Shown here: positions 1 to 59,675 of the stretch, piece after piece
Numbering within the stretch: position 1 is the first letter of the stretch
Layout: each line of letters begins with the position of its first letter
Virus record (IMG/VR): IMGVR_UViG_3300022752_005293
Coordinates: 1 to 59,675 of that record
Source of the DNA: a virus
Direction: 5' to 3' (one strand)
DNA length: 59,675 bases
Translations under genes and position numbers: made by a program
The notes under the pieces: model-generated
What the model saw: only the letters and a program-made list of their open reading frames with translations
Databases searched by the model: none
What the model was told of the DNA's origin: nothing

Positions 1-127
1 ATTAGCAGCTAATTCTGTTTATGCTAATGCTTTACAAGCAAACTCAGTTACAGCAGCAACAATAGCAGCCAATTCTATAACTGCTGTACAATTAGCAGCT
101 AATTCTGTTTATGCTAATGCTTTACAA
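1..127 (+). repeat. 37-bp direct repeat in fibre gene (copies 1-37 and 91-127)
   Basis: The same 37 bases occur at 1-37 and 91-127, offset by 90 bp, which is exactly 30 codons. They encode LAANSVYANALQ. The identity extends to synonymous positions, which points to recent duplication or recombination. The array may continue upstream of the window. Confidence 0.9.
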
Positions 128-2731
128 TCTAATTCTGTAACTACCGATTCTTTAGCAGCAAATGCTATAACATCTAAACATATTACTGCGAATACTATAA
201 CTGCATCCATGATTGATAGTAGAGGATTAAGTATAAGAGATGCAACAGGAAATCTATTACTTGGCGCGGGGTCTGGATCTTCAGTAATATTATCCAATGC
301 TATTGTAGTTTCTGATAATACTGGAACTTTGCGAACACTTGCTAACGTAGTTACACAATCGAATTCTAGTGCAATACAATTTATAGGCAATTTTGCTAGC
401 AATGCAGCTGCAGATGCAGCATACGGCGGTAGTGCGCCTATTAATTCTGTATATAAGAATACCACTGATAATATTACTTATATAAAACAAAATAATGGTA
501 CTTGGACACAATTTTTATCAAATGGTGCTACAGGGTCGTCGTCATTTACCGCAGCAATATACCAACAAAGTGCCACAGCTCCTAGTGCGCCATCGGGTGG
601 CTCTTATAATTTTAGTACAAATACTTTAACTCCCCCAGCTGGTTGGTCAATATCCCCTCCAGCTACAACCACCACCCCAACCTACGTTGCAACTTACACT
701 TTTGTGGGCACAGGAACAGTGACAGGGGGTACTTACAATACACCTATTGTTTTTGCGGAACAAAGATCTGACGGCAAAACATATTTTTTAGGTGTAGTAT
801 ATCTTCAACAGTCTGCCGCACCGAGTACTCCTACAGCAGGTACCGGATCATTTAATTTTAGTACAAATACTTTAACTGCTCCGGCTGGTTGGTCAATATC
901 CCAGCCTTCGGCAGCAACAACACCCACGTGGTTTTCGTTTTTTCAGTTTTTTACCACAAATATAAATTCTACTGTGACGGCAGGCACTTGGTCAGCTCCC
1001 GCAAAACTTACTCAGTTGGGCGCCGATGGTGCAGCTGGTGCAAGGGGAAATTATAAAATAGCAAAGGCAGTGTCTTCTTCTACTTGGTCAGATGCTGCAG
1101 CAGATACTGCTATTACAGAATTAGGGCTAACGAAGGTAATTAGAGATGAAGTAACATTATTTAATACTTCTACTAATTTTTCTGATACTAGATTTTGGAC
1201 TGGTTCAGCTTGGTCGACAGTGTCAGCTTACATTAATGGAGGTTTAGTTGTAAATGGCACAATTTCAGCCAATCAATTAGCAGCAGATTCAGTGAATGCG
1301 TCAAAAATACAAGCAGGTGCTATTACTACGGATAAAATGACGGCCGGATCTATAAATGGAGATAGAATTTGCGCTGGAACACTTACTGCTGACAAAATAA
1401 CTTCAGGAACTGCATGTACAGCAGATGGAAGTTTTGCATTGGGTACTGGCGCTTCTATTTGTATAGGCGGATGCAATTTTCCAGCCCAAGCTACTTTTAC
1501 AAATAGTAATAATAATAAATTTACTGGCGCATTTGATTCATCTGCGTGCGCGTTCACACTTGTTGCTGCAAATAGATCAGGCGCTACTGCATCAGGTGTG
1601 CCTTTTGCTTATGGTAAATCTTTGGGTTCAAGTTATAATGGATTATGGAAATCATTAGGAATATTTGGTGATTGTTCTGTAGGAATTACTGCAGTACAAT
1701 ATAATAGTTCAGGAAGTGGACTTACATGTTTTATCGGTGCACAAGGAACAGAAACAAATACATTTATGTATGGTGCATACGGTGCTGCATTAAATACATC
1801 TTCTTTTGCAAGATCGTATGGTTATTCAGGTTTATTTGATGGGACTAATTCATATGGAGGAAGATTCGCTACTCAAATATCTAATGGCATATATAATGTT
1901 CTAACAGATATCTCTCTTTGTAGTTCTGCCTGCAGAGAAGGATTAAGATCAACTGTTAGATGGCCATCGTCAACAACTAAATTGGCTGAGGCAGTTTTAG
2001 CCGTGGATACAGGAACCACGGGATTAGGTAGATACGGAGCAGGAATAGCTCATTATAATTCTTCAGGTGGTGCTTGTTCGGGAGTATTCATAGCAACAGC
2101 TGGCGGGCACTCCATTTATACGTTAGCAGGTACTTTGGGCCCCTTTACAGCATCACATGATGCTTATTTAGGATTAGATATAGAACCCGAACCAGGCGAT
2201 ATCATGGTTGATATAGAAGTAGTGGCTAAAAAATCCATAAGTGATACATTAACGAAGGTTGCTTTATCCTCTTCGCCCAATCAAAAATCTGTAATTGGTG
2301 TTTATACTCATACTATAGATCAAAGTAATCCAAATACGATTCCTGCAGCAGTGACAGTGTATACTATACAAGAAATTGAAGCAGTAACTGCAGAAAGAAT
2401 AGACATGATTACAGGCGAAACTATTACTGAGACAATAATACCAGCTTCAACTAATTCTATTCCTACTCTAGATCCCAATATCGCAGAAATACATTTAAAT
2501 AGTAAGTATATCAATATTAATTCAATAGGTGAAGGGCAATTAAATGTCTGCGGAGAAAATGGTAATATAGAAATAGGCGATTTAATTACCACATCCTCTA
2601 TTCCCGGAAAAGGAATGAAACAATCCGACGACATCATTAGAAACTACACAGTGGGCAAGGCCAGAGAGGCAGTTATCTTTTCCTCACCCGAACAAGTCAA
2701 ACAAATAGCAGTAATCTATTATTGCGGTTAA
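2..2731 (+). CDS. Tail fibre / host-recognition structural protein, 5' partial
   Basis: The frame is open from base 2, so the gene starts upstream of the window; the ATG at 209 is only an internal methionine. The visible N-terminal part is a run of LAANSV-type repeats ending in ITANTITASMID, followed by two modules of about 82 residues (YQQSA-x-APS ... NFSTNTLT-x-PAGWSIS) and then a second helix-like stretch (ANQLAADSVNASKIQAGAIT). Such alternating A/N/S/T repeats are typical of trimeric phage fibre shafts. The C-terminal 180 residues (GDIMVDIEVV ... GDLITTSSIPGKGMKQ ... TVGKARE) resemble self-cleaving or chaperone-like fibre C-termini (Peptidase_G2-like); this is an inference. It sits directly upstream of the neck genes. 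Fibre identity is fairly sure; the receptor is unknown. Confidence 0.8.
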   Translation, partial: LAANSVYANALQANSVTAATIAANSITAVQLAANSVYANALQSNSVTTDSLAANAITSKHITANTITASMIDSRGLSIRDATGNLLLGAGSGSSVILSNAIVVSDNTGTLRTLANVVTQSNSSAIQFIGNFASNAAADAAYGGSAPINSVYKNTTDNITYIKQNNGTWTQFLSNGATGSSSFTAAIYQQSATAPSAPSGGSYNFSTNTLTPPAGWSISPPATTTTPTYVATYTFVGTGTVTGGTYNTPIVFAEQRSDGKTYFLGVVYLQQSAAPSTPTAGTGSFNFSTNTLTAPAGWSISQPSAATTPTWFSFFQFFTTNINSTVTAGTWSAPAKLTQLGADGAAGARGNYKIAKAVSSSTWSDAAADTAITELGLTKVIRDEVTLFNTSTNFSDTRFWTGSAWSTVSAYINGGLVVNGTISANQLAADSVNASKIQAGAITTDKMTAGSINGDRICAGTLTADKITSGTACTADGSFALGTGASICIGGCNFPAQATFTNSNNNKFTGAFDSSACAFTLVAANRSGATASGVPFAYGKSLGSSYNGLWKSLGIFGDCSVGITAVQYNSSGSGLTCFIGAQGTETNTFMYGAYGAALNTSSFARSYGYSGLFDGTNSYGGRFATQISNGIYNVLTDISLCSSACREGLRSTVRWPSSTTKLAEAVLAVDTGTTGLGRYGAGIAHYNSSGGACSGVFIATAGGHSIYTLAGTLGPFTASHDAYLGLDIEPEPGDIMVDIEVVAKKSISDTLTKVALSSSPNQKSVIGVYTHTIDQSNPNTIPAAVTVYTIQEIEAVTAERIDMITGETITETIIPASTNSIPTLDPNIAEIHLNSKYININSIGEGQLNVCGENGNIEIGDLITTSSIPGKGMKQSDDIIRNYTVGKAREAVIFSSPEQVKQIAVIYYCG
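546..1020 (+). repeat. Two tandem 82-codon fibre modules
   Basis: Two protein modules, starting near 547 and 793, share the pattern QQSA...APS...NFSTNTLT..PAGWSIS..A...TPT. About 25 identical bases recur at 607-631 and 853-877, an offset of 246 bp (82 codons). The second module diverges in its second half. This is probably an internal duplication within the fibre. Confidence 0.75.
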
Positions 2732-2732
2732 A

Positions 2733-3062
2733 ATGGCAGCAACAAAAAATTTAGCTATCGATCAGGGAACTACATTTTCAGATTTTATACTTTATAAAGA
2801 TAAAACTAAAAATGTAATAGATATAACTGGGCTTACTCCAAGAGCCAGTATGAGAAGATCATATTATAGCGCAAATGCTATTACCTTTACTACTATTATT
2901 AATAGTAATAGTGGCGGAAATGTAAATATATCCTTATCTGCTTTTCAAACTGCTAATCTCAAAATAGGTAGATATGTTTATGATGTAGAGTTATTTAATA
3001 CTAATGTAGTATATAGAATACAAGAAGGCATTATAACAGTATTTCCAGAGGTAACAAAATAA
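2733..3062 (+). CDS. Small virion structural protein (hypothetical)
   Basis: This 109-residue protein begins AATKNLAIDQGTTFSDFI and is rich in beta-prone T/I/V/N residues with no membrane segment. The opening 'IDQGT-x-F' followed by a strand-rich body resembles the small structural proteins and baseplate-upper-protein N-terminal domains that sit beside fibre genes in marine T4-like phages. Its ATG is 2 nt after the fibre stop and its stop overlaps the start of gp13 (TAATG), so it is translated with the structural operon. A role as a fibre-attachment or baseplate protein is inferred from position only. Confidence 0.6.
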   Translation: MAATKNLAIDQGTTFSDFILYKDKTKNVIDITGLTPRASMRRSYYSANAITFTTIINSNSGGNVNISLSAFQTANLKIGRYVYDVELFNTNVVYRIQEGIITVFPEVTK

Positions 3063-3805
3063 TGGCCAAAGTAACTACCAGAGAAGGGCTTAAAGATTAT
3101 TGCTTAAGAGCTCTAGGGCATCCAGTAATTGAAATAAACGTAGATGACGATCAAGTCGAAGATCGTATCGATGAATCATTTCAATTCTATAGAGAATATC
3201 ATTATGATGCCGTTGAATTAGTATATCTTAAGCATCAATTTACTGCTGAAGATATTACAAATCAGTATATAAGCACCAGTGATTTAATCGTAGGTGTAAA
3301 TAGAATTCTTCCTTTAACTAACAGAACTAGGGGAATGAATATATTTGATATTAGATATCAAATACTTATAAATGATTTGTATAGTCTTATGTCTACTGAT
3401 CTAATTTATTATACTCAAGTTAAAATGGAACTTGAACTTATAAATCAATTATTAGTGGGCACTAAACCTGTTAGATTTAATAGACATATTAATCGTTTAT
3501 ACATAGATTGGGATTGGGAAGCAGATATAGCAGCGGAAGATTATGCAATTGTTGAATGCTATAGAATACTTGATCCAAATACGTATACTGATGTGTATGA
3601 TGACTATTTTCTAAAAAAGTATACCACAGCATTAATTAAAAGACAATGGGGAGTAAATCTTAAGAAGTTTTCCGGATTACAACTTCCTGGCGGAGTTATG
3701 CTTAATGGAGATACAATTTATCAAGAAGCAATAGGAGAAATAAAGGCTATTGAGGATGAAATGCAATCTAGATTTGAATTGCCAGTAGATATGTTTGTGG
3801 GCTAA
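3062..3805 (+). CDS. gp13: Neck protein gp13
   Basis: This 247-residue protein is recognisable as T4 gp13 from its N-terminus (VTTREGLKDYCLRALGHP, then VDDDQVEDRIDESFQFYREYH), a conserved stretch in T4-like marine phages. gp13 and gp14 form the collar that completes the DNA-filled head and joins it to the tail. It is followed by gp14, gp15, gp16 and gp17 as in T4. The start codon overlaps the previous stop by one base. No anomaly is seen. Confidence 0.9.
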   Translation: MAKVTTREGLKDYCLRALGHPVIEINVDDDQVEDRIDESFQFYREYHYDAVELVYLKHQFTAEDITNQYISTSDLIVGVNRILPLTNRTRGMNIFDIRYQILINDLYSLMSTDLIYYTQVKMELELINQLLVGTKPVRFNRHINRLYIDWDWEADIAAEDYAIVECYRILDPNTYTDVYDDYFLKKYTTALIKRQWGVNLKKFSGLQLPGGVMLNGDTIYQEAIGEIKAIEDEMQSRFELPVDMFVG

Positions 3806-3864
3806 TTATCATTCAGGCTTATAGCAATAATAACATCTGGTCTATAGAAAGTCAATAGAAAAGA

Positions 3865-4614
3865 ATGACTACAGTTAATCCATATTTTCAATCTGGCATC
3901 CCAATGGGACGCAGATCTGAGCAGCTTTTGATTGAAGATTTAATAATCGAAAGTATGAAAATTTATGGTTTTGAAACTTATTATATACCTAGAAAAACGG
4001 TTAACGAAGATATTATTTTGGGTGAGGATCCACTGCAAAAATTTGACTATGCCTACCCCATAGAAATGTATTTGGAAAATGTTATGGGGTTTGAAGGTGA
4101 TGGTGAGTTATTAACTAAGTTTGGTTTAGAGTTAAGAGACACTGCGAGATTTGTTGTAGCTAGAAGAAGATGGGCTGAAGTCGCTGGCAGATTTGGTAAT
4201 ACTTTAATTGAAACAAGACCTGCTGAAGGCGATCTTATTTATTTTCCTTTAACTAAATCTTTTTTTGAAATACGTAAAGTAAGTGGACAGGATCCTTTTT
4301 TTCAGTTAGGTAAACTCTACGTATTTAAAATGGATTGTGAAATATTTCAATTTTCTGAAGAAAGATTTGATACCGGGATTGAAGAAATTGATGAATTACT
4401 TGATGATAAAAGACTTGATCTTGAGTTATATAAATTCCTTAAAGAAGATGGTAGTGAATTATTATTGGAATACTATTCAGAATCTTCATTAATGTTGGAA
4501 GATTATTCAACCGTAGTAAAAGATAAAGCAGCAGACAATGATGATTTTGATGCAAATATCAACGATATTTTAGATTTTACTGAAAGAAATCCCTTCGGCG
4601 AGATATACAGATAA
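3865..4614 (+). CDS. gp14: Neck protein gp14
   Basis: This 249-residue protein starts TTVNPYFQSGIPMGRRSEQLL and contains the gp14-type stretch EDLIIESMKIYGFETYYIPR. Together with gp13 it forms the head completion/neck complex. A 59-bp gap separates it from gp13; I see neither a promoter box nor a good Shine-Dalgarno there (only AAAAGA before the ATG), so it is probably read from the same mRNA. The stop overlaps the gp15 start (TAATG). The C-terminal third is very acidic. Confidence 0.9.
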   Translation: MTTVNPYFQSGIPMGRRSEQLLIEDLIIESMKIYGFETYYIPRKTVNEDIILGEDPLQKFDYAYPIEMYLENVMGFEGDGELLTKFGLELRDTARFVVARRRWAEVAGRFGNTLIETRPAEGDLIYFPLTKSFFEIRKVSGQDPFFQLGKLYVFKMDCEIFQFSEERFDTGIEEIDELLDDKRLDLELYKFLKEDGSELLLEYYSESSLMLEDYSTVVKDKAADNDDFDANINDILDFTERNPFGEIYR

Positions 4615-5363
4615 TGTTAGATCAAAAATTTTATTGGGGGACTATTAGAAAATCTATTGTTGCTTTTGGTAATATGTTTAATAATATTACCATAGATAGA
4701 TTGGATGAAAATGGAAATATAGTTCAAACTATAAGAGTACCTTTATCTTATGCCCCAAAACAAAAGTTTATTCAAAGAATAACACAGCAACCAAATATAG
4801 ATGATCAAAATATAGAAGTGTATTTGCCTAGAATGTCTTTTGAAATGATGGGGCTACGATATGATCCTAATAGAAAAATTAGTCCAATTCAACAAAATCG
4901 TGCTATAAATTCTTCTACCACTGCTTTAGCTCAATATGCACCAACGCCTTACAATATAGAAATAAGTTTATATGTATATTCTAAAAATCAAGATGATGGA
5001 TTGCAAATAGTAGAACAAATATTACCATATTTTAATCCAGATTATAACTTAACATTAAAAGCAATATCCACTTTAAATATAAAAAACGATCTTCCAATTT
5101 TACTTGAGAATATCATATATGATGATCAATATGAGGGAGATTTGAGACAAAGAAGATCTATTATTTGGACATTTAATTTTTTGATGAAATTAAATTTTTA
5201 TGGTCCTATAAACAAACAAGGGGTAATCAAACGAGTAATAGCCGATACATTTACAGATAAAGCTCTTACTCAGAAACAACAAACTTATACGGTACAAGTT
5301 GATCCATTATCAGCAACACCTGAGGATGATTTTAATTTTAACGAATCTTTTGAAGATTTCTAA
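4614..5363 (+). CDS. gp15: Tail sheath stabilizer / tail completion protein gp15
   Basis: This 249-residue protein contains the gp15 hallmark stretch KFYWGTIRKSIVAFGNMFNN near the N-terminus and YLPRMSFEM-x-GLRYDP around residue 85. gp15 caps the finished contractile tail and accepts the neck. It lies between gp14 and gp16 with one-base overlaps on both sides, exactly the T4 order. Confidence 0.92.
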   Translation: MLDQKFYWGTIRKSIVAFGNMFNNITIDRLDENGNIVQTIRVPLSYAPKQKFIQRITQQPNIDDQNIEVYLPRMSFEMMGLRYDPNRKISPIQQNRAINSSTTALAQYAPTPYNIEISLYVYSKNQDDGLQIVEQILPYFNPDYNLTLKAISTLNIKNDLPILLENIIYDDQYEGDLRQRRSIIWTFNFLMKLNFYGPINKQGVIKRVIADTFTDKALTQKQQTYTVQVDPLSATPEDDFNFNESFEDF

Positions 5364-5761
5364 TGAGTAGTATTCCTGAATTAAATAAATTATTTAACAT
5401 TGAAAAAACTAAAAGCGATGAAATGCCTTTAGTTTTGCCTTCAACTAAAATTGAAATGGATAAAGAAGATGACTATCAATTGGCTAGAAATACTTTGCGT
5501 AAATTAATTTTTAAGGGCGAAGATACCCTAGATGAAATGATAAATTTGGCTAAAAATTCTGAACATCCAAGAACATATGAAGTTGCTGGCCAATTAATAA
5601 AAACTATGTCTGATGTAGCAAAAGATCTTATGGTTTTACAAAAGCAAGTAAAAGAATTATCTGTAGATAATGATAAACCTTCTATAGGTACTCAAAATAA
5701 TGTAGTTTTTGCAGGATCTACCGCAGAATTAATGAAACTACTTAAAAAAAATAATGAATAA
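5363..5761 (+). CDS. gp16: Terminase small subunit gp16
   Basis: This 132-residue protein is mainly helical and charged. It has the small-terminase core (EDDYQLARNTLRKLI ... ARTYEVAGQLIKT-like segment near residue 70) followed by a coiled-coil-like helix (VAKDLMVLQKQVKEL). It recognises DNA for packaging and stimulates gp17. It overlaps the large subunit start by 8 bases, which supports coupled translation. Length is slightly below T4 gp16 (164 residues), as is common in marine relatives. Confidence 0.85.
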   Translation: MSSIPELNKLFNIEKTKSDEMPLVLPSTKIEMDKEDDYQLARNTLRKLIFKGEDTLDEMINLAKNSEHPRTYEVAGQLIKTMSDVAKDLMVLQKQVKELSVDNDKPSIGTQNNVVFAGSTAELMKLLKKNNE

Positions 5762-7451
5762 ACGAATAGCTTATAATGGTAACCCTAATCTTAAACAGAT
5801 AGGAACAGTTATCAACTATTCCCCAGAACAAGTACAGGAAATAATAAAGTGTTCTCAAAATCCTATATACTTTATTGAAACTTATTGTATGATTGTTTCA
5901 TTAGATAATGGCCTTGTGCATTTTAAACTTTATGATTGTCAAAAAGAAAAAGTGGAAGTAATACTAAATAATCGTAAAGTTATACTTATGGAAGGCAGAC
6001 AACAAGGAAAAACTATTACTGCTGCTGCTTGTATTCTTTGGTATACCTTATTTCAAGAATCAAAAACTGTTGCAATATTGGCTAATAAATCCTCAGCTGC
6101 AAGAGAGGTACTGCATAGATATCAGGTAATGTATGAAGCTTTGCCTTTATGGATGCAACAAGGTGTAAAGACTTTTAATAAAGGTGATATAGAATTAGAA
6201 AACGGGTCAAGAATTTTTACTGCTGCAACTAGTATGTCTGGTATTCGAGGTAAATCTGTGAATTGGTTATATATTGACGAAGCAGCAATTATTCCTAACA
6301 ATGTTGCTGAAGAATTTTTCACTTCAGTTTATCCAACGATCTCTGCAGGTGAAACTACAAAAATTCTTCTTACTTCCACTCCCTTTGGTTATAATCATTT
6401 TTGGAAATTTTGGAATGACGCCGAACAAAATATAAATGGATTTAAATCTTTATTTGTACCTTATTGGAAAATACCAGGCAGAACAGAGGAATGGGCTAAC
6501 CAACAAAAAGCATTATTGGGTGAACTAAAATTTAATCAAGAAGTACTATGTAAATTTTTGGGATCATCAAATACACTAATTTCTCCAGATGCTATTTCAA
6601 GAATGTCACCGTTGCCCTATATCTTTGAAAATGAAGGATTAGATGTTATTGAGGAACCAATTATTGGGTTATTTAATGATAAAGGCGAAATAGTAAGAAA
6701 ACCGCATACTTATGTTATTTCTGCTGATACATCTAGAGGAGTGGGTGGCGATTATTCTGCATTTACTGTTATAGATGTGACAGAATATCCATTTAGAATA
6801 GTTGCCAAATATAGAAATAATAAAATAAGTCCCATTTTATATGCAACAATACTATATAAAGTTGCAAGAGACTATAATGATGCTTTTTGTTTAGTAGAAA
6901 CTAATGATATAGGACAACAAGTAGTTGATTCTTTATATACTGATTTAGAATATGAAAATATTTTTGCAACAGCTAGTGGTAAATCTAGGCAGTTTTTGTC
7001 AGGAGGATTTGGCACTGGTACAACTCTAGGATTAAGGACAACTACACAAGTTAAAAGACTTGGCTGTTCTTTGTTTAAAAATTTAGTAGAAAATCAAAAG
7101 TTGATAATAACCGATAAAGACATTATATCTGAGATTTCCACGTTTACTGAACAGAGGGGGTCTTTCAAAGCTGATGAAGGATATCATGATGATTTAGTAA
7201 TGTCATTAATTATATTTTCTTGGGCAACTAATGAATTATATTTTAAGGAATTAACTAATTCTAATCTTAGATTAGCTTTGTATGAGCAACAGACTAAACA
7301 AATTGAGGAAAATCTTACTCCGTTTGGTATAGTTAATACAGGTATTCCTGAAGAAGTAAGGCCAGAAAAAATAAATGATGATATTTGGTTTAATCTGAAT
7401 CCAACCGAAGCGATGGAAAAGATGCGAAGAAAAATGCTTGAAAATGTCTAA
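5754..7451 (+). CDS. gp17: Terminase large subunit gp17 (packaging ATPase/nuclease)
   Basis: This 565-residue packaging motor shows a Walker A GRQQGKT at residues 81-87, Walker B LYIDEA at 171-176, and the TSTP coupling motif at 207-210. A RNase H-like nuclease domain begins with the acidic residue in SADTSRGVGGDYSA (about 322-335), with further acidic residues in VETND and EGYHDDLVMSL. It translocates DNA into the prohead with ATP and cuts concatemers. All key residues are present. It follows gp16 and is separated from the sheath gene by a late promoter. Confidence 0.96.
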   Translation: MNKRIAYNGNPNLKQIGTVINYSPEQVQEIIKCSQNPIYFIETYCMIVSLDNGLVHFKLYDCQKEKVEVILNNRKVILMEGRQQGKTITAAACILWYTLFQESKTVAILANKSSAAREVLHRYQVMYEALPLWMQQGVKTFNKGDIELENGSRIFTAATSMSGIRGKSVNWLYIDEAAIIPNNVAEEFFTSVYPTISAGETTKILLTSTPFGYNHFWKFWNDAEQNINGFKSLFVPYWKIPGRTEEWANQQKALLGELKFNQEVLCKFLGSSNTLISPDAISRMSPLPYIFENEGLDVIEEPIIGLFNDKGEIVRKPHTYVISADTSRGVGGDYSAFTVIDVTEYPFRIVAKYRNNKISPILYATILYKVARDYNDAFCLVETNDIGQQVVDSLYTDLEYENIFATASGKSRQFLSGGFGTGTTLGLRTTTQVKRLGCSLFKNLVENQKLIITDKDIISEISTFTEQRGSFKADEGYHDDLVMSLIIFSWATNELYFKELTNSNLRLALYEQQTKQIEENLTPFGIVNTGIPEEVRPEKINDDIWFNLNPTEAMEKMRRKMLENV

Positions 7452-7462
7452 AAGCCATTATT

Positions 7463-7470
7463 TATAAATA
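7463..7470 (+). promoter_or_regulatory. T4-type late promoter (TATAAATA) before gp18
   Basis: TATAAATA lies 51 bases upstream of the gp18 ATG, in the only sizeable gap of this stretch. It matches the T4 late promoter -10 element read by gp55 with gp33 and the gp45 clamp. A good Shine-Dalgarno (TAGGAGA) follows just before the ATG at 7522. Confidence 0.75.
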
Positions 7471-7521
7471 ATTAGTAATCAAATTGTCATGACGACTTCC
7501 AAAAATCTTTAGGAGATTAAG

Positions 7522-9174
7522 ATGGCATTTCAGCTTTCACCGGGTGTTTTAGTAACTGAAAGAGATGACACACTTAGTGTTCCAAGCGTTTCCACAACTG
7601 CCGGTGGATTTGTAGGGAATTTCCAATGGGGTCCTGTTGATCAGGTAACTCAAATAGATTCAGAAAAAACACTAGTTTCGGTTTTTGGTAAACCAACCAC
7701 AAATACGTATATTTCTTTTTTTACTGCTGCTAATTTTTTATCTTATGGTAATAATTTAAAAGTAATAAGAGCAATAAATGGTAGTAGTAAAAACGCAGCA
7801 TCAAATTCAGCAGTCCTAGTAAGAAATGATGATCATTATGATACAGTTTCCTTTACTAATGCAGGTGAATGGGTAGCAAGATATCCGGGAGTACTTGGTA
7901 ATTCTATAAAAGTATCTATGGCAGATGCTAATACTTTTGTTGCGTGGGCATACAAAACTCAGTTTAGTTCAACATCGCCCAATACATCTAGTTATACAAA
8001 CATTTTAGGCGGCAAGTATGATGAATTACATATTATAGTATTAGATTCAAATGGTACTTGGACTGGTGCGGCCGATACTGTTTTAGAAAAATTTTCATTT
8101 TTATCTAAAGCATCTGATGCTAAAGCATTGGATGGATCTTCAAATTATTACAAAACAGTCATTAATAATACATCTAATTATATAAGATGGGCTAATCATA
8201 CAGCCAACACAAATAATTGGGGAAATGTTTCTGCAGGTACTACATTTGCCAATTTAGCAACTAATATTACTATGACATTAAATGGGGGATCTGATTTTTC
8301 ATCCAATATTGCTGCTATTTTAAATGGATATACAGTTTTATCTAATGATGAATTGTATGATGTAAATTTAATACCAACTGGAGATCTTGATGCAGCCAAT
8401 ATTTCATTTGTAATTAATAATGTTGCAGAAGTAAGAAAAGATTGTATGGTTTTTTCGTCTCCTGGTTTTGTAGATACTGTTAATAATACCACAGCTGTCA
8501 CCAATGTAGTAAATTTTAGAAATAGTCTACCAAGTTCATCTTATGCAGTTTTGGATTCTGGTTACAAATATCAGTATGATAGATATAATGATGTCTATCG
8601 TTGGATACCATTAAACGGAGATATAGCAGGATTAACTGCAAGATCAGATTTTGTTGCTGATCCTTGGTTTTCCCCTGCAGGATTTAATAGAGGGCAAATA
8701 AAGAATGTTGTAAAACTAGCATATTCGCCCTCTAAATCTGACAGAGATACCTTATATAGAGCAGGTGTAAATCCTGTAGTAACTTTTCCTGGACAAGGAA
8801 CTGTATTATTTGGCGACAAAACTTTATTAGCAAGACCAAGCGCTTTTGATAGAATTAACGTCCGTAGATTGTTTATTGTGTTGGAAAAAGCAATAGCAAC
8901 AGCAGCTAAATTTCAATTGTTCGAATTTAATGATGCTTTTACTAGAGCACAATTCAGAAATCTAGTTGAACCTTATTTAAGAGATGTACAAGGTCGCCGA
9001 GGTATTACTGACTTTAGAGTAGTTTGTGATGAAACTAACAATACGGGTGAGGTAATAGATCGAAACGAATTTGTAGCAGATATCTATATTAAACCTGCAA
9101 GATCAATTAATTTTGTTCAATTGAATTTTATTGCTACTAGATCAGGAATTTCTTTTGAAGAAATAGGCGCATAA
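7522..9174 (+). CDS. gp18: Tail sheath protein gp18
   Basis: This 550-residue protein has the sheath N-terminus (FQLSPGVLVTERDDTLSVP ... GGFVGNFQWGPV). It also has the conserved C-terminal sheath domain (VRRLFIVLEKAIATAAKF ... DFRVVCDETNNTGEVIDRNEF ... RSINFVQLNFIATRSG). It forms the contractile sheath around the gp19 tube. It has its own late promoter and Shine-Dalgarno and is followed after 16 bases by the tube gene, as in T4. The variable middle part is N/S/T-rich. Confidence 0.95.
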   Translation: MAFQLSPGVLVTERDDTLSVPSVSTTAGGFVGNFQWGPVDQVTQIDSEKTLVSVFGKPTTNTYISFFTAANFLSYGNNLKVIRAINGSSKNAASNSAVLVRNDDHYDTVSFTNAGEWVARYPGVLGNSIKVSMADANTFVAWAYKTQFSSTSPNTSSYTNILGGKYDELHIIVLDSNGTWTGAADTVLEKFSFLSKASDAKALDGSSNYYKTVINNTSNYIRWANHTANTNNWGNVSAGTTFANLATNITMTLNGGSDFSSNIAAILNGYTVLSNDELYDVNLIPTGDLDAANISFVINNVAEVRKDCMVFSSPGFVDTVNNTTAVTNVVNFRNSLPSSSYAVLDSGYKYQYDRYNDVYRWIPLNGDIAGLTARSDFVADPWFSPAGFNRGQIKNVVKLAYSPSKSDRDTLYRAGVNPVVTFPGQGTVLFGDKTLLARPSAFDRINVRRLFIVLEKAIATAAKFQLFEFNDAFTRAQFRNLVEPYLRDVQGRRGITDFRVVCDETNNTGEVIDRNEFVADIYIKPARSINFVQLNFIATRSGISFEEIGA

Positions 9175-9190
9175 ATTAAGGGAGTAATGG

Positions 9191-9772
9191 ATGACAACCG
9201 CATTTAATGTAGATAGATTTAAGTCTGCGCTTACTAATGGGGGCGCTAGACCAAATCAATTCGCAGTTCAGCTAAGTTTCCCTACGTATGTTACGGGGGC
9301 AGCTGCAGCAGTAGCTAGAGCTCCCTTTCTTGTTACAGCAGCAGAACTTCCCGGGCAAACAATGGGACTAGTAAATGTATTTTATAGAGGTAGAGATGTT
9401 AAACTTTCAGGTGATAGAACTTTTGCCGGATTTACTATAAATGTTATAAATGATTCTGATTTTTCTATTCGAAGTGCTATTGAGCAATGGATAAATGGAA
9501 TGGATAATCTTATTAATAAAACTGGTAAATTGAATCCTGCAGAATACCAAAGAGATATGTTTGTTTATCAACTAGATAGAAATGGCAATGTTCTTAAACA
9601 GTATATACTTCAAGGGGCATTTCCAACAATTTTAAGTCCTGTTGGATTAAATTTTGGAGCCAACGATACTATTTCTGAATTTACAGTGACGTTTGAATAT
9701 CAAACTTTTACAGTATCCGCAAATCCATTAAATTCTATAATTGATATTGCCACTACACCTTTTGGAACATAA
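9191..9772 (+). CDS. gp19: Tail tube protein gp19
   Basis: This 193-residue protein has tube-protein features: FKSALTNGGARPNQFAVQL at the N-terminus, ELPGQTMG, VFYRGRDVKLSGDRTFAGFT, and a C-terminal segment ending TVTFEYQTFTV. It builds the inner tube through which DNA passes. Shine-Dalgarno GGAG precedes the ATG at 9191; a nearby ATG at 9187 is out of frame. It lies directly after the sheath gene. Confidence 0.94.
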   Translation: MTTAFNVDRFKSALTNGGARPNQFAVQLSFPTYVTGAAAAVARAPFLVTAAELPGQTMGLVNVFYRGRDVKLSGDRTFAGFTINVINDSDFSIRSAIEQWINGMDNLINKTGKLNPAEYQRDMFVYQLDRNGNVLKQYILQGAFPTILSPVGLNFGANDTISEFTVTFEYQTFTVSANPLNSIIDIATTPFGT

Positions 9773-9778
9773 TAAAAT

Positions 9779-11302
9779 ATGGCACTTTCGTTATTTGGTT
9801 TTACAATTTCTCGTAATGAAGTAAACGATTTAGGAACAAAAGCTCAATCCTTTATAAATCCCGAATCTGAGGATGGAGCTGCAACAGTATCAGGTGCAGG
9901 GTATTATGGTACATACGTAGATTTAGATGCATCCTCTAAATCTGAGGCAGAGCTTATTACAAGATATAGAGAAGCAGCTTTGTATGCTGATGCTTCAACT
10001 GCAGTTGACGAAATAGTAACTGAGGCAATAGCTGCCACAGATAACGAAGATCCTGTAACAATTAATTTAGATAATTCAGACTTGCCTGAAAATATAAAAG
10101 ATTCTATTAAAATAGAATTTCAAGAAGTACTTAGATTACTAAACTTTAATTATAAAGGTTATGATTGGTTTAGGCAATGGTATATTGATGGAAGAATATA
10201 TTTTCAAAAAGTTATTGATATTACGAATCCAAAACGAGGTATTTTAGAATTAAGAAATATTGATCCTAGGAAAATAAGAAAAATTAGAAAAATAGATAAA
10301 CAAAAGGATCAAAAAACAGGCGTAGATTTAATAAAGAAAATTGAGGAATTTTTTATCTACAATGATAAAGGTATAAATTATAATCCTCAATATTCTATGG
10401 CGTCTGTATCCAATCAAGTAATAAAATTATCTTTAGATTCTATTACTTTTGTACCTTCTGGATTAATGGATTTAGAAAAGAATGTAGTTTTAGGTTACAT
10501 GCATAAAGCTGTGAAACCCATTAATCAACTTAAAATGATGGAAGATGCTCTAGTTATTTACAGAATTTCGAGAGCACCAGAAAGAAGAATATTTTATATA
10601 GATGTTGGCAATTTACCTAAAATAAAGGCCGAGCAATATCTTAAAGATGTGATGGCCAGATATAGAAATAAAATTGTGTATGATTCCAATACTGGTGAAA
10701 TAAGAGATGATAGAAAATTTTTATCAATGCTTGAGGATTTTTGGCTTCCTCGTAGAGAGGGGGGCAGAGGAACAGAAATTACAACTTTGCCTGGCGGAGA
10801 AAATTTAGGACAAATTGAAGATATAAATTATTTTCAACAAAAGGTATATCAATCGTTAAATGTGCCAGTATCTAGAATGCAACCTCAAAATGGTTTTCAA
10901 TTTGGTAGAGCCGAAGAAATTACTAGAGATGAATTAAAATTTGCTAAATTTGTTTCAAGATTACGTAAAAAATTTAATGAATTATTTTTAGATGTTTTAA
11001 AAACTAATTTGATTCTTAAAGGTGTTATCACTGATGCGGATTGGAATGTTATAAGTGAAAAACTTCAAGTAAAATATGCGCAGGATCAATATTTCTATGA
11101 AATGAAGGAAGCAGAAAATCTTCGTAATAGAATGGATATTTTAAATCAGGTAACACCCTTTGTTGGTACTTATTTTAGTAAATTATTTGTTATGAAAAAT
11201 ATATTAAAAATGAATGATGATGATATACGAAGAATTGAGGGAGAAATACAATCAGAAACATCCTCATCTCAAACAATAAATAATACTGCGACTCAACAAT
11301 AG
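9779..11302 (+). CDS. gp20: Portal protein gp20
   Basis: This 507-residue portal vertex protein includes YREAALYADASTAVDEIVTEA, FNYKGYDWFRQWYIDGRIYF, and WLPRREGGRGTEITTLPGGEN followed by DINYFQQKVYQSLNVP, all characteristic of T4-type gp20. It forms the dodecameric ring that docks the terminase and nucleates the prohead. No clear Shine-Dalgarno precedes the ATG. The C-terminus is S/T/Q-rich. Confidence 0.95.
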   Translation: MALSLFGFTISRNEVNDLGTKAQSFINPESEDGAATVSGAGYYGTYVDLDASSKSEAELITRYREAALYADASTAVDEIVTEAIAATDNEDPVTINLDNSDLPENIKDSIKIEFQEVLRLLNFNYKGYDWFRQWYIDGRIYFQKVIDITNPKRGILELRNIDPRKIRKIRKIDKQKDQKTGVDLIKKIEEFFIYNDKGINYNPQYSMASVSNQVIKLSLDSITFVPSGLMDLEKNVVLGYMHKAVKPINQLKMMEDALVIYRISRAPERRIFYIDVGNLPKIKAEQYLKDVMARYRNKIVYDSNTGEIRDDRKFLSMLEDFWLPRREGGRGTEITTLPGGENLGQIEDINYFQQKVYQSLNVPVSRMQPQNGFQFGRAEEITRDELKFAKFVSRLRKKFNELFLDVLKTNLILKGVITDADWNVISEKLQVKYAQDQYFYEMKEAENLRNRMDILNQVTPFVGTYFSKLFVMKNILKMNDDDIRRIEGEIQSETSSSQTINNTATQQ

Positions 11303-11311
11303 GAATATAAT

Positions 11312-11485
11312 ATGGAACAATCTGAAGTAATTAAACATATGGTAAATGATATTTTAACTGATAAAGCATCAGATGCTATGGAAAAATTTAATTCTTTAAT
11401 GGCAGTAAAAATTAGTGATGCTTTAGATAATAAAAGACAAGATTTAGCTAGTAATCTTTATACAGGTAAACAGGAAACAGAATGA
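11312..11485 (+). CDS. gp67: Prohead core protein gp67-like (57 residues)
   Basis: This short ORF (start MEQSEVIKHMVNDILTDKA, end GKQETE) lies between portal and gp68-like genes, precisely where T4 gene 67 sits. It is small, charged and helical, as expected for a prohead core/internal-peptide precursor. A Shine-Dalgarno AGGA lies just upstream. The stop overlaps the next start (ATGA). The assignment rests mainly on position; sequence similarity to T4 gp67 (80 residues) is weak by eye. Confidence 0.7.
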   Translation: MEQSEVIKHMVNDILTDKASDAMEKFNSLMAVKISDALDNKRQDLASNLYTGKQETE

Positions 11486-11673
11486 AAAACTTTTCTTTTT
11501 TAAGAGAAGAAGCTTTACTAGAAAAACTTAAAGCTTCTGATTCTACAAGCAAGTGGATAAGTGATTTTGTACATAGCGATAATCCTAAATTTGCTGGAAA
11601 AAGTAAAAAAGAAAGAATTCGTATGGCTTTAGGTGCCAAGTATGCTATTATGCGAAAGAATAATGAGGTATAG
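11482..11673 (+). CDS. Prohead core protein, gp68 position
   Basis: This 63-residue basic protein contains STSKWISDFVHSDNPKF and GKSKKERIRMALGAKYA, a short helical module that recurs in marine T4-like phages. The module 'DWI-x-DFVHSDNPKFAGKSKKER' is also found as a tail on other virion proteins. It occupies the gene 68 position between 67 and 21 and is coupled to the preceding gene by ATGA. It is probably a scaffold-core component; function is inferred from position. Confidence 0.6.
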   Translation: MKNFSFLREEALLEKLKASDSTSKWISDFVHSDNPKFAGKSKKERIRMALGAKYAIMRKNNEV

Positions 11674-11675
11674 GA

Positions 11676-12080
11676 ATGGCAATTACTAAATTTATAATAA
11701 AAAAAGTACGCCAACAAGCTATTGTAAAGTTTGTTGGTGATGGTACTGCTAACGTTGATTTAGTTGCTGATCTAAAGTTATCTGACGAAACTGTTACTGA
11801 TGTTGCCAATACTGTAAGAGTAACTATTAATTCAGTAGTCTTTTCAAACAGTAACGCCTCCACACCTATTACTATTGCGAGAGATGCTAATACTGTAATG
11901 CAGTTATTTGGAAACGATAACTGGTCATTTTCCCAACAATTCGGTTTCGTAGATAATGAATCTGCAGGATCTAATATAAAAGTTACATTGCCAGTATCCT
12001 CTACTTTATATCTAGGATTAACAAAACAAGGATTTAAAGAAACTAATAACCAAGAACTTAAAGATTACCAGAAAAGATAA
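11676..12080 (+). CDS. Hypothetical virion-associated protein
   Basis: I do not recognise a named family in this 134-residue protein. It is beta-rich (TITIARDANTVMQLFGNDNW, then GSNIKVTLPVSSTLYLGLTKQGF) with no signal or membrane segment. It sits between the prohead core genes and the prohead protease, where marine T4-like phages often have one extra structural ORF. Translation would couple to both neighbours, with gaps of 2 and 1 bases. Confidence 0.6.
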   Translation: MAITKFIIKKVRQQAIVKFVGDGTANVDLVADLKLSDETVTDVANTVRVTINSVVFSNSNASTPITIARDANTVMQLFGNDNWSFSQQFGFVDNESAGSNIKVTLPVSSTLYLGLTKQGFKETNNQELKDYQKR

Positions 12081-12081
12081 A

Positions 12082-12732
12082 ATGAAACTAATTACTGAAG
12101 TCACCCAGGATTTAAATTATTTGACAGAAGAGTCAAATGGTAAAAAGAATGTCTTCATAGAAGGTATCTTTATGCAGGCAAATAAGCAAAATCGCAATGG
12201 AAGAATTTATCCAATGCCTGTAATGGAAAAAGAAGTACAAAGATATCAAGGCCTTATAGACCAAAAACGCTCACTTGGTGAACTTGGACATCCTTCTAAT
12301 CCAACAATTAATCTTAACACAGTGTCACATTTGATAAGTGAATTAAAATTTGATGGTACTAACGTTATTGGTAAAGCTAAAATTTTAGAAACACCAATGG
12401 GCAAGATTGCTAAAAATTTTATAGAAGAAGGCGTAATGCTTGGTGTTTCATCTAGAGGTTTAGGTTCTTTAAAAGAAAAAAATGGTGTCATGGAAGTTCA
12501 AGATGATTTTCATTTAGCTACCGTAGATATAGTAGCTGATCCTTCTGCCCCCGAAGCTTTTGTTCAAGGTATAATGGAGAACGTAGATTGGATTTGCGAA
12601 AATGGCGTATGGAAATCTAGACAAATAGAAGAAACCAAAAAACAAATAAAAGAAACAAAACGAAAAGATTTAGATCGAGTAAAGATTGAAATCTTTGAAA
12701 AATTTGTTCATATGTTGTCTAGGCAACCATAA
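12082..12732 (+). CDS. gp21: Prohead core protease gp21
   Basis: This 216-residue serine protease of the T4 gp21 (U9 / HK97-protease-like) type has the catalytic His in ELGHP (about residue 71) and Ser in LGVSSRG (about residue 114). NRNGRIYP and DIVADPSAP flank these. It cleaves scaffold and capsid proteins during head maturation. It lies between the core genes and scaffold gene 22, as in T4. The C-terminus is lysine-rich. Confidence 0.93.
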   Translation: MKLITEVTQDLNYLTEESNGKKNVFIEGIFMQANKQNRNGRIYPMPVMEKEVQRYQGLIDQKRSLGELGHPSNPTINLNTVSHLISELKFDGTNVIGKAKILETPMGKIAKNFIEEGVMLGVSSRGLGSLKEKNGVMEVQDDFHLATVDIVADPSAPEAFVQGIMENVDWICENGVWKSRQIEETKKQIKETKRKDLDRVKIEIFEKFVHMLSRQP

Positions 12733-12733
12733 T

Positions 12734-12741
12734 TATAAATA
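12734..12741 (+). promoter_or_regulatory. T4-type late promoter before gp22-gp23
   Basis: TATAAATA starts one base after the gp21 stop and 39 bases before the scaffold start. Expected transcription would give a leader of about 25 nt carrying TTTAGGAGA as Shine-Dalgarno. This would give strong late expression of scaffold and major capsid protein. Confidence 0.78.
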
Positions 12742-12772
12742 ATTGAGTAAATTTCCATTTAGGAGACAATAA

Positions 12773-13891
12773 ATGTCAGTAGAAAGTAAAATCAAAGAAT
12801 TGCTTGAGCGTGTAGAAGCTAAAGCAACTTTTAACGAAACTGATAAAATGGGCGCAGATACCGTTAAAAAGGATTCGACCTTGAGTCCTGCTAATCCAGG
12901 GGATGTTTCTCAGCCAATGCAGGGTTCGTCAGAGAAGGCTTCATTTGAAACAAGAGAAGGCGAAAAAGATGAAAATCAAGTAGCACAAGTAACTGCTACT
13001 ACTCCTAAAGCTACTCCGCCCCAAGGCAAGGGCCCAGGCCAAGCGACAAATTTTAATACAGTTAAAGATTTGACTGCATCAGCTACTGGCAAAAATCCAA
13101 CAGGTAACCAATCTATGATGGAAGAAGAAGAAGATTCCGATGATGTAGAAATTGAATCTATAGATTTATCCCCAATTTTTGGTGAAGATCTTTCTGAAGA
13201 ATTTAAATCTAAAGCTACTGCAATTTTTGAGGCTGCAGTTATTGCCCGAGTAAATCATGAGATGGAAAGGATTGCCGAACAATTAGAATCTAAATATGAA
13301 GAAGATTTTGCTGAACTAAGAGAAGGTATGGTTGATAAAATTGATTCATATCTTAACTATGTTGTTGAACAATGGATGGAAAGTAATGAATTGGCTATAG
13401 AATCTGGTCTTCGCACAGAGATAGCTGAAGATTTTATTAGTGGACTTAAAAATTTATTTAAAGAACATTACGTAGATGTTCCTGAAGAGAAATATGATGT
13501 TATTGGTGAGTTACAAGCTAAAGCCGAAGATTTAGAACAAAAACTTGATGAAGCTATTAATACCAATGTAGAATTGAGTTCTGAGCTTATTAAGTTAACT
13601 CGAAAATCTATTTTAGAAGATTTGTCAAAAGATTTGGCTGATACAGAAACAGCTAAATTGCATAAGTTAGTAGAAGGCATTGCCTTTGATGATGTAGACA
13701 TTTATAGCGAAAAAGTCCGCGTGATCAAGGAAAATTATTTTCCAAAAAGCAAAGCTACAATAACTGAAGCTACAACAAGTCAGACTTTAGTTGAAGATAC
13801 ATCAGATGTAACAGAGAATACTTTAGTTGAATCGACAGGTATAGTCGCAGCTTATGCGCAAGCACTTTCAAGAACAATTAAACGTGCTTAA
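12773..13891 (+). CDS. gp22: Prohead scaffold (core) protein gp22
   Basis: This 372-residue, acidic, low-complexity protein has a disordered N-terminal third rich in T/K/P/G. A long coiled-coil-like region follows (about residues 140-310, with AKAEDLEQKLDEAINTNVELSSELIKL). Length, composition and position between protease gp21 and capsid gp23 identify the scaffold gp22, which is degraded by gp21 after assembly. It is expressed from its own late promoter. Confidence 0.9.
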   Translation: MSVESKIKELLERVEAKATFNETDKMGADTVKKDSTLSPANPGDVSQPMQGSSEKASFETREGEKDENQVAQVTATTPKATPPQGKGPGQATNFNTVKDLTASATGKNPTGNQSMMEEEEDSDDVEIESIDLSPIFGEDLSEEFKSKATAIFEAAVIARVNHEMERIAEQLESKYEEDFAELREGMVDKIDSYLNYVVEQWMESNELAIESGLRTEIAEDFISGLKNLFKEHYVDVPEEKYDVIGELQAKAEDLEQKLDEAINTNVELSSELIKLTRKSILEDLSKDLADTETAKLHKLVEGIAFDDVDIYSEKVRVIKENYFPKSKATITEATTSQTLVEDTSDVTENTLVESTGIVAAYAQALSRTIKRA

Positions 13892-13926
13892 CAACAAAAT
13901 AAAAAAAGGTTCGTAAGGAGAACAAA

Positions 13927-15222
13927 ATGTTTTTATCCGAAAATTTACAACAAAAGTGGTCAGCAATTCTGGATCATCCGGAGCTTCCACAAATTAAAGA
14001 TTCCTATAAAAGAGCAGTCACATCTGTTCTTTTAGAGAATCAAGAAAGAGCTTTACGCGAAGAACGTCAAGCTCTTTTTGAGACACCCACTAATAATATT
14101 GCTCAGGATACTGCAGCAATACAAAAATATGATCCAATTATGATTGGTTTAGTTCGCCGTGCTATGCCTAATTTAATGGCATATGATATTTGCGGCGTTC
14201 AGCCAATGACAGGCCCAACAGGCTTGATCTTTGCTATGCGATCAATGTATGGTGGTTCAGGTGACACTCGTTCCAATACGACTACTCGTGTTGAAGCTTT
14301 GTACAATGAAGCAAATACAAGTTTTTCTGGTGCAACAGGCCATACTGGATCAATCGCCAATATTTTAGGCGGATATGCTACAGGATCTGCAAATACTTTA
14401 GCTGCAGTTGAAGCGGCACAAGATTTTGCTGAAATGTCTTTTGCGATAGATAAAACAACAGTTACTGCTAAATCACGTGCATTAAAGGCTGAGTATACTG
14501 TTGAACTGGCACAAGACTTGAAGGCAATCCATGGACTAGATGCTGAAGCAGAACTTTCAAATATTCTATCACAGGAATTTATGTTTGAAATTAATCGTGA
14601 AATCGTACGTTTAATCTATAAAGTATCTAAGCCAGGGTCACCAGCTACAGCAAGTGCTGGCACATTTGACCTAGACGTTGATTCAAATGGTCGTTGGTCT
14701 GTAGAACGTTTTAAAGGCCTTTTATTTAATATTGAACGTGATGCCAATCACATTGCTCAAGATACTCGTAGAGGAAAAGGTAACTTCATTGTATGTTCAG
14801 CAGACGTAGCATCTGCATTGGCAATGTCTGGTGTCTTAGACTATGCCCCTGCCCTAGCTTCAAATGCTAATCTAAACGTTGATGACACAGGCAACACTTT
14901 TGCTGGTGTTCTTAATGGGCGTTATCGTGTTTACATTGATCCTTATACAGGCAACTTGGGTGCAAGTAATCAGTTTTACCTTGTAGGATATAAAGGTGTA
15001 AGCCCATATGATGCAGGTATTTTCTACTGCCCTTATGTTCCATTACAAATGGTTCGTGCAATAGACCCCAATAGCTTCCAGCCAAAAATTGGCTTTAAGA
15101 CTCGTTATGGTTTAATTGCAAATCCATATGTAGTAACTTCAACGGGCACTAATGATGCTGATACTTTCACCGCAGATCGTAATCAGTATTATCGTAAAAC
15201 TCGTGTAGTGAATCTTATGTAA
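13927..15222 (+). CDS. gp23: Major capsid protein gp23
   Basis: This 431-residue T4-type major capsid protein shows PIMIGLVRRAMPNLMAYDI, GVQPMTGPTGLIFAMRSMY, TAKSRALKAEYTVELAQDLK and GRYRVYIDPYTGN. Its codon use differs visibly from its neighbours: CGT for Arg and GGC/GGT for Gly, with fewer AGA codons. This is as expected for the most highly expressed gene. A strong Shine-Dalgarno (AAGGAG) precedes it. An intrinsic terminator follows immediately. Confidence 0.97.
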   Translation: MFLSENLQQKWSAILDHPELPQIKDSYKRAVTSVLLENQERALREERQALFETPTNNIAQDTAAIQKYDPIMIGLVRRAMPNLMAYDICGVQPMTGPTGLIFAMRSMYGGSGDTRSNTTTRVEALYNEANTSFSGATGHTGSIANILGGYATGSANTLAAVEAAQDFAEMSFAIDKTTVTAKSRALKAEYTVELAQDLKAIHGLDAEAELSNILSQEFMFEINREIVRLIYKVSKPGSPATASAGTFDLDVDSNGRWSVERFKGLLFNIERDANHIAQDTRRGKGNFIVCSADVASALAMSGVLDYAPALASNANLNVDDTGNTFAGVLNGRYRVYIDPYTGNLGASNQFYLVGYKGVSPYDAGIFYCPYVPLQMVRAIDPNSFQPKIGFKTRYGLIANPYVVTSTGTNDADTFTADRNQYYRKTRVVNLM

Positions 15223-15247
15223 TAATAACCGGCATAGATCGGGATTA

Positions 15248-15273
15248 GGGGGATTTTAAATCCCCCTTTTTTT
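15248..15273 (+). terminator. Rho-independent terminator after gp23
   Basis: GGGGGATTT (15248-15256) and AAATCCCCC (15258-15266) form a near-perfect hairpin followed directly by seven T. It ends the late capsid transcript 26 bases after the gp23 stop. It is the clearest terminator in the window. Confidence 0.92.
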
Positions 15274-15276
15274 CTT

Positions 15277-15284
15277 TATAAATA
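15277..15284 (+). promoter_or_regulatory. T4-type late promoter overlapping the post-gp23 terminator region
   Basis: TATAAATA starts 4 bases after the terminator T-run and ends 15 bases before the ATG at 15300. With a start about 6 nt downstream, the mRNA would begin at or next to its own Shine-Dalgarno (GGAGGG, 15289-15294). Confidence 0.72.
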
Positions 15285-15299
15285 TTATGGAGGGTATTT

Positions 15300-15887
15300 A
15301 TGGCATATACATCAAATTTAAACATATTACAAGCATCATATACGTCTAATAGGCCTACTACCTATGATTTTCTTAGACCAAACGCTTTTAGATTTACTAT
15401 AAAAGATTTGCCAAATACTTCCTATACCTGTCAATCTGCTAATCTTCCCGGTTTAGCATTGGGTTTTGCACAACAACCTACACCTTTTATAGATATACCA
15501 ACGGTAGGAGACAAATTAGTATATGGCGATTTTACTATAAGATTTTTAATTTCCGAAGATATGTCTAATTATCTTGAATTATACACATGGTTAGTAGCTT
15601 TAGGATTTCCCCAAAGACATGCGCAGTTTTCAGAATTTGTTTTGAAAAAAATAAATAGATTTCCGTTTGTTGTTAATTCTATTGGCCAATCTACTGCTTT
15701 GGCATACTCGGATGGAATTTTAACTATTTTAGACTCGACAAACAATCCTAAAACTAATATAATATTCAAAGAGTTATTCCCAATATCTTTGGAAGCGTTA
15801 GATTTTGAAATTGCATCCCAGACAGTAGAATATTTCACAGCAATCGCAGCATTCAAATATAAATTATTTGAAGTAGAACAACTTTAA
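15300..15887 (+). CDS. Tail-tube-like virion structural protein
   Basis: This 195-residue protein contains YDFLRPNAFRFTIKDLPNT, CQSANLPGLALGFAQQPTP, and KLVYGDFTIRFLISEDMSNY. The pattern of PNAFRF / LPG / GD-x-T-x-RF-x-x-x-ED resembles gp19-type tube folds and the tube-initiator gp54 family. Marine T4-like phages commonly carry such a protein annotated as structural. It is transcribed from its own late promoter, which supports a virion role. Exact position in the tail is unknown. Confidence 0.65.
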   Translation: MAYTSNLNILQASYTSNRPTTYDFLRPNAFRFTIKDLPNTSYTCQSANLPGLALGFAQQPTPFIDIPTVGDKLVYGDFTIRFLISEDMSNYLELYTWLVALGFPQRHAQFSEFVLKKINRFPFVVNSIGQSTALAYSDGILTILDSTNNPKTNIIFKELFPISLEALDFEIASQTVEYFTAIAAFKYKLFEVEQL

Positions 15888-15902
15888 TATTTTGGAGTTA
15901 TA

Positions 15903-16784
15903 ATGGCAATAAAATTGGATCCAACAAAAATCAAACCACCAACTTTAAAAACACAAGAAGATGTGACGACACCGCCACAATCAGGCAAATTAGAGATTCG
16001 TCTTGATGATCTTCGTAAGGAAAGAATCTTTGTAGCGACACCTTGCTATGGTGGTATGCTAAATGAAGCATATTTTCGATCGGTAATTAAACTACTAACT
16101 TTTTGTAATCAGCATCAAATTCCATTAGCATTTGGAACTATTGCTAATGAGTCATTAGTTACTAGAGCTCGTAATGTATTATTGGCATATTTTTTACAGA
16201 GTAATTTTACTCGTTTAATGTTTATAGATGCAGATATTGAATTTCAAGTAGAAGATGTACTAAAATTAGTTGCACATAATAAAGATGTAGCAGTTGGCGC
16301 ATATCCCAAGAAAGGTGTTAATTGGGATCGTATCAGAGACTCGGTAAGAGGAGAACCGACAAAAGAATTCTCAGCAAATCAAGTAGCAGCATTCGGATCT
16401 GATTATGCTATTAATTTCAAATTTATTAATAGAGATGCAAAACAAATAGCTATAGAAAATGGATTAATTAGATTGCACGATGGAGCAACAGGTTTTATGA
16501 TGATCAAGCGAGATGCTATCGATAAGATGATCAAAGCATATCCAGAGCTCAAATATAATAATGATTTAAATACACCTCCAGAACTTAGTGATTTCTTTTA
16601 TGCTATGTTCGATACTATGATTGATCCTAAAGACAAACGATATCTATCTGAGGATTATACCTTTAGTCGTAGATGGCAAGATATAGGTGGAGATATTTGG
16701 TTAGATCCTACCATATCTTTAAACCATTATGGCACATTTAATTTTATGGGCAATCCTGCGCAGATTATACAAATACAATCTTAA
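15903..16784 (+). CDS. GT-A (family 2-like) glycosyltransferase, copy 1
   Basis: This 293-residue protein has a GT-A core: IFVATPCYGGML (about 40), ANESLVTRARN (about 83), the metal-binding DxD-like FIDADIEF (about 107-114), AVGAYPKKG, GATGFMMIKRDA, and a late SEDYTFSRRWQDIGG acceptor motif. It is paralogous to the gene at 53557-54315. It lies alone between a structural gene and uvsY, away from the glycan island. The acceptor is unknown and could be DNA, a virion protein or a host glycan. A Shine-Dalgarno (TTGGAG) precedes the ATG. Confidence 0.75.
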   Translation: MAIKLDPTKIKPPTLKTQEDVTTPPQSGKLEIRLDDLRKERIFVATPCYGGMLNEAYFRSVIKLLTFCNQHQIPLAFGTIANESLVTRARNVLLAYFLQSNFTRLMFIDADIEFQVEDVLKLVAHNKDVAVGAYPKKGVNWDRIRDSVRGEPTKEFSANQVAAFGSDYAINFKFINRDAKQIAIENGLIRLHDGATGFMMIKRDAIDKMIKAYPELKYNNDLNTPPELSDFFYAMFDTMIDPKDKRYLSEDYTFSRRWQDIGGDIWLDPTISLNHYGTFNFMGNPAQIIQIQS

Positions 16785-16787
16785 ACT

Positions 16788-17228
16788 ATGAAATTAAGTG
16801 ATCTTCAGGAAATGTGGGCTGAGGATTGCAAGATCGATGAAGCAAATCTTGGAAGAGAATCAGCTCGCACTCCGCTACTTCATGCCAAATATATTAACTA
16901 TCTTTCTTCTACAAGACTTAATCTTAGAAAAGCAGAATCAGATTATTTAAATTGTAGAAGAAAGAAGTATCGTTATTATAGAGGAGAAATGTCGAAAAGC
17001 GAACTCGAGGAAGAGGGCTGGAATCAATGGCAAGGAACTAAACCTTTAAAAAATGAAATAGATGAGTTTCTTCAGGGAGATGCTGATTTACTTTCTTTAC
17101 AAGATAAAGTAGAATACTTTAAAACTGTTTTATATCAATTGGAAGCAATTATTAGATCATTGAATAGTAGAACTTGGGACATAAAAAATACCATCGAATT
17201 TATGAAATTTACTAATGGATTAATGTGA
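16788..17228 (+). CDS. uvsY: Recombination mediator UvsY
   Basis: This 146-residue protein matches T4 UvsY in size and pattern: KLSDLQEMWAEDCKID at the N-terminus, LLHAKYINYLSSTRLNLR, RKKYRYYRGEMSKSELEE, and SRTWDIKNTIEFMKFTNGL at the end. UvsY loads the UvsX recombinase onto gp32-coated ssDNA. It is followed with overlap by UvsW, as in T4. UvsX itself is not in this window. Confidence 0.93.
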   Translation: MKLSDLQEMWAEDCKIDEANLGRESARTPLLHAKYINYLSSTRLNLRKAESDYLNCRRKKYRYYRGEMSKSELEEEGWNQWQGTKPLKNEIDEFLQGDADLLSLQDKVEYFKTVLYQLEAIIRSLNSRTWDIKNTIEFMKFTNGLM

Positions 17229-18712
17229 TGCCCGATATAACTATAAGAAAGAAAAATGAGGTTTATCTCCTCATTGATAGTGATCCCTCAATACTTCAAG
17301 AAATTTATGATTACTTTTCATTTGATGTTCCTGGGGCCAAATTTCATCCTTTGTATAGATCTAAAGTTTGGGACGGCAAAGTACATTTATTTTCAATGTT
17401 TACTAAAGAATTGTATGTTGGATTGTCAGATTATGTAAAAAAATTTGCAGAAGAAAGAGAATACATTGTTGATGAAACTAATTATAAAAAATCATATGAC
17501 TATGTTACTTTAGAAGAAGTAAAAGCTTTTTGTGAATCCTTAAATATATCATCCAAAGGACAATCTATTCAAATACGAGAGTATCAAATAGATGCAGTCT
17601 ATCAGGCAATTGTTAACGGAAGACGCTTATTACTATCGCCAACTGGTTCTGGAAAATCTCTTATTATTTACTGCTTAATACGTTGGCATGAAAAATATGG
17701 GAGACGACAACTTATACTTGTGCCTACAACAAGTCTTGTAGAACAGATGTACTCAGATTTCCAAGATTACTCAGGATTTAATGGTTGGAAAACATCTGAA
17801 AACTGTCATAGAATTTATGGTGGACATGAAAAGTCTAATTTATACAATGTTGTTATTAGTACTTGGCAGTCAATCTACAAACTTCCCAAGACATTTTTCT
17901 TCGAATTTCAAGTTATTTATGGCGATGAAGCCCATCTCTTTAAGGCAAAATCACTAACCAGCATACTTAATAAATGTACAACTGCAGCTTTTAGAATCGG
18001 AACAACCGGTACTTTAGATGGCACTAAAACTCATAGGTTGGTTCTCGAAGGATTATTTGGTTCTGTATATAAAGTTACTTCAACTAAAAAATTAATGACA
18101 GATAAAACTTTAGCAGATTTACAAATTTATAGTATTGTTTTGGAATATCCAGATGAGATTAGAAAAGCAGTAAAACATTTTGAATACCAGCAAGAAATGG
18201 ATTTTATAGTATCATATAATGAAAGAAATAAATTTATAAGAAATCTTGCATTGGATCAAAAAGGTAATACTTTGGTATTGTTTCAGTACGTAGAAAAACA
18301 TGGTAAGATTCTTCATGATATGATTTCAGATAAAGCACAAGATAGACAAGTATTTTTTGTGTATGGTGGCACTGATACAGAGCAACGAGAAATGATAAGA
18401 CAACTAACGGAAAAAGAAAATAATGCTATTATAGTAGCCTCGGTCGGGACATTTTCTACAGGGATAAATATCAAAAAATTACATAATATTATTTTTGCCT
18501 CCCCGTCTAAATCTAGAATTAGAAATCTTCAATCTATTGGTAGGGGATTAAGAACAAGTGAAGAAAAAGATAAGTGTAATCTTTATGATATAGGTGATGA
18601 TTTGTCTTGGAAATCAAAAAAGAATTATACTTTACTTCATATGATAGAAAGAATAAAGATTTATAATGATGAGCATTTTGATTACAAATTAATAAAGGTT
18701 CCTATCAAATGA
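17228..18712 (+). CDS. uvsW: UvsW DNA/RNA helicase
   Basis: This superfamily 2 helicase (494 residues from the ATG at 17228; a GTG one codon upstream is less likely) has Walker A SPTGSGKS at 137-144, DEAH at 233-236, TTGTLDG at 259-265, and motif VI QSIGRGLRTS near residue 435. It drives branch migration and removes R-loops, which switches replication from origin- to recombination-dependent initiation. The start overlaps the uvsY stop (TGATG). Confidence 0.94.
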   Translation: MPDITIRKKNEVYLLIDSDPSILQEIYDYFSFDVPGAKFHPLYRSKVWDGKVHLFSMFTKELYVGLSDYVKKFAEEREYIVDETNYKKSYDYVTLEEVKAFCESLNISSKGQSIQIREYQIDAVYQAIVNGRRLLLSPTGSGKSLIIYCLIRWHEKYGRRQLILVPTTSLVEQMYSDFQDYSGFNGWKTSENCHRIYGGHEKSNLYNVVISTWQSIYKLPKTFFFEFQVIYGDEAHLFKAKSLTSILNKCTTAAFRIGTTGTLDGTKTHRLVLEGLFGSVYKVTSTKKLMTDKTLADLQIYSIVLEYPDEIRKAVKHFEYQQEMDFIVSYNERNKFIRNLALDQKGNTLVLFQYVEKHGKILHDMISDKAQDRQVFFVYGGTDTEQREMIRQLTEKENNAIIVASVGTFSTGINIKKLHNIIFASPSKSRIRNLQSIGRGLRTSEEKDKCNLYDIGDDLSWKSKKNYTLLHMIERIKIYNDEHFDYKLIKVPIK

Positions 18713-19161
18713 AAGATAACTTAGTATTCCATTACAAACTACTAAAATTAATTAATGGCGAAAGTATAGTATGTTCTACCGATGATAACTGCGAAAATCT
18801 TAGAAGCAAATCTAGTATCCACGTTTGTGATCCTGTTTTAGTTATTCCTTTTAGAGTTCCTCGAGGTATGAATATTGCGGAAACATATATTATGACACCT
18901 TGGATTTCTATAAGTGAAGAAATAATATTTGAAATCCCAACAGAACAAATTATTGTAGCTGTGGATTTGAAACACAATTTTAAAGAAAATTATATAAGTT
19001 ATGTTGAAGCACAAAATAAAACTGAAGATTTAGTACAACAAGATAAAGAAGTAATGCTAAAACATCTTCTTAATAGTTTGGGGAACAATAGTGATGAAGA
19101 AATCGAAGATAGTAGCGGGGACAAACCAATCCTTGTCCCAGGATCAAGATCAGTCCATTGA
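18709..19161 (+). CDS. Hypothetical protein between uvsW and gene 55
   Basis: I do not recognise a named function in this 150-residue protein. It opens LVFHYKLLKLINGESIVCS, has beta-rich segments (VCDPVLVIPFRVPRG, YIMTPWISISEEIIFEIP) and an acidic tail. The KL-x-x-GE-x-IV start, a proline-led strand and the M-x-PW motif suggest a small beta-barrel (LSm-like) fold. They resemble, weakly, the 92-residue protein at 57446. It overlaps uvsW by 4 bases and gp55 by 68 bases, a long overlap that ties its evolution to the sigma factor gene. Confidence 0.7.
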   Translation: MKDNLVFHYKLLKLINGESIVCSTDDNCENLRSKSSIHVCDPVLVIPFRVPRGMNIAETYIMTPWISISEEIIFEIPTEQIIVAVDLKHNFKENYISYVEAQNKTEDLVQQDKEVMLKHLLNSLGNNSDEEIEDSSGDKPILVPGSRSVH

Positions 19162-19708
19162 AATACCTCGTTCATCTCATTATGTAGATAACAAGAAATT
19201 TCTACAGGCATTAATAGATTATAAAGTTTTAGTAGATCGGGCCCTTGTAGAAGGGAACCCGCAACCACAGGTTCCAAACTATATAGGTGAATGTTTTATA
19301 AAGATTGCTACGCATTTATCTTATAAGTCTAATTTCATAAATTATACGTTTAAAGATGACATGATAAGTGATGGAATAGAAAATTGTTTAACTGCTGTTG
19401 CTAAATTTGATCCATCTAGATCATCTAATCCTTTTGCATACTATACTCAAATAATTTATTTTGCTTTTATTCGCAGAATTCAAAAAGAAAAAAAGCAACA
19501 GGCCACCAAATATAGAATGATAGAAAATATTGATATTGATCAGATAATATCCCAAGAGCATGGTAATGAAGAATTTAATAATCAATTTATGGAATATGTA
19601 AAAAAACAACTTGATCAAATCGATATAGAAAAACGGGTAATTCAATTCCCGAAAAAGAACAAATTAGCTGAAGAAAATTTGAATAATGCTCTTGATTTAG
19701 ATGAATAG
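19094..19708 (+). CDS. gp55: Late-transcription sigma factor gp55
   Basis: This protein (204 residues from ATG 19094; GTG at 19091 also possible) matches T4 gp55 in IECFIKIATHLSYKSNFINYTF-like core, MISDGIENCLTAVAKFDP and NPFAYYTQIIYFAFIRRIQKEKKQQ. These correspond to sigma region 2, which binds RNA polymerase and reads the TATAAATA late promoters seen in this window. The N-terminal 25 residues are polar and overlap the previous gene. Position after uvsW is common in marine T4-like phages. Confidence 0.92.
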   Translation: MKKSKIVAGTNQSLSQDQDQSIEIPRSSHYVDNKKFLQALIDYKVLVDRALVEGNPQPQVPNYIGECFIKIATHLSYKSNFINYTFKDDMISDGIENCLTAVAKFDPSRSSNPFAYYTQIIYFAFIRRIQKEKKQQATKYRMIENIDIDQIISQEHGNEEFNNQFMEYVKKQLDQIDIEKRVIQFPKKNKLAEENLNNALDLDE

Positions 19709-19721
19709 TTTACTATATAAT
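19692..19721 (+). promoter_or_regulatory. Sigma70-type promoter before queE block
   Basis: TTGATT (19692-19697), an 18-base spacer and TATAAT (19716-19721) lie at the end of gene 55, 25 bases before the queE start. A perfect -10 box and a 4/6 -35 box suggest host-polymerase early/middle transcription of the nucleotide-modification block. Confidence 0.65.
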
Positions 19722-19746
19722 ATGAGTATTGTTATAAGGATATCTT

Positions 19747-20592
19747 ATGTCTAAATTAAAAGTAAGTGAATTATTTTATAGTATTCAAGGTGAGGGGCGT
19801 TATATGGGCGTTCCTAGTATATTTTTAAGAACGTTTGGTTGTAATTTCACTTGTGATGGTTTTGGTATGCTTAAGGGGGAAAAATCAAATGAACGAAATA
19901 TCATTGCCATAAATGCGAATCATTACAAAGATTATAAATCTTTGCCGCTTGTTACTACAGGTTGCGATAGTTATGCTAGTTGGGATGTTCGGTTTAAGCA
20001 TCTTAGCCCTCTGCTTACTATTGATCGCATTGTTGACGCCATTCTACGTATGCTACCTCGTGGTAGGTGGGCAAGTGAGCATCTTGTTATCACAGGGGGT
20101 GAACCGCTTCTTGGCTGGCAAAAATCATACCCTACGCTTTTATCGCACTCGGGCATGGTCGATCTACAAGAACTTACGTTCGAGACCAACGGAACACAAG
20201 AACTAATACCTGAATTTTCTGAGTACTTAAAGATACACTGGCGCAAAGGTTGGGATCGTCTTACTTTTAGTATTAGTCCCAAGCTAAGTGTTAGCGGCGA
20301 AAAATGGGATGATGCTATTAAACCAGAAATTATTCTTCAGTATGAAGAACATGGTTATGCCTATTTAAAATTCGTTGTAGCCAATGAAATCGATGTTGCT
20401 GAAGCAGAAATGGCAGTTGAGTGCTACAGAGATCATGGATTTAAGGGTCCAGTATATTTAATGCCTGTCGGTGGGGTAGAATCGGTATATGCTATGAACA
20501 ATAAGAATGTAGCATTGATGGCAATGAAAAAAGGATGGCGTTATTCTGATAGGCTTCAGGTGCCATTGTTTAAAAATGAATGGGGAACATAA
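19747..20592 (+). CDS. queE: QueE, 7-carboxy-7-deazaguanine synthase (radical SAM)
   Basis: This 281-residue radical-SAM enzyme converts 6-carboxytetrahydropterin to 7-carboxy-7-deazaguanine. The N-terminus KVSELFYSIQGEGRYMGVPS is the QueE signature, and TGGEP sits at 116-120. The cluster cysteines are Cys32, Cys36 and Cys73: the third is displaced by a 36-residue insertion, so the canonical CxxxCxxC spacing is absent. FETNGTQ and SPKLSVSG complete the family pattern. It begins a block with folE, queD and a DpdA-like enzyme. Confidence 0.9.
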   Translation: MSKLKVSELFYSIQGEGRYMGVPSIFLRTFGCNFTCDGFGMLKGEKSNERNIIAINANHYKDYKSLPLVTTGCDSYASWDVRFKHLSPLLTIDRIVDAILRMLPRGRWASEHLVITGGEPLLGWQKSYPTLLSHSGMVDLQELTFETNGTQELIPEFSEYLKIHWRKGWDRLTFSISPKLSVSGEKWDDAIKPEIILQYEEHGYAYLKFVVANEIDVAEAEMAVECYRDHGFKGPVYLMPVGGVESVYAMNNKNVALMAMKKGWRYSDRLQVPLFKNEWGT

Positions 20593-20792
20593 TGAAAATT
20601 ATAGATAGAGACGATTTTAAAATGTATGTTCTTATAGGTGAATGCAAGGCACCCAACGAATTAAAAATTATTCATTTTATAAGAGAAGAACTTGACAAAG
20701 ATGAAAATATTATAATTAGAAATACATATGAATTTTTTATGAAAAAAAATGAGATAAAAAAATTAGCGAAAGTATTGAATGACTACAAATAA
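20592..20792 (+). CDS. Small hypothetical protein (66 residues)
   Basis: The ORF starts at ATG 20592, overlapping the queE stop (TAATG). An upstream in-frame ATG at 20580 would add four residues inside queE. The product is charged and helical (DRDDFKMYVLIGECKAPNE, then KKNEIKKLAKVLNDYK) with no recognised motif. It overlaps folE by 14 bases, so it is translated within the queE-folE operon. Confidence 0.6.
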   Translation: MKIIDRDDFKMYVLIGECKAPNELKIIHFIREELDKDENIIIRNTYEFFMKKNEIKKLAKVLNDYK

Positions 20793-21528
20793 ATTAGTTG
20801 AAGAAGCGCCTTATCATCCTGGTTACGAATGTGCAGTATTTAGTGATCCCGTGGGTCGTCCCATGAGTCTAGTGATTCGAGAAAGATTAAAGGAAAGCAA
20901 TTCTAGATTTTTTGCCAATGACAATATCTCCGAATTTATTGAAAACGAAGATGAAATAGATGCGCTTGTTGAAGAAGTAGCAGAAAAATTTCAAGGTGTT
21001 CTTCACTCATTGGTGATTGACACTCACAATGATCACAACACGCAGGATACTGCACGTCGTGTGGCTAAGATGTTTGTGAAAGAAACTTTCAAAGGTCGTT
21101 ATGCTAGTCCACCCAAGGTAACTGCATTTCCGAATGTAACTGAATACGATGAGTTGTATGTTACTGGCCCAATTACAATTAGGAGTACCTGTGCCCATCA
21201 TTTTCAAAACATTGTTGGTAAAGCCTATATTGGCGTATTTCCGGGGAAGAATGTTATCGGTCTTAGTAAATTTAATCGTATCACGGATTGGATCGCCTCT
21301 CGTCCGCAGATTCAGGAAGAAATGACTGTTCAGATTGCTGATGCTATTGAAAGTGAAACGCAGGCCGATGGTGTTGCTGTATTAGTGCAAGCTGAACATC
21401 ATTGCATGACTCACAGAGGAGTTAAAGAACATGAGTCGGACATGACTACCTCTGTCATGAGAGGGGCATTTAGAAATGATCCTCATCTTAAACAAGAATT
21501 TTTCAGTATTATTCATAAAATGAAATGA
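20779..21528 (+). CDS. folE: GTP cyclohydrolase I, FolE
   Basis: This 249-residue protein makes 7,8-dihydroneopterin triphosphate from GTP, the first step towards deazaguanines. Zinc-site residues are visible in STCAHH (Cys138, His141) and HHCMTHRGV (Cys209). GKVYIGVFPG-like and GLSKFNRI strands and a QADGVAVLVQAEH segment match the family. The N-terminal about 50 residues are extra relative to the minimal enzyme. It lies between queE and a membrane protein gene. Confidence 0.93.
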   Translation: MTTNKLVEEAPYHPGYECAVFSDPVGRPMSLVIRERLKESNSRFFANDNISEFIENEDEIDALVEEVAEKFQGVLHSLVIDTHNDHNTQDTARRVAKMFVKETFKGRYASPPKVTAFPNVTEYDELYVTGPITIRSTCAHHFQNIVGKAYIGVFPGKNVIGLSKFNRITDWIASRPQIQEEMTVQIADAIESETQADGVAVLVQAEHHCMTHRGVKEHESDMTTSVMRGAFRNDPHLKQEFFSIIHKMK

Positions 21529-21875
21529 CAGCTTATCAGTTATTAATAGCAAATACTACTTTTTTAATTTTTATTTTAATAGTCTATAGACATAGCACAT
21601 TTGCAGCAATAAAAGATTGTTATGCTATGTGGTTTAAAAAAGAGTATTGGACCGATTATAATATAGTGGAATTTTTAAGCTGGGCAGCAAAGGCAATTAT
21701 TATTATTCCCGGGTTAATATTTGGTATAAGTATTTGGTGGTTATATTTTTTAACTTTATTTACAAGTTTGACTTTAATATGGGCGAGCAATAAAAAGTTG
21801 TTGCCGACACTTGTTGGGTTTAATACAATATGGGTTTGGATAAGTAGTATGGTTTTATCTAAAAATTTGTTTTAA
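21525..21875 (+). CDS. Small integral membrane protein
   Basis: This 116-residue protein has about three or four hydrophobic segments: TTFLIFILIVY near the N-terminus, AAKAIIIIPGLIFGISIWWLYFL, LFTSLTLIWA and TIWVWISSMVL. It is not recognised as a family. It overlaps folE by ATGA and precedes a glycosyltransferase by one base. Its role in the block is unclear; it could be an early inner-membrane protein unrelated to base modification. Confidence 0.65.
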   Translation: MTAYQLLIANTTFLIFILIVYRHSTFAAIKDCYAMWFKKEYWTDYNIVEFLSWAAKAIIIIPGLIFGISIWWLYFLTLFTSLTLIWASNKKLLPTLVGFNTIWVWISSMVLSKNLF

Positions 21876-21876
21876 T

Positions 21877-23247
21877 ATGAAAATCTTTAGTAAAAGAATA
21901 GCATTTTGTATTAGTGATCAACATACTATTCCTCATGGAGGCCTCGGGCAATTTGCAAAAAGCTTTGTTGAGACTTTCACTCCAATGGGATTTAAGATAG
22001 ATATTATTTGTGATAAATCTCCTTCTAATTTGGATTTTAAAAGAAGCCTTATTGAATCTGGTGCTTCGTTTATTTACCCATCAGAGCCTATTACTTATAG
22101 TAAACATAGTAAAATCTTTATGTTTGAGGATTCTTACAATTTTGAAAAGATGATTAATTTTAGAGATGCTATGATGCAGGCTCTAAATACTAATTTATAC
22201 GACACTATCATTTGTAATACTTTAGAATCATTTCCTGCAGTGCATTCTTTAAGTTTGCAGAAATCAATACAAGTTATTTACTATACTCATAATGAAAGTA
22301 TGGTTTTCCTAGATGATAGAACTTGGAGAAATGAATTTTCTCATTCATTTAATAATTTTTTCAATGTTCTTCTTTCTTGCAGTAATATTCAAGTAGGCAC
22401 TCAAACAGAAAGAAATAAAATGGAGTTATTAAACAATAGAATACCTGCTTATCTATTACCCATTCCTATGACAGAAAAATCTTTATTGAATAAGCATATC
22501 AAATCTCGTGAAGGTGTTCTATGGATCGGTAGATGGGAACCTAGAAAAAATCCTGAAGAATTTATAAGAGTGATACAAGAAACGAAACTACCAGCAAAGG
22601 TAATTACCAACACCAATGGTGCCAAAAAATTTGAACAAGCATTAACAGAGATTTGCGCAGATTTTCAAATTAAAATAGGCGTCTACGGTAAGGAAAAAGT
22701 TGACTTTCTCACATCTGCCAGAGTAGCATATAATCCTGCAATTAGAGAATCTTTTGGTTTGGCATTTTATGAAACTGCTGGCCATATGCCAACCGTCGTT
22801 CTAGAAAATATGAGTTGGATAAAGAATTTTCCGTCTGAATACTATTATTCCACCACTAAAAAAGATGCATCAGAAAAAATCAAAACTTTATATGAAATAA
22901 TGGTGGATGGAACATATCATTATGAAAAACATATACTTGATAAAATAATTCAAAATAATCAAGAAGGCATACAAAGATGGGTGGATATGTTTGATAATTT
23001 TATACCTTCTAAATCTGATAGTGATAGGGCAAGAATAAATCAAGAGCGAACCGTTTGTTACAAAGATTTTATAAAAGGCTTAAACAGAAAAGATTTATCT
23101 ATAGATGATATCAAATCTGTATTGACAAACAAGCATAAGTATAATACAATTTATACTAATGACAATACTTATCTCTCTAAAGACAAAAACTTTATACCAA
23201 ACGAAAAGACAAACGAGTCTGCAAGTCTCGAGGATTTATTTGCATGA
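21877..23247 (+). CDS. GT-B glycosyltransferase with clamp-binding-like C-terminus
   Basis: This 456-residue GT-B (family 4-like) protein has a Gly-rich opening HTIPHGGLGQFAKSF, a middle VLWIGRWEPRKNPEEFI that starts the donor domain, and VAYNPAIRESFGLAFYETAGH with the E-x7-E donor-binding motif. The last residues are NESASLEDLFA, resembling the C-terminal sliding-clamp peptides of T4-like phages. The next gene, a DpdA-like transglycosylase overlapping by 4 bases, ends SLEELFA. I infer a DNA-acting glycosyltransferase; a surface-glycan role is the alternative. Confidence 0.8.
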   Translation: MKIFSKRIAFCISDQHTIPHGGLGQFAKSFVETFTPMGFKIDIICDKSPSNLDFKRSLIESGASFIYPSEPITYSKHSKIFMFEDSYNFEKMINFRDAMMQALNTNLYDTIICNTLESFPAVHSLSLQKSIQVIYYTHNESMVFLDDRTWRNEFSHSFNNFFNVLLSCSNIQVGTQTERNKMELLNNRIPAYLLPIPMTEKSLLNKHIKSREGVLWIGRWEPRKNPEEFIRVIQETKLPAKVITNTNGAKKFEQALTEICADFQIKIGVYGKEKVDFLTSARVAYNPAIRESFGLAFYETAGHMPTVVLENMSWIKNFPSEYYYSTTKKDASEKIKTLYEIMVDGTYHYEKHILDKIIQNNQEGIQRWVDMFDNFIPSKSDSDRARINQERTVCYKDFIKGLNRKDLSIDDIKSVLTNKHKYNTIYTNDNTYLSKDKNFIPNEKTNESASLEDLFA

Positions 23248-24530
23248 GTAAAATATTTGAGTATTCTATTTCCGGGCCTGCGTACTTACGCTTAGGAGCT
23301 GAACAATGTAATGATCCAGAAACATTGGAAATGATAAAAAGTATGATTTTGAAGACATGTCATAATCAAAATAATCATACACTTTCTTTACTATATAATG
23401 GATTTACGGAAAAGAATTTTGGTGAAAAATTACAAAAGTATAGACCCGCCATTAAACAGATTCATGCTGACTCCGGCGGATTGCAAATTATTACTAGGGG
23501 ATTAAAAAATACTCCAGAGCTGAGAGAAAAGGTTTATACTAACCAGGGCACATATGCGGATATTGGTATGGCTTTCGATGAGATTCCGGTTAAAGCAACT
23601 CAAGACGGCAGATCATCTAAGATTGATACGAAGCGTAGATATTTTGATAGAGAAAATTTTGAAGATTATGCTACACAAACTGGCAAAAATGTTAGAGCAC
23701 AAATAGAGAAATTTGCTGAACTAAAATCTAACTGTAGACCTTTTGTGATTATGCATGGAGCATCTCACGATACATATCAGCATTGGGCAGAAACAATTCT
23801 TCGAGAAGTTTCAGAACCATTGCATGATAAGATTGGTGGTGTAGCCATGGGATCAGCGGCCCTAGGCATGGGTCAGTTAGAAGATGTAAAGAGAGCATTT
23901 TATGTTACCCTTATGCCTTTCAGTAGACCTTTTCATCTACATGTATTAGGTGTCGGCGCATTACGACGTATGTTGCCTTATCTTTTATTTAGCCAAACAG
24001 GATTGTATGATGGAATTGATATCTCATATGATTCTACCACACATTCTATGTCACTTGATAATGGTTTATTCTATTTTTCTCACTATAAGAAGTCGCCAGG
24101 ATCTGCATATGGAGGTACATCAGTTAAGATGGGGAGAGAATACTCCAACATCTATAGAACAGTTACAGAAGAAATCAATTTAGTATGCGGGACAGAGTAT
24201 GCCCCTGAAGAATATCATAAATTAATGAACAAACAAGTTACTGCTTATATAGAAGAAGGTGGCAAATTCATTGATATTATGCGAGCAAGACTTGCCTTTA
24301 TTCTTACCAATATTCACAATTTTACTAAAGATGTTTCAGAACTTACGCAATCAAAAGAACAATTTTTAAAATTTGCAAGAGAAAAAGATTGCGAAAATGA
24401 ATACGCTACATTATTTGATGTTAAAAATTTAGATGATTTTTTACACTGGGAAAAACACGTAGGTTGTCATATGGATTCAGAATCTGTTGCAGATAAACCA
24501 CCTTCATCACTAGAGGAATTATTCGCATGA
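23244..24530 (+). CDS. dpdA: DpdA-like DNA base transglycosylase (TGT superfamily)
   Basis: This 428-residue protein is in the tRNA-guanine transglycosylase superfamily. DSGGLQ (Asp76) corresponds to the DSGGFQ catalytic motif, HVLGVGA (233-239) to the GVGTP loop, and GIDISYDSTTH (257-267) to the nucleophile Asp region. The CxCxxC-H zinc site of bacterial TGT is not visible. Phage members of this type (DpdA) exchange guanine for a 7-deazaguanine in DNA. With folE, queD and queE nearby, DNA rather than tRNA is the likely target. The C-terminus is SLEELFA. Confidence 0.8.
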   Translation: MSKIFEYSISGPAYLRLGAEQCNDPETLEMIKSMILKTCHNQNNHTLSLLYNGFTEKNFGEKLQKYRPAIKQIHADSGGLQIITRGLKNTPELREKVYTNQGTYADIGMAFDEIPVKATQDGRSSKIDTKRRYFDRENFEDYATQTGKNVRAQIEKFAELKSNCRPFVIMHGASHDTYQHWAETILREVSEPLHDKIGGVAMGSAALGMGQLEDVKRAFYVTLMPFSRPFHLHVLGVGALRRMLPYLLFSQTGLYDGIDISYDSTTHSMSLDNGLFYFSHYKKSPGSAYGGTSVKMGREYSNIYRTVTEEINLVCGTEYAPEEYHKLMNKQVTAYIEEGGKFIDIMRARLAFILTNIHNFTKDVSELTQSKEQFLKFAREKDCENEYATLFDVKNLDDFLHWEKHVGCHMDSESVADKPPSSLEELFA

Positions 24531-24907
24531 TAGTTAAACAAGACGTTCGTCCACGCACTGAAACATTTATAAAAGTGCGAACAGAATTTGAGGGGTATCA
24601 TAGATATCCTATTGCAAGTCAAATTGATTCCCGTATTGCCTTTCTTGAAAATGAACATAGGCATATGTTTAAGGTTGAGGTCAAGATTTCTGTATCTCAC
24701 CTTGATAGAGAATTGGAATTCTTTTTAGTTAAATGGGCATTGCAAGATTTTATCAAAGGCGGCGATATGAATCACAAGTCTTGTGAAATGATTGCCATGG
24801 ATTTATTAAATGGTTTTTTAAGACCTTCATTTGGTGAAAGATATTACGAGATTGTAGTATCAGAAGATGGTGAGTCTGATGGCATTGTTGAATACTTTCC
24901 GGGATAA
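24527..24907 (+). CDS. T-fold (QueD/PTPS-like) small protein
   Basis: This 126-residue protein has the layout of 6-pyruvoyl-tetrahydropterin synthase-type T-folds: FEGYHRYP (His25), ENEHRHMFKVEV (His44, His46) and KSCEMIAMDLL (Glu87). These match F-x-AAHR, HGH-x-x-x-V-x-V and the C-terminal Glu motif. The catalytic Cys normally four residues before HGH is not present (a Glu is in that region). It overlaps the DpdA-like gene by ATGA. It may be a deazapurine-binding partner rather than an active QueD; the similarity is my reading and needs a structure-level check. Confidence 0.6.
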   Translation: MIVKQDVRPRTETFIKVRTEFEGYHRYPIASQIDSRIAFLENEHRHMFKVEVKISVSHLDRELEFFLVKWALQDFIKGGDMNHKSCEMIAMDLLNGFLRPSFGERYYEIVVSEDGESDGIVEYFPG

Positions 24908-24909
24908 TT

Positions 24910-26079
24910 ATGCGTAAATTGTGGTATTGCGGATTAGAGCCGTATGAGGGCAGATACACTTTACAGCTTCAGCGATGGAGCGAGGCGGTATTTAAGCGAC
25001 GGGGTATTAATTACGAAGTAATTCATGGTGAATTATTAGATACATCTAAGTCTATCGTAACAGGTCAAGTATTAGATGCACATGGTCGCAGTTATTATTC
25101 TTTGACACAAATGGCTAAACTTGTAGCGAAGATGAAAGCGGGTGAAGTAACTTGGGAAGACGGAATCTTTTTTGAGGATATGTTTACTCCTGGCATGGAA
25201 GCATTGCCCTACATAATGGATCAAACAACTACAGAGTTTAGGCCTCAAATTTGGGTTAGATGTTTAGCGCAGACAATTGATCCTGATGACTTTCTGCACG
25301 TATGGGATATGCAAGACTGGATGCGCAATTATGAACATATGATAAATCATTTTGTAACAGGTGTATTAGCATCAAATGAGGAAATGGTTGCTCATATGAA
25401 AATTGCAGGCTGGAATGTTCCGATCTATAATATTTCTGGTCTAGCTTTTGGTAAAGAGGAAGTGCAATCCCGAGTGCCTGTTAGAAAAGATTTTTATGAT
25501 AGGAAAAGGCGTGTTTGCTTTGCTGCAAGATTCGATCAGGAAAAACAACCTGGGTTTTTCATGGATTTAGTCGAGAGAGTAACAGATTATACTAATACTG
25601 AATTCTGTGTATTATCCGGTGGACCATTACGTAGTAATGATGATGGGTATTTAGAACGTGCTAGAAATTTAGAAGCTCAAGGTAAATTAAAAATTTATGA
25701 GAATCTAAAGAAGAATGAGTATTATGAAATTCTAGCAGATAGCAGAGTTTTATTTAATTGTGCACTGCAGGATTGGGTATCAAATACAGCTTCGGAAGCA
25801 GATGCACTGGGAACGAATTGTTTATATCCTGCCTATAGAAGTTTTCCAGAATCTTTTGCTAATGATTCAGAATGTTTATATATTCCTTGGTCAATGGAAG
25901 ATGCTGAGGCAAAGTTGGTTCATTTACTTAATAATCCAAGAACAAAACTTGGTAAACTGTCAGATTGGACTAATGGCACTATTGATCGTTGTATAGATAT
26001 TATGAATAATCGGACAAACGAACAATGGTATAGAGGCAATAATAGGTATCGCAATCATGTCCCAGAATCTAAATTCTAA
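24910..26079 (+). CDS. GT-B glycosyltransferase (family 4-like)
   Basis: This 389-residue GT-B protein has RRVCFAARFDQEKQPGFFMDL (start of the donor domain), FCVLSGGPLRS, an ILADSRVLFNCALQDWVSNT segment and a following A-x-ALG-x-NCLYP. The N-terminal domain (LWYCGLEPYEGRYTLQLQRW) is unlike common surface-polysaccharide transferases. It is locked into the modification operon: 2 bases after the T-fold gene and overlapping the epimerase by 23 bases. Substrate unknown; transfer of a sugar to a modified base is possible. Confidence 0.72.
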   Translation: MRKLWYCGLEPYEGRYTLQLQRWSEAVFKRRGINYEVIHGELLDTSKSIVTGQVLDAHGRSYYSLTQMAKLVAKMKAGEVTWEDGIFFEDMFTPGMEALPYIMDQTTTEFRPQIWVRCLAQTIDPDDFLHVWDMQDWMRNYEHMINHFVTGVLASNEEMVAHMKIAGWNVPIYNISGLAFGKEEVQSRVPVRKDFYDRKRRVCFAARFDQEKQPGFFMDLVERVTDYTNTEFCVLSGGPLRSNDDGYLERARNLEAQGKLKIYENLKKNEYYEILADSRVLFNCALQDWVSNTASEADALGTNCLYPAYRSFPESFANDSECLYIPWSMEDAEAKLVHLLNNPRTKLGKLSDWTNGTIDRCIDIMNNRTNEQWYRGNNRYRNHVPESKF

Positions 26080-27049
26080 AAATATAGTAGTCACAGGTGC
26101 TGCTGGTTATATCGGTGGTATTACTTGTATTGAATTAAAACGTAAAGATTATAACGTCTTTGGAATAGATAGAAGACATACTCCTCATCTTGATAATTAC
26201 TATGATGAGTTTTATAACGGTGATTTTACTGATTACGAATCTTTTTTACTTATTAAAAGAACAAAGCCTGCAGCTATTATTCATTGTGCCGGTACAAGTT
26301 TAGTTGGTCCTAGTTTTGATATACCTGGAATTTATTTTAATAATAATGTCGCTAGAACCAATTTATTACTTAATTTTATTAAAGAAGAAATTCCTAGTAC
26401 AAAATTTATATTTAGTAGTAGTGCTGCTGTTTATGGCAATTGGTCTAATTATCCATATAGGGAATTCAACGATACTATTCCTGTATCACCGTATGGTGAA
26501 TCCAAATTAATGGTAGAAAAAATTTTAAACTGGTATAGACAAGCTTATAATTTAAACTATGTTTCATTGAGATATTTTAATGCTTGCGGAGCAGATCAAG
26601 AATCTTTACATGGACAAGAACCGGGATCTTCCCATATATTTGCTAAATTGTTTGATTCAGCTTTAAACGATACACCTTTTACTCTAAATGGCGCGAACTA
26701 TTGTACTAAAGATAATACATGTATAAGAGATTATATTCATGTTTCGGATATAGCAGATGCACATATAAAATGTATAGATAGTGATACATCAGGTATATAT
26801 AATTTAGGTACATTTAAAAGCACATCTAATCTAGAATGTTTAGATTATGTTGAACAGTGTCTAAATAAAGAAATTGTAGTTAATGTGGTACCTGCAAGAA
26901 AAGGTGACCCTGCTATTCTTATAGCAGATCCTAGCAAATTTAGATTAACTACAGGTTGGACAGCATGGAGAACTATGCCAATGGTTGTAAGCCATTTGAA
27001 GGAATGGTATCAATCTAATACTTTTAAAAATTATAATAAGCGGTCTTAA
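26057..27049 (+). CDS. NAD-dependent epimerase (UDP-glucose 4-epimerase-like)
   Basis: This 330-residue extended SDR shows NIVVTGAAGYIGG (Rossmann GxxGxxG, about 11-17), a FSSSAAVYG stretch, and catalytic Tyr/Lys in SPYGESKLMVE. LRYFNACGAD and TCIRDYIHVSDIADAH are typical of GalE. It probably interconverts UDP-hexoses and could supply the donor for the adjacent glycosyltransferases. The gene overlaps the upstream GT by 23 bases and is followed by a possible hairpin. Confidence 0.85.
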   Translation: MSQNLNSKNIVVTGAAGYIGGITCIELKRKDYNVFGIDRRHTPHLDNYYDEFYNGDFTDYESFLLIKRTKPAAIIHCAGTSLVGPSFDIPGIYFNNNVARTNLLLNFIKEEIPSTKFIFSSSAAVYGNWSNYPYREFNDTIPVSPYGESKLMVEKILNWYRQAYNLNYVSLRYFNACGADQESLHGQEPGSSHIFAKLFDSALNDTPFTLNGANYCTKDNTCIRDYIHVSDIADAHIKCIDSDTSGIYNLGTFKSTSNLECLDYVEQCLNKEIVVNVVPARKGDPAILIADPSKFRLTTGWTAWRTMPMVVSHLKEWYQSNTFKNYNKRS

Positions 27050-27065
27050 GACGCTCATCCCGCTT
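27038..27065 (+). terminator. Possible weak terminator hairpin after the epimerase gene
   Basis: AAGCGG (27038-27043) and CCGCTT (27060-27065) can pair across the stop codon, followed by the T/A-rich TTATAAATT. The internal sequence GTCTTAAGAC is itself a palindrome. There is no uninterrupted T-run, so termination is uncertain. Confidence 0.35.
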
Positions 27066-27108
27066 TATAAATTCTGCGTGTCATCAAACTTACTCAAAGA
27101 GGCAAGAG

Positions 27109-27615
27109 ATGGCTTTTATAAATTTACCGCATCCCTACAAATACGTTAGTACAAAAGAATACCATGATGCTTTCCCATGCGCTTATAGACAATGGAGAGC
27201 AGATAGTCACTGTAATATGATTCATGGTTATAGTTTTAGTATGAAGTTTTATTTCGGGACAGATAACTTAGATGTTCGTAACTGGGCAGCTGATTATGGT
27301 GGTCTCAAAGAACTAAAGAAAATTCTTGAGAATCAATTTGATCACACTTTATTAGTTGCTGAAGATGACCCTGAATTAGAAACATTTAGATTATTACAAG
27401 AAAAGAAAATGGCCAAGCTAACTATTCTACCTCGTTTAGGATGTGAAGGTTTGGCTGATATGCTTTATAAGTATGTCAATGGTGTTTATATACCGGATAT
27501 GTGGGGCCCAGGTGAAGCAGAAAGACTATGGTGTTTTAGAGTTGAAGTCAGAGAAACACAATCTAATATGGCTTACAGAGAAGGCCATAGACACTGGAAC
27601 GAGGTATTATTATAA
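27109..27615 (+). CDS. queD: QueD-like 6-carboxytetrahydropterin synthase
   Basis: This 168-residue protein matches the phage QueD type: FPCAYRQWRADSHCNMIHGY, DYGGLKELK, FDHTLLVAEDDPE and GCEGLADML. The catalytic Cys (Cys35), His79 and Glu113 motifs are present. The zinc His residues are only partly conserved: the A-H-R of ordinary QueD reads CAYRQ and HGH reads HGY (His39, Tyr41). It should convert dihydroneopterin triphosphate to 6-carboxytetrahydropterin for QueE. A 59-bp gap with a Shine-Dalgarno (AGAGGCAAGAG) precedes it. Confidence 0.85.
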   Translation: MAFINLPHPYKYVSTKEYHDAFPCAYRQWRADSHCNMIHGYSFSMKFYFGTDNLDVRNWAADYGGLKELKKILENQFDHTLLVAEDDPELETFRLLQEKKMAKLTILPRLGCEGLADMLYKYVNGVYIPDMWGPGEAERLWCFRVEVRETQSNMAYREGHRHWNEVLL

Positions 27616-27617
27616 CA

Positions 27618-28199
27618 ATGCTTAAAGTTTATAAAAATCTTATTTCGCAGAACACCGCAGATTCTATCTATCATTCTTTGATGTCATTCATTATAAATGA
27701 TAGCCAACATTATTTTGAGTTTAGCAATTCTGCTACAAATAATAAGTCTTGGGGCTACATGAATTTACCTGAAACTTATCTAGAAATAGATAGAATAAAA
27801 AGTTTCGTAGAAAAAGATTTTGGTGACGAATATGAATTTACTCACACTTATTCTAGAATATACCCTGCTGGGGGTATTTTAAATCCTCATATAGATAGAG
27901 AGGGTCTGGATTTAACATTGACACTTAATGTTCATAGTGATGTAAATAATCCATGGCCAATTCTTTTTTCTAAAAAAACATTTGACACGGTATTAAATGA
28001 TATACATATATACACTGTCGGTGACTCTGAATCATACGAATTGTTTAAAGAATATACTAAAGATTTTGAAAGTGTAATTTTAAACGAAGGCGATGGTGCT
28101 TGCTGTACTAGAGATGTACCTCATTGGAGAGAACCCTTCAATGTAAAATTTGAGGGAGAGCATTATGGGCAAGTATTTTATCACTGGAAACGTAAATGA
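27618..28199 (+). CDS. 2-oxoglutarate/Fe(II)-dependent oxygenase-like protein
   Basis: This 193-residue protein has a double-stranded beta-helix iron site: HIDREG (His91, Asp93), the distal His169 in DVPHWREPF, and Arg171 as a likely 2-oxoglutarate ligand. YSRIYPAGGILNPH and LTLTLNVHSD resemble prolyl-hydroxylase-like phage proteins. Its place directly after queD suggests it may oxidise a modified base or sugar, but protein hydroxylation is equally possible. It is the last gene of the block. Confidence 0.75.
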   Translation: MLKVYKNLISQNTADSIYHSLMSFIINDSQHYFEFSNSATNNKSWGYMNLPETYLEIDRIKSFVEKDFGDEYEFTHTYSRIYPAGGILNPHIDREGLDLTLTLNVHSDVNNPWPILFSKKTFDTVLNDIHIYTVGDSESYELFKEYTKDFESVILNEGDGACCTRDVPHWREPFNVKFEGEHYGQVFYHWKRK

Positions 28200-28433
28200 A
28201 AATTTTATTAAGGCAACTCAGTGGAGATAAAATATGAATAATAAAGATCGAATAGAATTTTGAATAAAAAATAACTGATAATAGAAATCACTCAAAAACG
28301 CAAGTTATAAATTAAAAACGAAATAAAAAATTAATGGAGACACCTTCTAACTCTGCGATGTGGATGAATAATATCAAAAAATAGCTTTTTATAAATAATC
28401 ATTGAACACACCGAATATATTTAGGAGTTGTCA
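28200..28433 (+). other. Noncoding / decayed 234-bp gap before the HNH gene
   Basis: No reading frame longer than about 20 codons fits here. A Shine-Dalgarno-like GGAG followed by ATG at 28234 gives only MNNKDRIEF, and ATG 28333 gives METPSNSAMWMNNIKK. Both could be relics of small genes. A late promoter lies at 28390. This is the longest gene-free stretch in the window. Confidence 0.6.
28390..28397 (+). promoter_or_regulatory. T4-type late promoter before the HNH gene
   Basis: TATAAATA lies 36 bases upstream of the HNH endonuclease ATG, with TTTAGGAGTTG as Shine-Dalgarno in between. It gives the endonuclease its own late transcript. Confidence 0.72.
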
Positions 28434-29099
28434 ATGATAAAAAATAAATACTATATCTGGTATTTTAATCTTATAGAAAAAGCAAAAAAAAGAAATAATT
28501 TACAAGAATATGAAACACATCATATAATACCTAGATTTGCAGGTGGTTTAGATGATGATAATAATTTAGTACGTTTATCCTACAGAGAGCATTACATTTG
28601 TCATAAGATACTAACTAAATTATACGCGGGGCCTTTAAAGGCAAAAGCATTTTTGTCATTACATAGAATGTGTTTTGCTAAAAAGTATGGTTCACCTTCT
28701 AAATTATATGAACAATTTAGAAAAGAATTTATTAAGCATTTAAAAGAATATCATCCTTCTAGATTAAATCCTGAATCTTGGTCTCAAACTTGTAAAATAA
28801 ATGCTAAAAAACAATGGCAAAATAACGAAGAAAGAAGAAAAAACTTTTCTGATAAAATGAAATCTCTTTGGAAAGAGGGAAAAATTACGCCAGAAATGTC
28901 AAGAAAAAATGGTAAACATAATAAGTTTGGTATTTTAAATCACAAAACTATAGAAATAGAATATAAAGGAAAAATATATTATGGTTATAGAGAATTAGAA
29001 GAAGCGACAGGAGTAACTGGATATCTATATATAAAATATTACAAACATGGGATAGATCCTGAATCTAGAATAGGTAAGAATGGCCCTGTTCCTAAATAA
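28434..29099 (+). CDS. HNH homing endonuclease
   Basis: This protein (221 residues from ATG 28434) has an N-terminal HNH domain: ETHHIIPRFAGG at 27-38, DDDNNLVRLSYREH, then His57. A lysine-rich middle and a C-terminal segment (YRELEEATGVTGYLYIKYYK) look like a NUMOD-type DNA-recognition helix. Free-standing HNH genes in T4-like phages insert next to conserved genes and spread by homing. Here it sits directly before gene 47, after a decayed gap, with its own late promoter. Confidence 0.88.
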   Translation: MIKNKYYIWYFNLIEKAKKRNNLQEYETHHIIPRFAGGLDDDNNLVRLSYREHYICHKILTKLYAGPLKAKAFLSLHRMCFAKKYGSPSKLYEQFRKEFIKHLKEYHPSRLNPESWSQTCKINAKKQWQNNEERRKNFSDKMKSLWKEGKITPEMSRKNGKHNKFGILNHKTIEIEYKGKIYYGYRELEEATGVTGYLYIKYYKHGIDPESRIGKNGPVPK

Positions 29100-29128
29100 C
29101 TTAAGATTATATCTTGAAAGGAGGTCGT

Positions 29129-30176
29129 ATGAAGATTTGTCTTTTAGGCGACACGCATTTTCGGTGTTAGAAATGATTCTAAAACATTTCATAATTATTA
29201 TAAAAAATTCTACAATCTATTCTTTGAATATGTAGATAACAACGAAATTGAAAATATTATTCAACTGGGTGATTTATTTGATAGAAGAAAATACATAAAT
29301 TTTTTAACATTATCTGAATCAAAAAAATATTTCTTTGATAAAATTGAGGATAGAAGTATTCGTCTAGTCTCCTTACTCGGTAATCATGATATTTTTTGGA
29401 AAGAAAGTTTATCAGTCAATTCACCTGATCTATTACTTGAAAACTATAACTATATTGAAATAGTTAGAAAACCGAGTACCATTAAAATACATAATACAGA
29501 CATAGATATTATTCCTTGGATTTGTAAGGAAAACGAAGAAGAGGTTTTTGAATTCGTAACTAATTCCAAATCCAAAGTATGTATGGGGCACTTTGAACTA
29601 TCTGGGTTTGAGATGATGAAAGGAATCCCTAAGTATGATGGCATTGACGGTAAATTCTTAAGCAATTATACTAAGGTTTTTAGTGGGCATTATCATACAG
29701 CATCATCAAAGGGTAATATAACTTATCTCGGCACACCTTATGAATTGACGTGGTCTGATTATAAGGATCCAAAAGGGTTTTACGTTTTCGATACAGAGAC
29801 TAATGAAGTAGAATTTATTAAAAATCCATTTTCTATGTATGAGAAAATTTACTATAATGATGAAGAGCAATTAGAAATAGATTATAATAATTTTGAGGAA
29901 AAATTCTTAAAAGTTATTGTTGTCAATAAAACCGATTATTCTAAATTTGATACTTTGATAGACAATCTCTATAAGATAAACCCCGCCGAGATAAAAATTA
30001 TCGAGGATATGTCTGAATTTGAAAGTTCATCTGTTGATGATAATTTAAATCTAGAAGATACTATGACATTACTATCTGAGTATGTGGATGGCATTGAAAC
30101 AGATGCAGACAAAGTAAAATTAAAAACTCTACTCAGAGAATTATATGTCGAAGCACATGACTATGAGGAAACATGA
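29129..30176 (+). pseudogene. gp47: gp47 recombination nuclease subunit, interrupted by a one-base frameshift
   Basis: The start (ATG 29129, strong Shine-Dalgarno AAAGGAGGT) encodes MKICLLGDTHFRC then a stop at 29168-29170. Dropping one T from the TTTT run at 29158-29161 restores a frame that stays open to 30176 and carries every Mre11-type metallophosphoesterase motif: GDTHF, GDLFDRR, GNHD, MGHFE and SGHYHTA. Joined length is about 348 residues, as in the family. gp47 with gp46 resects double-strand breaks. The stop overlaps gp46 (ATGA). It is either a real mutation or a homopolymer sequencing error; programmed +1 shifting is less likely. Confidence 0.85.
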
Positions 30177-31885
30177 TTCACTTTAAAACTATTCGCTGGC
30201 GTAATTTTTTATCAACAGGAAATCAGTTTACAGAAGTATCATTAAATAAATATCATACCACATTAGTAATAGGTGAGAATGGTGCCGGCAAGAGTACTAT
30301 TCTTGATGCTATTTGTTTCGGCTTGTTTGGTAAAGCGTTTAGAAATATTAATAAGCCTCAACTTGTAAATTCGATTAATCAAAAAAATTGTACTGTCGAA
30401 ATTGAATTTAGTATTGGGAAAAAAGAATATAAAATTATACGAGGTATGAGACCAGGCATATTTGAAATATATCAAGATAATATTCTATTGAATCAAGATG
30501 CAGCTGTAAAAGATTATCAAAAGTATTTCGAAGATAAGATTTTGAAGCTTAATTTTAAATCTTTTACTCAGATTGTTATACTTGGATCAGCTTCCTTTAC
30601 TCCTTTCATGCAATTAGCACAGGGAATACGAAGAGAAGTAATAGAGGATATCTTAGATATTCAAATTTTTAGTGTAATGAATACTATATTGAAAACTCGT
30701 ATAACTGAAATGCGAGATAAAATAAGAGAAATAGATTCCAAAATAGAAATAGGAAAACAAAAAGTTAAGTTGCAACAAGATTATATTAAACAACTAGAAA
30801 ATGATCTTAAGAAAAGAAATGAAGATATACAATTTAAAATTGATAAAGCCTACGAAGATATCCAACTCCTTGAAGAAGAGAATAACCAAATCACGGGACA
30901 ATACAACATTCTCTCGAATTCGGTTAAAGATGATAACGAGATCAATACCAGAAGAAATGAGATGGCATCTCTTTACAAATCATTGCAAGCAAGAATTAAA
31001 AAAGTTGAAAGTGATATCTTATTCTACGAAGAACATGACTCATGCCCGACTTGTTCTCAAATTATACCTACAGAACTTAAAACTATTACAATCGGCAAAC
31101 ATACTCACAAAAAAGAAGAAATCGGTAATGCAGTTAATACGCTCTACAACAAAATGCAAGAGGTTGAAAATAGAGCTAATGAAATCATTGAAACAAAACA
31201 GCAAATCGTTACACTACAAACAAGTATCACAGAAACAAACGCAAAAATTATTGCACAACAAAAATATATAAAAGCGTTACAATCAGAAACTAAAGATGAA
31301 GCTGATTCAAAAGACAGTTTGACTAATGCCAAGGGGGCACTCAAAGATATTGCCAAAGAAGTAGTATCAATCTCAGAAAGTAAAAGTAAACTCAAAGAAG
31401 ACTCGTATTATTTTGACGCCGCTTCCACACTACTCAAAGATACTGGAATAAAGACTAGAATTATAAAACAATACCTGCCAGTTATTAATAAATTAGTAAA
31501 TAAATACCTAACAGCAATGGACTTTTTTGTTTCATTTGAATTAGATGAAGCATTCAATGAAACAATTAAATCAAGACATAGAGATGACTTTAGTTATGCA
31601 TCATTCTCTGAAGGGGAAAAACAAAGAATAGATTTGGCATTACTATTCACTTGGAGAACTATTGCCAAGATGAAAAATAGTGCCGCTACCAATCTATTAT
31701 TATTGGATGAAGTATTTGATTCCAGTCTTGATTCCAACGGTACTGAATTTGTGATGAATTTACTTAATACATTAGGTGAAGATGTAAATGTGTTTGTGAT
31801 CTCACATAAAGGAGATCAATTGCTAGATAAATTTAAGAATCAAATTCGTTTTGAAAAATATCAAAATTTTTCTAGGATAGTGTAA
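30173..31885 (+). CDS. gp46: gp46 recombination endonuclease subunit (SbcC/Rad50-like)
   Basis: This 570-residue SMC-like ATPase has Walker A GENGAGKST at 34-42, two coiled-coil arms around a zinc hook SCPTCSQ near residue 290, the signature FSEGEKQRIDLA near 475 and Walker B NLLLLDEVFDSSLD near 505. It partners gp47 in DNA end resection and host DNA degradation. It is intact, which makes the broken gp47 reading frame upstream notable. The coiled coils are short, as usual for phage gp46. Confidence 0.95.
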   Translation: MIHFKTIRWRNFLSTGNQFTEVSLNKYHTTLVIGENGAGKSTILDAICFGLFGKAFRNINKPQLVNSINQKNCTVEIEFSIGKKEYKIIRGMRPGIFEIYQDNILLNQDAAVKDYQKYFEDKILKLNFKSFTQIVILGSASFTPFMQLAQGIRREVIEDILDIQIFSVMNTILKTRITEMRDKIREIDSKIEIGKQKVKLQQDYIKQLENDLKKRNEDIQFKIDKAYEDIQLLEEENNQITGQYNILSNSVKDDNEINTRRNEMASLYKSLQARIKKVESDILFYEEHDSCPTCSQIIPTELKTITIGKHTHKKEEIGNAVNTLYNKMQEVENRANEIIETKQQIVTLQTSITETNAKIIAQQKYIKALQSETKDEADSKDSLTNAKGALKDIAKEVVSISESKSKLKEDSYYFDAASTLLKDTGIKTRIIKQYLPVINKLVNKYLTAMDFFVSFELDEAFNETIKSRHRDDFSYASFSEGEKQRIDLALLFTWRTIAKMKNSAATNLLLLDEVFDSSLDSNGTEFVMNLLNTLGEDVNVFVISHKGDQLLDKFKNQIRFEKYQNFSRIV

Positions 31886-32439
31886 TGTTCATTATTAGAA
31901 AAGATCAATTAAAACTTGTAGACCCATCTGATTGTCTGTTAAAAAAGAAACCAGAACCTTATTTGTTTGATAAAGACGGTGACCCCCAATATCTCATAAA
32001 TGTTTTATTTGATAAAATGCATGAATTTGGAGGTATAGGATTAAGCGCAAATCAAGTAGGTATGGATAAAAGAATGTTTGTTATGGGCGGTGATAAATCT
32101 TTAGCTGTTTTTAATCCAGTAATTTTAGAATATCATACGGATACAGAATCTTTTAAAGAAGGGTGTCTAACCTATCCTGGTCTGTTTCTTAATATAACTA
32201 GACCTAAATCAATAAAGGTAAAGTTTCAAGATAAATTGGGCAATAATGTATTTGAGGAGTTTATAGGGTTAACAGCTAGAGTTTTCCAGCATGAATATGA
32301 ACACATGGAAGGAAAGAATTTTACTGAAAATGTTTCCAAATTAAAATTAGATCTAGCCAAAAAAAGATACGATAATCTAAAGAAAAAAATAATAAAAAAA
32401 CACGCAGTAAAAACTATGATAAATGCGATTAATAATTAG
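31885..32439 (+). CDS. def: Peptide deformylase
   Basis: This 184-residue enzyme removes formyl groups from new N-termini. All three motifs are visible: GIGLSANQ (50-57), EGCLTYPG (92-99, metal ligand Cys94) and QHEYEHMEG (135-143, His136, Glu137, His140). The C-terminus is a basic helix. It overlaps gp46 by one base, so it is expressed with the 47-46 operon. Phage deformylases are common in marine T4-like phages; the initiator-like tRNA at 58142 is a thematic partner. Confidence 0.93.
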   Translation: MFIIRKDQLKLVDPSDCLLKKKPEPYLFDKDGDPQYLINVLFDKMHEFGGIGLSANQVGMDKRMFVMGGDKSLAVFNPVILEYHTDTESFKEGCLTYPGLFLNITRPKSIKVKFQDKLGNNVFEEFIGLTARVFQHEYEHMEGKNFTENVSKLKLDLAKKRYDNLKKKIIKKHAVKTMINAINN

Positions 32440-32459
32440 TAAAATAATTTAGAAAAATA

Positions 32460-32488
32460 TTGACATCTGTTACTTTACAATATATAAT
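32460..32488 (+). promoter_or_regulatory. Perfect-consensus sigma70 promoter
   Basis: TTGACA (32460-32465), exactly 17 bases, then TATAAT (32483-32488). This is the best host-type promoter seen in the window. It drives the VWA/metallopeptidase gene at 32512 from a short leader with AAGGAG as Shine-Dalgarno. Confidence 0.88.
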
Positions 32489-32502
32489 AAAGTATATTGT
32501 AA
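32475..32502 (+). promoter_or_regulatory. Palindrome over the -10 box, candidate operator
   Basis: TTACAATATA (32475-32484) and TATATTGTAA (32493-32502) are perfect 10-bp inverted arms separated by 8 bases. They flank and overlap the TATAAT box and run into the Shine-Dalgarno. Transcription probably starts inside the right arm, so a DNA operator is more likely than an RNA hairpin. Confidence 0.55.
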
Positions 32503-32511
32503 GGAGTCGTT

Positions 32512-34683
32512 ATGTCCATAAGTAATATTGCCAATCCAAAATCTATCTTAGCTAAGCTTTTGGCTCAAGAAAATCTTTTTGTAGAACATCGCAAGGTTTC
32601 GACAGCATCCTTTGATCCAAAAAACAGAATTCTTACTTTGCCTACGTGGAAAGAAATGAATTCTGATCTGTATGACCTACTAGTAGGTCATGAAGTAGGG
32701 CATGCTTGGTATACTCCCCCGGTTGGCTGGCACAATGCTATTGAGGAAAAAGGAAAAGGATTTAAATCATTCCTTAATGTTGTTGAAGATGCTCGTATTG
32801 AGAAATTTATTAAAAATAAATATCCTGGTCTCCGAGCACCCTTTTATAGAGCATACAAGGGGTTATTTGATACCAATTTCTTTGGCGTGGAAGAAATAGA
32901 TTTAGATGAACTGCCCTTAATTGATAGATTAAATTTACATTTTAAGATTGGTTCCTTTCTAAATGTTCCTTTTGATTCTAATGAATATTATTTCATAGAT
33001 AAAATGAAACTGTTAGAAACCTGGGATGATGTATATAATCTAGCTTTAGAATTATATTCTTTTCATAAAGAAAATCCTACAAAAACTGAATTTGATGATT
33101 TGTATACTGAAGCCCCATCTCGTTTTAACGAGGAAGGTGATTCTATAGATGATGAATACGAAGATGATTTTGGTACAAAAGCAAGTCTTAGCAACGATGA
33201 AGATCCTGAGTCTATTACCGACAGATGCTTTAGAGAAAAAGAATTATCCCTATTGTCGGATGATATGCAACCAAATGTGTATGTAAATTTACCCAAAGCT
33301 GTACCATCTAAATTTATAATCAAATACAACGATTTATTTAATCAAATAGATTTCTCGTTGTGGGATAATTATGAATCCCATATAAAAAATACTCCGTATT
33401 ACGAAGATTGTCAACAAAATGAATTTATTCAAAAAGAATTAAATTTATTGAATAAATCTGTATTAGTACAAGAATACAGAGATAAAAATATGAAGTTTAT
33501 TATGTATTTAGTTAAGGAATTTGAATTAAAAAGAAATGCTGCTCAATTCATGCGAGCAAGTATTTCTAAAACTGGAGAGCTTGATACAAATAAAGTATGG
33601 TCTTACAAGTTAAAAGATGATCTCTTCAAGAGAGTAACAAAGTTACCTAACGGAAAAAATCATGGCATGGTTATGTTTGTGGATTGGTCTGGTTCTATGA
33701 CAGATAATCTGACTAATACTTTAGAACAAACTCTTGTACTTGCAGATTTTTGTAAAAAAGTAAGTATTCCCTTTGAAGTATTTGCATTTTCGGATACTAA
33801 TGCTGTTAGAAAAATGATGGTTTCTCTTAAACCAATTACTGAATTTAACGATTTCTCTAAACGAGATAAAGATTTGGGATTGTCTGGTAGACAATTTGCT
33901 TTATTGAATATTTTATCAAGTAAAATGACAAAGACAGAATATAGAAATGCACAAATTCGTTTACTGCAGTATGCGAAGTTAATGGATTCCGGTTTTAGGA
34001 GATCCGACAATTTATCTTTCGGTGTTAGGTCATTTATCAATCAAGTTAGAAATAGTAGTATTCCCTCAATTTTAAGTTTAGGGGGCACTCCATTAAATGA
34101 AACTATTCTAGTAGCTAACTATTATGTGCCAGATTTTAAAAAGTTGAATAAGTTAGATGTTGTAAATACTATTATCTTAACTGACGGAGAAGGAGTTAAT
34201 ACTCCATACTACATTATGGGAGGGAAATTAGTTCATTTTGGAGGATCAAAATCAAATACTTATAATTTGATTATAAAGGATACAGAATCCGGATTAACAA
34301 CAGTATCTAAACCAAATGAGCCTATTACCGCAGCATTACTAAGAATGCTAAAAATTAGATCGGACACTAATCTTATTGGTTATTATATTTCCAATTATTC
34401 TATTAGATCAACTTCAGTTAGACTTGCAAATGAGTATGGACATAATATTGATGCAGATGAAGTTTCAAGACAAGCGAAAAAATTTAAACATTATTGTTTA
34501 GAAAATACTGGCTATGACAAATATTTTGTTGTTCAAAATAAAGATATGGAAATAAAGGATTCAACTATTTTAGTAAGCACTGATGCAAGTAAACGAGAAT
34601 ATTTAAAAGCATTTTTATTAAATCAAAAGAATAAAATTTTAAATAGAGTTCTTTTGAATAAATTTGTAGATCAAATTGCTTGA
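32512..34683 (+). CDS. CobT-like protein: HExxH metallopeptidase-like region plus VWA domain
   Basis: This 723-residue protein has HEVGH at 60-64 followed by NVVEDARIE (about 89-97) as a possible third zinc ligand. An acidic linker (about 215-245) follows, then a VWA domain with the MIDAS motif DWSGS at about 391-395 and a distal LTDGEGVN near 555. CobT-type VWA proteins work with MoxR/CobS AAA+ ATPases; the next gene encodes that partner. The substrate in phages is unknown; cobalt chelation is only one reading. It has a consensus early promoter. Confidence 0.82.
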   Translation: MSISNIANPKSILAKLLAQENLFVEHRKVSTASFDPKNRILTLPTWKEMNSDLYDLLVGHEVGHAWYTPPVGWHNAIEEKGKGFKSFLNVVEDARIEKFIKNKYPGLRAPFYRAYKGLFDTNFFGVEEIDLDELPLIDRLNLHFKIGSFLNVPFDSNEYYFIDKMKLLETWDDVYNLALELYSFHKENPTKTEFDDLYTEAPSRFNEEGDSIDDEYEDDFGTKASLSNDEDPESITDRCFREKELSLLSDDMQPNVYVNLPKAVPSKFIIKYNDLFNQIDFSLWDNYESHIKNTPYYEDCQQNEFIQKELNLLNKSVLVQEYRDKNMKFIMYLVKEFELKRNAAQFMRASISKTGELDTNKVWSYKLKDDLFKRVTKLPNGKNHGMVMFVDWSGSMTDNLTNTLEQTLVLADFCKKVSIPFEVFAFSDTNAVRKMMVSLKPITEFNDFSKRDKDLGLSGRQFALLNILSSKMTKTEYRNAQIRLLQYAKLMDSGFRRSDNLSFGVRSFINQVRNSSIPSILSLGGTPLNETILVANYYVPDFKKLNKLDVVNTIILTDGEGVNTPYYIMGGKLVHFGGSKSNTYNLIIKDTESGLTTVSKPNEPITAALLRMLKIRSDTNLIGYYISNYSIRSTSVRLANEYGHNIDADEVSRQAKKFKHYCLENTGYDKYFVVQNKDMEIKDSTILVSTDASKREYLKAFLLNQKNKILNRVLLNKFVDQIA

Positions 34684-34708
34684 AATAAAATACTAAATAC
34701 TTTATAAT
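34680..34708 (+). promoter_or_regulatory. Sigma70-type promoter before cobS
   Basis: TTGAAA (34680-34685), 17 bases, TATAAT (34703-34708). It overlaps the stop codon of the preceding gene and lies 19 bases before the ATG at 34728. A Shine-Dalgarno AAGGAG follows. Confidence 0.8.
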
Positions 34709-34727
34709 TTATTAAAGGAGCTATATT

Positions 34728-35900
34728 ATGAAAATTACTGATCTTCAAAAGAAACAGATTGTATCTGAACTTAAAAGTATTTTTGGTAAATCTGTATCTC
34801 GTAAAACCCTTATTTCACATTTTAAAGATAAAAATCTTGCTATTCCTAATTGGCTAGTAAATGGTATTCAATATCGTTTAGATAGAGGTCTTATAAATCT
34901 AGAACATGATAATCTTATGCCTGAACAGAATAATATCGTAGAAACGCAATCCGAAACTATTGCTATGCAAGCACAAGTTGTTCCATTGCGCCAAAAGAAA
35001 CTACTTACGGAAGTAGGAGATCTTGTCCCGTCAAAAGATGAAACTTATGTTCCTTTTGGTTATTTTAAAGATTTAGAATCCATTATTAAATCTAAAATTT
35101 TTTATCCTCAGTTTATTACTGGTCTTACGGGTAACGGAAAGACTACTATGGTAGAACAAGTATGCGCTAAGTTAAAACGAGAATGCATTCGTGTCAATGT
35201 TAGTATTGAAACAGATGAGGATGACCTGGTGGGGGGATCAACTCTAATTGATGGCAATGTTACATTTCGTGAGGGCCCTGTAATCACTGCTATGCGAAGA
35301 GGAGCTATCTTACTCATTGATGAGATCGATAGAGGCAGCAACAAGCTAATGTGTATTCAAGGTATCCTAGAGGGCAAACCGTACTTTGTAAAGAAAACAG
35401 GCGAAGTTATTACTGGTGTACCAGGATTTAATGTTATCGCAACAGCCAATACAAAAGGTAGGGGCACAGATGATGGCAAGTATATTGCAGCACAAATCCT
35501 TGATGAAGCTTTTCTTGAGCGTTTCCCCATTACTGTAGAACAAGAGTATCCTTCTTCTATTGTTGAACGTAAAATTATTATAAATAACATGAATGTTATG
35601 GAATGCACGGATGAAGATTTTGCAGACAAATTAGTAAATTGGGCTGAAATCATTCGTAAAACATTCTTAGAAGGTGCTATTGATGAAATTATTTCTACTC
35701 GACGCCTTGTTCATATTGTAAAAGCATATTCTGTTTTTAAGGATAGGCAGAAAGCTATTAATTTGTGTATTAATCGTTTTGATTTAGATACTAAACTAGC
35801 TTTTCTTGATCTTTATCAAAAAATGGATCTGCCTAAAGATCAACAAGTGATCGAGCAATCAACTCCTGAGAACAAAGTTGAGGAAGAAATTCCATTTTAA
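34728..35900 (+). CDS. cobS: CobS-like AAA+ ATPase (MoxR family)
   Basis: This 390-residue protein has Walker A GLTGNGKT at 132-139, DEDDLVGG at 163-170 and Walker B LLIDEID at 195-201. An ATANTKGRG sensor segment and EAFLERFP follow. It matches the cobS gene common in cyanophages, named after the cobaltochelatase ATPase subunit. CobN is not seen here. The N-terminal about 90 residues are a separate small helical domain. Pairing with the VWA protein upstream fits a MoxR/VWA chaperone or protein-remodelling machine. Confidence 0.85.
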   Translation: MKITDLQKKQIVSELKSIFGKSVSRKTLISHFKDKNLAIPNWLVNGIQYRLDRGLINLEHDNLMPEQNNIVETQSETIAMQAQVVPLRQKKLLTEVGDLVPSKDETYVPFGYFKDLESIIKSKIFYPQFITGLTGNGKTTMVEQVCAKLKRECIRVNVSIETDEDDLVGGSTLIDGNVTFREGPVITAMRRGAILLIDEIDRGSNKLMCIQGILEGKPYFVKKTGEVITGVPGFNVIATANTKGRGTDDGKYIAAQILDEAFLERFPITVEQEYPSSIVERKIIINNMNVMECTDEDFADKLVNWAEIIRKTFLEGAIDEIISTRRLVHIVKAYSVFKDRQKAINLCINRFDLDTKLAFLDLYQKMDLPKDQQVIEQSTPENKVEEEIPF

Positions 35901-35908
35901 GGAATTAA

Positions 35909-36664
35909 ATGTTTGTACTAGATAATTTTGTTGTAATGGAATCAATGTATGGTAAATTTATAATCCCAAGACATTATACTCCAGGTCCCCCTACTCCGGA
36001 TCCAGCATCTACTATGCTTCGTACTGGAAAAACACATATTGAGGACGAGGTGCAAAATATTTTATATCTCGTTTCTCAATTACCAGACAATTCTATAGTT
36101 GTAGATGGTGGTGCAAATATGGGATTTTTTACTATCCCTGTTGCCCAAGCTTTGAAGAATAAAGGTGGCAAAATTATTTCTTTTGAACCGCAAAGGCAAA
36201 TTTATTATGCCCTTTGCGGTTCTTGTGCCTTAAATGAATTAGAAAATGTCTTTGTTCAAAATTTAGGTTTAGGTGAATCACAATCTATTGCTGAAGTATC
36301 AGATATTGATTACAGTGATAAAGTTGATTTTGGTATGGTCACTTTATCAGATAATGTCACTAAGAAAGAGCATGCTTTCTTAAGCAACAAAACTGTAAAA
36401 GTAATAACTTTAGACTCTATGGAGCTACCTAGTTTAGAATTTTTAAAGTTAGATGTGGAGGGGTATGAATGCCAAGCATTAAGGGGCGGATTAAAAACAT
36501 TAGAAAAATTTAGACCTATTATATGGATTGAGTATAACATGGCGGGCGAGAATAATATAAAAGAAGTTCTAAAGAGTGTGCAAAAATACAAATTTTTAAA
36601 AGTAGATTGGCAGAATATGCTTTGCATACCAGAAGAACTATGCAGTAGGTATAATATTAAATGA
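35909..36664 (+). CDS. FkbM-family methyltransferase
   Basis: This 251-residue SAM-dependent methyltransferase shows SIVVDGGANMGFFTIPVA (SAM-binding), IISFEPQRQIYYAL and LKLDVEGYECQALRGG, the FkbM pattern. It is the first gene of the glycan island, 9 bases after cobS, and probably O-methylates a sugar. It overlaps the next gene by 4 bases (ATGA), the style of the whole island. Confidence 0.88.
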   Translation: MFVLDNFVVMESMYGKFIIPRHYTPGPPTPDPASTMLRTGKTHIEDEVQNILYLVSQLPDNSIVVDGGANMGFFTIPVAQALKNKGGKIISFEPQRQIYYALCGSCALNELENVFVQNLGLGESQSIAEVSDIDYSDKVDFGMVTLSDNVTKKEHAFLSNKTVKVITLDSMELPSLEFLKLDVEGYECQALRGGLKTLEKFRPIIWIEYNMAGENNIKEVLKSVQKYKFLKVDWQNMLCIPEELCSRYNIK

Positions 36665-37446
36665 CCTCTTTAGTTCTTCATACGCATACTGGGCTCGGAG
36701 ATCATTTAATAACTAATGGTATGACTCATGCATTTGCTGAAAGATATGATAAGGTATACGTGATACATTTAAAAATGTTTACCGAATCTATTCAAGCTTT
36801 ATACAAGGGCTTTGATAAAATAGAAACAGTAGCTTTTCCAGATAAGGATATTAATTTATATCAAAGAGATAAAATTGCAGAATTAGCCAAAGACACTAAC
36901 TCAGAATTGATAAGTATCGCCGATCCATTTTTATATTATCCGAAAAGATTAGTATTAAATAAAGATAATGAACCGGTATTTATACATACTGCAATTAATT
37001 TTGATAGACAGTTTTATGAACTGGCAGGCATGCATTTTTCAATTAGATATGATATGTGTAAAATACCAAATAGCACTCAAAGATCAAAAGAAATACTCAT
37101 GGATCTAACTAAAGGACAAGATTTTAGATTAATTCATAATACGAGTAGTCAATCTAGTACTGGGTATCCTGTTAATATAGATATGGATTCACCTTTTACA
37201 AACCTGCCTACAATAGAAATTAGACCTGGTATTTCTAATAATATTTTTGATTTTGTGGATTTGATAAAAAATGCAAAGGAAATCCATACGGTAGGCAGTT
37301 TTTTTCATAATTTAGTAGATTGTATGACGGATAAAACGTCTGCTAGACTAGTATTTCATAATATTATGATGAAACACGAAACACAAATTAATTGCTTTTG
37401 GAATAATAATAGATGGTTGCAGATAGATTATAACAATAAATATTAA
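36661..37446 (+). CDS. Putative glycosyltransferase / sugar-related protein
   Basis: This 261-residue protein opens LVLHTHTGLGDHLITNGMTH, a Gly-rich loop like the start of GT-B enzymes of the heptosyltransferase type. No full donor domain can be confirmed by eye. It contains a NTSSQSSTGYPVN segment and IHTVGSFFHNLVDCM near the end, resembling the C-terminal 'I-x-x-DSS-x-x-H' site of such enzymes. It lies between the methyltransferase and gmd. Function is tentative. Confidence 0.55.
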   Translation: MTSLVLHTHTGLGDHLITNGMTHAFAERYDKVYVIHLKMFTESIQALYKGFDKIETVAFPDKDINLYQRDKIAELAKDTNSELISIADPFLYYPKRLVLNKDNEPVFIHTAINFDRQFYELAGMHFSIRYDMCKIPNSTQRSKEILMDLTKGQDFRLIHNTSSQSSTGYPVNIDMDSPFTNLPTIEIRPGISNNIFDFVDLIKNAKEIHTVGSFFHNLVDCMTDKTSARLVFHNIMMKHETQINCFWNNNRWLQIDYNNKY

Positions 37447-37460
37447 TTTAATGGATTATT

Positions 37461-38462
37461 ATGAAACGTGCGTTGATTACAGGAATAACCGGGCAGGATG
37501 GATCTTATCTTGCCGAACTACTTCTTAATAAAGATTATGAAGTGCATGGTATAGTAAGAAGATCTTCCAGTTTCAATACCAAAAGGCTAGATCACATCTA
37601 CCATAATAAAAATTTAAAACTTCACTATGGTGATGTGACTGATTCGTTGTCCTTAATAACTCTATTGAAAACACATAACTTTAATGAAATTTATAATCTT
37701 GCAGCACAGAGTCATGTAAAAGTTTCTTTTGATACACCAGAGTATACTGGGCAAGTTGATGCTATTGGCACACTTAGAATATTAGAAAGTGCTCGTTTGT
37801 TGAATTTACCCTGCAGGATTTATCAAGCATCTACTTCAGAACTTTTTGGATTAGTTCAAGAAGTACCTCAAAAAGAAACAACGCCTTTCTATCCTAGATC
37901 TCCATATGGTGTAGCAAAATTATATGCATATTGGATAGTAAAAAATTATAGAGAAGCATATAATATGTTTGTCTGTTCTGGTATTTTATTCAATCATGAG
38001 TCGCCCAGAAGAGGTAACACATTTGTTACGCAAAAAATAGTTCAGGGTCTTAAAGCTATAAAAGAGAGCAAAACAGATAGACCAGTTATGATGGGCAATC
38101 TCAATGCTATGAGAGATTGGGGGCATGCCAAAGATTATGTTGATGCTATGTGGTTGATGCTGCAGCAAAATAACCCCGAAGATTATGTAATAGCTACTGG
38201 CAAAATGTATTCTGTTAGATTTTTTGCGGAATTGGCTGCTTCATATTTTAATATGGAAATAGAATGGCAGGGAGAAGGCCTAGATGAAATTGGAATTGAT
38301 AAAATATCTGGCAGAACGGTGATTGCTGTAGATAAAAAATATTTTAGACCTGCAGAAGTAGATCAGTTATTAGGTGATGCATCTAAAGCGAGACTATGCC
38401 TAGGATGGCAACCTAGATATGATATTTATTCTTTAGTTGAGGATATGTGTATAAATGGATAA
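37461..38462 (+). CDS. gmd: GDP-mannose 4,6-dehydratase
   Basis: This 333-residue extended SDR matches Gmd: [53 protein letters not shown], catalytic YGVAK in [13 protein letters not shown], and [16 protein letters not shown]. It converts GDP-D-mannose to GDP-4-keto-6-deoxy-D-mannose, the shared precursor of fucose, colitose and perosamine. It overlaps fcl by 8 bases. Confidence 0.95.
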
Positions 38463-39372
38463 AAATAGCAGAATTTATGTAGCAGGTCACAACGGTTTAG
38501 TTGGGTCTGCCTTAGTCAGGGCTTTAGCAGTTCAGGGATATAAACATATCATTATGTCTGATAGCAGAGCAACTAATCTAATTAACAGATCAGAAGTTGA
38601 TCGTTTTTTCAATTGGAATAGACCTGAATATGTTTTTCTTGCTGCAGCAAAGGTAGGAGGAATACTTGATAATAGTATAAAGCCAGCAGAATACATTTAT
38701 AATAATTTGATGATTCAATGTAATGTGATAGATGCTGCATATAATTATGGGGTCAAAAAATTATTATTTCTTGGCTCATCTTGCATATACCCTAAACTTG
38801 CCAATCAACCAATAACAGAAGATCAATTACTATCCAGTTACTTGGAACCCACAAATGAAAGTTATGCTTTGGCAAAAATTGCGGGATTAAAGATGTGTCA
38901 AGCATATAATAAACAATATAAAACCAATTTTATATCTTGTATGCCCACTAATTTGTATGGACCAAAAGATAATTTCAATCCTCTTTCTAGCCATGTTGTT
39001 CCTGGACTAATTAGTAAATTTTTATCTGATACTGATGAGGTAGTTTGTTTTGGCGATGGTTCACCAAAGCGAGAATTATTGTATATAGATGATATGGCGG
39101 ATGCTTGTATATTTTTGATGAATAACTATAATGAAAATCAAACTATAAACATTGGTACGGGTGAGGATATTTCAATAAAAGAATTAGCGATTATTATAAA
39201 AGAGCTTACTAATTATAATGGTAATATTGTATGGGATACAACTAAACCAAATGGCACTCCTCGTAAGGTTTTAGATGTATCGAGAATTCATAATCTAGGT
39301 TGGAAACATAAAACTTCTTTAAGAGAGGGGTTAATGAAAACTATACAGTGGTATAGGGAAAATAAACTATGA
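38455..39372 (+). CDS. fcl: GDP-L-fucose synthase (or GDP-L-colitose synthase)
   Basis: This 305-residue SDR has [36 protein letters not shown] and [19 protein letters not shown], the WcaG/Fcl pattern, and [12 protein letters not shown]. It epimerises and reduces GDP-4-keto-6-deoxymannose to GDP-L-fucose. With a ColD-like dehydratase next door it could instead finish GDP-L-colitose, since ColC belongs to the same family. Confidence 0.93.
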
Positions 39373-40544
39373 GAAAGAAATGGCCCTTGATGGGAGAATC
39401 TATTACTTTAGGTGATAGATTAAAAATGGCTTTATTCTGCCTTAGAGCTAAAAGATTTACATATGGAGATAATTTAAAAGCATTTGAGCAAGAATGGAAC
39501 GAATGGTTGTCACCAAATAACAATTCTATAAATTCTTTATACGTGTCCAGTGGCAGCACTGCTAATTTTTTATTAGTTGCTGCGATAATGGATTTGTTTA
39601 ATATTAAATCAGGAGATAAAATTTTATTACCTGCATGCACCTGGATGACTAATGTTTCCCCGGCATTGCAGTTAGGATTGACTCCTGTCTTCTGCGATGT
39701 TAATCTACAAAATTACAGTTTTGATCTAGATAATGCTAAACAGATAGCAAAAAAACATAAAGATATAAAACTTATTTTCGTAACACATTTGCTAGGATTT
39801 TCTGGAGATAATGAAAAGTTATCTGAAATTTTTCCCAATGCTTTAATTATAGATGATGTTTGTGAATCGCATGGATGTATAAGCCCGGATTTAACCAAAA
39901 GAGGATCTAATTCGTTAGGGGCCACCTTTAGTTTTTATTTTGGACATCATATGTCTACAGTTGAAGGAGGTATGATAACTACTAACAACTTAGAATTATA
40001 TGATTTAATGAGAATGAAAAGAAGTCATGGTTTGGCTAGAGAATCTACAAGGTTTGACTATTATAAGAATAAGTATTCTGATATAGATCCTCAGTTTTTG
40101 TTTATAACAGATGGTTATAATTTTAGAAACCATGAGATTCCTGCAGTTTTGGGCAGATCGCAATTGAAACGACTGGATAGTATGATTTTAATTCGTAGAA
40201 GAAATTATTCTTTATATTGTAAGTTAATAGAACAATTTTCAAATTTGTTTTATTCTCATGCATTTGAAAAAACAAATAGTAGTTTTTGTTTTCCTTTTAT
40301 TTGTAAAAATGCTGAAATTAGAAATAAACTAAGAATTTTATTAACAGAAAATAATATAGAACACCGACCTATTGTTGCAGGAAATCTTTTATCTCAACCG
40401 TTTCTTCAAGGACATAAAATAGAAACCTCTAAAAAGATTGCTAATGCTGAAATTATTCACAGGCAAGGAATATATATAGGAAACAATCATTTTGTCTCTG
40501 AACAAGATATGGCATTCTTGGGTGAACTATTTAGTAAAATATGA
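39369..40544 (+). CDS. ColD-like PLP-dependent sugar 3-dehydratase (DegT/DnrJ family)
   Basis: This 391-residue fold-type I enzyme has SGSTANFLLV, LPACTWMTNVSPAL and IIDDVCESHG. The usual catalytic Lys is replaced by His193 in SFYFGHHMSTVEGG. That replacement defines the GDP-4-keto-6-deoxymannose 3-dehydratase (ColD) type, which removes the 3-hydroxyl instead of transaminating. With gmd and fcl directly upstream this fits GDP-colitose synthesis. A perosamine-type aminotransferase is unlikely because Lys is missing. Confidence 0.8.
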   Translation: MRKKWPLMGESITLGDRLKMALFCLRAKRFTYGDNLKAFEQEWNEWLSPNNNSINSLYVSSGSTANFLLVAAIMDLFNIKSGDKILLPACTWMTNVSPALQLGLTPVFCDVNLQNYSFDLDNAKQIAKKHKDIKLIFVTHLLGFSGDNEKLSEIFPNALIIDDVCESHGCISPDLTKRGSNSLGATFSFYFGHHMSTVEGGMITTNNLELYDLMRMKRSHGLARESTRFDYYKNKYSDIDPQFLFITDGYNFRNHEIPAVLGRSQLKRLDSMILIRRRNYSLYCKLIEQFSNLFYSHAFEKTNSSFCFPFICKNAEIRNKLRILLTENNIEHRPIVAGNLLSQPFLQGHKIETSKKIANAEIIHRQGIYIGNNHFVSEQDMAFLGELFSKI

Positions 40545-41413
40545 AAAAACTTAAATTAGGGTTTACTGACACTCATGACCATTTAGCTAGATTTTTTTAT
40601 TCTATACTTTCCACTCGGTATGTAATAGAAGTAGATAATATTAATCCGGATTATCTAATTTTTGGTGATAATAATTTTGGCAATAACAATCTTAGATATG
40701 ATAAGAATAAAGTAACTAAGATTTTTTACACTGGTGAAAATCAAAGACCAGAAAATTATGATTGTCATTATGCTATTTCATTTGATCATGTCTATGAGCC
40801 ATGGCATTATAGATTACCATTATTTGTAATCTATATGTGGGCATGGAAATATATTCATAACATGAATTATGATATGGATTACATTTTACGCGATTTGGAT
40901 GTAACAGAAAAAACATCATTCTCCTCTTTTGTAGTTTCTAATCCTAATTGTCAAGAAAGAAATGATTTTTTTAAAATGCTAAATGACTATAAAACTGTAG
41001 ATAGTGGGGGTAGATTATTCAATAATATACAAGTAAAGCTAGATGGAGAACAAAGTAAAATAGACTTTTTATCTTCGCGAAAGTTTAATATTTGCTTTGA
41101 ACCTTATAAATATCCAGGATATACTACAGAAAAAATAGTACATGCTTTTTATGCTGGAACTATTCCTATTTACTGGGGCAATGAATTGGTGACATCTGAT
41201 TTTAATAATGATTCTTTTATTAATGTTCATGATTTTGATTCTTTTGATTCTGCCATGGACTACATAATAAAAGTAGATAATGATAAAAAACTTTATAATG
41301 AAATAGTGAAGGCCCCAAAATTCATTAACAATATTCCTCCATCTTATTTAATTTTAGATAATTTTTTAAATTGGTTTGATGCTGTGGTATACAATAAAAT
41401 TTTACAACGATGA
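40541..41413 (+). CDS. GT10-family (alpha-1,3-fucosyltransferase-like) glycosyltransferase
   Basis: This 290-residue protein carries the GT10 donor-site block: KFNICFEPYKYPGYTTEKI, then AGTIPIYWGN and NDSFINVHDF. GT10 enzymes use GDP-L-fucose or related GDP-6-deoxysugars, exactly the products of the three genes just upstream. It overlaps them by ATGA, so donor synthesis and transfer are co-expressed. The acceptor is unknown. Confidence 0.88.
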   Translation: MKKLKLGFTDTHDHLARFFYSILSTRYVIEVDNINPDYLIFGDNNFGNNNLRYDKNKVTKIFYTGENQRPENYDCHYAISFDHVYEPWHYRLPLFVIYMWAWKYIHNMNYDMDYILRDLDVTEKTSFSSFVVSNPNCQERNDFFKMLNDYKTVDSGGRLFNNIQVKLDGEQSKIDFLSSRKFNICFEPYKYPGYTTEKIVHAFYAGTIPIYWGNELVTSDFNNDSFINVHDFDSFDSAMDYIIKVDNDKKLYNEIVKAPKFINNIPPSYLILDNFLNWFDAVVYNKILQR

Positions 41414-42117
41414 AAATACAAACTTTTATATTCAATTGGAATGGACAATATAACAAAACCTTAGACAAGAAAGACCAGCTTAAGGCCATTGGTGTTGATC
41501 CCATCATTATTAATAGTGATGAAGCATTTTATCTAGATGATTGGCACAATATTGGCGAAAAAGCTTATTTTACTGCACAGTTTATGAAAGCATTAGAGTT
41601 GTTTGACGGAGATGCTTTATTCCATATACAAGGCGATGCAAGTTACGAACGTTGGGCAGATCTTATAGATGATGCGAAAAAATATTATAAAGAATATAAT
41701 TGGGGTATATACGCTCCTAATATTGATTATACTTGGTATGTAGCATCTAAAACAGATTTAGATATGTTTACTATAGACGAGACTCCCCTTAAAATGGTGG
41801 CTACACCTGATTGCACTTGTTGGTTTATACATAAGAATATAATTGATGAGGCAAATAATCGTAAAGTAAACTTTGCGCCATATAAATGGGGTTGGAGCTT
41901 TGACTTAGTATATTCTGCTTTATCTCATATGATGAAACGCCCAGTATTAAGAGATTATTCTCATACAGTACAACATCCGCTCGGCACAAACTATGCTAAA
42001 GATGAGGCCGAAAAAGAAATGATGGATTTGTATAAGTCTTTACCTAAGGATATACAAGAAGCCTTTTACTATATCAAATCTGATAAAGATAGTCTGGCAA
42101 AATACTACGCAGAATGA
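41410..42117 (+). CDS. Putative GT-A-like glycosyltransferase
   Basis: This 235-residue protein starts MKIQTFIFNWNGQYNKTLDK, typical of GT-A enzymes of the family-2/25 kind. FDGDALFHIQGDASYERW is in the position of a metal-binding acidic motif. ATPDCTCWFIHKNII and APYKWGWSFDLVYSA follow. I do not know its donor. It is coupled by ATGA on both sides. Confidence 0.6.
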   Translation: MKIQTFIFNWNGQYNKTLDKKDQLKAIGVDPIIINSDEAFYLDDWHNIGEKAYFTAQFMKALELFDGDALFHIQGDASYERWADLIDDAKKYYKEYNWGIYAPNIDYTWYVASKTDLDMFTIDETPLKMVATPDCTCWFIHKNIIDEANNRKVNFAPYKWGWSFDLVYSALSHMMKRPVLRDYSHTVQHPLGTNYAKDEAEKEMMDLYKSLPKDIQEAFYYIKSDKDSLAKYYAE

Positions 42118-43046
42118 GAATAGATTACATTACAGCTAATGATAAAATAGGCGAAATCATTTGTAAAGGTGAGCCAGCAAGTATATTAAGATTGGACAAT
42201 ACTGCAGGTTTTATTGTACAGTTAAAACTAAAAAATGAATCTCCCCCATCTGAGCATTTCAACGAATCTACATTAATACAAGGCGGAATTCATCCCCACG
42301 ATCCTGCCTATTATTGGGACGTAATATTACCCGAAATTATAAAAGTAATGCATCAGGCTGATATATTAGGTATTACAGATGTAACTGATACTTTTAATAA
42401 TTGTGTGCCCGAAGATCATGTTGTAATAAAGGAATTTAAGAATCAACCAATATTTGGAGGTAATTCTATTTTAGTTATGGATCCTGGCGGATTACTGGGT
42501 TACGCTAAAGAATTTTTTGGAATACCCGAAGCTATTAATCCATGGACAGCAAAACTAAAGAATAAAAAAGTTTTAGTTATTTCCACTCATGCTGAATCTA
42601 TTAAATATCAATATAATAAATTAGATAAAATTTGGGGGAATAAAAGAGAAGTTATAGCGCCATTTGAATTGGCAGGAGTTATTAGAAGCCCTTATCATCC
42701 TTTAATGGATAACAGACAATATCCTAATTGTAATCATTGGGGAGATACTGTAAATTATATAATGAAAGAAATTGAAAAATATGATTTTGATGTTCTTTTG
42801 GCAGGTGCTTCTACATCCTCGGTATTTTATGCTCAGCATGCAAAAGAATTGGGAAAGATAGGGATACAAACTGGGGGAGTGGTTCAATTAATGTTCGGTA
42901 TTTTGGGATACAGATGGACAAAGGTTCTCGGGTATAGTCAATGGAACAAAATGTATAATGAACATTGGATTTATCCTTTAGAAATAGATGAAGCCCAAAA
43001 TAGAAAGAAAAACATGCATTTAGAAACAAATTTTGCTTATTGGTAA
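42114..43046 (+). CDS. Putative GT-D-fold-type glycosyltransferase
   Basis: This 310-residue protein has a C-terminal half with KNKKVLVISTHAESIKYQY, FDVLLAGASTSSVFYAQHAK and IQTGGVVQLMFGILGYRW. This resembles the GT-D (DUF1792-like) or related bacterial glycosyltransferase domains that share 'G-G-x-x-Q-L-x-FGI-x-G-x-RW'. The N-terminal half has no clear motif. It precedes the RfbH-like gene by one base. Confidence 0.6.
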   Translation: MRIDYITANDKIGEIICKGEPASILRLDNTAGFIVQLKLKNESPPSEHFNESTLIQGGIHPHDPAYYWDVILPEIIKVMHQADILGITDVTDTFNNCVPEDHVVIKEFKNQPIFGGNSILVMDPGGLLGYAKEFFGIPEAINPWTAKLKNKKVLVISTHAESIKYQYNKLDKIWGNKREVIAPFELAGVIRSPYHPLMDNRQYPNCNHWGDTVNYIMKEIEKYDFDVLLAGASTSSVFYAQHAKELGKIGIQTGGVVQLMFGILGYRWTKVLGYSQWNKMYNEHWIYPLEIDEAQNRKKNMHLETNFAYW

Positions 43047-43047
43047 T

Positions 43048-44367
43048 ATGAAACAAGAAATTATTAATAGTGTATCTAATTTTATTAAAAATAAATTAGA
43101 AAACAAAAAATGGGAAGCAGGCAAAGATTTTGTAAACTATGCTGGTCCATTTTTTAATGAAAAAGAATATGAATCCGTCATGGATACTTTATTAGATGGA
43201 TGGTTAGTAATGGGTAATAAGTGTTTAGAATTTGAGCGTAATTTTCCTAAGCATTTTGGCAAATCCTATGGCATTTTAACTAACTCTGGTTCCAGTTCTA
43301 ATTTATTAATGTTGTCTTCCCTTACTTCTAAAAGAGGATACAACCTTTCCAAGGGAACTAAAGTATTGGTTCCCGTAGCTGGATTTCCCACTACATTTAA
43401 TCCTATTATACAAATAGGGTTTGAGCCAGTATTTTTAGATATAGAATTGGATACTCTTAATCTAGATTTAACCAAGACAGAAGATCTAATTAAAAAACAT
43501 AATATTAAAGTTATTACTTTTGCGCATGTTTTAGGGAACCCTCCCAATATGCGATGGGTAATGGAACTAGTTAAAAGATATGATTTGTTATTACTAGAGG
43601 ATTGTTGTGATGCTTTAGGAACAACATATGATGGTAACCCTCTCGGATCATTTGGTATTATGGCTACTTGTAGTTTCTATCCTGCTCATCATATAACTAT
43701 GGGCGAGGGTGGTTATGTTGCTTGTAATACATATGAACAGGAAGTAATACTTAGATCATTTAGAGAATGGGGGAGGGGTTGTTATTGTGTCGGACCTGAA
43801 GCAAATAAATTACAATGCGGTACTTGTGGTAAAAGGTTCAGTGAATGGATTCCTAGTCTTAAAGATCAAATCTTTGATCACAAATATGTGTATGATGAGA
43901 TAGGATACAATTTGAAACCTATTGAAATGCAAGGCGCTATAGGAATAGTGCAACTTACTAAATTAGATGAGATACATTCATTAAGAAAAAGAAATTATAA
44001 ATTAATGTTTGAAATTTATAGTAAGTATGAAGAATATTTTCATTTGCCTAGAGCCCAAGAAAATAGTGATCCTAGTTGGTTTGCTTTCCCTTTAACTATT
44101 AGAAAAGGCGCGCCCTTTAATAGAAATGATATAGTAGATTATTTGGAAACCAATCTAATTCAAACCAGACCATATTTTGCAGGCAATCTATTATTGCAAC
44201 CTGCATATTCGCATCTAATGAATGCAGAAGATGCTAAGAAAGAATTTCCTATAGCAACCTTTGTTATGCAGAATACTTTCTTTCATGGAACCAGCCCAGT
44301 TATAACTCCAGAGCAGATAAATTATATTGGGTATACCGTAGATAATTTTATGAGTTTATTTAAATGA
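43048..44367 (+). CDS. rfbH: RfbH/DdhC-like 4-keto-6-deoxyhexose 3-dehydrase
   Basis: This protein (439 residues from ATG 43048; an upstream TTG is less likely) belongs to the PLP fold with His214 replacing Lys in SFYPAHHITMGEGG. It also has a cysteine cluster in WGRGCYCVGPEANKLQCGTCGKRF-like order: Cys245, Cys247, Cys257, Cys260, with Cys187 58 residues upstream. This is the [2Fe-2S] layout of CDP-6-deoxy-glucoseen E1 enzymes, except that extra residues widen the CxC-to-C spacing. It makes 3,6-dideoxyhexoses in O-antigen pathways. Confidence 0.88.
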   Translation: MKQEIINSVSNFIKNKLENKKWEAGKDFVNYAGPFFNEKEYESVMDTLLDGWLVMGNKCLEFERNFPKHFGKSYGILTNSGSSSNLLMLSSLTSKRGYNLSKGTKVLVPVAGFPTTFNPIIQIGFEPVFLDIELDTLNLDLTKTEDLIKKHNIKVITFAHVLGNPPNMRWVMELVKRYDLLLLEDCCDALGTTYDGNPLGSFGIMATCSFYPAHHITMGEGGYVACNTYEQEVILRSFREWGRGCYCVGPEANKLQCGTCGKRFSEWIPSLKDQIFDHKYVYDEIGYNLKPIEMQGAIGIVQLTKLDEIHSLRKRNYKLMFEIYSKYEEYFHLPRAQENSDPSWFAFPLTIRKGAPFNRNDIVDYLETNLIQTRPYFAGNLLLQPAYSHLMNAEDAKKEFPIATFVMQNTFFHGTSPVITPEQINYIGYTVDNFMSLFK

Positions 44368-44374
44368 GGATTTT

Positions 44375-45172
44375 ATGAATACTAAAGAAAAATTAATGTT
44401 AGATATTTTAAAACGAGGAAAACAAGAATTCGGATTTTGTGCAGTAAAGGCAGAGTTCGAGGCAGAAGGAACCAGAGTCGATGAATTATTACGCTTGGTT
44501 GAAATTGCTCGTAGAGCTGATCTCAAGATTGGATTGAAGATCGGCGGGTGCGAAGCCATACGTGATCTTTTAGAAATTAAACAAATAGGTGTTGACTACA
44601 TAATTGCACCGATGGTAGAAACTCCCTATGCTCTGTGGAAATTTGTTGATGCTAAAAATAGAATTTTTACGAAAGAGGAACAACGGGATATAAAGTTTTT
44701 GACTAATCTCGAAACTATTACTGGTTTTAATAATTTGGCGAGTTTAGTAGAACAGGCTTGTATGCAGGATGGCTTGGATGGTTTAGTATTTGGTCGTGTT
44801 GATTATGCTATGAGTATGGGTCGTAATGGACGCGAGGATATCAATAATACTGATATTACAAAGGCAGTTATAGAAACTGCAAACGCTTGTAAAGCCGCTA
44901 AATTAGAGTTGGTTATGGGAGGGGGAATTAGTAAAGACGCGATTCCTGCAGTAAGACAAGTTCAAAAAGTACATCTTGATCGTTATGAAACTCGAAAAAT
45001 TATTTTCAATGGGGATGCTATTAAATTAAGTACAGCGGATAAAGCTCTTATTTCGGCTGTAGAGTTTGAATTGTTGTGGTTGAAAAATAAACGAGATTAT
45101 TACGAGGCAATCTTTACCGAAGACGATAAACGTATTAATATGCTGGAAACAAGATGGAAAAATTTGGTTTGA
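44375..45172 (+). CDS. HpcH/HpaI-type aldolase family protein
   Basis: This 265-residue protein has a TIM-barrel aldolase pattern: GFCAVKAEFEAEG near the N-terminus, IGLKIGGCEAIRDL, VDYIIAPMVETPYALWKF (with the metal-binding Glu of this family), LTNLETITGFNN, and LDGLVFGRVDYAMSMG. Such enzymes cleave or form C-C bonds with pyruvate-like donors. Its place among deoxysugar genes suggests building a higher-carbon or branched sugar. It has its own Shine-Dalgarno (TGAGGA) and overlaps the SDR gene by 19 bases. Confidence 0.8.
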   Translation: MNTKEKLMLDILKRGKQEFGFCAVKAEFEAEGTRVDELLRLVEIARRADLKIGLKIGGCEAIRDLLEIKQIGVDYIIAPMVETPYALWKFVDAKNRIFTKEEQRDIKFLTNLETITGFNNLASLVEQACMQDGLDGLVFGRVDYAMSMGRNGREDINNTDITKAVIETANACKAAKLELVMGGGISKDAIPAVRQVQKVHLDRYETRKIIFNGDAIKLSTADKALISAVEFELLWLKNKRDYYEAIFTEDDKRINMLETRWKNLV

Positions 45173-45879
45173 TAACCAATAAAAAAAGAGTATTAGTCAC
45201 AGGATGCACTCGAGGTATAGGTTATTCCATATGTGAAAAATATAAAGAGATGAATTACTATGTTGTAGGAATAGCAAGACAAGAAAATTATAATTCAAGT
45301 TTAGACGAATATTATAATTGTGATCTTTCTGATATGCATGCTGTTTTGAATCTATGTTTAAAATTAAAAAATTTAGATATAGATATCATTATTAATAATG
45401 CGGGCATTAATCCCATAAATGATTTTTGTAATATTCCTGTAGAAGAATTCATGAAAGTACAACAAGTTAATTTTTTGTCTCCTTTTTGTATTTTACAGGC
45501 TTGTATTCCGCATATGCTAGAAAAAAAATGGGGTAGAATAGTTAACATTGGATCAGTTTGGAGTAAGAAAAGTAAAAAAGGGCGTGCTAGTTATTCTTCA
45601 AGTAAATTCGCACTTGATGGGATGACATTATCTATTGCTAATGAATTTGCAGATAAAGATATACTTTGTAATATTGTATCTCCGGGATTTATAGATACTA
45701 ATATGACTTGGAAAAATTTAGGTATTCAAGGTGTAGAAGAAATTTTACAAACTGTCCCTATTAGAAGATTAGCTAAAATACAAGAAATAAGTGAACTAGT
45801 TTATTATCTAGGTAGTGATAAAAATACCTACATTACTGGACAGAATATTTCTATAGACGGAGGATTCACGCGTGCTTGA
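45154..45879 (+). CDS. Short-chain dehydrogenase/reductase
   Basis: This 241-residue classical SDR has VLVTGCTRGIGYSICEKY (TGxxxGxG), IIINNAGINP (NNAG), Ser in VNIGSVWSKKS, and Tyr/Lys in ASYSSSKFALDG. VSPGFIDTNM and GQNISIDGGFTRA complete the family. It probably reduces a keto group in the unusual sugar pathway. It overlaps the next gene by 8 bases. Confidence 0.9.
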   Translation: MEKFGLITNKKRVLVTGCTRGIGYSICEKYKEMNYYVVGIARQENYNSSLDEYYNCDLSDMHAVLNLCLKLKNLDIDIIINNAGINPINDFCNIPVEEFMKVQQVNFLSPFCILQACIPHMLEKKWGRIVNIGSVWSKKSKKGRASYSSSKFALDGMTLSIANEFADKDILCNIVSPGFIDTNMTWKNLGIQGVEEILQTVPIRRLAKIQEISELVYYLGSDKNTYITGQNISIDGGFTRA

Positions 45880-46885
45880 TATTATTGTGAAAAGTTTCTA
45901 TGGCGATTATAATGTGAACTTTAATAAAAACATAGAAGTTTCAAAATTAGGCTCACATTTTATAGTAGATGAAAAAGTTTGTGAGATATACAAATTGGAT
46001 TATTTGCCAAATTTAATAAAAATTAATGCCATAGAAAAATCTAAATCTTTTTCAAATATTGAAAAAATTTTAAATAATTTAATAGATTTAAAATTAAAAA
46101 AAAACAGTATCCTTGTTGGGATAGGTGGGGGAATAATACAAGACATAACTAGTTTTATTAGTTCTATTTGGATGAGAGGAATACATTGGAATTATATACC
46201 AACAACTTTATTATCTCAGGCAGATAGTTGTATAGGTAGTAAAAGTAGTATTAATCTCAATAATGTAAAAAATGTTATTGGAACATTCTTTCCTCCGAAG
46301 AATATCTATATATGTAATTATTTTTTAGGTACTTTATCCGATGCCGATATAAAATCTGGTATTGGGGAAATTTTAAAATTATTGATTATAAACGGCGATA
46401 ACATAGAATATGATGATATAAGGCATAATTTAGATAAATATATTATTAAAGCTTTACTGATAAAAAAACATTTTATAGAAATAGATGAGCATGATAAAGG
46501 AATAAGACAATTACTAAATTATGGGCATTGTTTTGGACATGCTTTAGAATCAGCTTGTAATTTTAAATTGCCACATGGAATAGCAGTAAGTATTGGAATG
46601 AATATTGCTAATCACATGTCATTACAATTGAAAATGCTTTCTTATGAAAAATATGAAAAAATAAATAAAATTTTAGTTAAAAACTACAATGATTTTTCGG
46701 GATTAGTTTTTAACGAAAAAAAATTTATTTACTCGTTAAATAACGATAAAAAGAATTCAATAGATTTTCTGAGATTAATACATCTTACTAATGATGAAGT
46801 AGTTAAGACTAATATAGAAAACAATAAAAAAACTCTTGAAAAAATTTTTAATTCATTTTCACAACTTAAATTTAGACTAGAATAA
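45872..46885 (+). CDS. 3-Dehydroquinate synthase-like (sugar phosphate cyclase family)
   Basis: This 337-residue protein (GTG start inside the preceding stop region) has ILVGIGGGIIQDITSFISS, NYIPTTLLSQADSCIGSK, INLNNVKNVIGTFFPP, and zinc-ligand regions SGIGEILKLL and YGHCFGHALE. These are DHQS-superfamily hallmarks. Because it sits in a glycan operon and next to a ThDP enzyme, a role in making a carbocyclic or branched sugar is more likely than aromatic amino acid synthesis. The substrate is unknown. Confidence 0.85.
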   Translation: MLDIIVKSFYGDYNVNFNKNIEVSKLGSHFIVDEKVCEIYKLDYLPNLIKINAIEKSKSFSNIEKILNNLIDLKLKKNSILVGIGGGIIQDITSFISSIWMRGIHWNYIPTTLLSQADSCIGSKSSINLNNVKNVIGTFFPPKNIYICNYFLGTLSDADIKSGIGEILKLLIINGDNIEYDDIRHNLDKYIIKALLIKKHFIEIDEHDKGIRQLLNYGHCFGHALESACNFKLPHGIAVSIGMNIANHMSLQLKMLSYEKYEKINKILVKNYNDFSGLVFNEKKFIYSLNNDKKNSIDFLRLIHLTNDEVVKTNIENNKKTLEKIFNSFSQLKFRLE

Positions 46886-46887
46886 TT

Positions 46888-48678
46888 ATGAGAGTATGCG
46901 ATTATATTGCAAATAAGTTATCCTCTTTAGGAATAACTGAGGTTTATGGACTTGTTGGAGGGAGTACTGCTGGTTTGAACGATGGATTTATAAGTCATTC
47001 AAATATTAATTTTATAGGGTTTCATCATGAACAAGGTGCAGGACATGCTGCAGTAGGTGCTGCTAGAACTACTAATAAATTAAGTGTATGTAATGTTACT
47101 GCTGGTTGTGGTGTAACTAACGTATTAACTAGCTTACTTAACGCTTTCGATGAAAGTGCTCCAGTATTGTTTTTGAGTGGTAACACGAGTATTAGTAATC
47201 AAGCTAAATATATCAATAAGAATAAGAATATAAGACTTAGAAAATATGGTATTCAAGATTTAGATTGTGTGTCCTTAGTAAAAGATTTATGTAAATTTTC
47301 CATAGCAATAGAAAATGCAAACGAAGTACCATCTGCATTATTTAAAGCTATATCTATAGCTAACGAAGGTAGACCTGGTCCTGTTTGGATAGATATTCCA
47401 GGAAATTTACAAACTGCAATTATAAGTGATTTTGTTTATGATGATAGTATAGATAATCACAAAACTATTAATCGTGAAAAAGAAATAGAAATAAGTTTTG
47501 ATGAAGTATTGAAATCGAAAAGGCCTTTGGTGGTAGCAGGCAATGGTATTAACCTATCCAATTCTAGATCTCTTTTCAAAGATTTTTTATTAAAATATAA
47601 AATTCCATTTGTGACCACATTTTTATCTAGAGATTTAATAGATTATAATAACGATTTAAATTTAGGTATGATAGGCATTAAAGGCAATAGGTCTGCGAAT
47701 TTTGCAATGCAAAATTCGGATTGTTTGTTAATTCTCGGATGTTCTATGAATGTAACTCATATAGGTTACGATTCTAAAAGTTTTAGTCAGGGAAGTAAAA
47801 AAATAATGATAGATATAGATGAAAGTGAATTAAAGAAGGACATATTTGATATAGATTACCCCTTGCAAGTATGTATAAATACATACTTAAGACATGTGAA
47901 TAGTATACAGGCTGATAGCAATTTCGACGATTGGAATAATAAATGTATTCATTGGAAAAATTTATGGCCAATATATAATGAAACTTTACACAGATCAGAT
48001 AAGGGAGGAATCAATCTTTATGAAATCGTAGAAAGTATTAACAGAAATATGAAATCAAAAGATTGCTTTATTGTTGATGCTGGCCAGCCTTGTTACATAT
48101 TATCTACTAATGGAAAATTTAAAGAAAATTGTAGATATATGGCTCAATCAGCCCAAGGCGATATGGGATATGCTTTGCCTGCAAGTGTCGGAGTACATTT
48201 TGCGGATAAATCATTGAATGTAGTTATAGTTATAGGTGAAGGTAGTTTTTTTACTAATATGCAAGAACTTGCGGTTATTAAAAAATTTAATATTCCGGTT
48301 AAAATTTTTGTAATTAATAATGATGGTTATCTTAGTATTAAACAAACGCAGAATAAATTTTTTGAGGGAAGACAATGGGCAGTTAGTAATTCTACGGGAT
48401 TATATTTCGCAGATTTGAAAAAAATAGCAGATGCATTTGAATTAAACTATATAAAGATAGAGAATAATAAAGAATTAGATTCCTTGATGCCTATTATTCT
48501 TAGAAGCGAGGAGCCTATAATAGTAGAATTTATTTCACAAAAGGAATTAGATGTTTTGCCTGCACAAGCTTTGAAACCGGATGGTTCACAGGGCGCGCTT
48601 CATGATATGATACCTTTTCTTTCTGAGGATGTTCTAAAACAAGAAATGATATATGAATATAGTTATACTGGGAAGTAA
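46888..48678 (+). CDS. Thiamine-diphosphate-dependent enzyme (acetolactate synthase-like)
   Basis: This 596-residue ThDP enzyme has the full three-domain layout: the N-terminal catalytic Glu48 in GFHHEQGAGHAA, a middle domain (RPLVVAGNGINLSNS), and a C-terminal ThDP-binding motif GEGSFFTNM ending in NND. It forms or breaks C-C bonds through an acyl-anion intermediate. YerE of yersiniose synthesis is a known sugar-branching relative in function. With the RfbH-like and DHQS-like genes this points to a rare branched sugar. Confidence 0.85.
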   Translation: MRVCDYIANKLSSLGITEVYGLVGGSTAGLNDGFISHSNINFIGFHHEQGAGHAAVGAARTTNKLSVCNVTAGCGVTNVLTSLLNAFDESAPVLFLSGNTSISNQAKYINKNKNIRLRKYGIQDLDCVSLVKDLCKFSIAIENANEVPSALFKAISIANEGRPGPVWIDIPGNLQTAIISDFVYDDSIDNHKTINREKEIEISFDEVLKSKRPLVVAGNGINLSNSRSLFKDFLLKYKIPFVTTFLSRDLIDYNNDLNLGMIGIKGNRSANFAMQNSDCLLILGCSMNVTHIGYDSKSFSQGSKKIMIDIDESELKKDIFDIDYPLQVCINTYLRHVNSIQADSNFDDWNNKCIHWKNLWPIYNETLHRSDKGGINLYEIVESINRNMKSKDCFIVDAGQPCYILSTNGKFKENCRYMAQSAQGDMGYALPASVGVHFADKSLNVVIVIGEGSFFTNMQELAVIKKFNIPVKIFVINNDGYLSIKQTQNKFFEGRQWAVSNSTGLYFADLKKIADAFELNYIKIENNKELDSLMPIILRSEEPIIVEFISQKELDVLPAQALKPDGSQGALHDMIPFLSEDVLKQEMIYEYSYTGK

Positions 48679-49444
48679 TGGATTTATTGGTAAAAGTTTG
48701 GCTAAATATTTTTCTAACTTTAATCTTTATCTTTTAAACAGAAACAATATAGATTTACTAGATTTTTATTCAGTTAATAATTACTTAAAATTTAATAAAA
48801 TAGATATTGTAATTAATGCTGCGGCCATTATGACTGAGAAAAATCTTTTAAAGGATACTAGAAACAACTTAGGAATTTTTATAAATTTTTATCTTAATAG
48901 AAATTATTTTAAAAAATTTATCAATTTGTCTTCTGCTTCCGAATATGATAGAAATAACAATATAGATAAATTTGAAGAAAATAAAATATTTGATGTATTA
49001 CCTAATGATAGCTATGGTTTCGGTTTAAATATTAATAGTAAATTATCATATGATACTAAAAATTTTTTTAATTTAAGAATTTTTAATTGTTTTGGTAAAA
49101 ATGAATTGTCTTCTAGAATTTTTCCAAGAATTTTAAATCATGACACTATTACCATATCAAACGATAGATTTTTTGATTATTTTTTTATTAAAGATTTATG
49201 TACAGTAATAGAATATTTAATTTTATATGATTGTGTATATAAAGATATTAATGCGGTTTATATGGAGAAAATATTAATAAGTGAAGCAGTCAATTTATTT
49301 TGCGAAATACATAAATTAAAAAGGAAAATAGTTATAGATAGTACTAGTAATCTTAACTATACGGGGTGTGGAAAAAAATTAAATAGTTTAAATTTAAATT
49401 TGATAGGTTTGAAAGAAGGATTGAAAAGGTATTTTGATGAATAA
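48653..49444 (+). CDS. NAD-dependent epimerase/reductase-like SDR
   Basis: This 263-residue protein has NIVILGSNGFIGKSLAKYF (GxxGxxG) and VINAAAIMTEKN. The substrate-side Ser is in INLSSASEYDR. The canonical Tyr-x-x-x-Lys is not clear: YGFGLNINSKL has the Lys further away. It is smaller than usual extended SDRs and very AT-rich and Asn-rich compared with its neighbours. It overlaps the ThDP gene by 26 bases and the next gene by 8. Confidence 0.75.
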   Translation: MNIVILGSNGFIGKSLAKYFSNFNLYLLNRNNIDLLDFYSVNNYLKFNKIDIVINAAAIMTEKNLLKDTRNNLGIFINFYLNRNYFKKFINLSSASEYDRNNNIDKFEENKIFDVLPNDSYGFGLNINSKLSYDTKNFFNLRIFNCFGKNELSSRIFPRILNHDTITISNDRFFDYFFIKDLCTVIEYLILYDCVYKDINAVYMEKILISEAVNLFCEIHKLKRKIVIDSTSNLNYTGCGKKLNSLNLNLIGLKEGLKRYFDE

Positions 49445-50390
49445 AGTTGTGTATGTTACGGGATGCCTAGGATTTATAGGGTATCACGTTACTAAAAAAT
49501 GTTTAGAAAAAGGTTATTATGTCTTTGGTATAGATAAATGCACGTATGCTTCTAATATTAATCTACTTAATGATCTAAAACAATATGGCAATCAATTTAG
49601 ATTTGAAGTACTAGATATTAATGACATTACTAGATTATATGATTGTGATTATGTAATAAATACTGCCGCAGAAACACATGTAGATAATAGTATAGAGAGC
49701 TCAGATGTGTTTCTTAAAAGTAATGTAAACGGTGTCCATAGATTACTTGAATTAATCAAATCTAAACCCAAATCAATACGACCTATTTTATTACACTTTA
49801 GTACAGATGAAGTATATGGTGATCTAGAACTAGGATCGCATACCGAAAAGGATTTGCTATTACCGAGCAATCCGTATTCTGCTACTAAGGCTGCTGCAGA
49901 TATGTTAATTATGGCATGGGCCAGAACTTATCAGATTCCATATATTATAGTTAGGCCAACAAACAATTACGGTATCGGACAGTATGTAGAAAAGTTTATA
50001 CCAAAGGCAATTAAGAATTTGAGCCTCGGCAAAAAAATAGTGATGCATGATAAAGGATTACCTAAAAGAACTTGGCTTCATGTTTCCGATACGGCAGAAG
50101 CTATAATAACTATTATACATAAAAATGTAGTTAATGAAATTTATAATATTTCTGGCAATACAGAAAGACAAAATATAGATGTTGCTCAGAATTTACTTAA
50201 TATTTTTTATCAAAAACAATCTTATACACTAAATGATAATTTTGATTTTTCCGAAGTAAGACCCGGGCAGGACGTAAGATATTCAATAGATGATAAAAAA
50301 TTGAAAGAATTGGGATGGGAACCAAAAGCTAATTTTAACGAAGAATTAAAAACAATTGTTCAATGGTATAAAGAGAGATTTATTTGGTAA
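49437..50390 (+). CDS. dTDP-glucose 4,6-dehydratase-like protein
   Basis: This protein (317 residues from ATG 49437; TTG at 49434 is an alternative) has VVYVTGCLGFIGYHVTKKCL, AAETHVDNSIESSDVFLKSN, FSTDEVYGDLELG, YSATKAAADMLI and VRPTNNYGIGQYVEKFIPK, matching RmlB. It dehydrates a nucleotide hexose to the 4-keto-6-deoxy form. It could supply the RfbH-like enzyme with its substrate if it accepts the right nucleotide sugar. Confidence 0.9.
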   Translation: MNKVVYVTGCLGFIGYHVTKKCLEKGYYVFGIDKCTYASNINLLNDLKQYGNQFRFEVLDINDITRLYDCDYVINTAAETHVDNSIESSDVFLKSNVNGVHRLLELIKSKPKSIRPILLHFSTDEVYGDLELGSHTEKDLLLPSNPYSATKAAADMLIMAWARTYQIPYIIVRPTNNYGIGQYVEKFIPKAIKNLSLGKKIVMHDKGLPKRTWLHVSDTAEAIITIIHKNVVNEIYNISGNTERQNIDVAQNLLNIFYQKQSYTLNDNFDFSEVRPGQDVRYSIDDKKLKELGWEPKANFNEELKTIVQWYKERFIW

Positions 50391-51085
50391 TGAATAAAAT
50401 ATTTTCAACTAGTGTTTATGGCAATAATCCTAGATATATTATCGGCGCACATAGACAATATGAGCTTGCAAAAAAATATTATTCTGATTGGGAATTTAGA
50501 TTATATGTGGATAATAAATCTAATTATACTGATCTTAAAGATGCTAATATTATAGAAGTACCGGATTCTAGTCATGGTGTTTTCTGGAGATTTCTTCCTC
50601 TTTTCGAGAATGAAGAAAATATAACTATAGTTAGAGATGCTGACGGCAGGATTACTCTAAGAGAACAAATGGCGGTAAGTGAATGGATGGATTCTTATAA
50701 AATTTTTCACATTTATAGAGACCATGAGGCTCATTATCAATTTCCTATTGTAGCATGCGCATTTGGTCTTAAAGGTAAATTGCCCAATGAATTATTGGAA
50801 GTAATGAAGTATTTTATGTTTAATACAAATTACTATACTAATGATCAGGTATATCTTAGAGATTATATCTATCCTTTTATTCAAAATAATGTTATGATAC
50901 ACAGTATGTATCGGGGCTGGTTTGGAGAAACAAGAAATAGATTAAAAAATAGATATTCTTTTTGTGGCAATGGATATGATGAAAACGATATGCCCATATA
51001 TGCGGCATCTATGGCGGAAATGTCTAACGATCATATGTCTAGATTAACCGAGGCTGATAAATTTGATGAAGGTATTTTGAAATGA
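50390..51085 (+). CDS. Putative glycosyltransferase (GT-A-like)
   Basis: This protein (231 residues from ATG 50390, overlapping the previous stop by one base) contains KIFSTSVYGNNPRYIIGAHR, FWRFLPLFENEENITIVRDADG (an RDAD acidic motif in the DxD position) and YIYPFIQNNVMIHSMYRGWFGET. The pattern resembles GT-A-like proteins that read a 'RD-D' metal site. Donor and acceptor unknown. Confidence 0.6.
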   Translation: MNKIFSTSVYGNNPRYIIGAHRQYELAKKYYSDWEFRLYVDNKSNYTDLKDANIIEVPDSSHGVFWRFLPLFENEENITIVRDADGRITLREQMAVSEWMDSYKIFHIYRDHEAHYQFPIVACAFGLKGKLPNELLEVMKYFMFNTNYYTNDQVYLRDYIYPFIQNNVMIHSMYRGWFGETRNRLKNRYSFCGNGYDENDMPIYAASMAEMSNDHMSRLTEADKFDEGILK

Positions 51086-51891
51086 AAACGTATTTTATAT
51101 TACCCATCTTTAATAAAGAAGATCTAATACATGATGTTCTAGAAGGCATTGTCAATAGTGTATCAGGTGAGTATAAAGTAATTACTATCTTAGATGGTTG
51201 TATTGATAAAAGCGAATCCATTCTTTTAGAGTTTATAGACAAAAATAATTTAAAGGATAAATTTGATATTCTTTTAATGCATGATGTGCATGAAATAACT
51301 TGCCTTAATTATGGACTAACACATATAAAACTATTACGCCCCGAACCCGAAGATATTGTTATTACTGTACAAGATGATGTTGTAATACAAGAAAAAAATT
51401 TGGATACTTATCTATTTAGTGTTTGGAATACTATACCTGAGTTGGGATATCTTTCTTTAAGACTAGGTTGTGATATTAATTCAAACAACCAAACCATCTT
51501 AGAAAGCAACTTTGTTGAATCTGAATTTGGTCATTGGAAACAAATAGGTAGAACAGATTTTCAAATATTGAATCATTATGATTTCGAAGAAACAGAAGTT
51601 GCTATTAGAAGTCCTGCAGTAACAAAATGGAAAAGACACATGGAGATTGGATTTTACGATTCAGCTTTAGCCCCATGTGGTTTTGATTGCCATGATTTTA
51701 GTATCAGAATGAAGGAAAATGGATATAAAAATGGCGTATTATCTATATCGTTTAAAAGCGATGTAGATTGGGGATCCATGAGATCTAAACCAATGACAAA
51801 AGTTAATTCGATATATGGTAGAGTATATGAAGTAAACAAACAATACTTAGCGAATAAACATAAAAAATATTTTGAGAAAAAGAATGTCTAA
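51082..51891 (+). CDS. Family 2 glycosyltransferase
   Basis: This 269-residue GT-A protein starts TYFILPIFNKEDLIHDVLEGI, with VITILDGCIDKSESILLEF and the DxD-type motif VITVQDDVVIQEKNLDTYL. GFDCHDFSIRMKENGYKNG occupies the acceptor ED-like site. It is coupled by ATGA to the preceding gene and overlaps the next GT by 8 bases. Confidence 0.8.
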   Translation: MKTYFILPIFNKEDLIHDVLEGIVNSVSGEYKVITILDGCIDKSESILLEFIDKNNLKDKFDILLMHDVHEITCLNYGLTHIKLLRPEPEDIVITVQDDVVIQEKNLDTYLFSVWNTIPELGYLSLRLGCDINSNNQTILESNFVESEFGHWKQIGRTDFQILNHYDFEETEVAIRSPAVTKWKRHMEIGFYDSALAPCGFDCHDFSIRMKENGYKNGVLSISFKSDVDWGSMRSKPMTKVNSIYGRVYEVNKQYLANKHKKYFEKKNV

Positions 51892-52594
51892 GGTAACTAT
51901 TATTACTGCTACTACCGGCTCTCAATTATTGAAACAAAATCTTCAGTCAGTTATAAATCAGACATATAAAAATGTTCAGCATCTTATAGTTGTCGATGGA
52001 CAACATCATAAAGAAAATGCATTAAAATACTTGGTAAAACAAGATGTTATAGTTTTGCCATATGCTACAGGTATTCAACAGTATAATGGGCATAGAATAT
52101 ATGGTGGATGCACATATTTTGCTGAGGGAGATTATATTATGTTTCTAGATGAGGACAATTGGCTTGAACCGAATCATGTAGAAAGTCTTATTGAAATATC
52201 AGATAAGAATTCTTTTTCATGTTCGTTGAGAAAAATAGTAAGTCAAGAGGGCAGTTATATTTGTAATGATGATTGCGAAAATTTAGGAAATTGGCAATCT
52301 GTTCTCGGTGATTATTTTGTTGATGTAAATTGTTTTTTTCTACCAAAACTATTGGCTTTACAACTCTCACCTTTATGGTACAAAAGAGCTAGACATTCTG
52401 ATGATCAACCTGAGGTGGATAGAGCATTGACTTCTGCTCTAAAAGATAATAATATTAGATGTAATGTTTCAGGCAAATATACTGTTAATTATAGAGTAGG
52501 TAATAGAAACGATTCAGTACAAGGTACATTTTTTCTTCGAGGAAATGAATTAATGAAGCAAAAATATGATGGGGTATATCCGTGGCGAAAATAG
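51884..52594 (+). CDS. Family 2 glycosyltransferase
   Basis: This protein (236 residues from ATG 51884; a TTG at 51872 is less likely) has KVTIITATTGSQLLKQNLQS, HLIVVDGQHHKENAL and DYIMFLDEDNWLEPNHVESL with a clear metal-binding DED. It is the last sugar gene of the island. The next gene (DUF3310-like) begins with GTG inside its last codons, which marks a sharp border back to phage core genes. Confidence 0.82.
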   Translation: MSKVTIITATTGSQLLKQNLQSVINQTYKNVQHLIVVDGQHHKENALKYLVKQDVIVLPYATGIQQYNGHRIYGGCTYFAEGDYIMFLDEDNWLEPNHVESLIEISDKNSFSCSLRKIVSQEGSYICNDDCENLGNWQSVLGDYFVDVNCFFLPKLLALQLSPLWYKRARHSDDQPEVDRALTSALKDNNIRCNVSGKYTVNYRVGNRNDSVQGTFFLRGNELMKQKYDGVYPWRK

Positions 52595-52893
52595 AATACA
52601 AGTATAATGAAAAGTCTTTACTTAAAGAATTGCAAGATTACATCGACGAAACCTATTCACAACATTATTCCCAAGGAAAAATTCAAACTACAGAATTTAT
52701 AATTGATATGGGTGATGGTATACCACACACCAGAGGAAATATAATTAAGTATGCCCAAAGATATGGCAAAAAAGAAGGAAGAAATAGGAAAGATATACTA
52801 AAGGTGTTACACTATGCTTTAATTATGCTGTATGTGCATGATTTAGAAACAAGTAGTAAAGAGGTAATAGAAACAATTTATCATCCTGTATGA
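52582..52893 (+). CDS. DUF3310-like small protein
   Basis: This 103-residue protein (GTG start at 52582, overlapping the previous gene by 13 bases) has IQTTEFIIDMGDGIPHTRGNIIKYAQRYGKK and KDILKVLHYALIM. This is the 'KIQ-x-x-EFI ... GN-x-IKY-x-x-R-x-GKK ... DL-K-A-x-x-YL' pattern of the phage DUF3310 family, often called nucleotide kinase-like without proof. It lies directly before the clamp gene. Confidence 0.75.
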   Translation: MAKIEYKYNEKSLLKELQDYIDETYSQHYSQGKIQTTEFIIDMGDGIPHTRGNIIKYAQRYGKKEGRNRKDILKVLHYALIMLYVHDLETSSKEVIETIYHPV

Positions 52894-52903
52894 GGTTATT
52901 ATG
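52894..52903 (+). promoter_or_regulatory. Candidate RegA operator at gp45 start
   Basis: GAGGTTATTATG spans the Shine-Dalgarno and start codon of gene 45 (ATG 52901). The same GGTTATTATG occurs at the gene 44 start (54325-54334). It parallels the GAGGAAATTATG-type site bound by RegA at T4 gene 44/45 starts. RegA is encoded just downstream. Inference from pattern only. Confidence 0.5.
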
Positions 52904-53557
52904 CAAATAAGTAAAGAAACAATTGAAGTTTTGAAAAATTTTGCAAGTATTAATAGTAATATTCTTATTCGCAAGGGAAAAAATCTTGCTACTATTAGTA
53001 CGGCAAAAAATATTTTTGCCAAAGCCAATGTAGCTGAAGATTTTCCTATAGAAGTTCCAATATATGATTTAAATTCCTTATTGGCATTATTAACTTTAAT
53101 GGAAAATCAAAATGTAGAATTTGGGGATAAATCTTTAACTATTTCCAAAGATGGCGGAAAATTTGAATATTTTTATTCTAATGCAGGTGTAATAGTAGCA
53201 GCACCAGATAAATCAATTGAATTAGATAATCATTTTCAGTTTAAATTAACGGCTGAGGATGTTCAAATGATTATAAAGGCTGCAGCAATCACATCCGCTC
53301 CCACAATTTCAGTAACTTGTAAGCATCAACAAGTAGTACTTACTATTGGTGACAAGAAAAATGATACTGCTAATACTTATAAGAAAACTATTGGACCTGG
53401 GCTAGAAGATTTTGAATGTCATATGGCAGTGGAAAATTTTAAGATTATACCTGATGCTTATACTGTAACTATTTCTAAAAAGAAATTTATGCATTTTAAG
53501 CATGAAACAAAATCCGTTGAATATTTCATTGCAATGGAACCAGATTCGGTGGTGTAA
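52901..53557 (+). CDS. gp45: Sliding clamp gp45
   Basis: This 218-residue DNA polymerase processivity clamp has MQISKETIEVLKNFASINSN at the start, FPIEVPIYDLNSLLALLTL, FKLTAEDVQMIIKAAAITSA and a C-terminal EYFIAMEPDSVV, all gp45-like. In T4 it also activates late transcription with gp55/gp33 and binds C-terminal peptides of polymerase and other enzymes. Two modification-block proteins here carry such peptides. Confidence 0.93.
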   Translation: MQISKETIEVLKNFASINSNILIRKGKNLATISTAKNIFAKANVAEDFPIEVPIYDLNSLLALLTLMENQNVEFGDKSLTISKDGGKFEYFYSNAGVIVAAPDKSIELDNHFQFKLTAEDVQMIIKAAAITSAPTISVTCKHQQVVLTIGDKKNDTANTYKKTIGPGLEDFECHMAVENFKIIPDAYTVTISKKKFMHFKHETKSVEYFIAMEPDSVV

Positions 53558-54315
53558 TGTTCACTGAAAATAATGATAATTCTATAATGATAGCTACGCC
53601 CATGTATAATGGGCAATGTTATTTTGGCTATGTAAGTAGCCTAATTCAAAATGTTATAGATCTTCGAACTAATAACGTTGGTGCTTATTGGATGTTTATT
53701 CCCAATGAAAGCCTTATTACTAGGGGAAGAAATTATGCAGTAAATTATTTTTTGAAATCTGAATGTACTCACTTAATGTTTATAGATTCAGATATTATAT
53801 TTCCTCCCAATAGTATTAGACAATTGCTTTATGCGGATAAGGATATCATTTGTGCACCTTATCCAAAAAAATTTATTGATTGGGAAAATATTAATAACAT
53901 TGTAAAACATAACAAAGATAAAGATTTGCCTGATTTACGTAAATTTGGCGCGTCATATGTTATAAATTACATAGATAACAATAATCCTCCTATACCTGAC
54001 GAAAAAGGTATTGTGGAAGTAGCGCATTCCGGTACAGGATTTATGCTTATTAAAAGAAAAGTATTTGAAGATCTAGAATCAAGTATGGGAAGAGCCCGCG
54101 CTTCAAATTTTGGAAGATTTAATGAATGGTATACTGAATTCTTTAAAACAGTTATAGGACATGATGGTGTTTTTTATTCTGAAGATTGGTTTTTTTGTGA
54201 GGAATATAGAAAATTGGGAGGCAAGGTGCATTTGATACCAAGTATCAAATTAGATCACATAGGTAATTATATTTATTCTGGGGATATTTTAGCTACCGGT
54301 GCTAATGTAACTTAA
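53557..54315 (+). CDS. GT-A (family 2-like) glycosyltransferase, copy 2
   Basis: This 252-residue protein is a paralogue of the gene at 15903. It shares SIMIATPMYNGQCYFGYV, IPNESLITRGRNYAVNYFL, MFIDSDIIFPPNSIRQLL, CAPYPKKFIDWENI, SGTGFMLIKRK and YSEDWFFCEEYRKLGGKVHL. It is inserted between clamp gp45 and clamp loader gp44, which are adjacent in T4, overlapping gp45 by one base. Acceptor unknown. Confidence 0.78.
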   Translation: MFTENNDNSIMIATPMYNGQCYFGYVSSLIQNVIDLRTNNVGAYWMFIPNESLITRGRNYAVNYFLKSECTHLMFIDSDIIFPPNSIRQLLYADKDIICAPYPKKFIDWENINNIVKHNKDKDLPDLRKFGASYVINYIDNNNPPIPDEKGIVEVAHSGTGFMLIKRKVFEDLESSMGRARASNFGRFNEWYTEFFKTVIGHDGVFYSEDWFFCEEYRKLGGKVHLIPSIKLDHIGNYIYSGDILATGANVT

Positions 54316-54324
54316 TTATTTTGG

Positions 54325-54334
54325 GGTTATTATG
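54325..54334 (+). promoter_or_regulatory. Candidate RegA operator at gp44 start
   Basis: GGTTATTATG covers the region from the Shine-Dalgarno (GGGG) to the gp44 ATG at 54332. It is identical to the site at gp45. The shared sequence ends at the start codon, as expected for translational repression. Confidence 0.5.
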
Positions 54335-55273
54335 GAAGTTCGTGAAGATCAATTTTTGTGGGTTGAAAGATATCGTCCTCGTAAATTAACTGATTGTATT
54401 TTGCCCGCTGATCAGAAAAAAATTTTTGAGGAAATGATAAGTAAAGGTGAGATTCAAAATATGTTATTGTGTGGTTCAGCTGGTGTAGGCAAAACCACTG
54501 TAGCTAGGGCATTATGTGAGGAATTAGAAACAGATTATATAGTAATTAATGGTTCAGAAGAATCTGGAATTGATATTCTTAGAACTAAGATCAAACAGTT
54601 TGCATCCACAGTATCATTCAGTGGCAAAACAAAAGTTGTAATTTTAGATGAAGCAGATTATCTAAATCCCAATTCTACTCAACCTGCATTAAGAGCCTTT
54701 ATAGAGGAGTTCTCGGCTAATTGCAGATTTATTTTTACTTGTAACTTTAAAAATAGAATTATTCCTCCTCTTCATTCTAGATGTACTGTTATTGAATTTA
54801 AACTAGCAAAAGATGATAAGCCAAAGCTAGCTGCCAAGTTCTTTAAAAGAGTAAACGAAATTCTAAAACTAGAACAGATTGAATTTGATTCTAAAGTTGT
54901 AGCAAAAGTTATCGAGAAGCATTTTCCAGATTATCGTCGTATTTTAAATGAAATACAGCGTTATTCAGTATCTGGAAAAATTGATGAGGGCATTTTAGTT
55001 AATATGAGTGAAGCCAATATGGCTGATCTTTTTGCTTCTCTTAAAGACAAAGACTGGAAAAGAATGCGAAATTGGGTTGTAAATAATCTTGATAATGATC
55101 CTACAACAGTTATAAGAAAAGTATACGATAATTTAACAGATCAAGTTGTTCAAGTGCCTCAATTAATACTAATATTGGCAGATTATCAATATAAAAGTGC
55201 TTTTTGTGCTGATCAAGAAATAAATTTAGTAGCATGTCTTACTGAAATAATGGCATCTGTAGAATTTAAATGA
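54332..55273 (+). CDS. gp44: Clamp loader large subunit gp44
   Basis: This 313-residue AAA+ ATPase has Walker A GSAGVGKTT at 48-56, Walker B VVILDEAD at 102-109 and the SRC motif (LHSRC) at 147-151. WVERYRPRKLTDCILP is the typical loader N-terminus. Four copies with one gp62 load the gp45 clamp. It is preceded by a putative RegA site and followed by a small gene before gp62. Confidence 0.95.
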   Translation: MEVREDQFLWVERYRPRKLTDCILPADQKKIFEEMISKGEIQNMLLCGSAGVGKTTVARALCEELETDYIVINGSEESGIDILRTKIKQFASTVSFSGKTKVVILDEADYLNPNSTQPALRAFIEEFSANCRFIFTCNFKNRIIPPLHSRCTVIEFKLAKDDKPKLAAKFFKRVNEILKLEQIEFDSKVVAKVIEKHFPDYRRILNEIQRYSVSGKIDEGILVNMSEANMADLFASLKDKDWKRMRNWVVNNLDNDPTTVIRKVYDNLTDQVVQVPQLILILADYQYKSAFCADQEINLVACLTEIMASVEFK

Positions 55274-55539
55274 AGCTTCGTGTTGCAGGAATAAATTATA
55301 GTATAGAATATGTATCCTCAGAAGATTTAAATGGATTACTTGGTATAGCAGATTTTAATAATCAAAAAATTAAAATTAATAACAATGCTACAGAATCAAC
55401 ACAACATATAGCAATTATTCATGAAATAATTCATATTTTAGATAGATCGTATAATATCAAATTGACTGAGGATCAAGTTATTTATCTTGCACAAGCTATT
55501 GTAGCTTTGGTAAACGAAAATCCGGAGTTTAAAATATGA
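55270..55539 (+). CDS. Small HExxH protein (ImmA/IrrE-like) between gp44 and gp62
   Basis: This 89-residue protein contains IAIIHEIIHILDRSYN, an HExxH zinc-peptidase motif. DFNNQKIKINNN before it resembles minimal ImmA/IrrE metallopeptidases of the kind found in phages. A C-terminal helix (VIYLAQAIVALVNENPEF) matches the 'E-x-x-A-x-x-L' helix of that family. It overlaps gp44 and gp62 by 4 bases each. Function in the phage is unknown. Confidence 0.7.
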   Translation: MKLRVAGINYSIEYVSSEDLNGLLGIADFNNQKIKINNNATESTQHIAIIHEIIHILDRSYNIKLTEDQVIYLAQAIVALVNENPEFKI

Positions 55540-56021
55540 TAAAGCCTACAAGAAATAACACATATTCTATACAAGAAAATAAATTATTTGGAGATCCGGT
55601 AGTTAAATATGTGGAAGAAAAATATGATACACCCAAAATTTCACCTTTTGATTTTATAAATGCTATTCATCACACTAAAGAAAATTTAATAGTTGATGAT
55701 TGGTCTGAGAAACAATACAATTCTTTTATTGTAAACAGAGGATTATCGTACGGACAAGATACGATTATACCTGCAAATGAAATGAATTCTAGACCACACT
55801 TGGATAAATTACTTCAATTTTCATTTTTAATAAATATTATTGGATCTAAAAAAAGATTCAATAAATGGTTAAAAGCTGATAAAATTGAAGCGATAGATAT
55901 TGTTCGAGAATACTATGGATATAGCAAAGAAAAAGCTCGTCAAGTACTTCCGCTTCTTAGTGATGAACAAATTGAAACAATAAAAACAAGAATGTATAAA
56001 GGTGGCAGAAATGGCGGATGA
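55536..56021 (+). CDS. gp62: Clamp loader small subunit gp62
   Basis: This 161-residue protein shows SPFDFINAIHHTKENLIVDD, YNSFIVNRGLSYGQDTI and AIDIVREYYGYSKEKARQVL followed by a DEQIETIKTRMYKGG end. This is the pattern of marine T4-like gp62. It forms the 4:1 loader with gp44. The end overlaps regA by 11 bases. Confidence 0.9.
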   Translation: MIKPTRNNTYSIQENKLFGDPVVKYVEEKYDTPKISPFDFINAIHHTKENLIVDDWSEKQYNSFIVNRGLSYGQDTIIPANEMNSRPHLDKLLQFSFLINIIGSKKRFNKWLKADKIEAIDIVREYYGYSKEKARQVLPLLSDEQIETIKTRMYKGGRNGG

Positions 56022-56439
56022 TTTATTTCATATAGATTTCCCTGGATACTCACCATTAGAAGTATCTCTTACACATCCTGACGATTTTTTAAAGGTCAGA
56101 GAAACATTAACTAGAATCGGAGTTGCGTCTAGAAAAGATAAGGTGCTGTATCAGTCTTGTCACATACTTCATAAACAGGGCAGATATTTTATAGTTCATT
56201 TTAAAGAATTATTTGCATTAGATGGAAAACAAGCAGACCTTACTGATAATGATTTGCAACGTAGAAATACTATTGCCAAATTATTGGTAGATTGGGGATT
56301 AATAAAAATTTTAGAACCTAATTTATGTAATGATATAGCTCCTTTATCTCAAATTAAAATAATTGCTTTTAAGGATAAAGATGATTGGGATCTACAAACT
56401 AAATACAATATTGGAAAGAAAAAACAATCTCAGATATAA
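56011..56439 (+). CDS. regA: Translational repressor RegA
   Basis: This protein (142 residues from ATG 56011; a GTG at 56002 would add three) contains PDDFLKVRETLTRIGVASRK, DKVLYQSCHILHKQGRYFIV and HFKELFALDGKQADLTDND, very close to T4 RegA. It binds early mRNAs near start codons and represses translation, including its own operon. The N-terminal 15 residues (DDLFHIDFPGYSPLE) are extra relative to T4. Confidence 0.94.
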   Translation: MADDLFHIDFPGYSPLEVSLTHPDDFLKVRETLTRIGVASRKDKVLYQSCHILHKQGRYFIVHFKELFALDGKQADLTDNDLQRRNTIAKLLVDWGLIKILEPNLCNDIAPLSQIKIIAFKDKDDWDLQTKYNIGKKKQSQI

Positions 56440-56442
56440 ATA
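56435..56442 (+). promoter_or_regulatory. T4-type late promoter upstream of hsp20
   Basis: TATAAATA overlaps the regA stop codon. The transcript would start near 56448 and carry a leader of about 100 nt with two hairpins before the hsp20 ATG at 56548. Confidence 0.7.
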
Positions 56443-56458
56443 ATATGTAGTTATAAAC

Positions 56459-56499
56459 TAGCATGCCAGTGAAGGCTAGTAAAATATTCACTGGTGCTA
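56459..56499 (+). ncRNA. Leader hairpin upstream of hsp20
   Basis: TAGCA + CCAGTGAA (56459-56473, with a TG bulge) pairs with TTCACTGG + TGCTA (56487-56499), loop of 13 bases. An alternative stem ACTAGC/GCTAGT (56457-56462 with 56475-56480) also exists. The TGCTA arm is shared with the terminator hairpin that follows, so the two can compete. Candidate attenuator or small RNA. Confidence 0.5.
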
Positions 56500-56523
56500 A
56501 TGCCATATGGGTTAGCATTTTTT
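56495..56523 (+). terminator. Intrinsic terminator in the hsp20 leader
   Basis: TGCTAA (56495-56500) pairs with TTAGCA (56512-56517), extended by CC/GG around an ATAT loop, followed by six T. It lies between the late promoter and the hsp20 start, so it either ends the regA transcript or attenuates hsp20. Confidence 0.7.
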
Positions 56524-56547
56524 AAACTCGCTAAATAGGAGAATTAA

Positions 56548-57039
56548 ATGACATTACTTACTTTAAAAAACGCACCTTTTGATATGATGTTTAAAGACAT
56601 GGATAAGTTTTTAGTTGGATTTGATGAAACTTATAATCGCATGGCTAAATTTCATGATGATTTGACCAAAAATATTCCTAACTATCCTCCATATAATATT
56701 CGTAAGGTTGAAGATAATAGATATGTTATTGAACTGGCGGTCGCTGGTTTCGGAAAATCTGATATTGAGATTTCTATTGAGGATAATAAACTAATTATTT
56801 CTGGTAATGCAAAAGAAGATAATGATAATTTCTTATATAAAGGTATTGCTAATAGAGCATTTACTCGTACATTCTTACTTAATGATCATATAGAAATTAA
56901 TCATGCTGCTATGATAAACGGTATGCTTAAAATTGCTTTAGAAAAAATAATTCCGGAGCATAAGAAGCCTAAAAAAATTGAAGTTAAAGACGGTGATGCT
57001 AAAATTAGTAAAAAAACATTTTTAACAGAGGATGAGTAA
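56548..57039 (+). CDS. hsp20: Small heat-shock protein Hsp20
   Basis: This 163-residue alpha-crystallin-type chaperone of the IbpA kind has NYPPYNIRKVEDNRYVIELA, VAGFGKSDIEISIEDNKLII and RAFTRTFLLNDHIEINHA; the C-terminal AMINGMLKIALEK is followed by a basic tail. Hsp20 is a common gene of marine T4-like phages and probably protects folding virion proteins. A clear Shine-Dalgarno (TAGGAGA) precedes it. The structured leader upstream may regulate it. Confidence 0.93.
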   Translation: MTLLTLKNAPFDMMFKDMDKFLVGFDETYNRMAKFHDDLTKNIPNYPPYNIRKVEDNRYVIELAVAGFGKSDIEISIEDNKLIISGNAKEDNDNFLYKGIANRAFTRTFLLNDHIEINHAAMINGMLKIALEKIIPEHKKPKKIEVKDGDAKISKKTFLTEDE

Positions 57040-57185
57040 TGCATTCTTTAATTCATATCTTTTTGGATTGGTTAGAGAACAAGTTACATATACCTAACTT
57101 TGCTGAAACTTATCTATCACAAAGTATAGATAGGGCTGATTTTAGTCATAGAGAAAAAATACTTCAACAAAAAGGATTACTATGA
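57039..57185 (+). CDS. Small ORF, 48 residues
   Basis: The ATG overlaps the hsp20 stop (TAATG). The product begins MHSLIHIFLDWLENKLHIPN and ends REKILQQKGLL, with an amphipathic N-terminal helix. It is not recognised. Tight coupling to hsp20 and to the next small ORF (ATGA overlap) supports that it is translated. Confidence 0.5.
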   Translation: MHSLIHIFLDWLENKLHIPNFAETYLSQSIDRADFSHREKILQQKGLL

Positions 57186-57286
57186 AATTTTTAAAAATAA
57201 TTTGGAAATTTCTAGAAGCTATGACTGAAGGACGTAGAATGCGAGTTGATCGTGAAGTTCAAAAATATATTCGCAATATTAGATAA
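57182..57286 (+). CDS. Small basic ORF, 34 residues
   Basis: MKFLKIIWKFLEAMTEGRRM then REVQKYIRNIR. It is short, basic and amphipathic. It overlaps both neighbours in different frames. It is not recognised; existence is supported only by the coupled overlaps. Confidence 0.4.
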   Translation: MKFLKIIWKFLEAMTEGRRMRVDREVQKYIRNIR

Positions 57287-57449
57287 TTTTAGTAGCTTTG
57301 ATACTATTAATCTGGGGAATTGGTTTGTAAAAATTAGTTCCCTGGATAATCAAATCTTGATTCATACTATTAATATAGTAAGCTTAGAATACGAATTGAA
57401 AATATTTTTAGATGAAAAAGAGGCATTTAATTATTTGGAGAATTTATGA
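57252..57449 (+). CDS. Hypothetical protein, 65 residues
   Basis: The likely start is GTG 57252 inside the previous small ORF (a TTG at 57246 is the alternative). The product KFKNIFAILDNFSSFDTINL ... EKEAFNYLENL is beta/alpha mixed with no known motif. It overlaps the next gene by 4 bases. Possible, but the start is uncertain. Confidence 0.45.
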   Translation: MKFKNIFAILDNFSSFDTINLGNWFVKISSLDNQILIHTINIVSLEYELKIFLDEKEAFNYLENL

Positions 57450-57724
57450 TTAAAGTTGTGAAGCTTGTAACCACTGAAGAAATTGTCGGTGATCTGACTG
57501 ACAAGGGGGAATTTTATTTAATAGAACAACCCTGTGCTGTAATTATTATTCCATCCCAATCAAGTTTGTCTGAGCATCGTATGGGATTAATGCCTTATGC
57601 GGGCTATACTAAAGGGCATCAAATCGAAGTTAAAAAAGATAAAATTGCTTGGGAAGCTGACCCAGCCGAAGAATTATATAATCAATACAATAAGGTATTT
57701 GGTTCAGGCATTCAACTTTTTTAG
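57446..57724 (+). CDS. Conserved-looking hypothetical protein, 92 residues
   Basis: It starts MIKVVKLVTTEEIVGDLTDK, with PCAVIIIPSQSS, LMPYAGYTKGHQIEVKKDKI and a C-terminal AEELYNQYNKVFGSGIQ. The pattern KL-V-x-x-EEIVG ... P-x-x-I-x-x-P suggests a small beta-barrel (LSm-like), weakly similar to the protein at 18709. No function is known. Confidence 0.65.
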   Translation: MIKVVKLVTTEEIVGDLTDKGEFYLIEQPCAVIIIPSQSSLSEHRMGLMPYAGYTKGHQIEVKKDKIAWEADPAEELYNQYNKVFGSGIQLF

Positions 57725-57727
57725 TTT

Positions 57728-58021
57728 ATGAAAAAGAATTTTAATGGTCCTGTAGTTTACTTGGATCCTAAAACATTGTTACCTACATGTAATCCTACAA
57801 TATGTAAAGATAAAATAAAAAGTTTTTATGAAATAAAGGAAACTAATTATAAATGGGTAGGTGGTCCAGTAAAACATAGATTTTATTATTCTATTTGTTC
57901 AGAATGTAATAGAAGAACTATTACTAATTTAGATAAAAAATTGACAGATCAATCTTACAAATCAGGAACTAGAAATCAAGGAATAGATCCTACATTAACT
58001 GAGGAAGAACTAAATGTATAA
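57728..58021 (+). CDS. Hypothetical Cys-containing protein, 97 residues
   Basis: The protein has four Cys: LPTCNPTICKD and SICSECNRRTITNL, the second a CxxC pair that may hold a metal with the first. A Tyr/Trp-rich middle (NYKWVGGPVKHRFYYS) separates them. There is no recognised family. It overlaps the following small basic ORF by 8 bases. Confidence 0.6.
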   Translation: MKKNFNGPVVYLDPKTLLPTCNPTICKDKIKSFYEIKETNYKWVGGPVKHRFYYSICSECNRRTITNLDKKLTDQSYKSGTRNQGIDPTLTEEELNV

Positions 58022-58124
58022 AAGAAAAATTGATAAAAGAACAAGACAAGATGGCAGTAAAACTGCCACAATGAATAAACATACCAAACGATCTTTTAAG
58101 AAGTATAGGGGTCAAGGTAAATAA
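58014..58124 (+). CDS. Small highly basic ORF, 36 residues
   Basis: MYKRKIDKRTRQDGSKTATM followed by NKHTKRSFKKYRGQGK: over one third Lys/Arg. It starts inside the preceding gene's end and stops 17 bases before the tRNA. It could be a nucleic-acid-binding peptide; it is not recognised. Confidence 0.45.
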   Translation: MYKRKIDKRTRQDGSKTATMNKHTKRSFKKYRGQGK

Positions 58125-58141
58125 TTTATCTTAATTAATGC

Positions 58142-58215
58142 CGCGGGTTGGTGAAAAGGTATCACAGAGGACTCATAATCCTCAGTTTCTAGTTCGAATC
58201 TAGAACCCGCAACCA
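58142..58215 (+). tRNA. tRNA with CAT anticodon, initiator-like acceptor stem
   Basis: The cloverleaf is acceptor CGCGGGT / ACCCGCA (58142-58148, 58205-58211), D stem GTGA/TCAC, anticodon stem GAGGA/TCCTC with loop CTCATAA (anticodon CAT at 58174-58176), variable loop of 4, T stem TCTAG/CTAGA with loop TTCGAAT, discriminator A and encoded CCA. The C1-A72 mismatch and CGCGGG acceptor match bacterial initiator tRNA-fMet. The anticodon stem lacks its three G-C pairs and the D stem has T11-A24 as in elongators. Met is most likely; tRNA-Ile(CAT) is the alternative. Confidence 0.9.
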
Positions 58216-58225
58216 CTTTCAAATT

Positions 58226-58244
58226 TTGCAGATAGATTCTGCAA
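58226..58244 (+). terminator. Short hairpin between convergent transcripts
   Basis: TTGCAGA (58226-58232) pairs with TCTGCAA (58238-58244) around TAGAT. It follows the tRNA by 10 bases and is flanked by T-rich sequence on one side and AAATTTT on the other. It may end the + strand transcript or act as a processing site; there is no strong T-run. Confidence 0.4.
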
Positions 58245-58261
58245 TATCTTTATTCCCCATA

Positions 58262-58300
58262 AAAAAATAAGGCGCGTACCAGTTTATTAACCAATACGCG
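58262..58300 (-). terminator. Minus-strand terminator
   Basis: Read on the minus strand, CGCGTA (58300-58295) pairs with TACGCG (58278-58273), extended by weaker pairs to an AATA loop. CCTTATTTTTTT follows at 58272-58261. It lies 10 bases after the stop of the minus-strand gene 58310-58924. Confidence 0.6.
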
Positions 58301-58309
58301 ACTAATATA

Positions 58310-58924
58310 TCAATCCAAACTAATTGGTTTAATTGCTGGTTTTCCAATAGGTCGACTTCCAGATGAAGATGGTGAAGAAGAAAAGTTATTATTGGGCATA
58401 AAATCATTACTAATATTGGTATCTCGCATTTGGGAATCAGACATTGAAATTGGGGAAGGACCTATGGGTCTTGTGTGTAATCCAATCGATTTGTTCTGCC
58501 CATTCATTGCATTGGCTTGGGCTGCTGCTCCAGCCATTGCTGCTTCTTTACCTGAACCTGCTAGCATAATGCCAGACAAAGTACCACATAAAAATGTAGC
58601 AACAGGAATAATTAATTCAAAGAATTTTTGATCTATTGGGCTTATAGCATTTAAGGGTTGCGTGACAAACATGATACTATAAAGAACAGTAAAAACAATC
58701 CCAATAAGAGTGAGCGCCAAACAGACTCCGATAATGAATTTAAGACGAACCATAAGTTCGTTTTCAGTATACCTTTCTCCAGGTTTAGATCTTGTTTCCG
58801 ATCTGTGCGCATATTTTTCTTCCTTGTAAGGAGTAGATTTTTTATCTATATTGTTTATTTTGGGAGAGGTAGTTTGAGTATTTTCATTCAAATCAGGATT
58901 TTTAAATAAATCTTTTATACTCAT
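58310..58924 (-). CDS. Two-helix membrane protein
   Basis: This 204-residue protein has a polar N-terminal 60 residues, two hydrophobic helices at about 61-87 (FIIGVCLALTLIGIVFTVLY) and 101-122 (FFELIIPVATFLCGTLSGIM), and an Ala/Ser/Pro-rich cytoplasmic-looking tail. It is last in a four-gene minus-strand operon with another membrane protein and a lipoprotein. A holin-like or virion membrane role is possible; no family is recognised with confidence. It overlaps the lipoprotein gene by 4 bases. Confidence 0.7.
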   Translation of the reverse strand: MSIKDLFKNPDLNENTQTTSPKINNIDKKSTPYKEEKYAHRSETRSKPGERYTENELMVRLKFIIGVCLALTLIGIVFTVLYSIMFVTQPLNAISPIDQKFFELIIPVATFLCGTLSGIMLAGSGKEAAMAGAAAQANAMNGQNKSIGLHTRPIGPSPISMSDSQMRDTNISNDFMPNNNFSSSPSSSGSRPIGKPAIKPISLD

Positions 58925-59154
58925 CTATTAGTTCCTTTACATTCAGCACAACTATTTTTATTGGGGCTAGAATATGATGCTACACCTTCCTGCCCTTTAA
59001 ATATATGTTCTGGGCAATCTCTAGATACTTCGCAGTATGGTTTTTTACAATAATCCTTTTCCCAATTATCTGGATTTTGACAAGGATATCTATATCTAGA
59101 ATCGCAACCAAATAAAATTAACGATATTATAATCATTAGAGTAGATTTAAACAT
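58921..59154 (-). CDS. Small Cys-rich lipoprotein
   Basis: This 77-residue protein has a lipoprotein signal MFKSTLMIIISLILFGC with lipobox LFGC (Cys17), then DSRYRYPCQNPDNWEKDYCK and four more Cys. The 'CDSRYRYPCQ-P-NW' start recurs, to my knowledge, in small proteins of marine T4-like phages. It would sit in the host inner or outer membrane. With flanking membrane proteins, an outer-membrane spanin-like role in lysis is one hypothesis. Confidence 0.7.
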   Translation of the reverse strand: MFKSTLMIIISLILFGCDSRYRYPCQNPDNWEKDYCKKPYCEVSRDCPEHIFKGQEGVASYSSPNKNSCAECKGTNR

Positions 59155-59165
59155 GATATTAAATT

Positions 59166-59537
59166 TTAAGTAATATTAATCGGATTAATTCTTGGTTTGA
59201 TTGTTTTAACATCTATTGTCTCCTTGGGTTTATTTATATATTTGTCAAAAATAGCATTGCCTACCCAAGCAGCCATATATCCCATAAAGTACCATTCACT
59301 AAATTTATTCTCAAGTATAAGATACACAAATCCCCAGGTACTAACTATCCATGCTCCAAATCTAGAAAATTTTTTCTCATCTATTTTATTATTTACACAG
59401 ATCAAATCTTTCAAATCAATATTATTTTTACTATCTTTATGCCATATGTATAATAAAAAAATTAAAAAAACAACAACCATTATTAATACAATACTCATAG
59501 CTATTTGAGTAGTATTTAAAGACAACCAATTTATCAT
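59166..59537 (-). CDS. Membrane protein (three hydrophobic segments)
   Basis: This 123-residue protein has an N-terminal helix (IAMSIVLIMVVVFLIFLLYI), then FGAWIVSTWGFVYLILE and WYFMGYMAAWVGNAIFDKY. Small phage membrane proteins with 'FGAWLVSTW ... E-x-x-x-EWFF-x-GYM-x-W' are known near lysis or virion genes. Its start overlaps the stop of the upstream coiled-coil gene (ATGA). Confidence 0.65.
   Translation of the reverse strand: MINWLSLNTTQIAMSIVLIMVVVFLIFLLYIWHKDSKNNIDLKDLICVNNKIDEKKFSRFGAWIVSTWGFVYLILENKFSEWYFMGYMAAWVGNAIFDKYINKPKETIDVKTIKPRINPINIT
59231..59238 (-). promoter_or_regulatory. Possible minus-strand late promoter
   Basis: TATAAATA on the minus strand, inside the 59166-59537 gene and about 77 bases upstream of the lipoprotein start. 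In DNA this AT-rich the octamer also occurs by chance in genes, so confidence is low. Confidence 0.3.
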
Positions 59538-59675
59538 TTGTTTGCTAATGGATTATCTAGTGCCTTCTTCAATTTTTCATCCATGTCTTTCTCAAGGCGT
59601 TTCATTTTAGCATCTATATCTTTGTTGTTTGAAGCTATAGCTTTGCTGTTTTCTGCTGCCATGCGATTCATTTCT
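59534..59675 (-). CDS. Coiled-coil protein, 5' end outside the window
   Basis: The frame is open from the window edge (codons from 59674 downwards) to a TGA at 59536-59534. The visible 46 residues (MNRMAAENSKAIASNNKDID then AKMKRLEKDMDEKLKKALDN) form a charged coiled coil. The stop overlaps the next gene's start. It belongs to the same minus-strand operon. An internal ATG at 59671 could be a start, but the frame is open beyond it. Confidence 0.6.
   Translation of the reverse strand, partial: EMNRMAAENSKAIASNNKDIDAKMKRLEKDMDEKLKKALDNPLANK

What the first reader, a model, noticed from the sequence alone, without database searches (positions are those of the whole stretch)
21877..24530. Two adjacent modification enzymes end in clamp-binding-like peptides (SLEDLFA, SLEELFA)
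Seen: the GT-B at 21877-23247 ends ...SASLEDLFA and the DpdA-like protein at 23244-24530 ends ...SSLEELFA. The codons differ synonymously (AGT CTC versus TCA CTA, TTT versus TTC), so this is not a plain DNA duplication. Known: the RB69/T4 polymerase C-terminus (SLFDMF-type) binds the gp45 clamp, and T4 alpha-glucosyltransferase has been reported to interact with gp45. Inferred: both enzymes ride on the clamp and modify DNA behind the fork, which makes the GT a DNA glycosyltransferase. Caveat: GAGGA in these codons could also serve as the Shine-Dalgarno of the next gene.
Basis: partly seen in the sequence, partly recalled or inferred. Interest (0 to 1): 0.82.

Follow-up and report, generated by a model that had tools for sequence, protein, structure and literature searches.

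The report
Polymerase-type clamp-binding tails on DNA-modifying enzymes
Two neighbouring phage enzymes, one that probably swaps guanine for a modified base in DNA and one that probably adds a sugar, end in the same short peptide that the phage's own DNA polymerase uses to hold on to the ring-shaped replication clamp, which suggests that the phage modifies its DNA as it is being copied.

Summary
The GT4-type glycosyltransferase (21877-23247) ends SLEDLFA and the DpdA2-family base-exchange enzyme (23244-24530) ends SLEELFA, in different codons. By tail shuffling, 0.004 such tails are expected in this window; there are two.

The Shine-Dalgarno caveat does not explain the tails. Of 46 distinct GT homologues that overlap the next gene, 39 have no SD core in the tail codons, and all keep the tail. 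In three contigs an opposite-strand gene sits between GT and DpdA, and the GT tail stays. Six of eight non-overlapping DpdA homologues keep it without an SD. In overlapping DpdA genes an SD is layered onto the peptide.

Whole-genome scans of ten T4-like phages (T4 in part) with a motif taken from T4 gp43 and gp55 give 22 proteins (0.18 expected). 21 are DNA polymerase, T4 gp55, DpdA2 or this GT. The nearest relatives' polymerases end TLEGLF. The window encodes gp45 and its loader.

Best explanation: both tails are gp45-binding motifs tethering the enzymes to the clamp, for replication-coupled DNA modification. Binding, and the GT's action on DNA, remain unproven. I found no report of this for DpdA in the searched library.

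The parts
21877..23247 (+). GT-B fold, GT4-type retaining glycosyltransferase, 456 aa
   Evidence: weak Pfam Glycos_transf_1 hits in 30 of 33 family members; AlphaFold2 model pLDDT 87.6; best PDB neighbours BshA/MshA/TarM/tetrahydrobiopterin glucosyltransferase (Z 25-28); invariant E291 and E299 (E-x7-E).
23224..23244 (+). C-terminal tail SLEDLFA of the GT (proposed gp45-binding motif), after a variable linker of about 10 residues
   Evidence: L/E/L/F of the tail in 94-97% of 33 aligned members, linker columns mostly 12-40%; linker and tail at pLDDT about 48-60.
23230..23234 (+). GAGGA, Shine-Dalgarno of the DpdA gene, embedded in the tail codons, 9 nt before ATG 23244
   Evidence: In 39 of 46 overlapping GT homologues no SD core lies here, yet the peptide is kept.
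23244..24530 (+). DpdA2-family DNA-guanine transglycosylase homologue, 428 aa, TGT fold
   Evidence: phrog_10773 E 5.5e-95; homologous to KVP40/nt-1-type DpdA2; Foldseek best hits tRNA-guanine transglycosylase (E 2e-8); invariant DSGGLQ (D76) and D263.
24507..24527 (+). C-terminal tail SLEELFA of DpdA2 (proposed gp45-binding motif)
   Evidence: kept in 52 of 54 distinct close homologues and, by a strict motif, in 71 of 89 distinct DpdA2 proteins of a wider set.
24513..24517 (+). GAGGA, Shine-Dalgarno of the next gene (24527), embedded in the tail codons
   Evidence: in overlapping homologues of the clade the tail Glu is GAG in 43 of 45 against 23% GAG elsewhere in the gene; in the 3 non-overlapping ones 0 of 3.
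52901..53557 (+). gp45-type trimeric sliding clamp (the proposed partner)
   Evidence: phrog_223 E 2.7e-66; Pfam gp45-slide_C over its cut-off; phmmer to RB69 gp45 (1b77/1b8h) 1e-22 and T4 gp45 (1czd, 6drt) 2e-20, full length.
54332..55273 (+). gp44-type clamp loader subunit
   Evidence: phrog_168 E 1.6e-122.
55536..56021 (+). gp62-type clamp loader subunit
   Evidence: Phage_clamp_A; phrog_225 E 5.6e-40.
19747..20592 (+). QueE-like radical SAM enzyme (7-deazaguanine synthesis)
   Evidence: phrog_2076 E 9e-51.
20779..21528 (+). GTP cyclohydrolase I (FolE)
   Evidence: PF01227 E 6e-51.
27109..27615 (+). QueD-like 6-pyruvoyl-tetrahydropterin synthase
   Evidence: PF01242 E 7e-15; phrog_2389 E 1e-35.

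Best explanation
SHOWN: a DpdA2-type transglycosylase and a GT4-type glycosyltransferase, encoded side by side in a 7-deazaguanine gene cluster, each end in a conserved S/T-L-D/E-x-L-F peptide carried on a variable linker. The same peptide ends the DNA polymerase of their relatives and matches the known gp45-binding tails of T4 gp43 and gp55. The peptide is kept by selection on the protein, not as a by-product of the ribosome-binding site. INFERRED: each tail docks in the hydrophobic pocket of a gp45 protomer, so that DpdA2 exchanges G for a 7-deazaguanine base, and the GT then decorates a base, on newly copied phage DNA while tethered to the clamp. gp45 is a trimer, so polymerase, DpdA2 and GT could in principle share one ring. 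The least certain step is the GT's substrate.
For: Tail conservation: GT 50 of 51 and DpdA 52 of 54 distinct homologues; wider DpdA2 set 71 of 89 by a strict motif. Genome scans: motif [ST]L[DE]x[LFM][FY]x0-4$ in ten T4-like phages gives 22 hits against 0.18 expected; 21 of the 22 are polymerase, T4 gp55, DpdA2 or this GT. In single genomes (G001, G003, BUCT-ZZ01) the only three tailed proteins are polymerase, DpdA and GT. Polymerase and DpdA tails resemble each other within a phage: X1 SLESLFG/SLEELFG, ACP17 SLDDLFE/TLDELFE, Ps15 SLEDLFGW/SLDDLFG, ZZ01 TLDDFFS/SLDSFFD. Tail is independent of overlap and SD. Tail sits on a flexible linker outside the folded body (weaker for DpdA). gp45 and loader are in the window; all eight relatives tested encode gp45. 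Literature: the gp45 hydrophobic patch binds such motifs of polymerase, ligase, gp33 and gp55 (PMC7892883); T4 alpha-GT co-purifies with gp45, beta-GT does not (PMC13216743).
Against: The window is a fragment without its own gp43, so the polymerase comparison rests on relatives. KVP40 DpdA2 has no tail and pf16 has only a degenerate one (VTLDLMCA), although both polymerases carry the motif. In G013 and G016 the polymerase tail is canonical but DpdA ends SLPEDF or DTLELF. T4 alpha-GT binds gp45 yet lacks such a tail, so the precedent is by function, not by motif; and in T4 the clamp contact is not what mainly sets the level of modification (PMC13216743). The many IMG/VR sequences are related and not independent.
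Confidence: 0.83

Rival explanations
1. Ribosome-binding-site artefact: the codons GAGGA are kept as the Shine-Dalgarno of the overlapping next gene and the similar peptides are a by-product.
For: Both tails in the window contain GAGGA 9 nt before an overlapping ATG. In overlapping DpdA homologues the Glu codon is GAG in 43 of 45, far above the 23% GAG elsewhere in the gene, so an SD is selected there in addition.
Against: 39 of 46 overlapping GT homologues carry no SD core in the tail codons and all keep the tail; 4 GT and 6 DpdA homologues without overlap keep it. In L004/L007/L008 the neighbour is on the opposite strand. Polymerases, with other neighbours, have the same tail.
Confidence: 0.02
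2. The tails bind the host's beta clamp (DnaN) rather than the phage gp45.
For: Bacterial clamp-binding motifs (QL[SD]LF type, from general knowledge) also end in a hydrophobic pair, and a few distant DpdA2 tails (L261 QSLELEF, L321 PAELEF) look more like them.
Against: The tails lack the leading Gln. The phage encodes its own clamp and loader, and the phage polymerases carry the same tail.
Confidence: 0.06
3. The tails dock GT and DpdA to each other, or to a third shared partner other than the clamp.
For: The two genes are adjacent and their tails nearly identical; the GT is almost always found beside DpdA.
Against: Most tailed DpdA2 proteins in the wider set have no such GT within the fetched flanks: only 27 of 89 do. 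The polymerase shares the tail.
Confidence: 0.05
4. The tails do bind gp45, but the GT works on something other than DNA (for example the free base, or an RNA or protein near the fork).
For: GT4 neighbours in the PDB include small-molecule enzymes such as tetrahydrobiopterin glucosyltransferase; no DNA glucosyltransferase family of Pfam is hit.
Against: A clamp tether has no obvious use for an enzyme of free metabolites; T4 alpha-GT, which modifies DNA, is the known clamp-bound GT (PMC13216743).
Confidence: 0.2

Closest known systems
Sliding clamp-binding motifs of T4 gp43, gp55, gp33 and ligase on gp45
   Same: C-terminal S-L-D/E-x-L-F peptide on a linker; T4 gp43 SLDFLFG and gp55 SLDFLYEAND.
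   Different: Here on base-modification enzymes; binding not measured.
T4 alpha-glucosyltransferase (binds gp45)
   Same: A GT-B enzyme proposed to ride on gp45.
   Different: T4 AGT has no such C-terminal motif (ends FKEQFDIITK) and belongs to another sequence family (PF11440); here the acceptor is unknown and the cluster is for 7-deazaguanine, not hydroxymethylcytosine.
DpdA2 of Vibrio phage nt-1 (Hutinet et al. 2019, PMC6884629)
   Same: Same DpdA2 family: homologous over most of the length; TGT fold; FolE, QueD and QueE in the cluster. nt-1 DNA contains dPreQ0.
   Different: The KVP40 protein, of the nt-1 type, has no clamp tail. KVP40 encodes QueC, the window clade does not.
DpdA of Enterobacteria phage 9g
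   Same: DNA transglycosylase; its gene lies directly beside genes for a clamp and DNA polymerase and its C-terminus is RLQDLFDE.
   Different: Different DpdA subfamily and a larger, 330-aa clamp; whether its tail means anything is open (3 more distant relatives do not keep that sequence or were unreadable).

Membership tests
gp45 sliding clamp-binding motif (SCBM) proteins | Extreme C-terminal hydrophobic/acidic S/T-L-D/E-x-L-F peptide like T4 gp43 and gp55 | tested here: met
   SLEDLFA and SLEELFA fit a motif set from T4 gp43 and gp55.
gp45 sliding clamp-binding motif (SCBM) proteins | Motif on a flexible linker outside the folded body | tested here: met
   GT residues 441-456 at mean pLDDT 60 then 48; DpdA last block 73 with a detached mini-helix 423-427 (weaker); linker variable in alignments.
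gp45 sliding clamp-binding motif (SCBM) proteins | gp45-type clamp encoded by the same phage | tested here: met
   52901-53557; all eight relatives tested.
gp45 sliding clamp-binding motif (SCBM) proteins | Physical binding in the gp45 pocket | not testable with these tools
   No complex prediction and no wet work possible.
DpdA2 DNA-guanine transglycosylase | Sequence homology to the nt-1/KVP40 DpdA2 family | tested here: met
   KVP40 protein E 4e-48; nt-1 found with the ACP17 member (E 8e-38).
DpdA2 DNA-guanine transglycosylase | TGT fold with the two catalytic aspartates | tested here: met
   TGT structures are the top hits (E 2e-8); D76 of DSGGLQ and D263 invariant in 33 sequences (assignment as catalytic from general knowledge of TGT).
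DpdA2 DNA-guanine transglycosylase | Neighbouring FolE, QueD and QueE | tested here: met
DpdA2 DNA-guanine transglycosylase | QueC, as in the FolE-QueD-QueE-QueC-DpdA set described for dPreQ0 | tested here: inconclusive
   none in the window or in the 190-222 kb relatives G001-G003, nor in ZZ01 or ACP17; records may be incomplete and a host QueC is possible.
DpdA2 DNA-guanine transglycosylase | Inserts a 7-deazaguanine into DNA | not testable with these tools
   Needs mass spectrometry of the DNA.
T4 alpha-GT (PF11440) DNA glucosyltransferase | Sequence family PF11440 | tested here: not met
   no PF11440 match in any of 33 members; only generic GT families match.
T4 alpha-GT (PF11440) DNA glucosyltransferase | Transfers sugar to a base in DNA | not testable with these tools
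   Acceptor unknown.
GT4-type retaining glycosyltransferase | GT-B fold with E-x7-E motif | tested here: met
   (Z up to 27.8 to GT4 enzymes); E291 and E299 invariant.

The most novel reading that the evidence does not exclude
A replication-coupled, two-step DNA hypermodification line: DpdA2 and the GT occupy two of the three gp45 pockets behind the polymerase, so a 7-deazaguanine is put into nascent DNA and glycosylated on the same clamp. Clamp tethering would be how phage DNA, and not host DNA, is chosen.
Probability: 0.35. Interest if true: 0.85.

Novelty: new variant of a known kind. Interest (0 to 1): 0.66.

Why it matters
How TGT-like enzymes are directed to phage DNA, and when in infection they act, is an open question. 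A clamp-binding tail gives a direct, testable answer (post-replicative base exchange tethered to the fork) and widens the list of gp45 clients from replication and late transcription to base modification. The tail also offers a sequence mark by which DNA-acting modification enzymes can be picked out among the many phage glycosyltransferases of unknown target.

Tried and rejected
Shine-Dalgarno artefact: rejected as sole cause. Plain duplication of the 3' end: codons differ and the preceding linkers are unrelated. Pfam and PDB sequence search for the GT gave no specific family. A strict polymerase/DpdA covariation test was considered but left out: nearly all pairs are L-F/L-F, with only BUCT-ZZ01 F-F/F-F, so it has little power. 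gp45 family search (PF09116) missed the clamp in several short contigs; this says nothing about presence. 9g DpdA tail RLQDLFDE was followed up in its relatives without a clear result. T4 AGT family not found among the listed PDB neighbours of the GT model, which is not evidence of absence. The paper on four further 7-deazaguanine derivatives was not held.

Full report
WHAT WAS CHECKED. The two genes and tails are as described. The glycosyltransferase 21877-23247 (456 aa) ends SASLEDLFA and the DpdA-like protein 23244-24530 (428 aa) ends SSLEELFA. The codons differ at synonymous positions. A scan of the called ORFs of the window finds the tail on these two only, against 0.004 expected by shuffling tails.

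THE SHINE-DALGARNO TEST. I fetched 78 loci with DpdA relatives and 9 with GT relatives from viral contigs and read both C-termini in all. Of 51 distinct GT genes, 50 keep the tail; the exception, L088, lies in an unrelated neighbourhood with no DpdA in the fetched stretch and lacks the C-terminal part altogether. Of 46 GT genes with the ATGA overlap, 39 have no SD core in the tail codons (typically TTAGAAAGTTTATTC) and all 39 keep the peptide. Four GT genes are not in an ATGA overlap and keep it (BUCT-ZZ01 among them, where the genes overlap differently). In L004, L007 and L008 an opposite-strand gene (matching DUF7487 where tested, in L004) has been inserted between GT and DpdA, and the GT still ends SLEDLF[SA]. 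For DpdA, 52 of 54 distinct genes keep the tail; six of the eight without overlap keep it and carry no SD in it, with a separate SD further down in the cases inspected. Thus the peptide is what is conserved. In DpdA the SD is layered on top: in the window's clade, with overlap, the tail Glu is GAG in 43 of 45, against 23% GAG elsewhere in the gene; without overlap it is GAG in 0 of 3.

THE SAME TAIL ON THE POLYMERASE. A motif set only from T4 gp43 (SLDFLFG) and T4 gp55 (SLDFLYEAND) was run over the called ORFs of the window, three large relatives (G001 222 kb, G003 203 kb, G006 112 kb) and BUCT-ZZ01, X1, ACP17, pf16, KVP40 and about 99 kb of T4. It hits 22 of 2390 ORFs against 0.18 expected; 21 are DNA polymerase, T4 gp55, DpdA2 or this GT. 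The assignment as polymerase rests on the G003 sequence search in other records and on annotation in ZZ01, ACP17, pf16 and T4. In G001, G003 and BUCT-ZZ01 the only three tailed proteins are polymerase, DpdA and GT. Polymerase and DpdA tails are alike in each of X1, ACP17, Ps15 and ZZ01. In 17 further records with both genes the pattern mostly holds, with exceptions G013, G016, G009, G010 and G012.

WIDER OCCURRENCE. Searching with alignments led by BUCT-ZZ01 and ACP17 DpdA gave 89 distinct DpdA2 proteins, some only 32-53% identical to the ZZ01 query; 71 have the strict tail. Only 27 have a GT of this kind within the fetched flanks, so the DpdA tail does not depend on the GT. KVP40 DpdA2, of the same type as the first described DpdA2 of phage nt-1 (PMC6884629), lacks it, and pf16 has only a degenerate form.

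STRUCTURE. Models from window-plus-viral alignments are confident (GT mean pLDDT 87.6, DpdA 85.5). The GT is a GT-B enzyme nearest to GT4 enzymes (BshA, MshA, TarM, PimA, tetrahydrobiopterin glucosyltransferase) with an invariant E-x7-E pair. DpdA has the TGT fold with D76 and D263 invariant. The GT tail sits as a short low-confidence helix after a linker at pLDDT about 60-48; the DpdA tail is likewise a terminal mini-helix, at moderate confidence. In the alignments the L, E, L, F positions of the tail are kept in 94-97% (GT) and 85-97% (DpdA) of sequences while much of the linker is variable.

SETTING. The window encodes FolE, QueE, QueD (7-deazaguanine synthesis), gp45, gp44, gp62, RegA, UvsY, UvsW and a late sigma factor. 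QueC is not found in the window or in three relatives of 190-222 kb. If the host does not supply it, the cluster would stop at 7-carboxy-7-deazaguanine (established pathway knowledge); which base reaches the DNA is therefore open.

MECHANISM. The gp45 trimer presents one hydrophobic patch per protomer that binds the clamp-binding motifs of polymerase, ligase, gp33 and gp55 (PMC7892883). A C-terminal S/T-L-D/E-x-L-F peptide on a linker, shared with the phage polymerase, on two enzymes of a DNA-modification cluster is most simply a set of such motifs. The enzymes would be held on DNA that carries a clamp, that is newly replicated phage DNA. For T4 alpha-GT, a gp45 interaction was reported in 2004 and confirmed by pull-down in 2026, but expression rather than the clamp contact mainly sets the level of modification there (PMC13216743). 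So clamp binding may help efficiency or timing without being essential.

NOVELTY. Full-text searches for DpdA with sliding clamp returned only two papers with passing mentions, and Hutinet et al. do not use the word clamp. The library is not complete. I rate this a new variant of a known kind: known clamp-binding motif, known enzyme families, new combination.

LIMITS. Binding was not tested. The homologues are related, so counts are not independent trials. The window lacks its own gp43. The substrate of the GT is unknown.

Noticed in passing
24527-24907: Small protein (126 aa, phrog_17812) right after DpdA; look-alikes follow DpdA or lie one gene further on in BUCT-ZZ01, X1, ACP17 and L261. 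It contains HRHMFKVEV and DRELEF, which recall QueD/PTPS enzymes, although a separate QueD is at 27109-27615.
   Followed up: no
24910-26079: A second GT-B-type protein near DpdA that starts with a GLEPYEGRYT motif; look-alikes lie next to or near DpdA in ACP17 (gp124), X1 and L261. It has no clamp tail.
   Followed up: partly
19091-19708: Late sigma factor (gp55 type) without the C-terminal clamp motif of T4 gp55; BUCT-ZZ01 gp55 also lacks it.
   Followed up: no
21877-23247 and L004, L007, L009, L070: GT bodies are only about 52% identical in phages whose DpdA are about 90-93% identical, while the last 50-60 residues before the linker stay nearly identical: a sign of body exchange by recombination, with the C-terminal part under its own constraint.
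   Followed up: partly
L427:3007-3960 (phage 9g): 9g DpdA ends RLQDLFDE and its gene sits beside the clamp and polymerase genes; possibly an independent clamp tail in another DpdA subfamily.
   Followed up: partly
L261:4700-4748 and L321: Some DpdA2 tails (QSLELEF, PAELEF) look more like bacterial beta-clamp motifs; in the record of L261 the polymerase tail is also unusual (KVLLDFG) and the GT ends ISFDDIF.
   Followed up: no
27618-28199: Protein matching the phage family annotated 'ferrochelatase' (phrog_2954) directly after QueD.
   Followed up: no

What the first reader, a model, noticed from the sequence alone, without database searches (positions are those of the whole stretch)
29129..29170. 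Gene 47 broken by one extra T near its start
Translation from ATG 29129 stops after 13 codons. Removing one T in the run 29158-29161 restores an otherwise intact gp47 with all phosphoesterase motifs up to 30176. gp46, the obligate partner, is intact and coupled downstream. It is either an error in the assembly, a very young mutation, or a rare +1 frameshift at CAT-TTT-C.
Basis: seen in the sequence. Interest (0 to 1): 0.7.

Follow-up and report, generated by a model that had tools for sequence, protein, structure and literature searches.

The report
Mobile cassette with a programmed frameshift
The extra base in phage gene 47 is neither an assembly error nor a fresh mutation: the same shifted site, with a conserved RNA hairpin and a strong ribosome-binding site, recurs in dozens of distantly related phages, often beside a selfish DNA-cutting gene, so the ribosome is probably built to slip there, which nobody appears to have reported.

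Summary
ATG 29129 gives MKICLLGDTHFRC*, and the rest of gp47 lies in the +1 frame to 30176. It is not an assembly error or a young mutation. Three IMG/VR contigs whose gp47 is 62-71% identical carry the same shifted start, and 58 shifted gp47 loci were assembled in all. The shift always falls at UUU_C or UUU_U inside the active-site motif DTHF^G. Cultured Caulobacter phage Cr30 has it too; GenBank lacks its first 47 codons.

Shifted genes share features that in-frame homologues lack:
- an AGGAG-type Shine-Dalgarno (50/57 against 2/168);
- a covarying hairpin whose 3' arm ends 6 nt before the UUU (0/500 shuffles);
- a homing endonuclease, or its C-terminal remnant, directly upstream (27/58 against 0/169).

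Shifted genes stay under purifying selection, and the frame state changes at least 28 times on the gp47 tree. In the window, remnants of the original gp47 start and of a donor gene flank the endonuclease.

Best reading: a mobile homing-endonuclease cassette that carries a programmed +1 frameshift element, working like T4 MobA/gene 60 but with different parts. Frameshifting itself, its efficiency, and immunity to the endonuclease as the reason for the extra base are inferred, not measured.

The parts
28196..28210 (+). ATGAAAATTTTATTA, probable remnant of the phage's own original gp47 start, left upstream of the cassette
   Evidence: Read directly. In the closest in-frame relative L002 gp47 starts at this place, right after the dioxygenase gene. 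Inferred.
28332..28373 (+). Remnant of the 3' end of a donor's QueD/PTPS gene (METPSNSAMWMN), carried in with the cassette
   Evidence: 95% nt identity over 43 nt to L011 and 83% to L010, where this is the end of the gene directly before gp47.
28434..29099 (+). HNH-type free-standing homing endonuclease (a TTG start at 28428 is also possible)
   Evidence: PHROG 655 homing endonuclease E 3.7e-31. Pfam gives no hit for this protein. Seed of the HNH HMM.
29116..29124 (+). Extended Shine-Dalgarno GAAAGGAGG
   Evidence: Read directly. AGGAG-type SD in 50/57 shifted against 2/168 in-frame gp47 loci.
29124..29128 (+). 5' arm of the conserved hairpin (GUCGU), between the SD and the AUG
   Evidence: Covarying stem. 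Covariance-model match at 29116-29164, 42.7 bits.
29129..29170 (+). Zero-frame leader ORF MKICLLGDTHFRC with stop TAG 29168-29170; encodes the Asp and His of the GDTHF motif
   Evidence: Translation.
29148..29152 (+). 3' arm of the hairpin (GCGAC), ending 6 nt before the slip codon
29159..29164 (+). Slip site UUU_CGG: UUU in the P site, the rare codon CGG in the A site, +1 to UUC
   Evidence: Every distinct shifted gp47 has UUU_C (38) or UUU_U (18) and none any other word. CGG is 7 of 17,893 codons counted in the window.
29163..30176 (+). Body of gp47 (SbcD/Mre11-like nuclease subunit) in the +1 frame
30173..31885 (+). gp46 (SbcC/Rad50-like partner), intact, start overlapping the end of gp47

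Best explanation
Gene 47 is expressed by a programmed +1 ribosomal frameshift early in the gene. The frameshift element is the 3' end of a mobile cassette spread by a homing endonuclease. A homing endonuclease entered the 5' end of gp47 and brought its own version of the first 11 codons: a strong Shine-Dalgarno, a hairpin that encloses the start codon, and one extra base after Phe-11. SHOWN by comparison: the element recurs, its hairpin covaries, its slip word is always UUU_C or UUU_U, it goes with homing endonucleases, it moves between distantly related phages, and gp47 stays under purifying selection with it. [quoted passage not shown] The 5' hairpin re-forming behind the ribosome, and/or the Shine-Dalgarno that the hairpin brings close to the slip codon, pushes the slip in the + direction. 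INFERRED and less sure: the extra base is kept because it spoils the endonuclease's target in a motif whose amino acids cannot change, while frameshifting restores the protein.
For: (1) The shifted start is shared with L005, L006 and L010, whose gp47 is 62-71% identical to the window's, against in-frame DTHF^G in 76 other relatives. (2) A pattern allowing any one inserted base after Phe finds gp47 genes only with UUU_C (38 distinct) or UUU_U (18 distinct). UUU_C is enriched against the Phe codon use of in-frame genes (p 7e-6). (3) A stem between the SD-AUG spacer and the codons up to the Asp codon: pairing energy with the own partner -7.2 against -4.4 +/- 0.3 when arms are swapped among 45 shifted genes; no such pairing in 154 in-frame genes (-1.2 against -1.3). 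Covariation 0/500 shuffles, 92-95% of cells paired, and lost when the partner is slid. (4) SD 50/57 against 2/168. (5) HNH or GIY-YIG endonuclease, or a C-terminal remnant, upstream in 27/58 shifted against 0/169 in-frame loci, p 3e-19. An unseeded Pfam scan agrees: HNH 6 and GIY-YIG 3 of 51 against 0 of 75. (6) At least 28 changes of frame state on the gp47 tree; the endonuclease goes with the shift in every informative independent pair. (7) pN/pS 0.06-0.32 in shifted pairs, 0.06-0.26 in in-frame pairs, including sisters that share the shift (L248/L257, L205/L235). (8) L254 (shifted) and L375 (in-frame): 92-98% identical downstream, 76% in the leader. (9) Remnants in the window of the original start and of a donor flank. 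(10) Cultured phage Cr30 has the whole element.
Against: No protein or reporter evidence; efficiency is unknown. About half of the shifted loci have no recognisable endonuclease or remnant. In-frame gp47 with an endonuclease overlapping its start exists in cultured phages QL01, Pinarejo and TG1 (motif DWHLG, no UUU there), so the extra base is not the only way to live with such an endonuclease. An unrelated phosphoesterase gene in L151, L173 and L180 has the same element with no endonuclease next to it. The window's own sequence alone folds slightly better another way; the hairpin rests on comparison. Both endonuclease HMMs were seeded from shifted loci, though the Pfam scan was not.
Confidence: 0.88

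Rival explanations
1. Assembly or sequencing error, or a very young disabling mutation in one phage.
For: A single-base length change in a run of four T is a classic place for error. No reads were available here.
Against: The same shift in dozens of contigs from many metagenomes and in cultured Cr30, with a covarying hairpin, strong SD and endonuclease linkage; purifying selection in shifted sister genes.
Confidence: 0.01
2. gp47 is dead: the homing endonuclease broke it on arrival, and the phages live with a pseudogene or use the host's SbcCD.
For: The zero-frame product is only 13 residues. T4-like phages may vary in their need for gp46/47 (general knowledge).
Against: Downstream frames stay open for about 340 codons. 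pN/pS equals that of in-frame genes even in sisters sharing the shift. A covarying hairpin and SD would not be kept in a dead gene. Endonuclease-free loci keep the element.
Confidence: 0.04
3. The shift is real but corrected in RNA synthesis: RNA polymerase slips on the short U run, helped by the nascent hairpin, giving a mixture of mRNAs, some in frame.
For: Hairpin-dependent transcriptional slippage exists (reviewed in PMC5009743). The hairpin ends 6 nt before the U run.
Against: UUU_C has only three or four U; reported polymerase slippage uses longer runs (five A plus five G, or nine A/T). The U[C/U] restriction and the rare A-site codon fit tRNA re-pairing better.
Confidence: 0.04
4. Translation of the body starts anew inside gp47 in the +1 frame, as GenBank annotates Cr30 (TTG, codon 48).
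For: GenBank CDS AGS81034.1 starts at L382:2606.
Against: The first start codon listed in the window's +1 frame is at 29583. The skipped stretch is conserved as protein, and the leader with its Asp and His metal ligands (ligand role from general knowledge of Mre11/SbcD) would be useless. It leaves the slip-word restriction and hairpin unexplained.
Confidence: 0.03
5. A programmed frameshift that regulates the gp47:gp46 ratio, with the endonuclease linkage secondary (the endonuclease favours the site or travels with it) and no role in immunity.
For: About half of the shifted loci show no endonuclease. The element also occurs in an unrelated phosphoesterase. In-frame gp47 with an overlapping endonuclease exists.
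Against: 0 of 169 in-frame DTHF-type loci have an endonuclease. The element arrives by recombination many times.
Confidence: 0.3

Closest known systems
T4 MobA homing endonuclease and the gene 60 translational bypass (mobile DNA cassette; described in the review PMC5009743)
   Same: A free-standing homing endonuclease next to an essential DNA gene carries a recoding signal that lets the ribosome cross a foreign insertion; the insertion is thought to protect from the endonuclease; a 5' stem-loop is among the stimulators (PMC11194080).
   Different: Here one extra base and a +1 slip at UUU_Y, not a 50-nt hop between GGA codons. The hairpin lies around the start codon. HNH and GIY-YIG endonucleases occur with it, the target gene is gp47, and it recurs in dozens of phage lineages.
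Bacterial release factor 2 (prfB) +1 frameshift
   Same: P-site slip in the + direction early in the gene, with the functional protein in the new frame and a Shine-Dalgarno-type stimulator upstream (PMC5009743).
   Different: [quoted passage not shown] the SD is about 35 nt upstream and only a hairpin brings it near. No autoregulatory logic is evident.
UUU_CGN +1 frameshift class (influenza A PA-X, amalgaviruses; PMC3498833)
   Same: The same core UUU_CGN, with P-site tRNA-Phe re-pairing to UUC and a slow A-site Arg codon.
   Different: In bacterial viruses; with upstream hairpin and SD; UUU_U also used; the shift product is the main functional protein rather than a minor extra.
Free-standing homing endonucleases beside gp47 in cultured Tevenvirinae (QL01, Pinarejo, TG1)
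   Same: Same insertion place, endonuclease end overlapping the gp47 start; TG1 keeps a second gp47 5' fragment upstream, as the window does.
   Different: gp47 is in frame (motif DWHLG; codon 11 is Leu, so no UUU slip).

Membership tests
Programmed +1 ribosomal frameshift | Two ORFs in 0 and +1 register that together make one conserved protein | tested here: met
Programmed +1 ribosomal frameshift | Conserved slippery word that allows P-site re-pairing | tested here: met
   UUU_C or UUU_U only
Programmed +1 ribosomal frameshift | Conserved stimulatory element | tested here: met
   Covarying hairpin and SD; that they stimulate is not tested
Programmed +1 ribosomal frameshift | Frameshift product observed | not testable with these tools
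   Needs proteomics or a reporter
Free-standing homing endonuclease | Endonuclease domain of a homing family | tested here: met
   PHROG 655 E 3.7e-31; HNH/GIY-YIG relatives
Free-standing homing endonuclease | Occupied and empty alleles of the same site in related phages | tested here: met
   Window/L002, L010/L011, L254/L375
Free-standing homing endonuclease | Cuts the empty allele and not its own | not testable with these tools
   In vitro assay needed
MobA/gene 60 bypass cassette | Non-coding insert between identical take-off and landing codons | tested here: not met
   Only one extra base; no such insert
[quoted passage not shown]
   A-site codon CGG; SD about 35 nt upstream
Group I intron | Intron RNA fold between exons | tested here: not met
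   No Rfam match except a tRNA

The most novel reading that the evidence does not exclude
A widespread class of mobile recoding cassette in phages: HNH and GIY-YIG homing endonucleases spread a +1 programmed-frameshift module (SD, start-codon-enclosing 5' hairpin, UUU_Y) into the active-site codons of gp47. The single extra base is itself the immunity determinant, because substitutions cannot hide a motif whose amino acids are fixed, and a 5' hairpin rather than a downstream structure drives the ribosome forward.
Probability: 0.5. Interest if true: 0.92.

Novelty: new variant of a known kind. Interest (0 to 1): 0.85.

Why it matters
Gene 60 of T4 has long stood nearly alone as a recoding signal tied to a homing endonuclease. 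Here recoding and selfish endonucleases are linked repeatedly, across many lineages, in one of the core recombination genes of T4-like phages. That turns a curiosity into a testable rule: indel plus recoding as a way to live with an endonuclease that targets invariant codons. It also gives a clean natural series for asking how a 5' hairpin produces a +1 slip, with a cultured phage (Cr30) ready for experiment. Practically, gene callers are likely to truncate or miss gp47 in such phages, as happened in Cr30.

Tried and rejected
One search used a pattern with one T too many and found nothing; corrected. The HNH protein as a query found only two distant relatives by seed matching; HMMs on upstream ORFs worked better. 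Structure downstream of the slip site: no clear excess over shuffles, and less than in in-frame genes. Group I intron: no Rfam hit. phmmer of the read-through gp47 against PDB: no match. The covariance model also scores in-frame gp47 starts at lower bits because it contains coding sequence, so the structural test rests, not on that search. Genome-contig scan for shifted gp47 in bacterial assemblies: one chance match only. Literature searches found no report of a frameshift in gp47; the library holds open-access papers only.

Full report
WHAT IS THERE. The window is a 59,675-base IMG/VR virus record of T4-like gene content. Gene 47 starts at ATG 29129 behind a strong Shine-Dalgarno (GAAAGGAGG, 29116-29124). 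In that frame it reads MKICLLGDTHFRC and stops at 29168-29170. From GGT 29163 the +1 frame is open to 30176 and is plainly gp47/SbcD (PHROG 100). The slip register is CAT TTT C GGT.

IT IS SHARED. In a search of IMG/VR with the gp47 body, nearly all relatives read straight through GDTHF^G. Three (L005, L006, L010) have the window's 55 upstream bases almost letter for letter, including the extra base, although their gp47 bodies are only 62-71% identical to the window's. Pattern scans then found the same shift in many unrelated gp47 genes. When any single inserted base was allowed after the Phe codon, gp47 genes showed only UUU_C (38 distinct) or UUU_U (18 distinct), the two words on which tRNA-Phe can re-pair one base on. 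Lengthening of a T run would also give only these words, so this alone does not prove slippage; the excess of UUU_C over what the Phe codons of in-frame genes predict does point that way.

A CONSERVED ELEMENT. Shifted (F, 58 loci, some near-duplicates) and in-frame (N, 169 loci) genes were compared. F genes have an AGGAG-type SD in 50 of 57, N genes in 2 of 168. F genes have a stem between the SD-AUG spacer and the codons ending at the Asp codon, 6 nt before the slip UUU. It is present in essentially every F sequence with different bases: GUCAGU/ACUGAC, GUCGC/GGUGAC, UCACA/UGUGA, GUCUGU/ACAGAC, and GUCGU/GCGAC in the window. Swapping arms among F genes weakens the pairing by more than ten standard deviations; N genes show none. 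Named-structure counts agree, with 0 of 500 shuffles reaching the observed covariation and collapse when the partner is slid. The 18-sequence alignment was chosen for like geometry, and the 60-sequence one was fitted to the model; the arm-swap test depends on neither. No structure was found downstream of the slip site. The A-site codon CGG is 7 of 17,893 codons counted in the window, and no other in-frame TTTCGG occurs there.

LINK TO HOMING ENDONUCLEASES. The ORF before gp47 in the window is a homing endonuclease (PHROG 655). HMMs of HNH and GIY-YIG type, run over all ORFs upstream of F and N genes, match 27 of 58 F loci and 0 of 169 N loci (p 3e-19). Some matches are short C-terminal remnants right at gp47 (44 aa in L010, 35 in L255, 27 in L259): the endonuclease has gone but the shift stays. 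In several intact cassettes the endonuclease stop overlaps the gp47 start by 4 nt, and its last codons contain the SD and the 5' arm. On a gp47 tree the frame state changes at least 28 times, and in every informative independent pair the endonuclease goes with the shift. L254 and L375 are 92-98% identical downstream of the site but only 76% in the leader, and only L254 is shifted. The window itself keeps what looks like its original gp47 start at 28196-28210 and a scrap of a donor's QueD gene at 28332-28373, 95% identical to L011. In the closest relatives L002 and L004 the dioxygenase gene is followed directly by in-frame gp47.

IT IS NOT A DEAD GENE. pN/pS in shifted pairs is 0.06-0.32, as in in-frame pairs (0.06-0.26), including sisters that share the shift by descent such as L248/L257 and L205/L235. 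Caulobacter phage Cr30, cultured and completely sequenced, has the element: SD, hairpin, MAKVAILNDIHF, UUU_CGG, then GTRSGSR. GenBank starts its gp47 at an internal TTG and so loses 47 codons.

MECHANISM. Shown: recurrence, slip-word restriction, covarying hairpin, SD, linkage, recombination at the site, selection. Inferred: P-site tRNA-Phe re-pairs UUU to UUC or UUU while CGG waits in the A site, as for UUU_CGU of influenza PA-X (PMC3498833). A hairpin re-forming in the mRNA exit region, or the SD it brings within about 6-9 nt of the slip codon, would favour movement in the + direction, as the internal SD does in prfB (PMC5009743). Inferred and weaker: the extra base protects the cassette from its endonuclease. 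Against this last point, cultured Tevenvirinae (QL01, Pinarejo, TG1) have an endonuclease at the same place with in-frame gp47, but their motif is DWHLG, which offers no UUU. TG1 retains a second gp47 5' fragment upstream of its endonuclease, which supports the insertion scheme.

COMPARISON. It works like the T4 MobA/gene 60 cassette (PMC5009743) but is not that: there is no 50-nt hop. It is not prfB-type, having no A-site stop and no adjacent SD. The slip core is that of the UUU_CGN class. I found no report of it in the papers searched, which are open-access only.

LIMITS. No protein evidence, no efficiency, no cleavage data, no reads.

Noticed in passing
L382:2467-3556 (Caulobacter phage Cr30, KF301602.1): The GenBank gp47 CDS (AGS81034.1) starts at an internal TTG and lacks the first 47 codons because of the +1 site.
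   Followed up: yes
L151, L173 and L180 (IMG/VR contigs): An unrelated small metallophosphoesterase gene (MIYLIADTHF^GHxNII) has the same SD, hairpin and UUU_CGG +1 site, with no endonuclease directly beside it; L173 has an HNH-like ORF about 0.8 kb upstream.
   Followed up: partly
L385:723-872 (Yersinia phage TG1): A duplicate 5' fragment of gp47 lies upstream of a GIY-YIG endonuclease inserted before an intact in-frame gp47. QL01 and Pinarejo have GIY-YIG-like proteins annotated as HNH at the same place.
   Followed up: partly
Shifted leaders, Thr and His codons before UUU: CAC is preferred over CAT (41:8 against 83:74 in in-frame genes) and ACT is rare; this may reflect an E-site effect on slipping or endonuclease contacts.
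   Followed up: no
window 19747-20592, 20779-21528, 23244-24530, 27109-27615: QueE-like, GTP cyclohydrolase-like, transglycosylase (DpdA-like) and QueD-like genes: looks like a 7-deazaguanine DNA modification set. Only the QueD-like gene was checked.
   Followed up: no
window 36661-52594: A long run of sugar-nucleotide, aminotransferase and glycosyltransferase-like genes, unusual in amount for a T4-like phage; judged from the ORF translations only.
   Followed up: no
L119:14170-14464: A second, in-frame metallophosphoesterase with a strong SD in the same contig as a shifted gp47.
   Followed up: no
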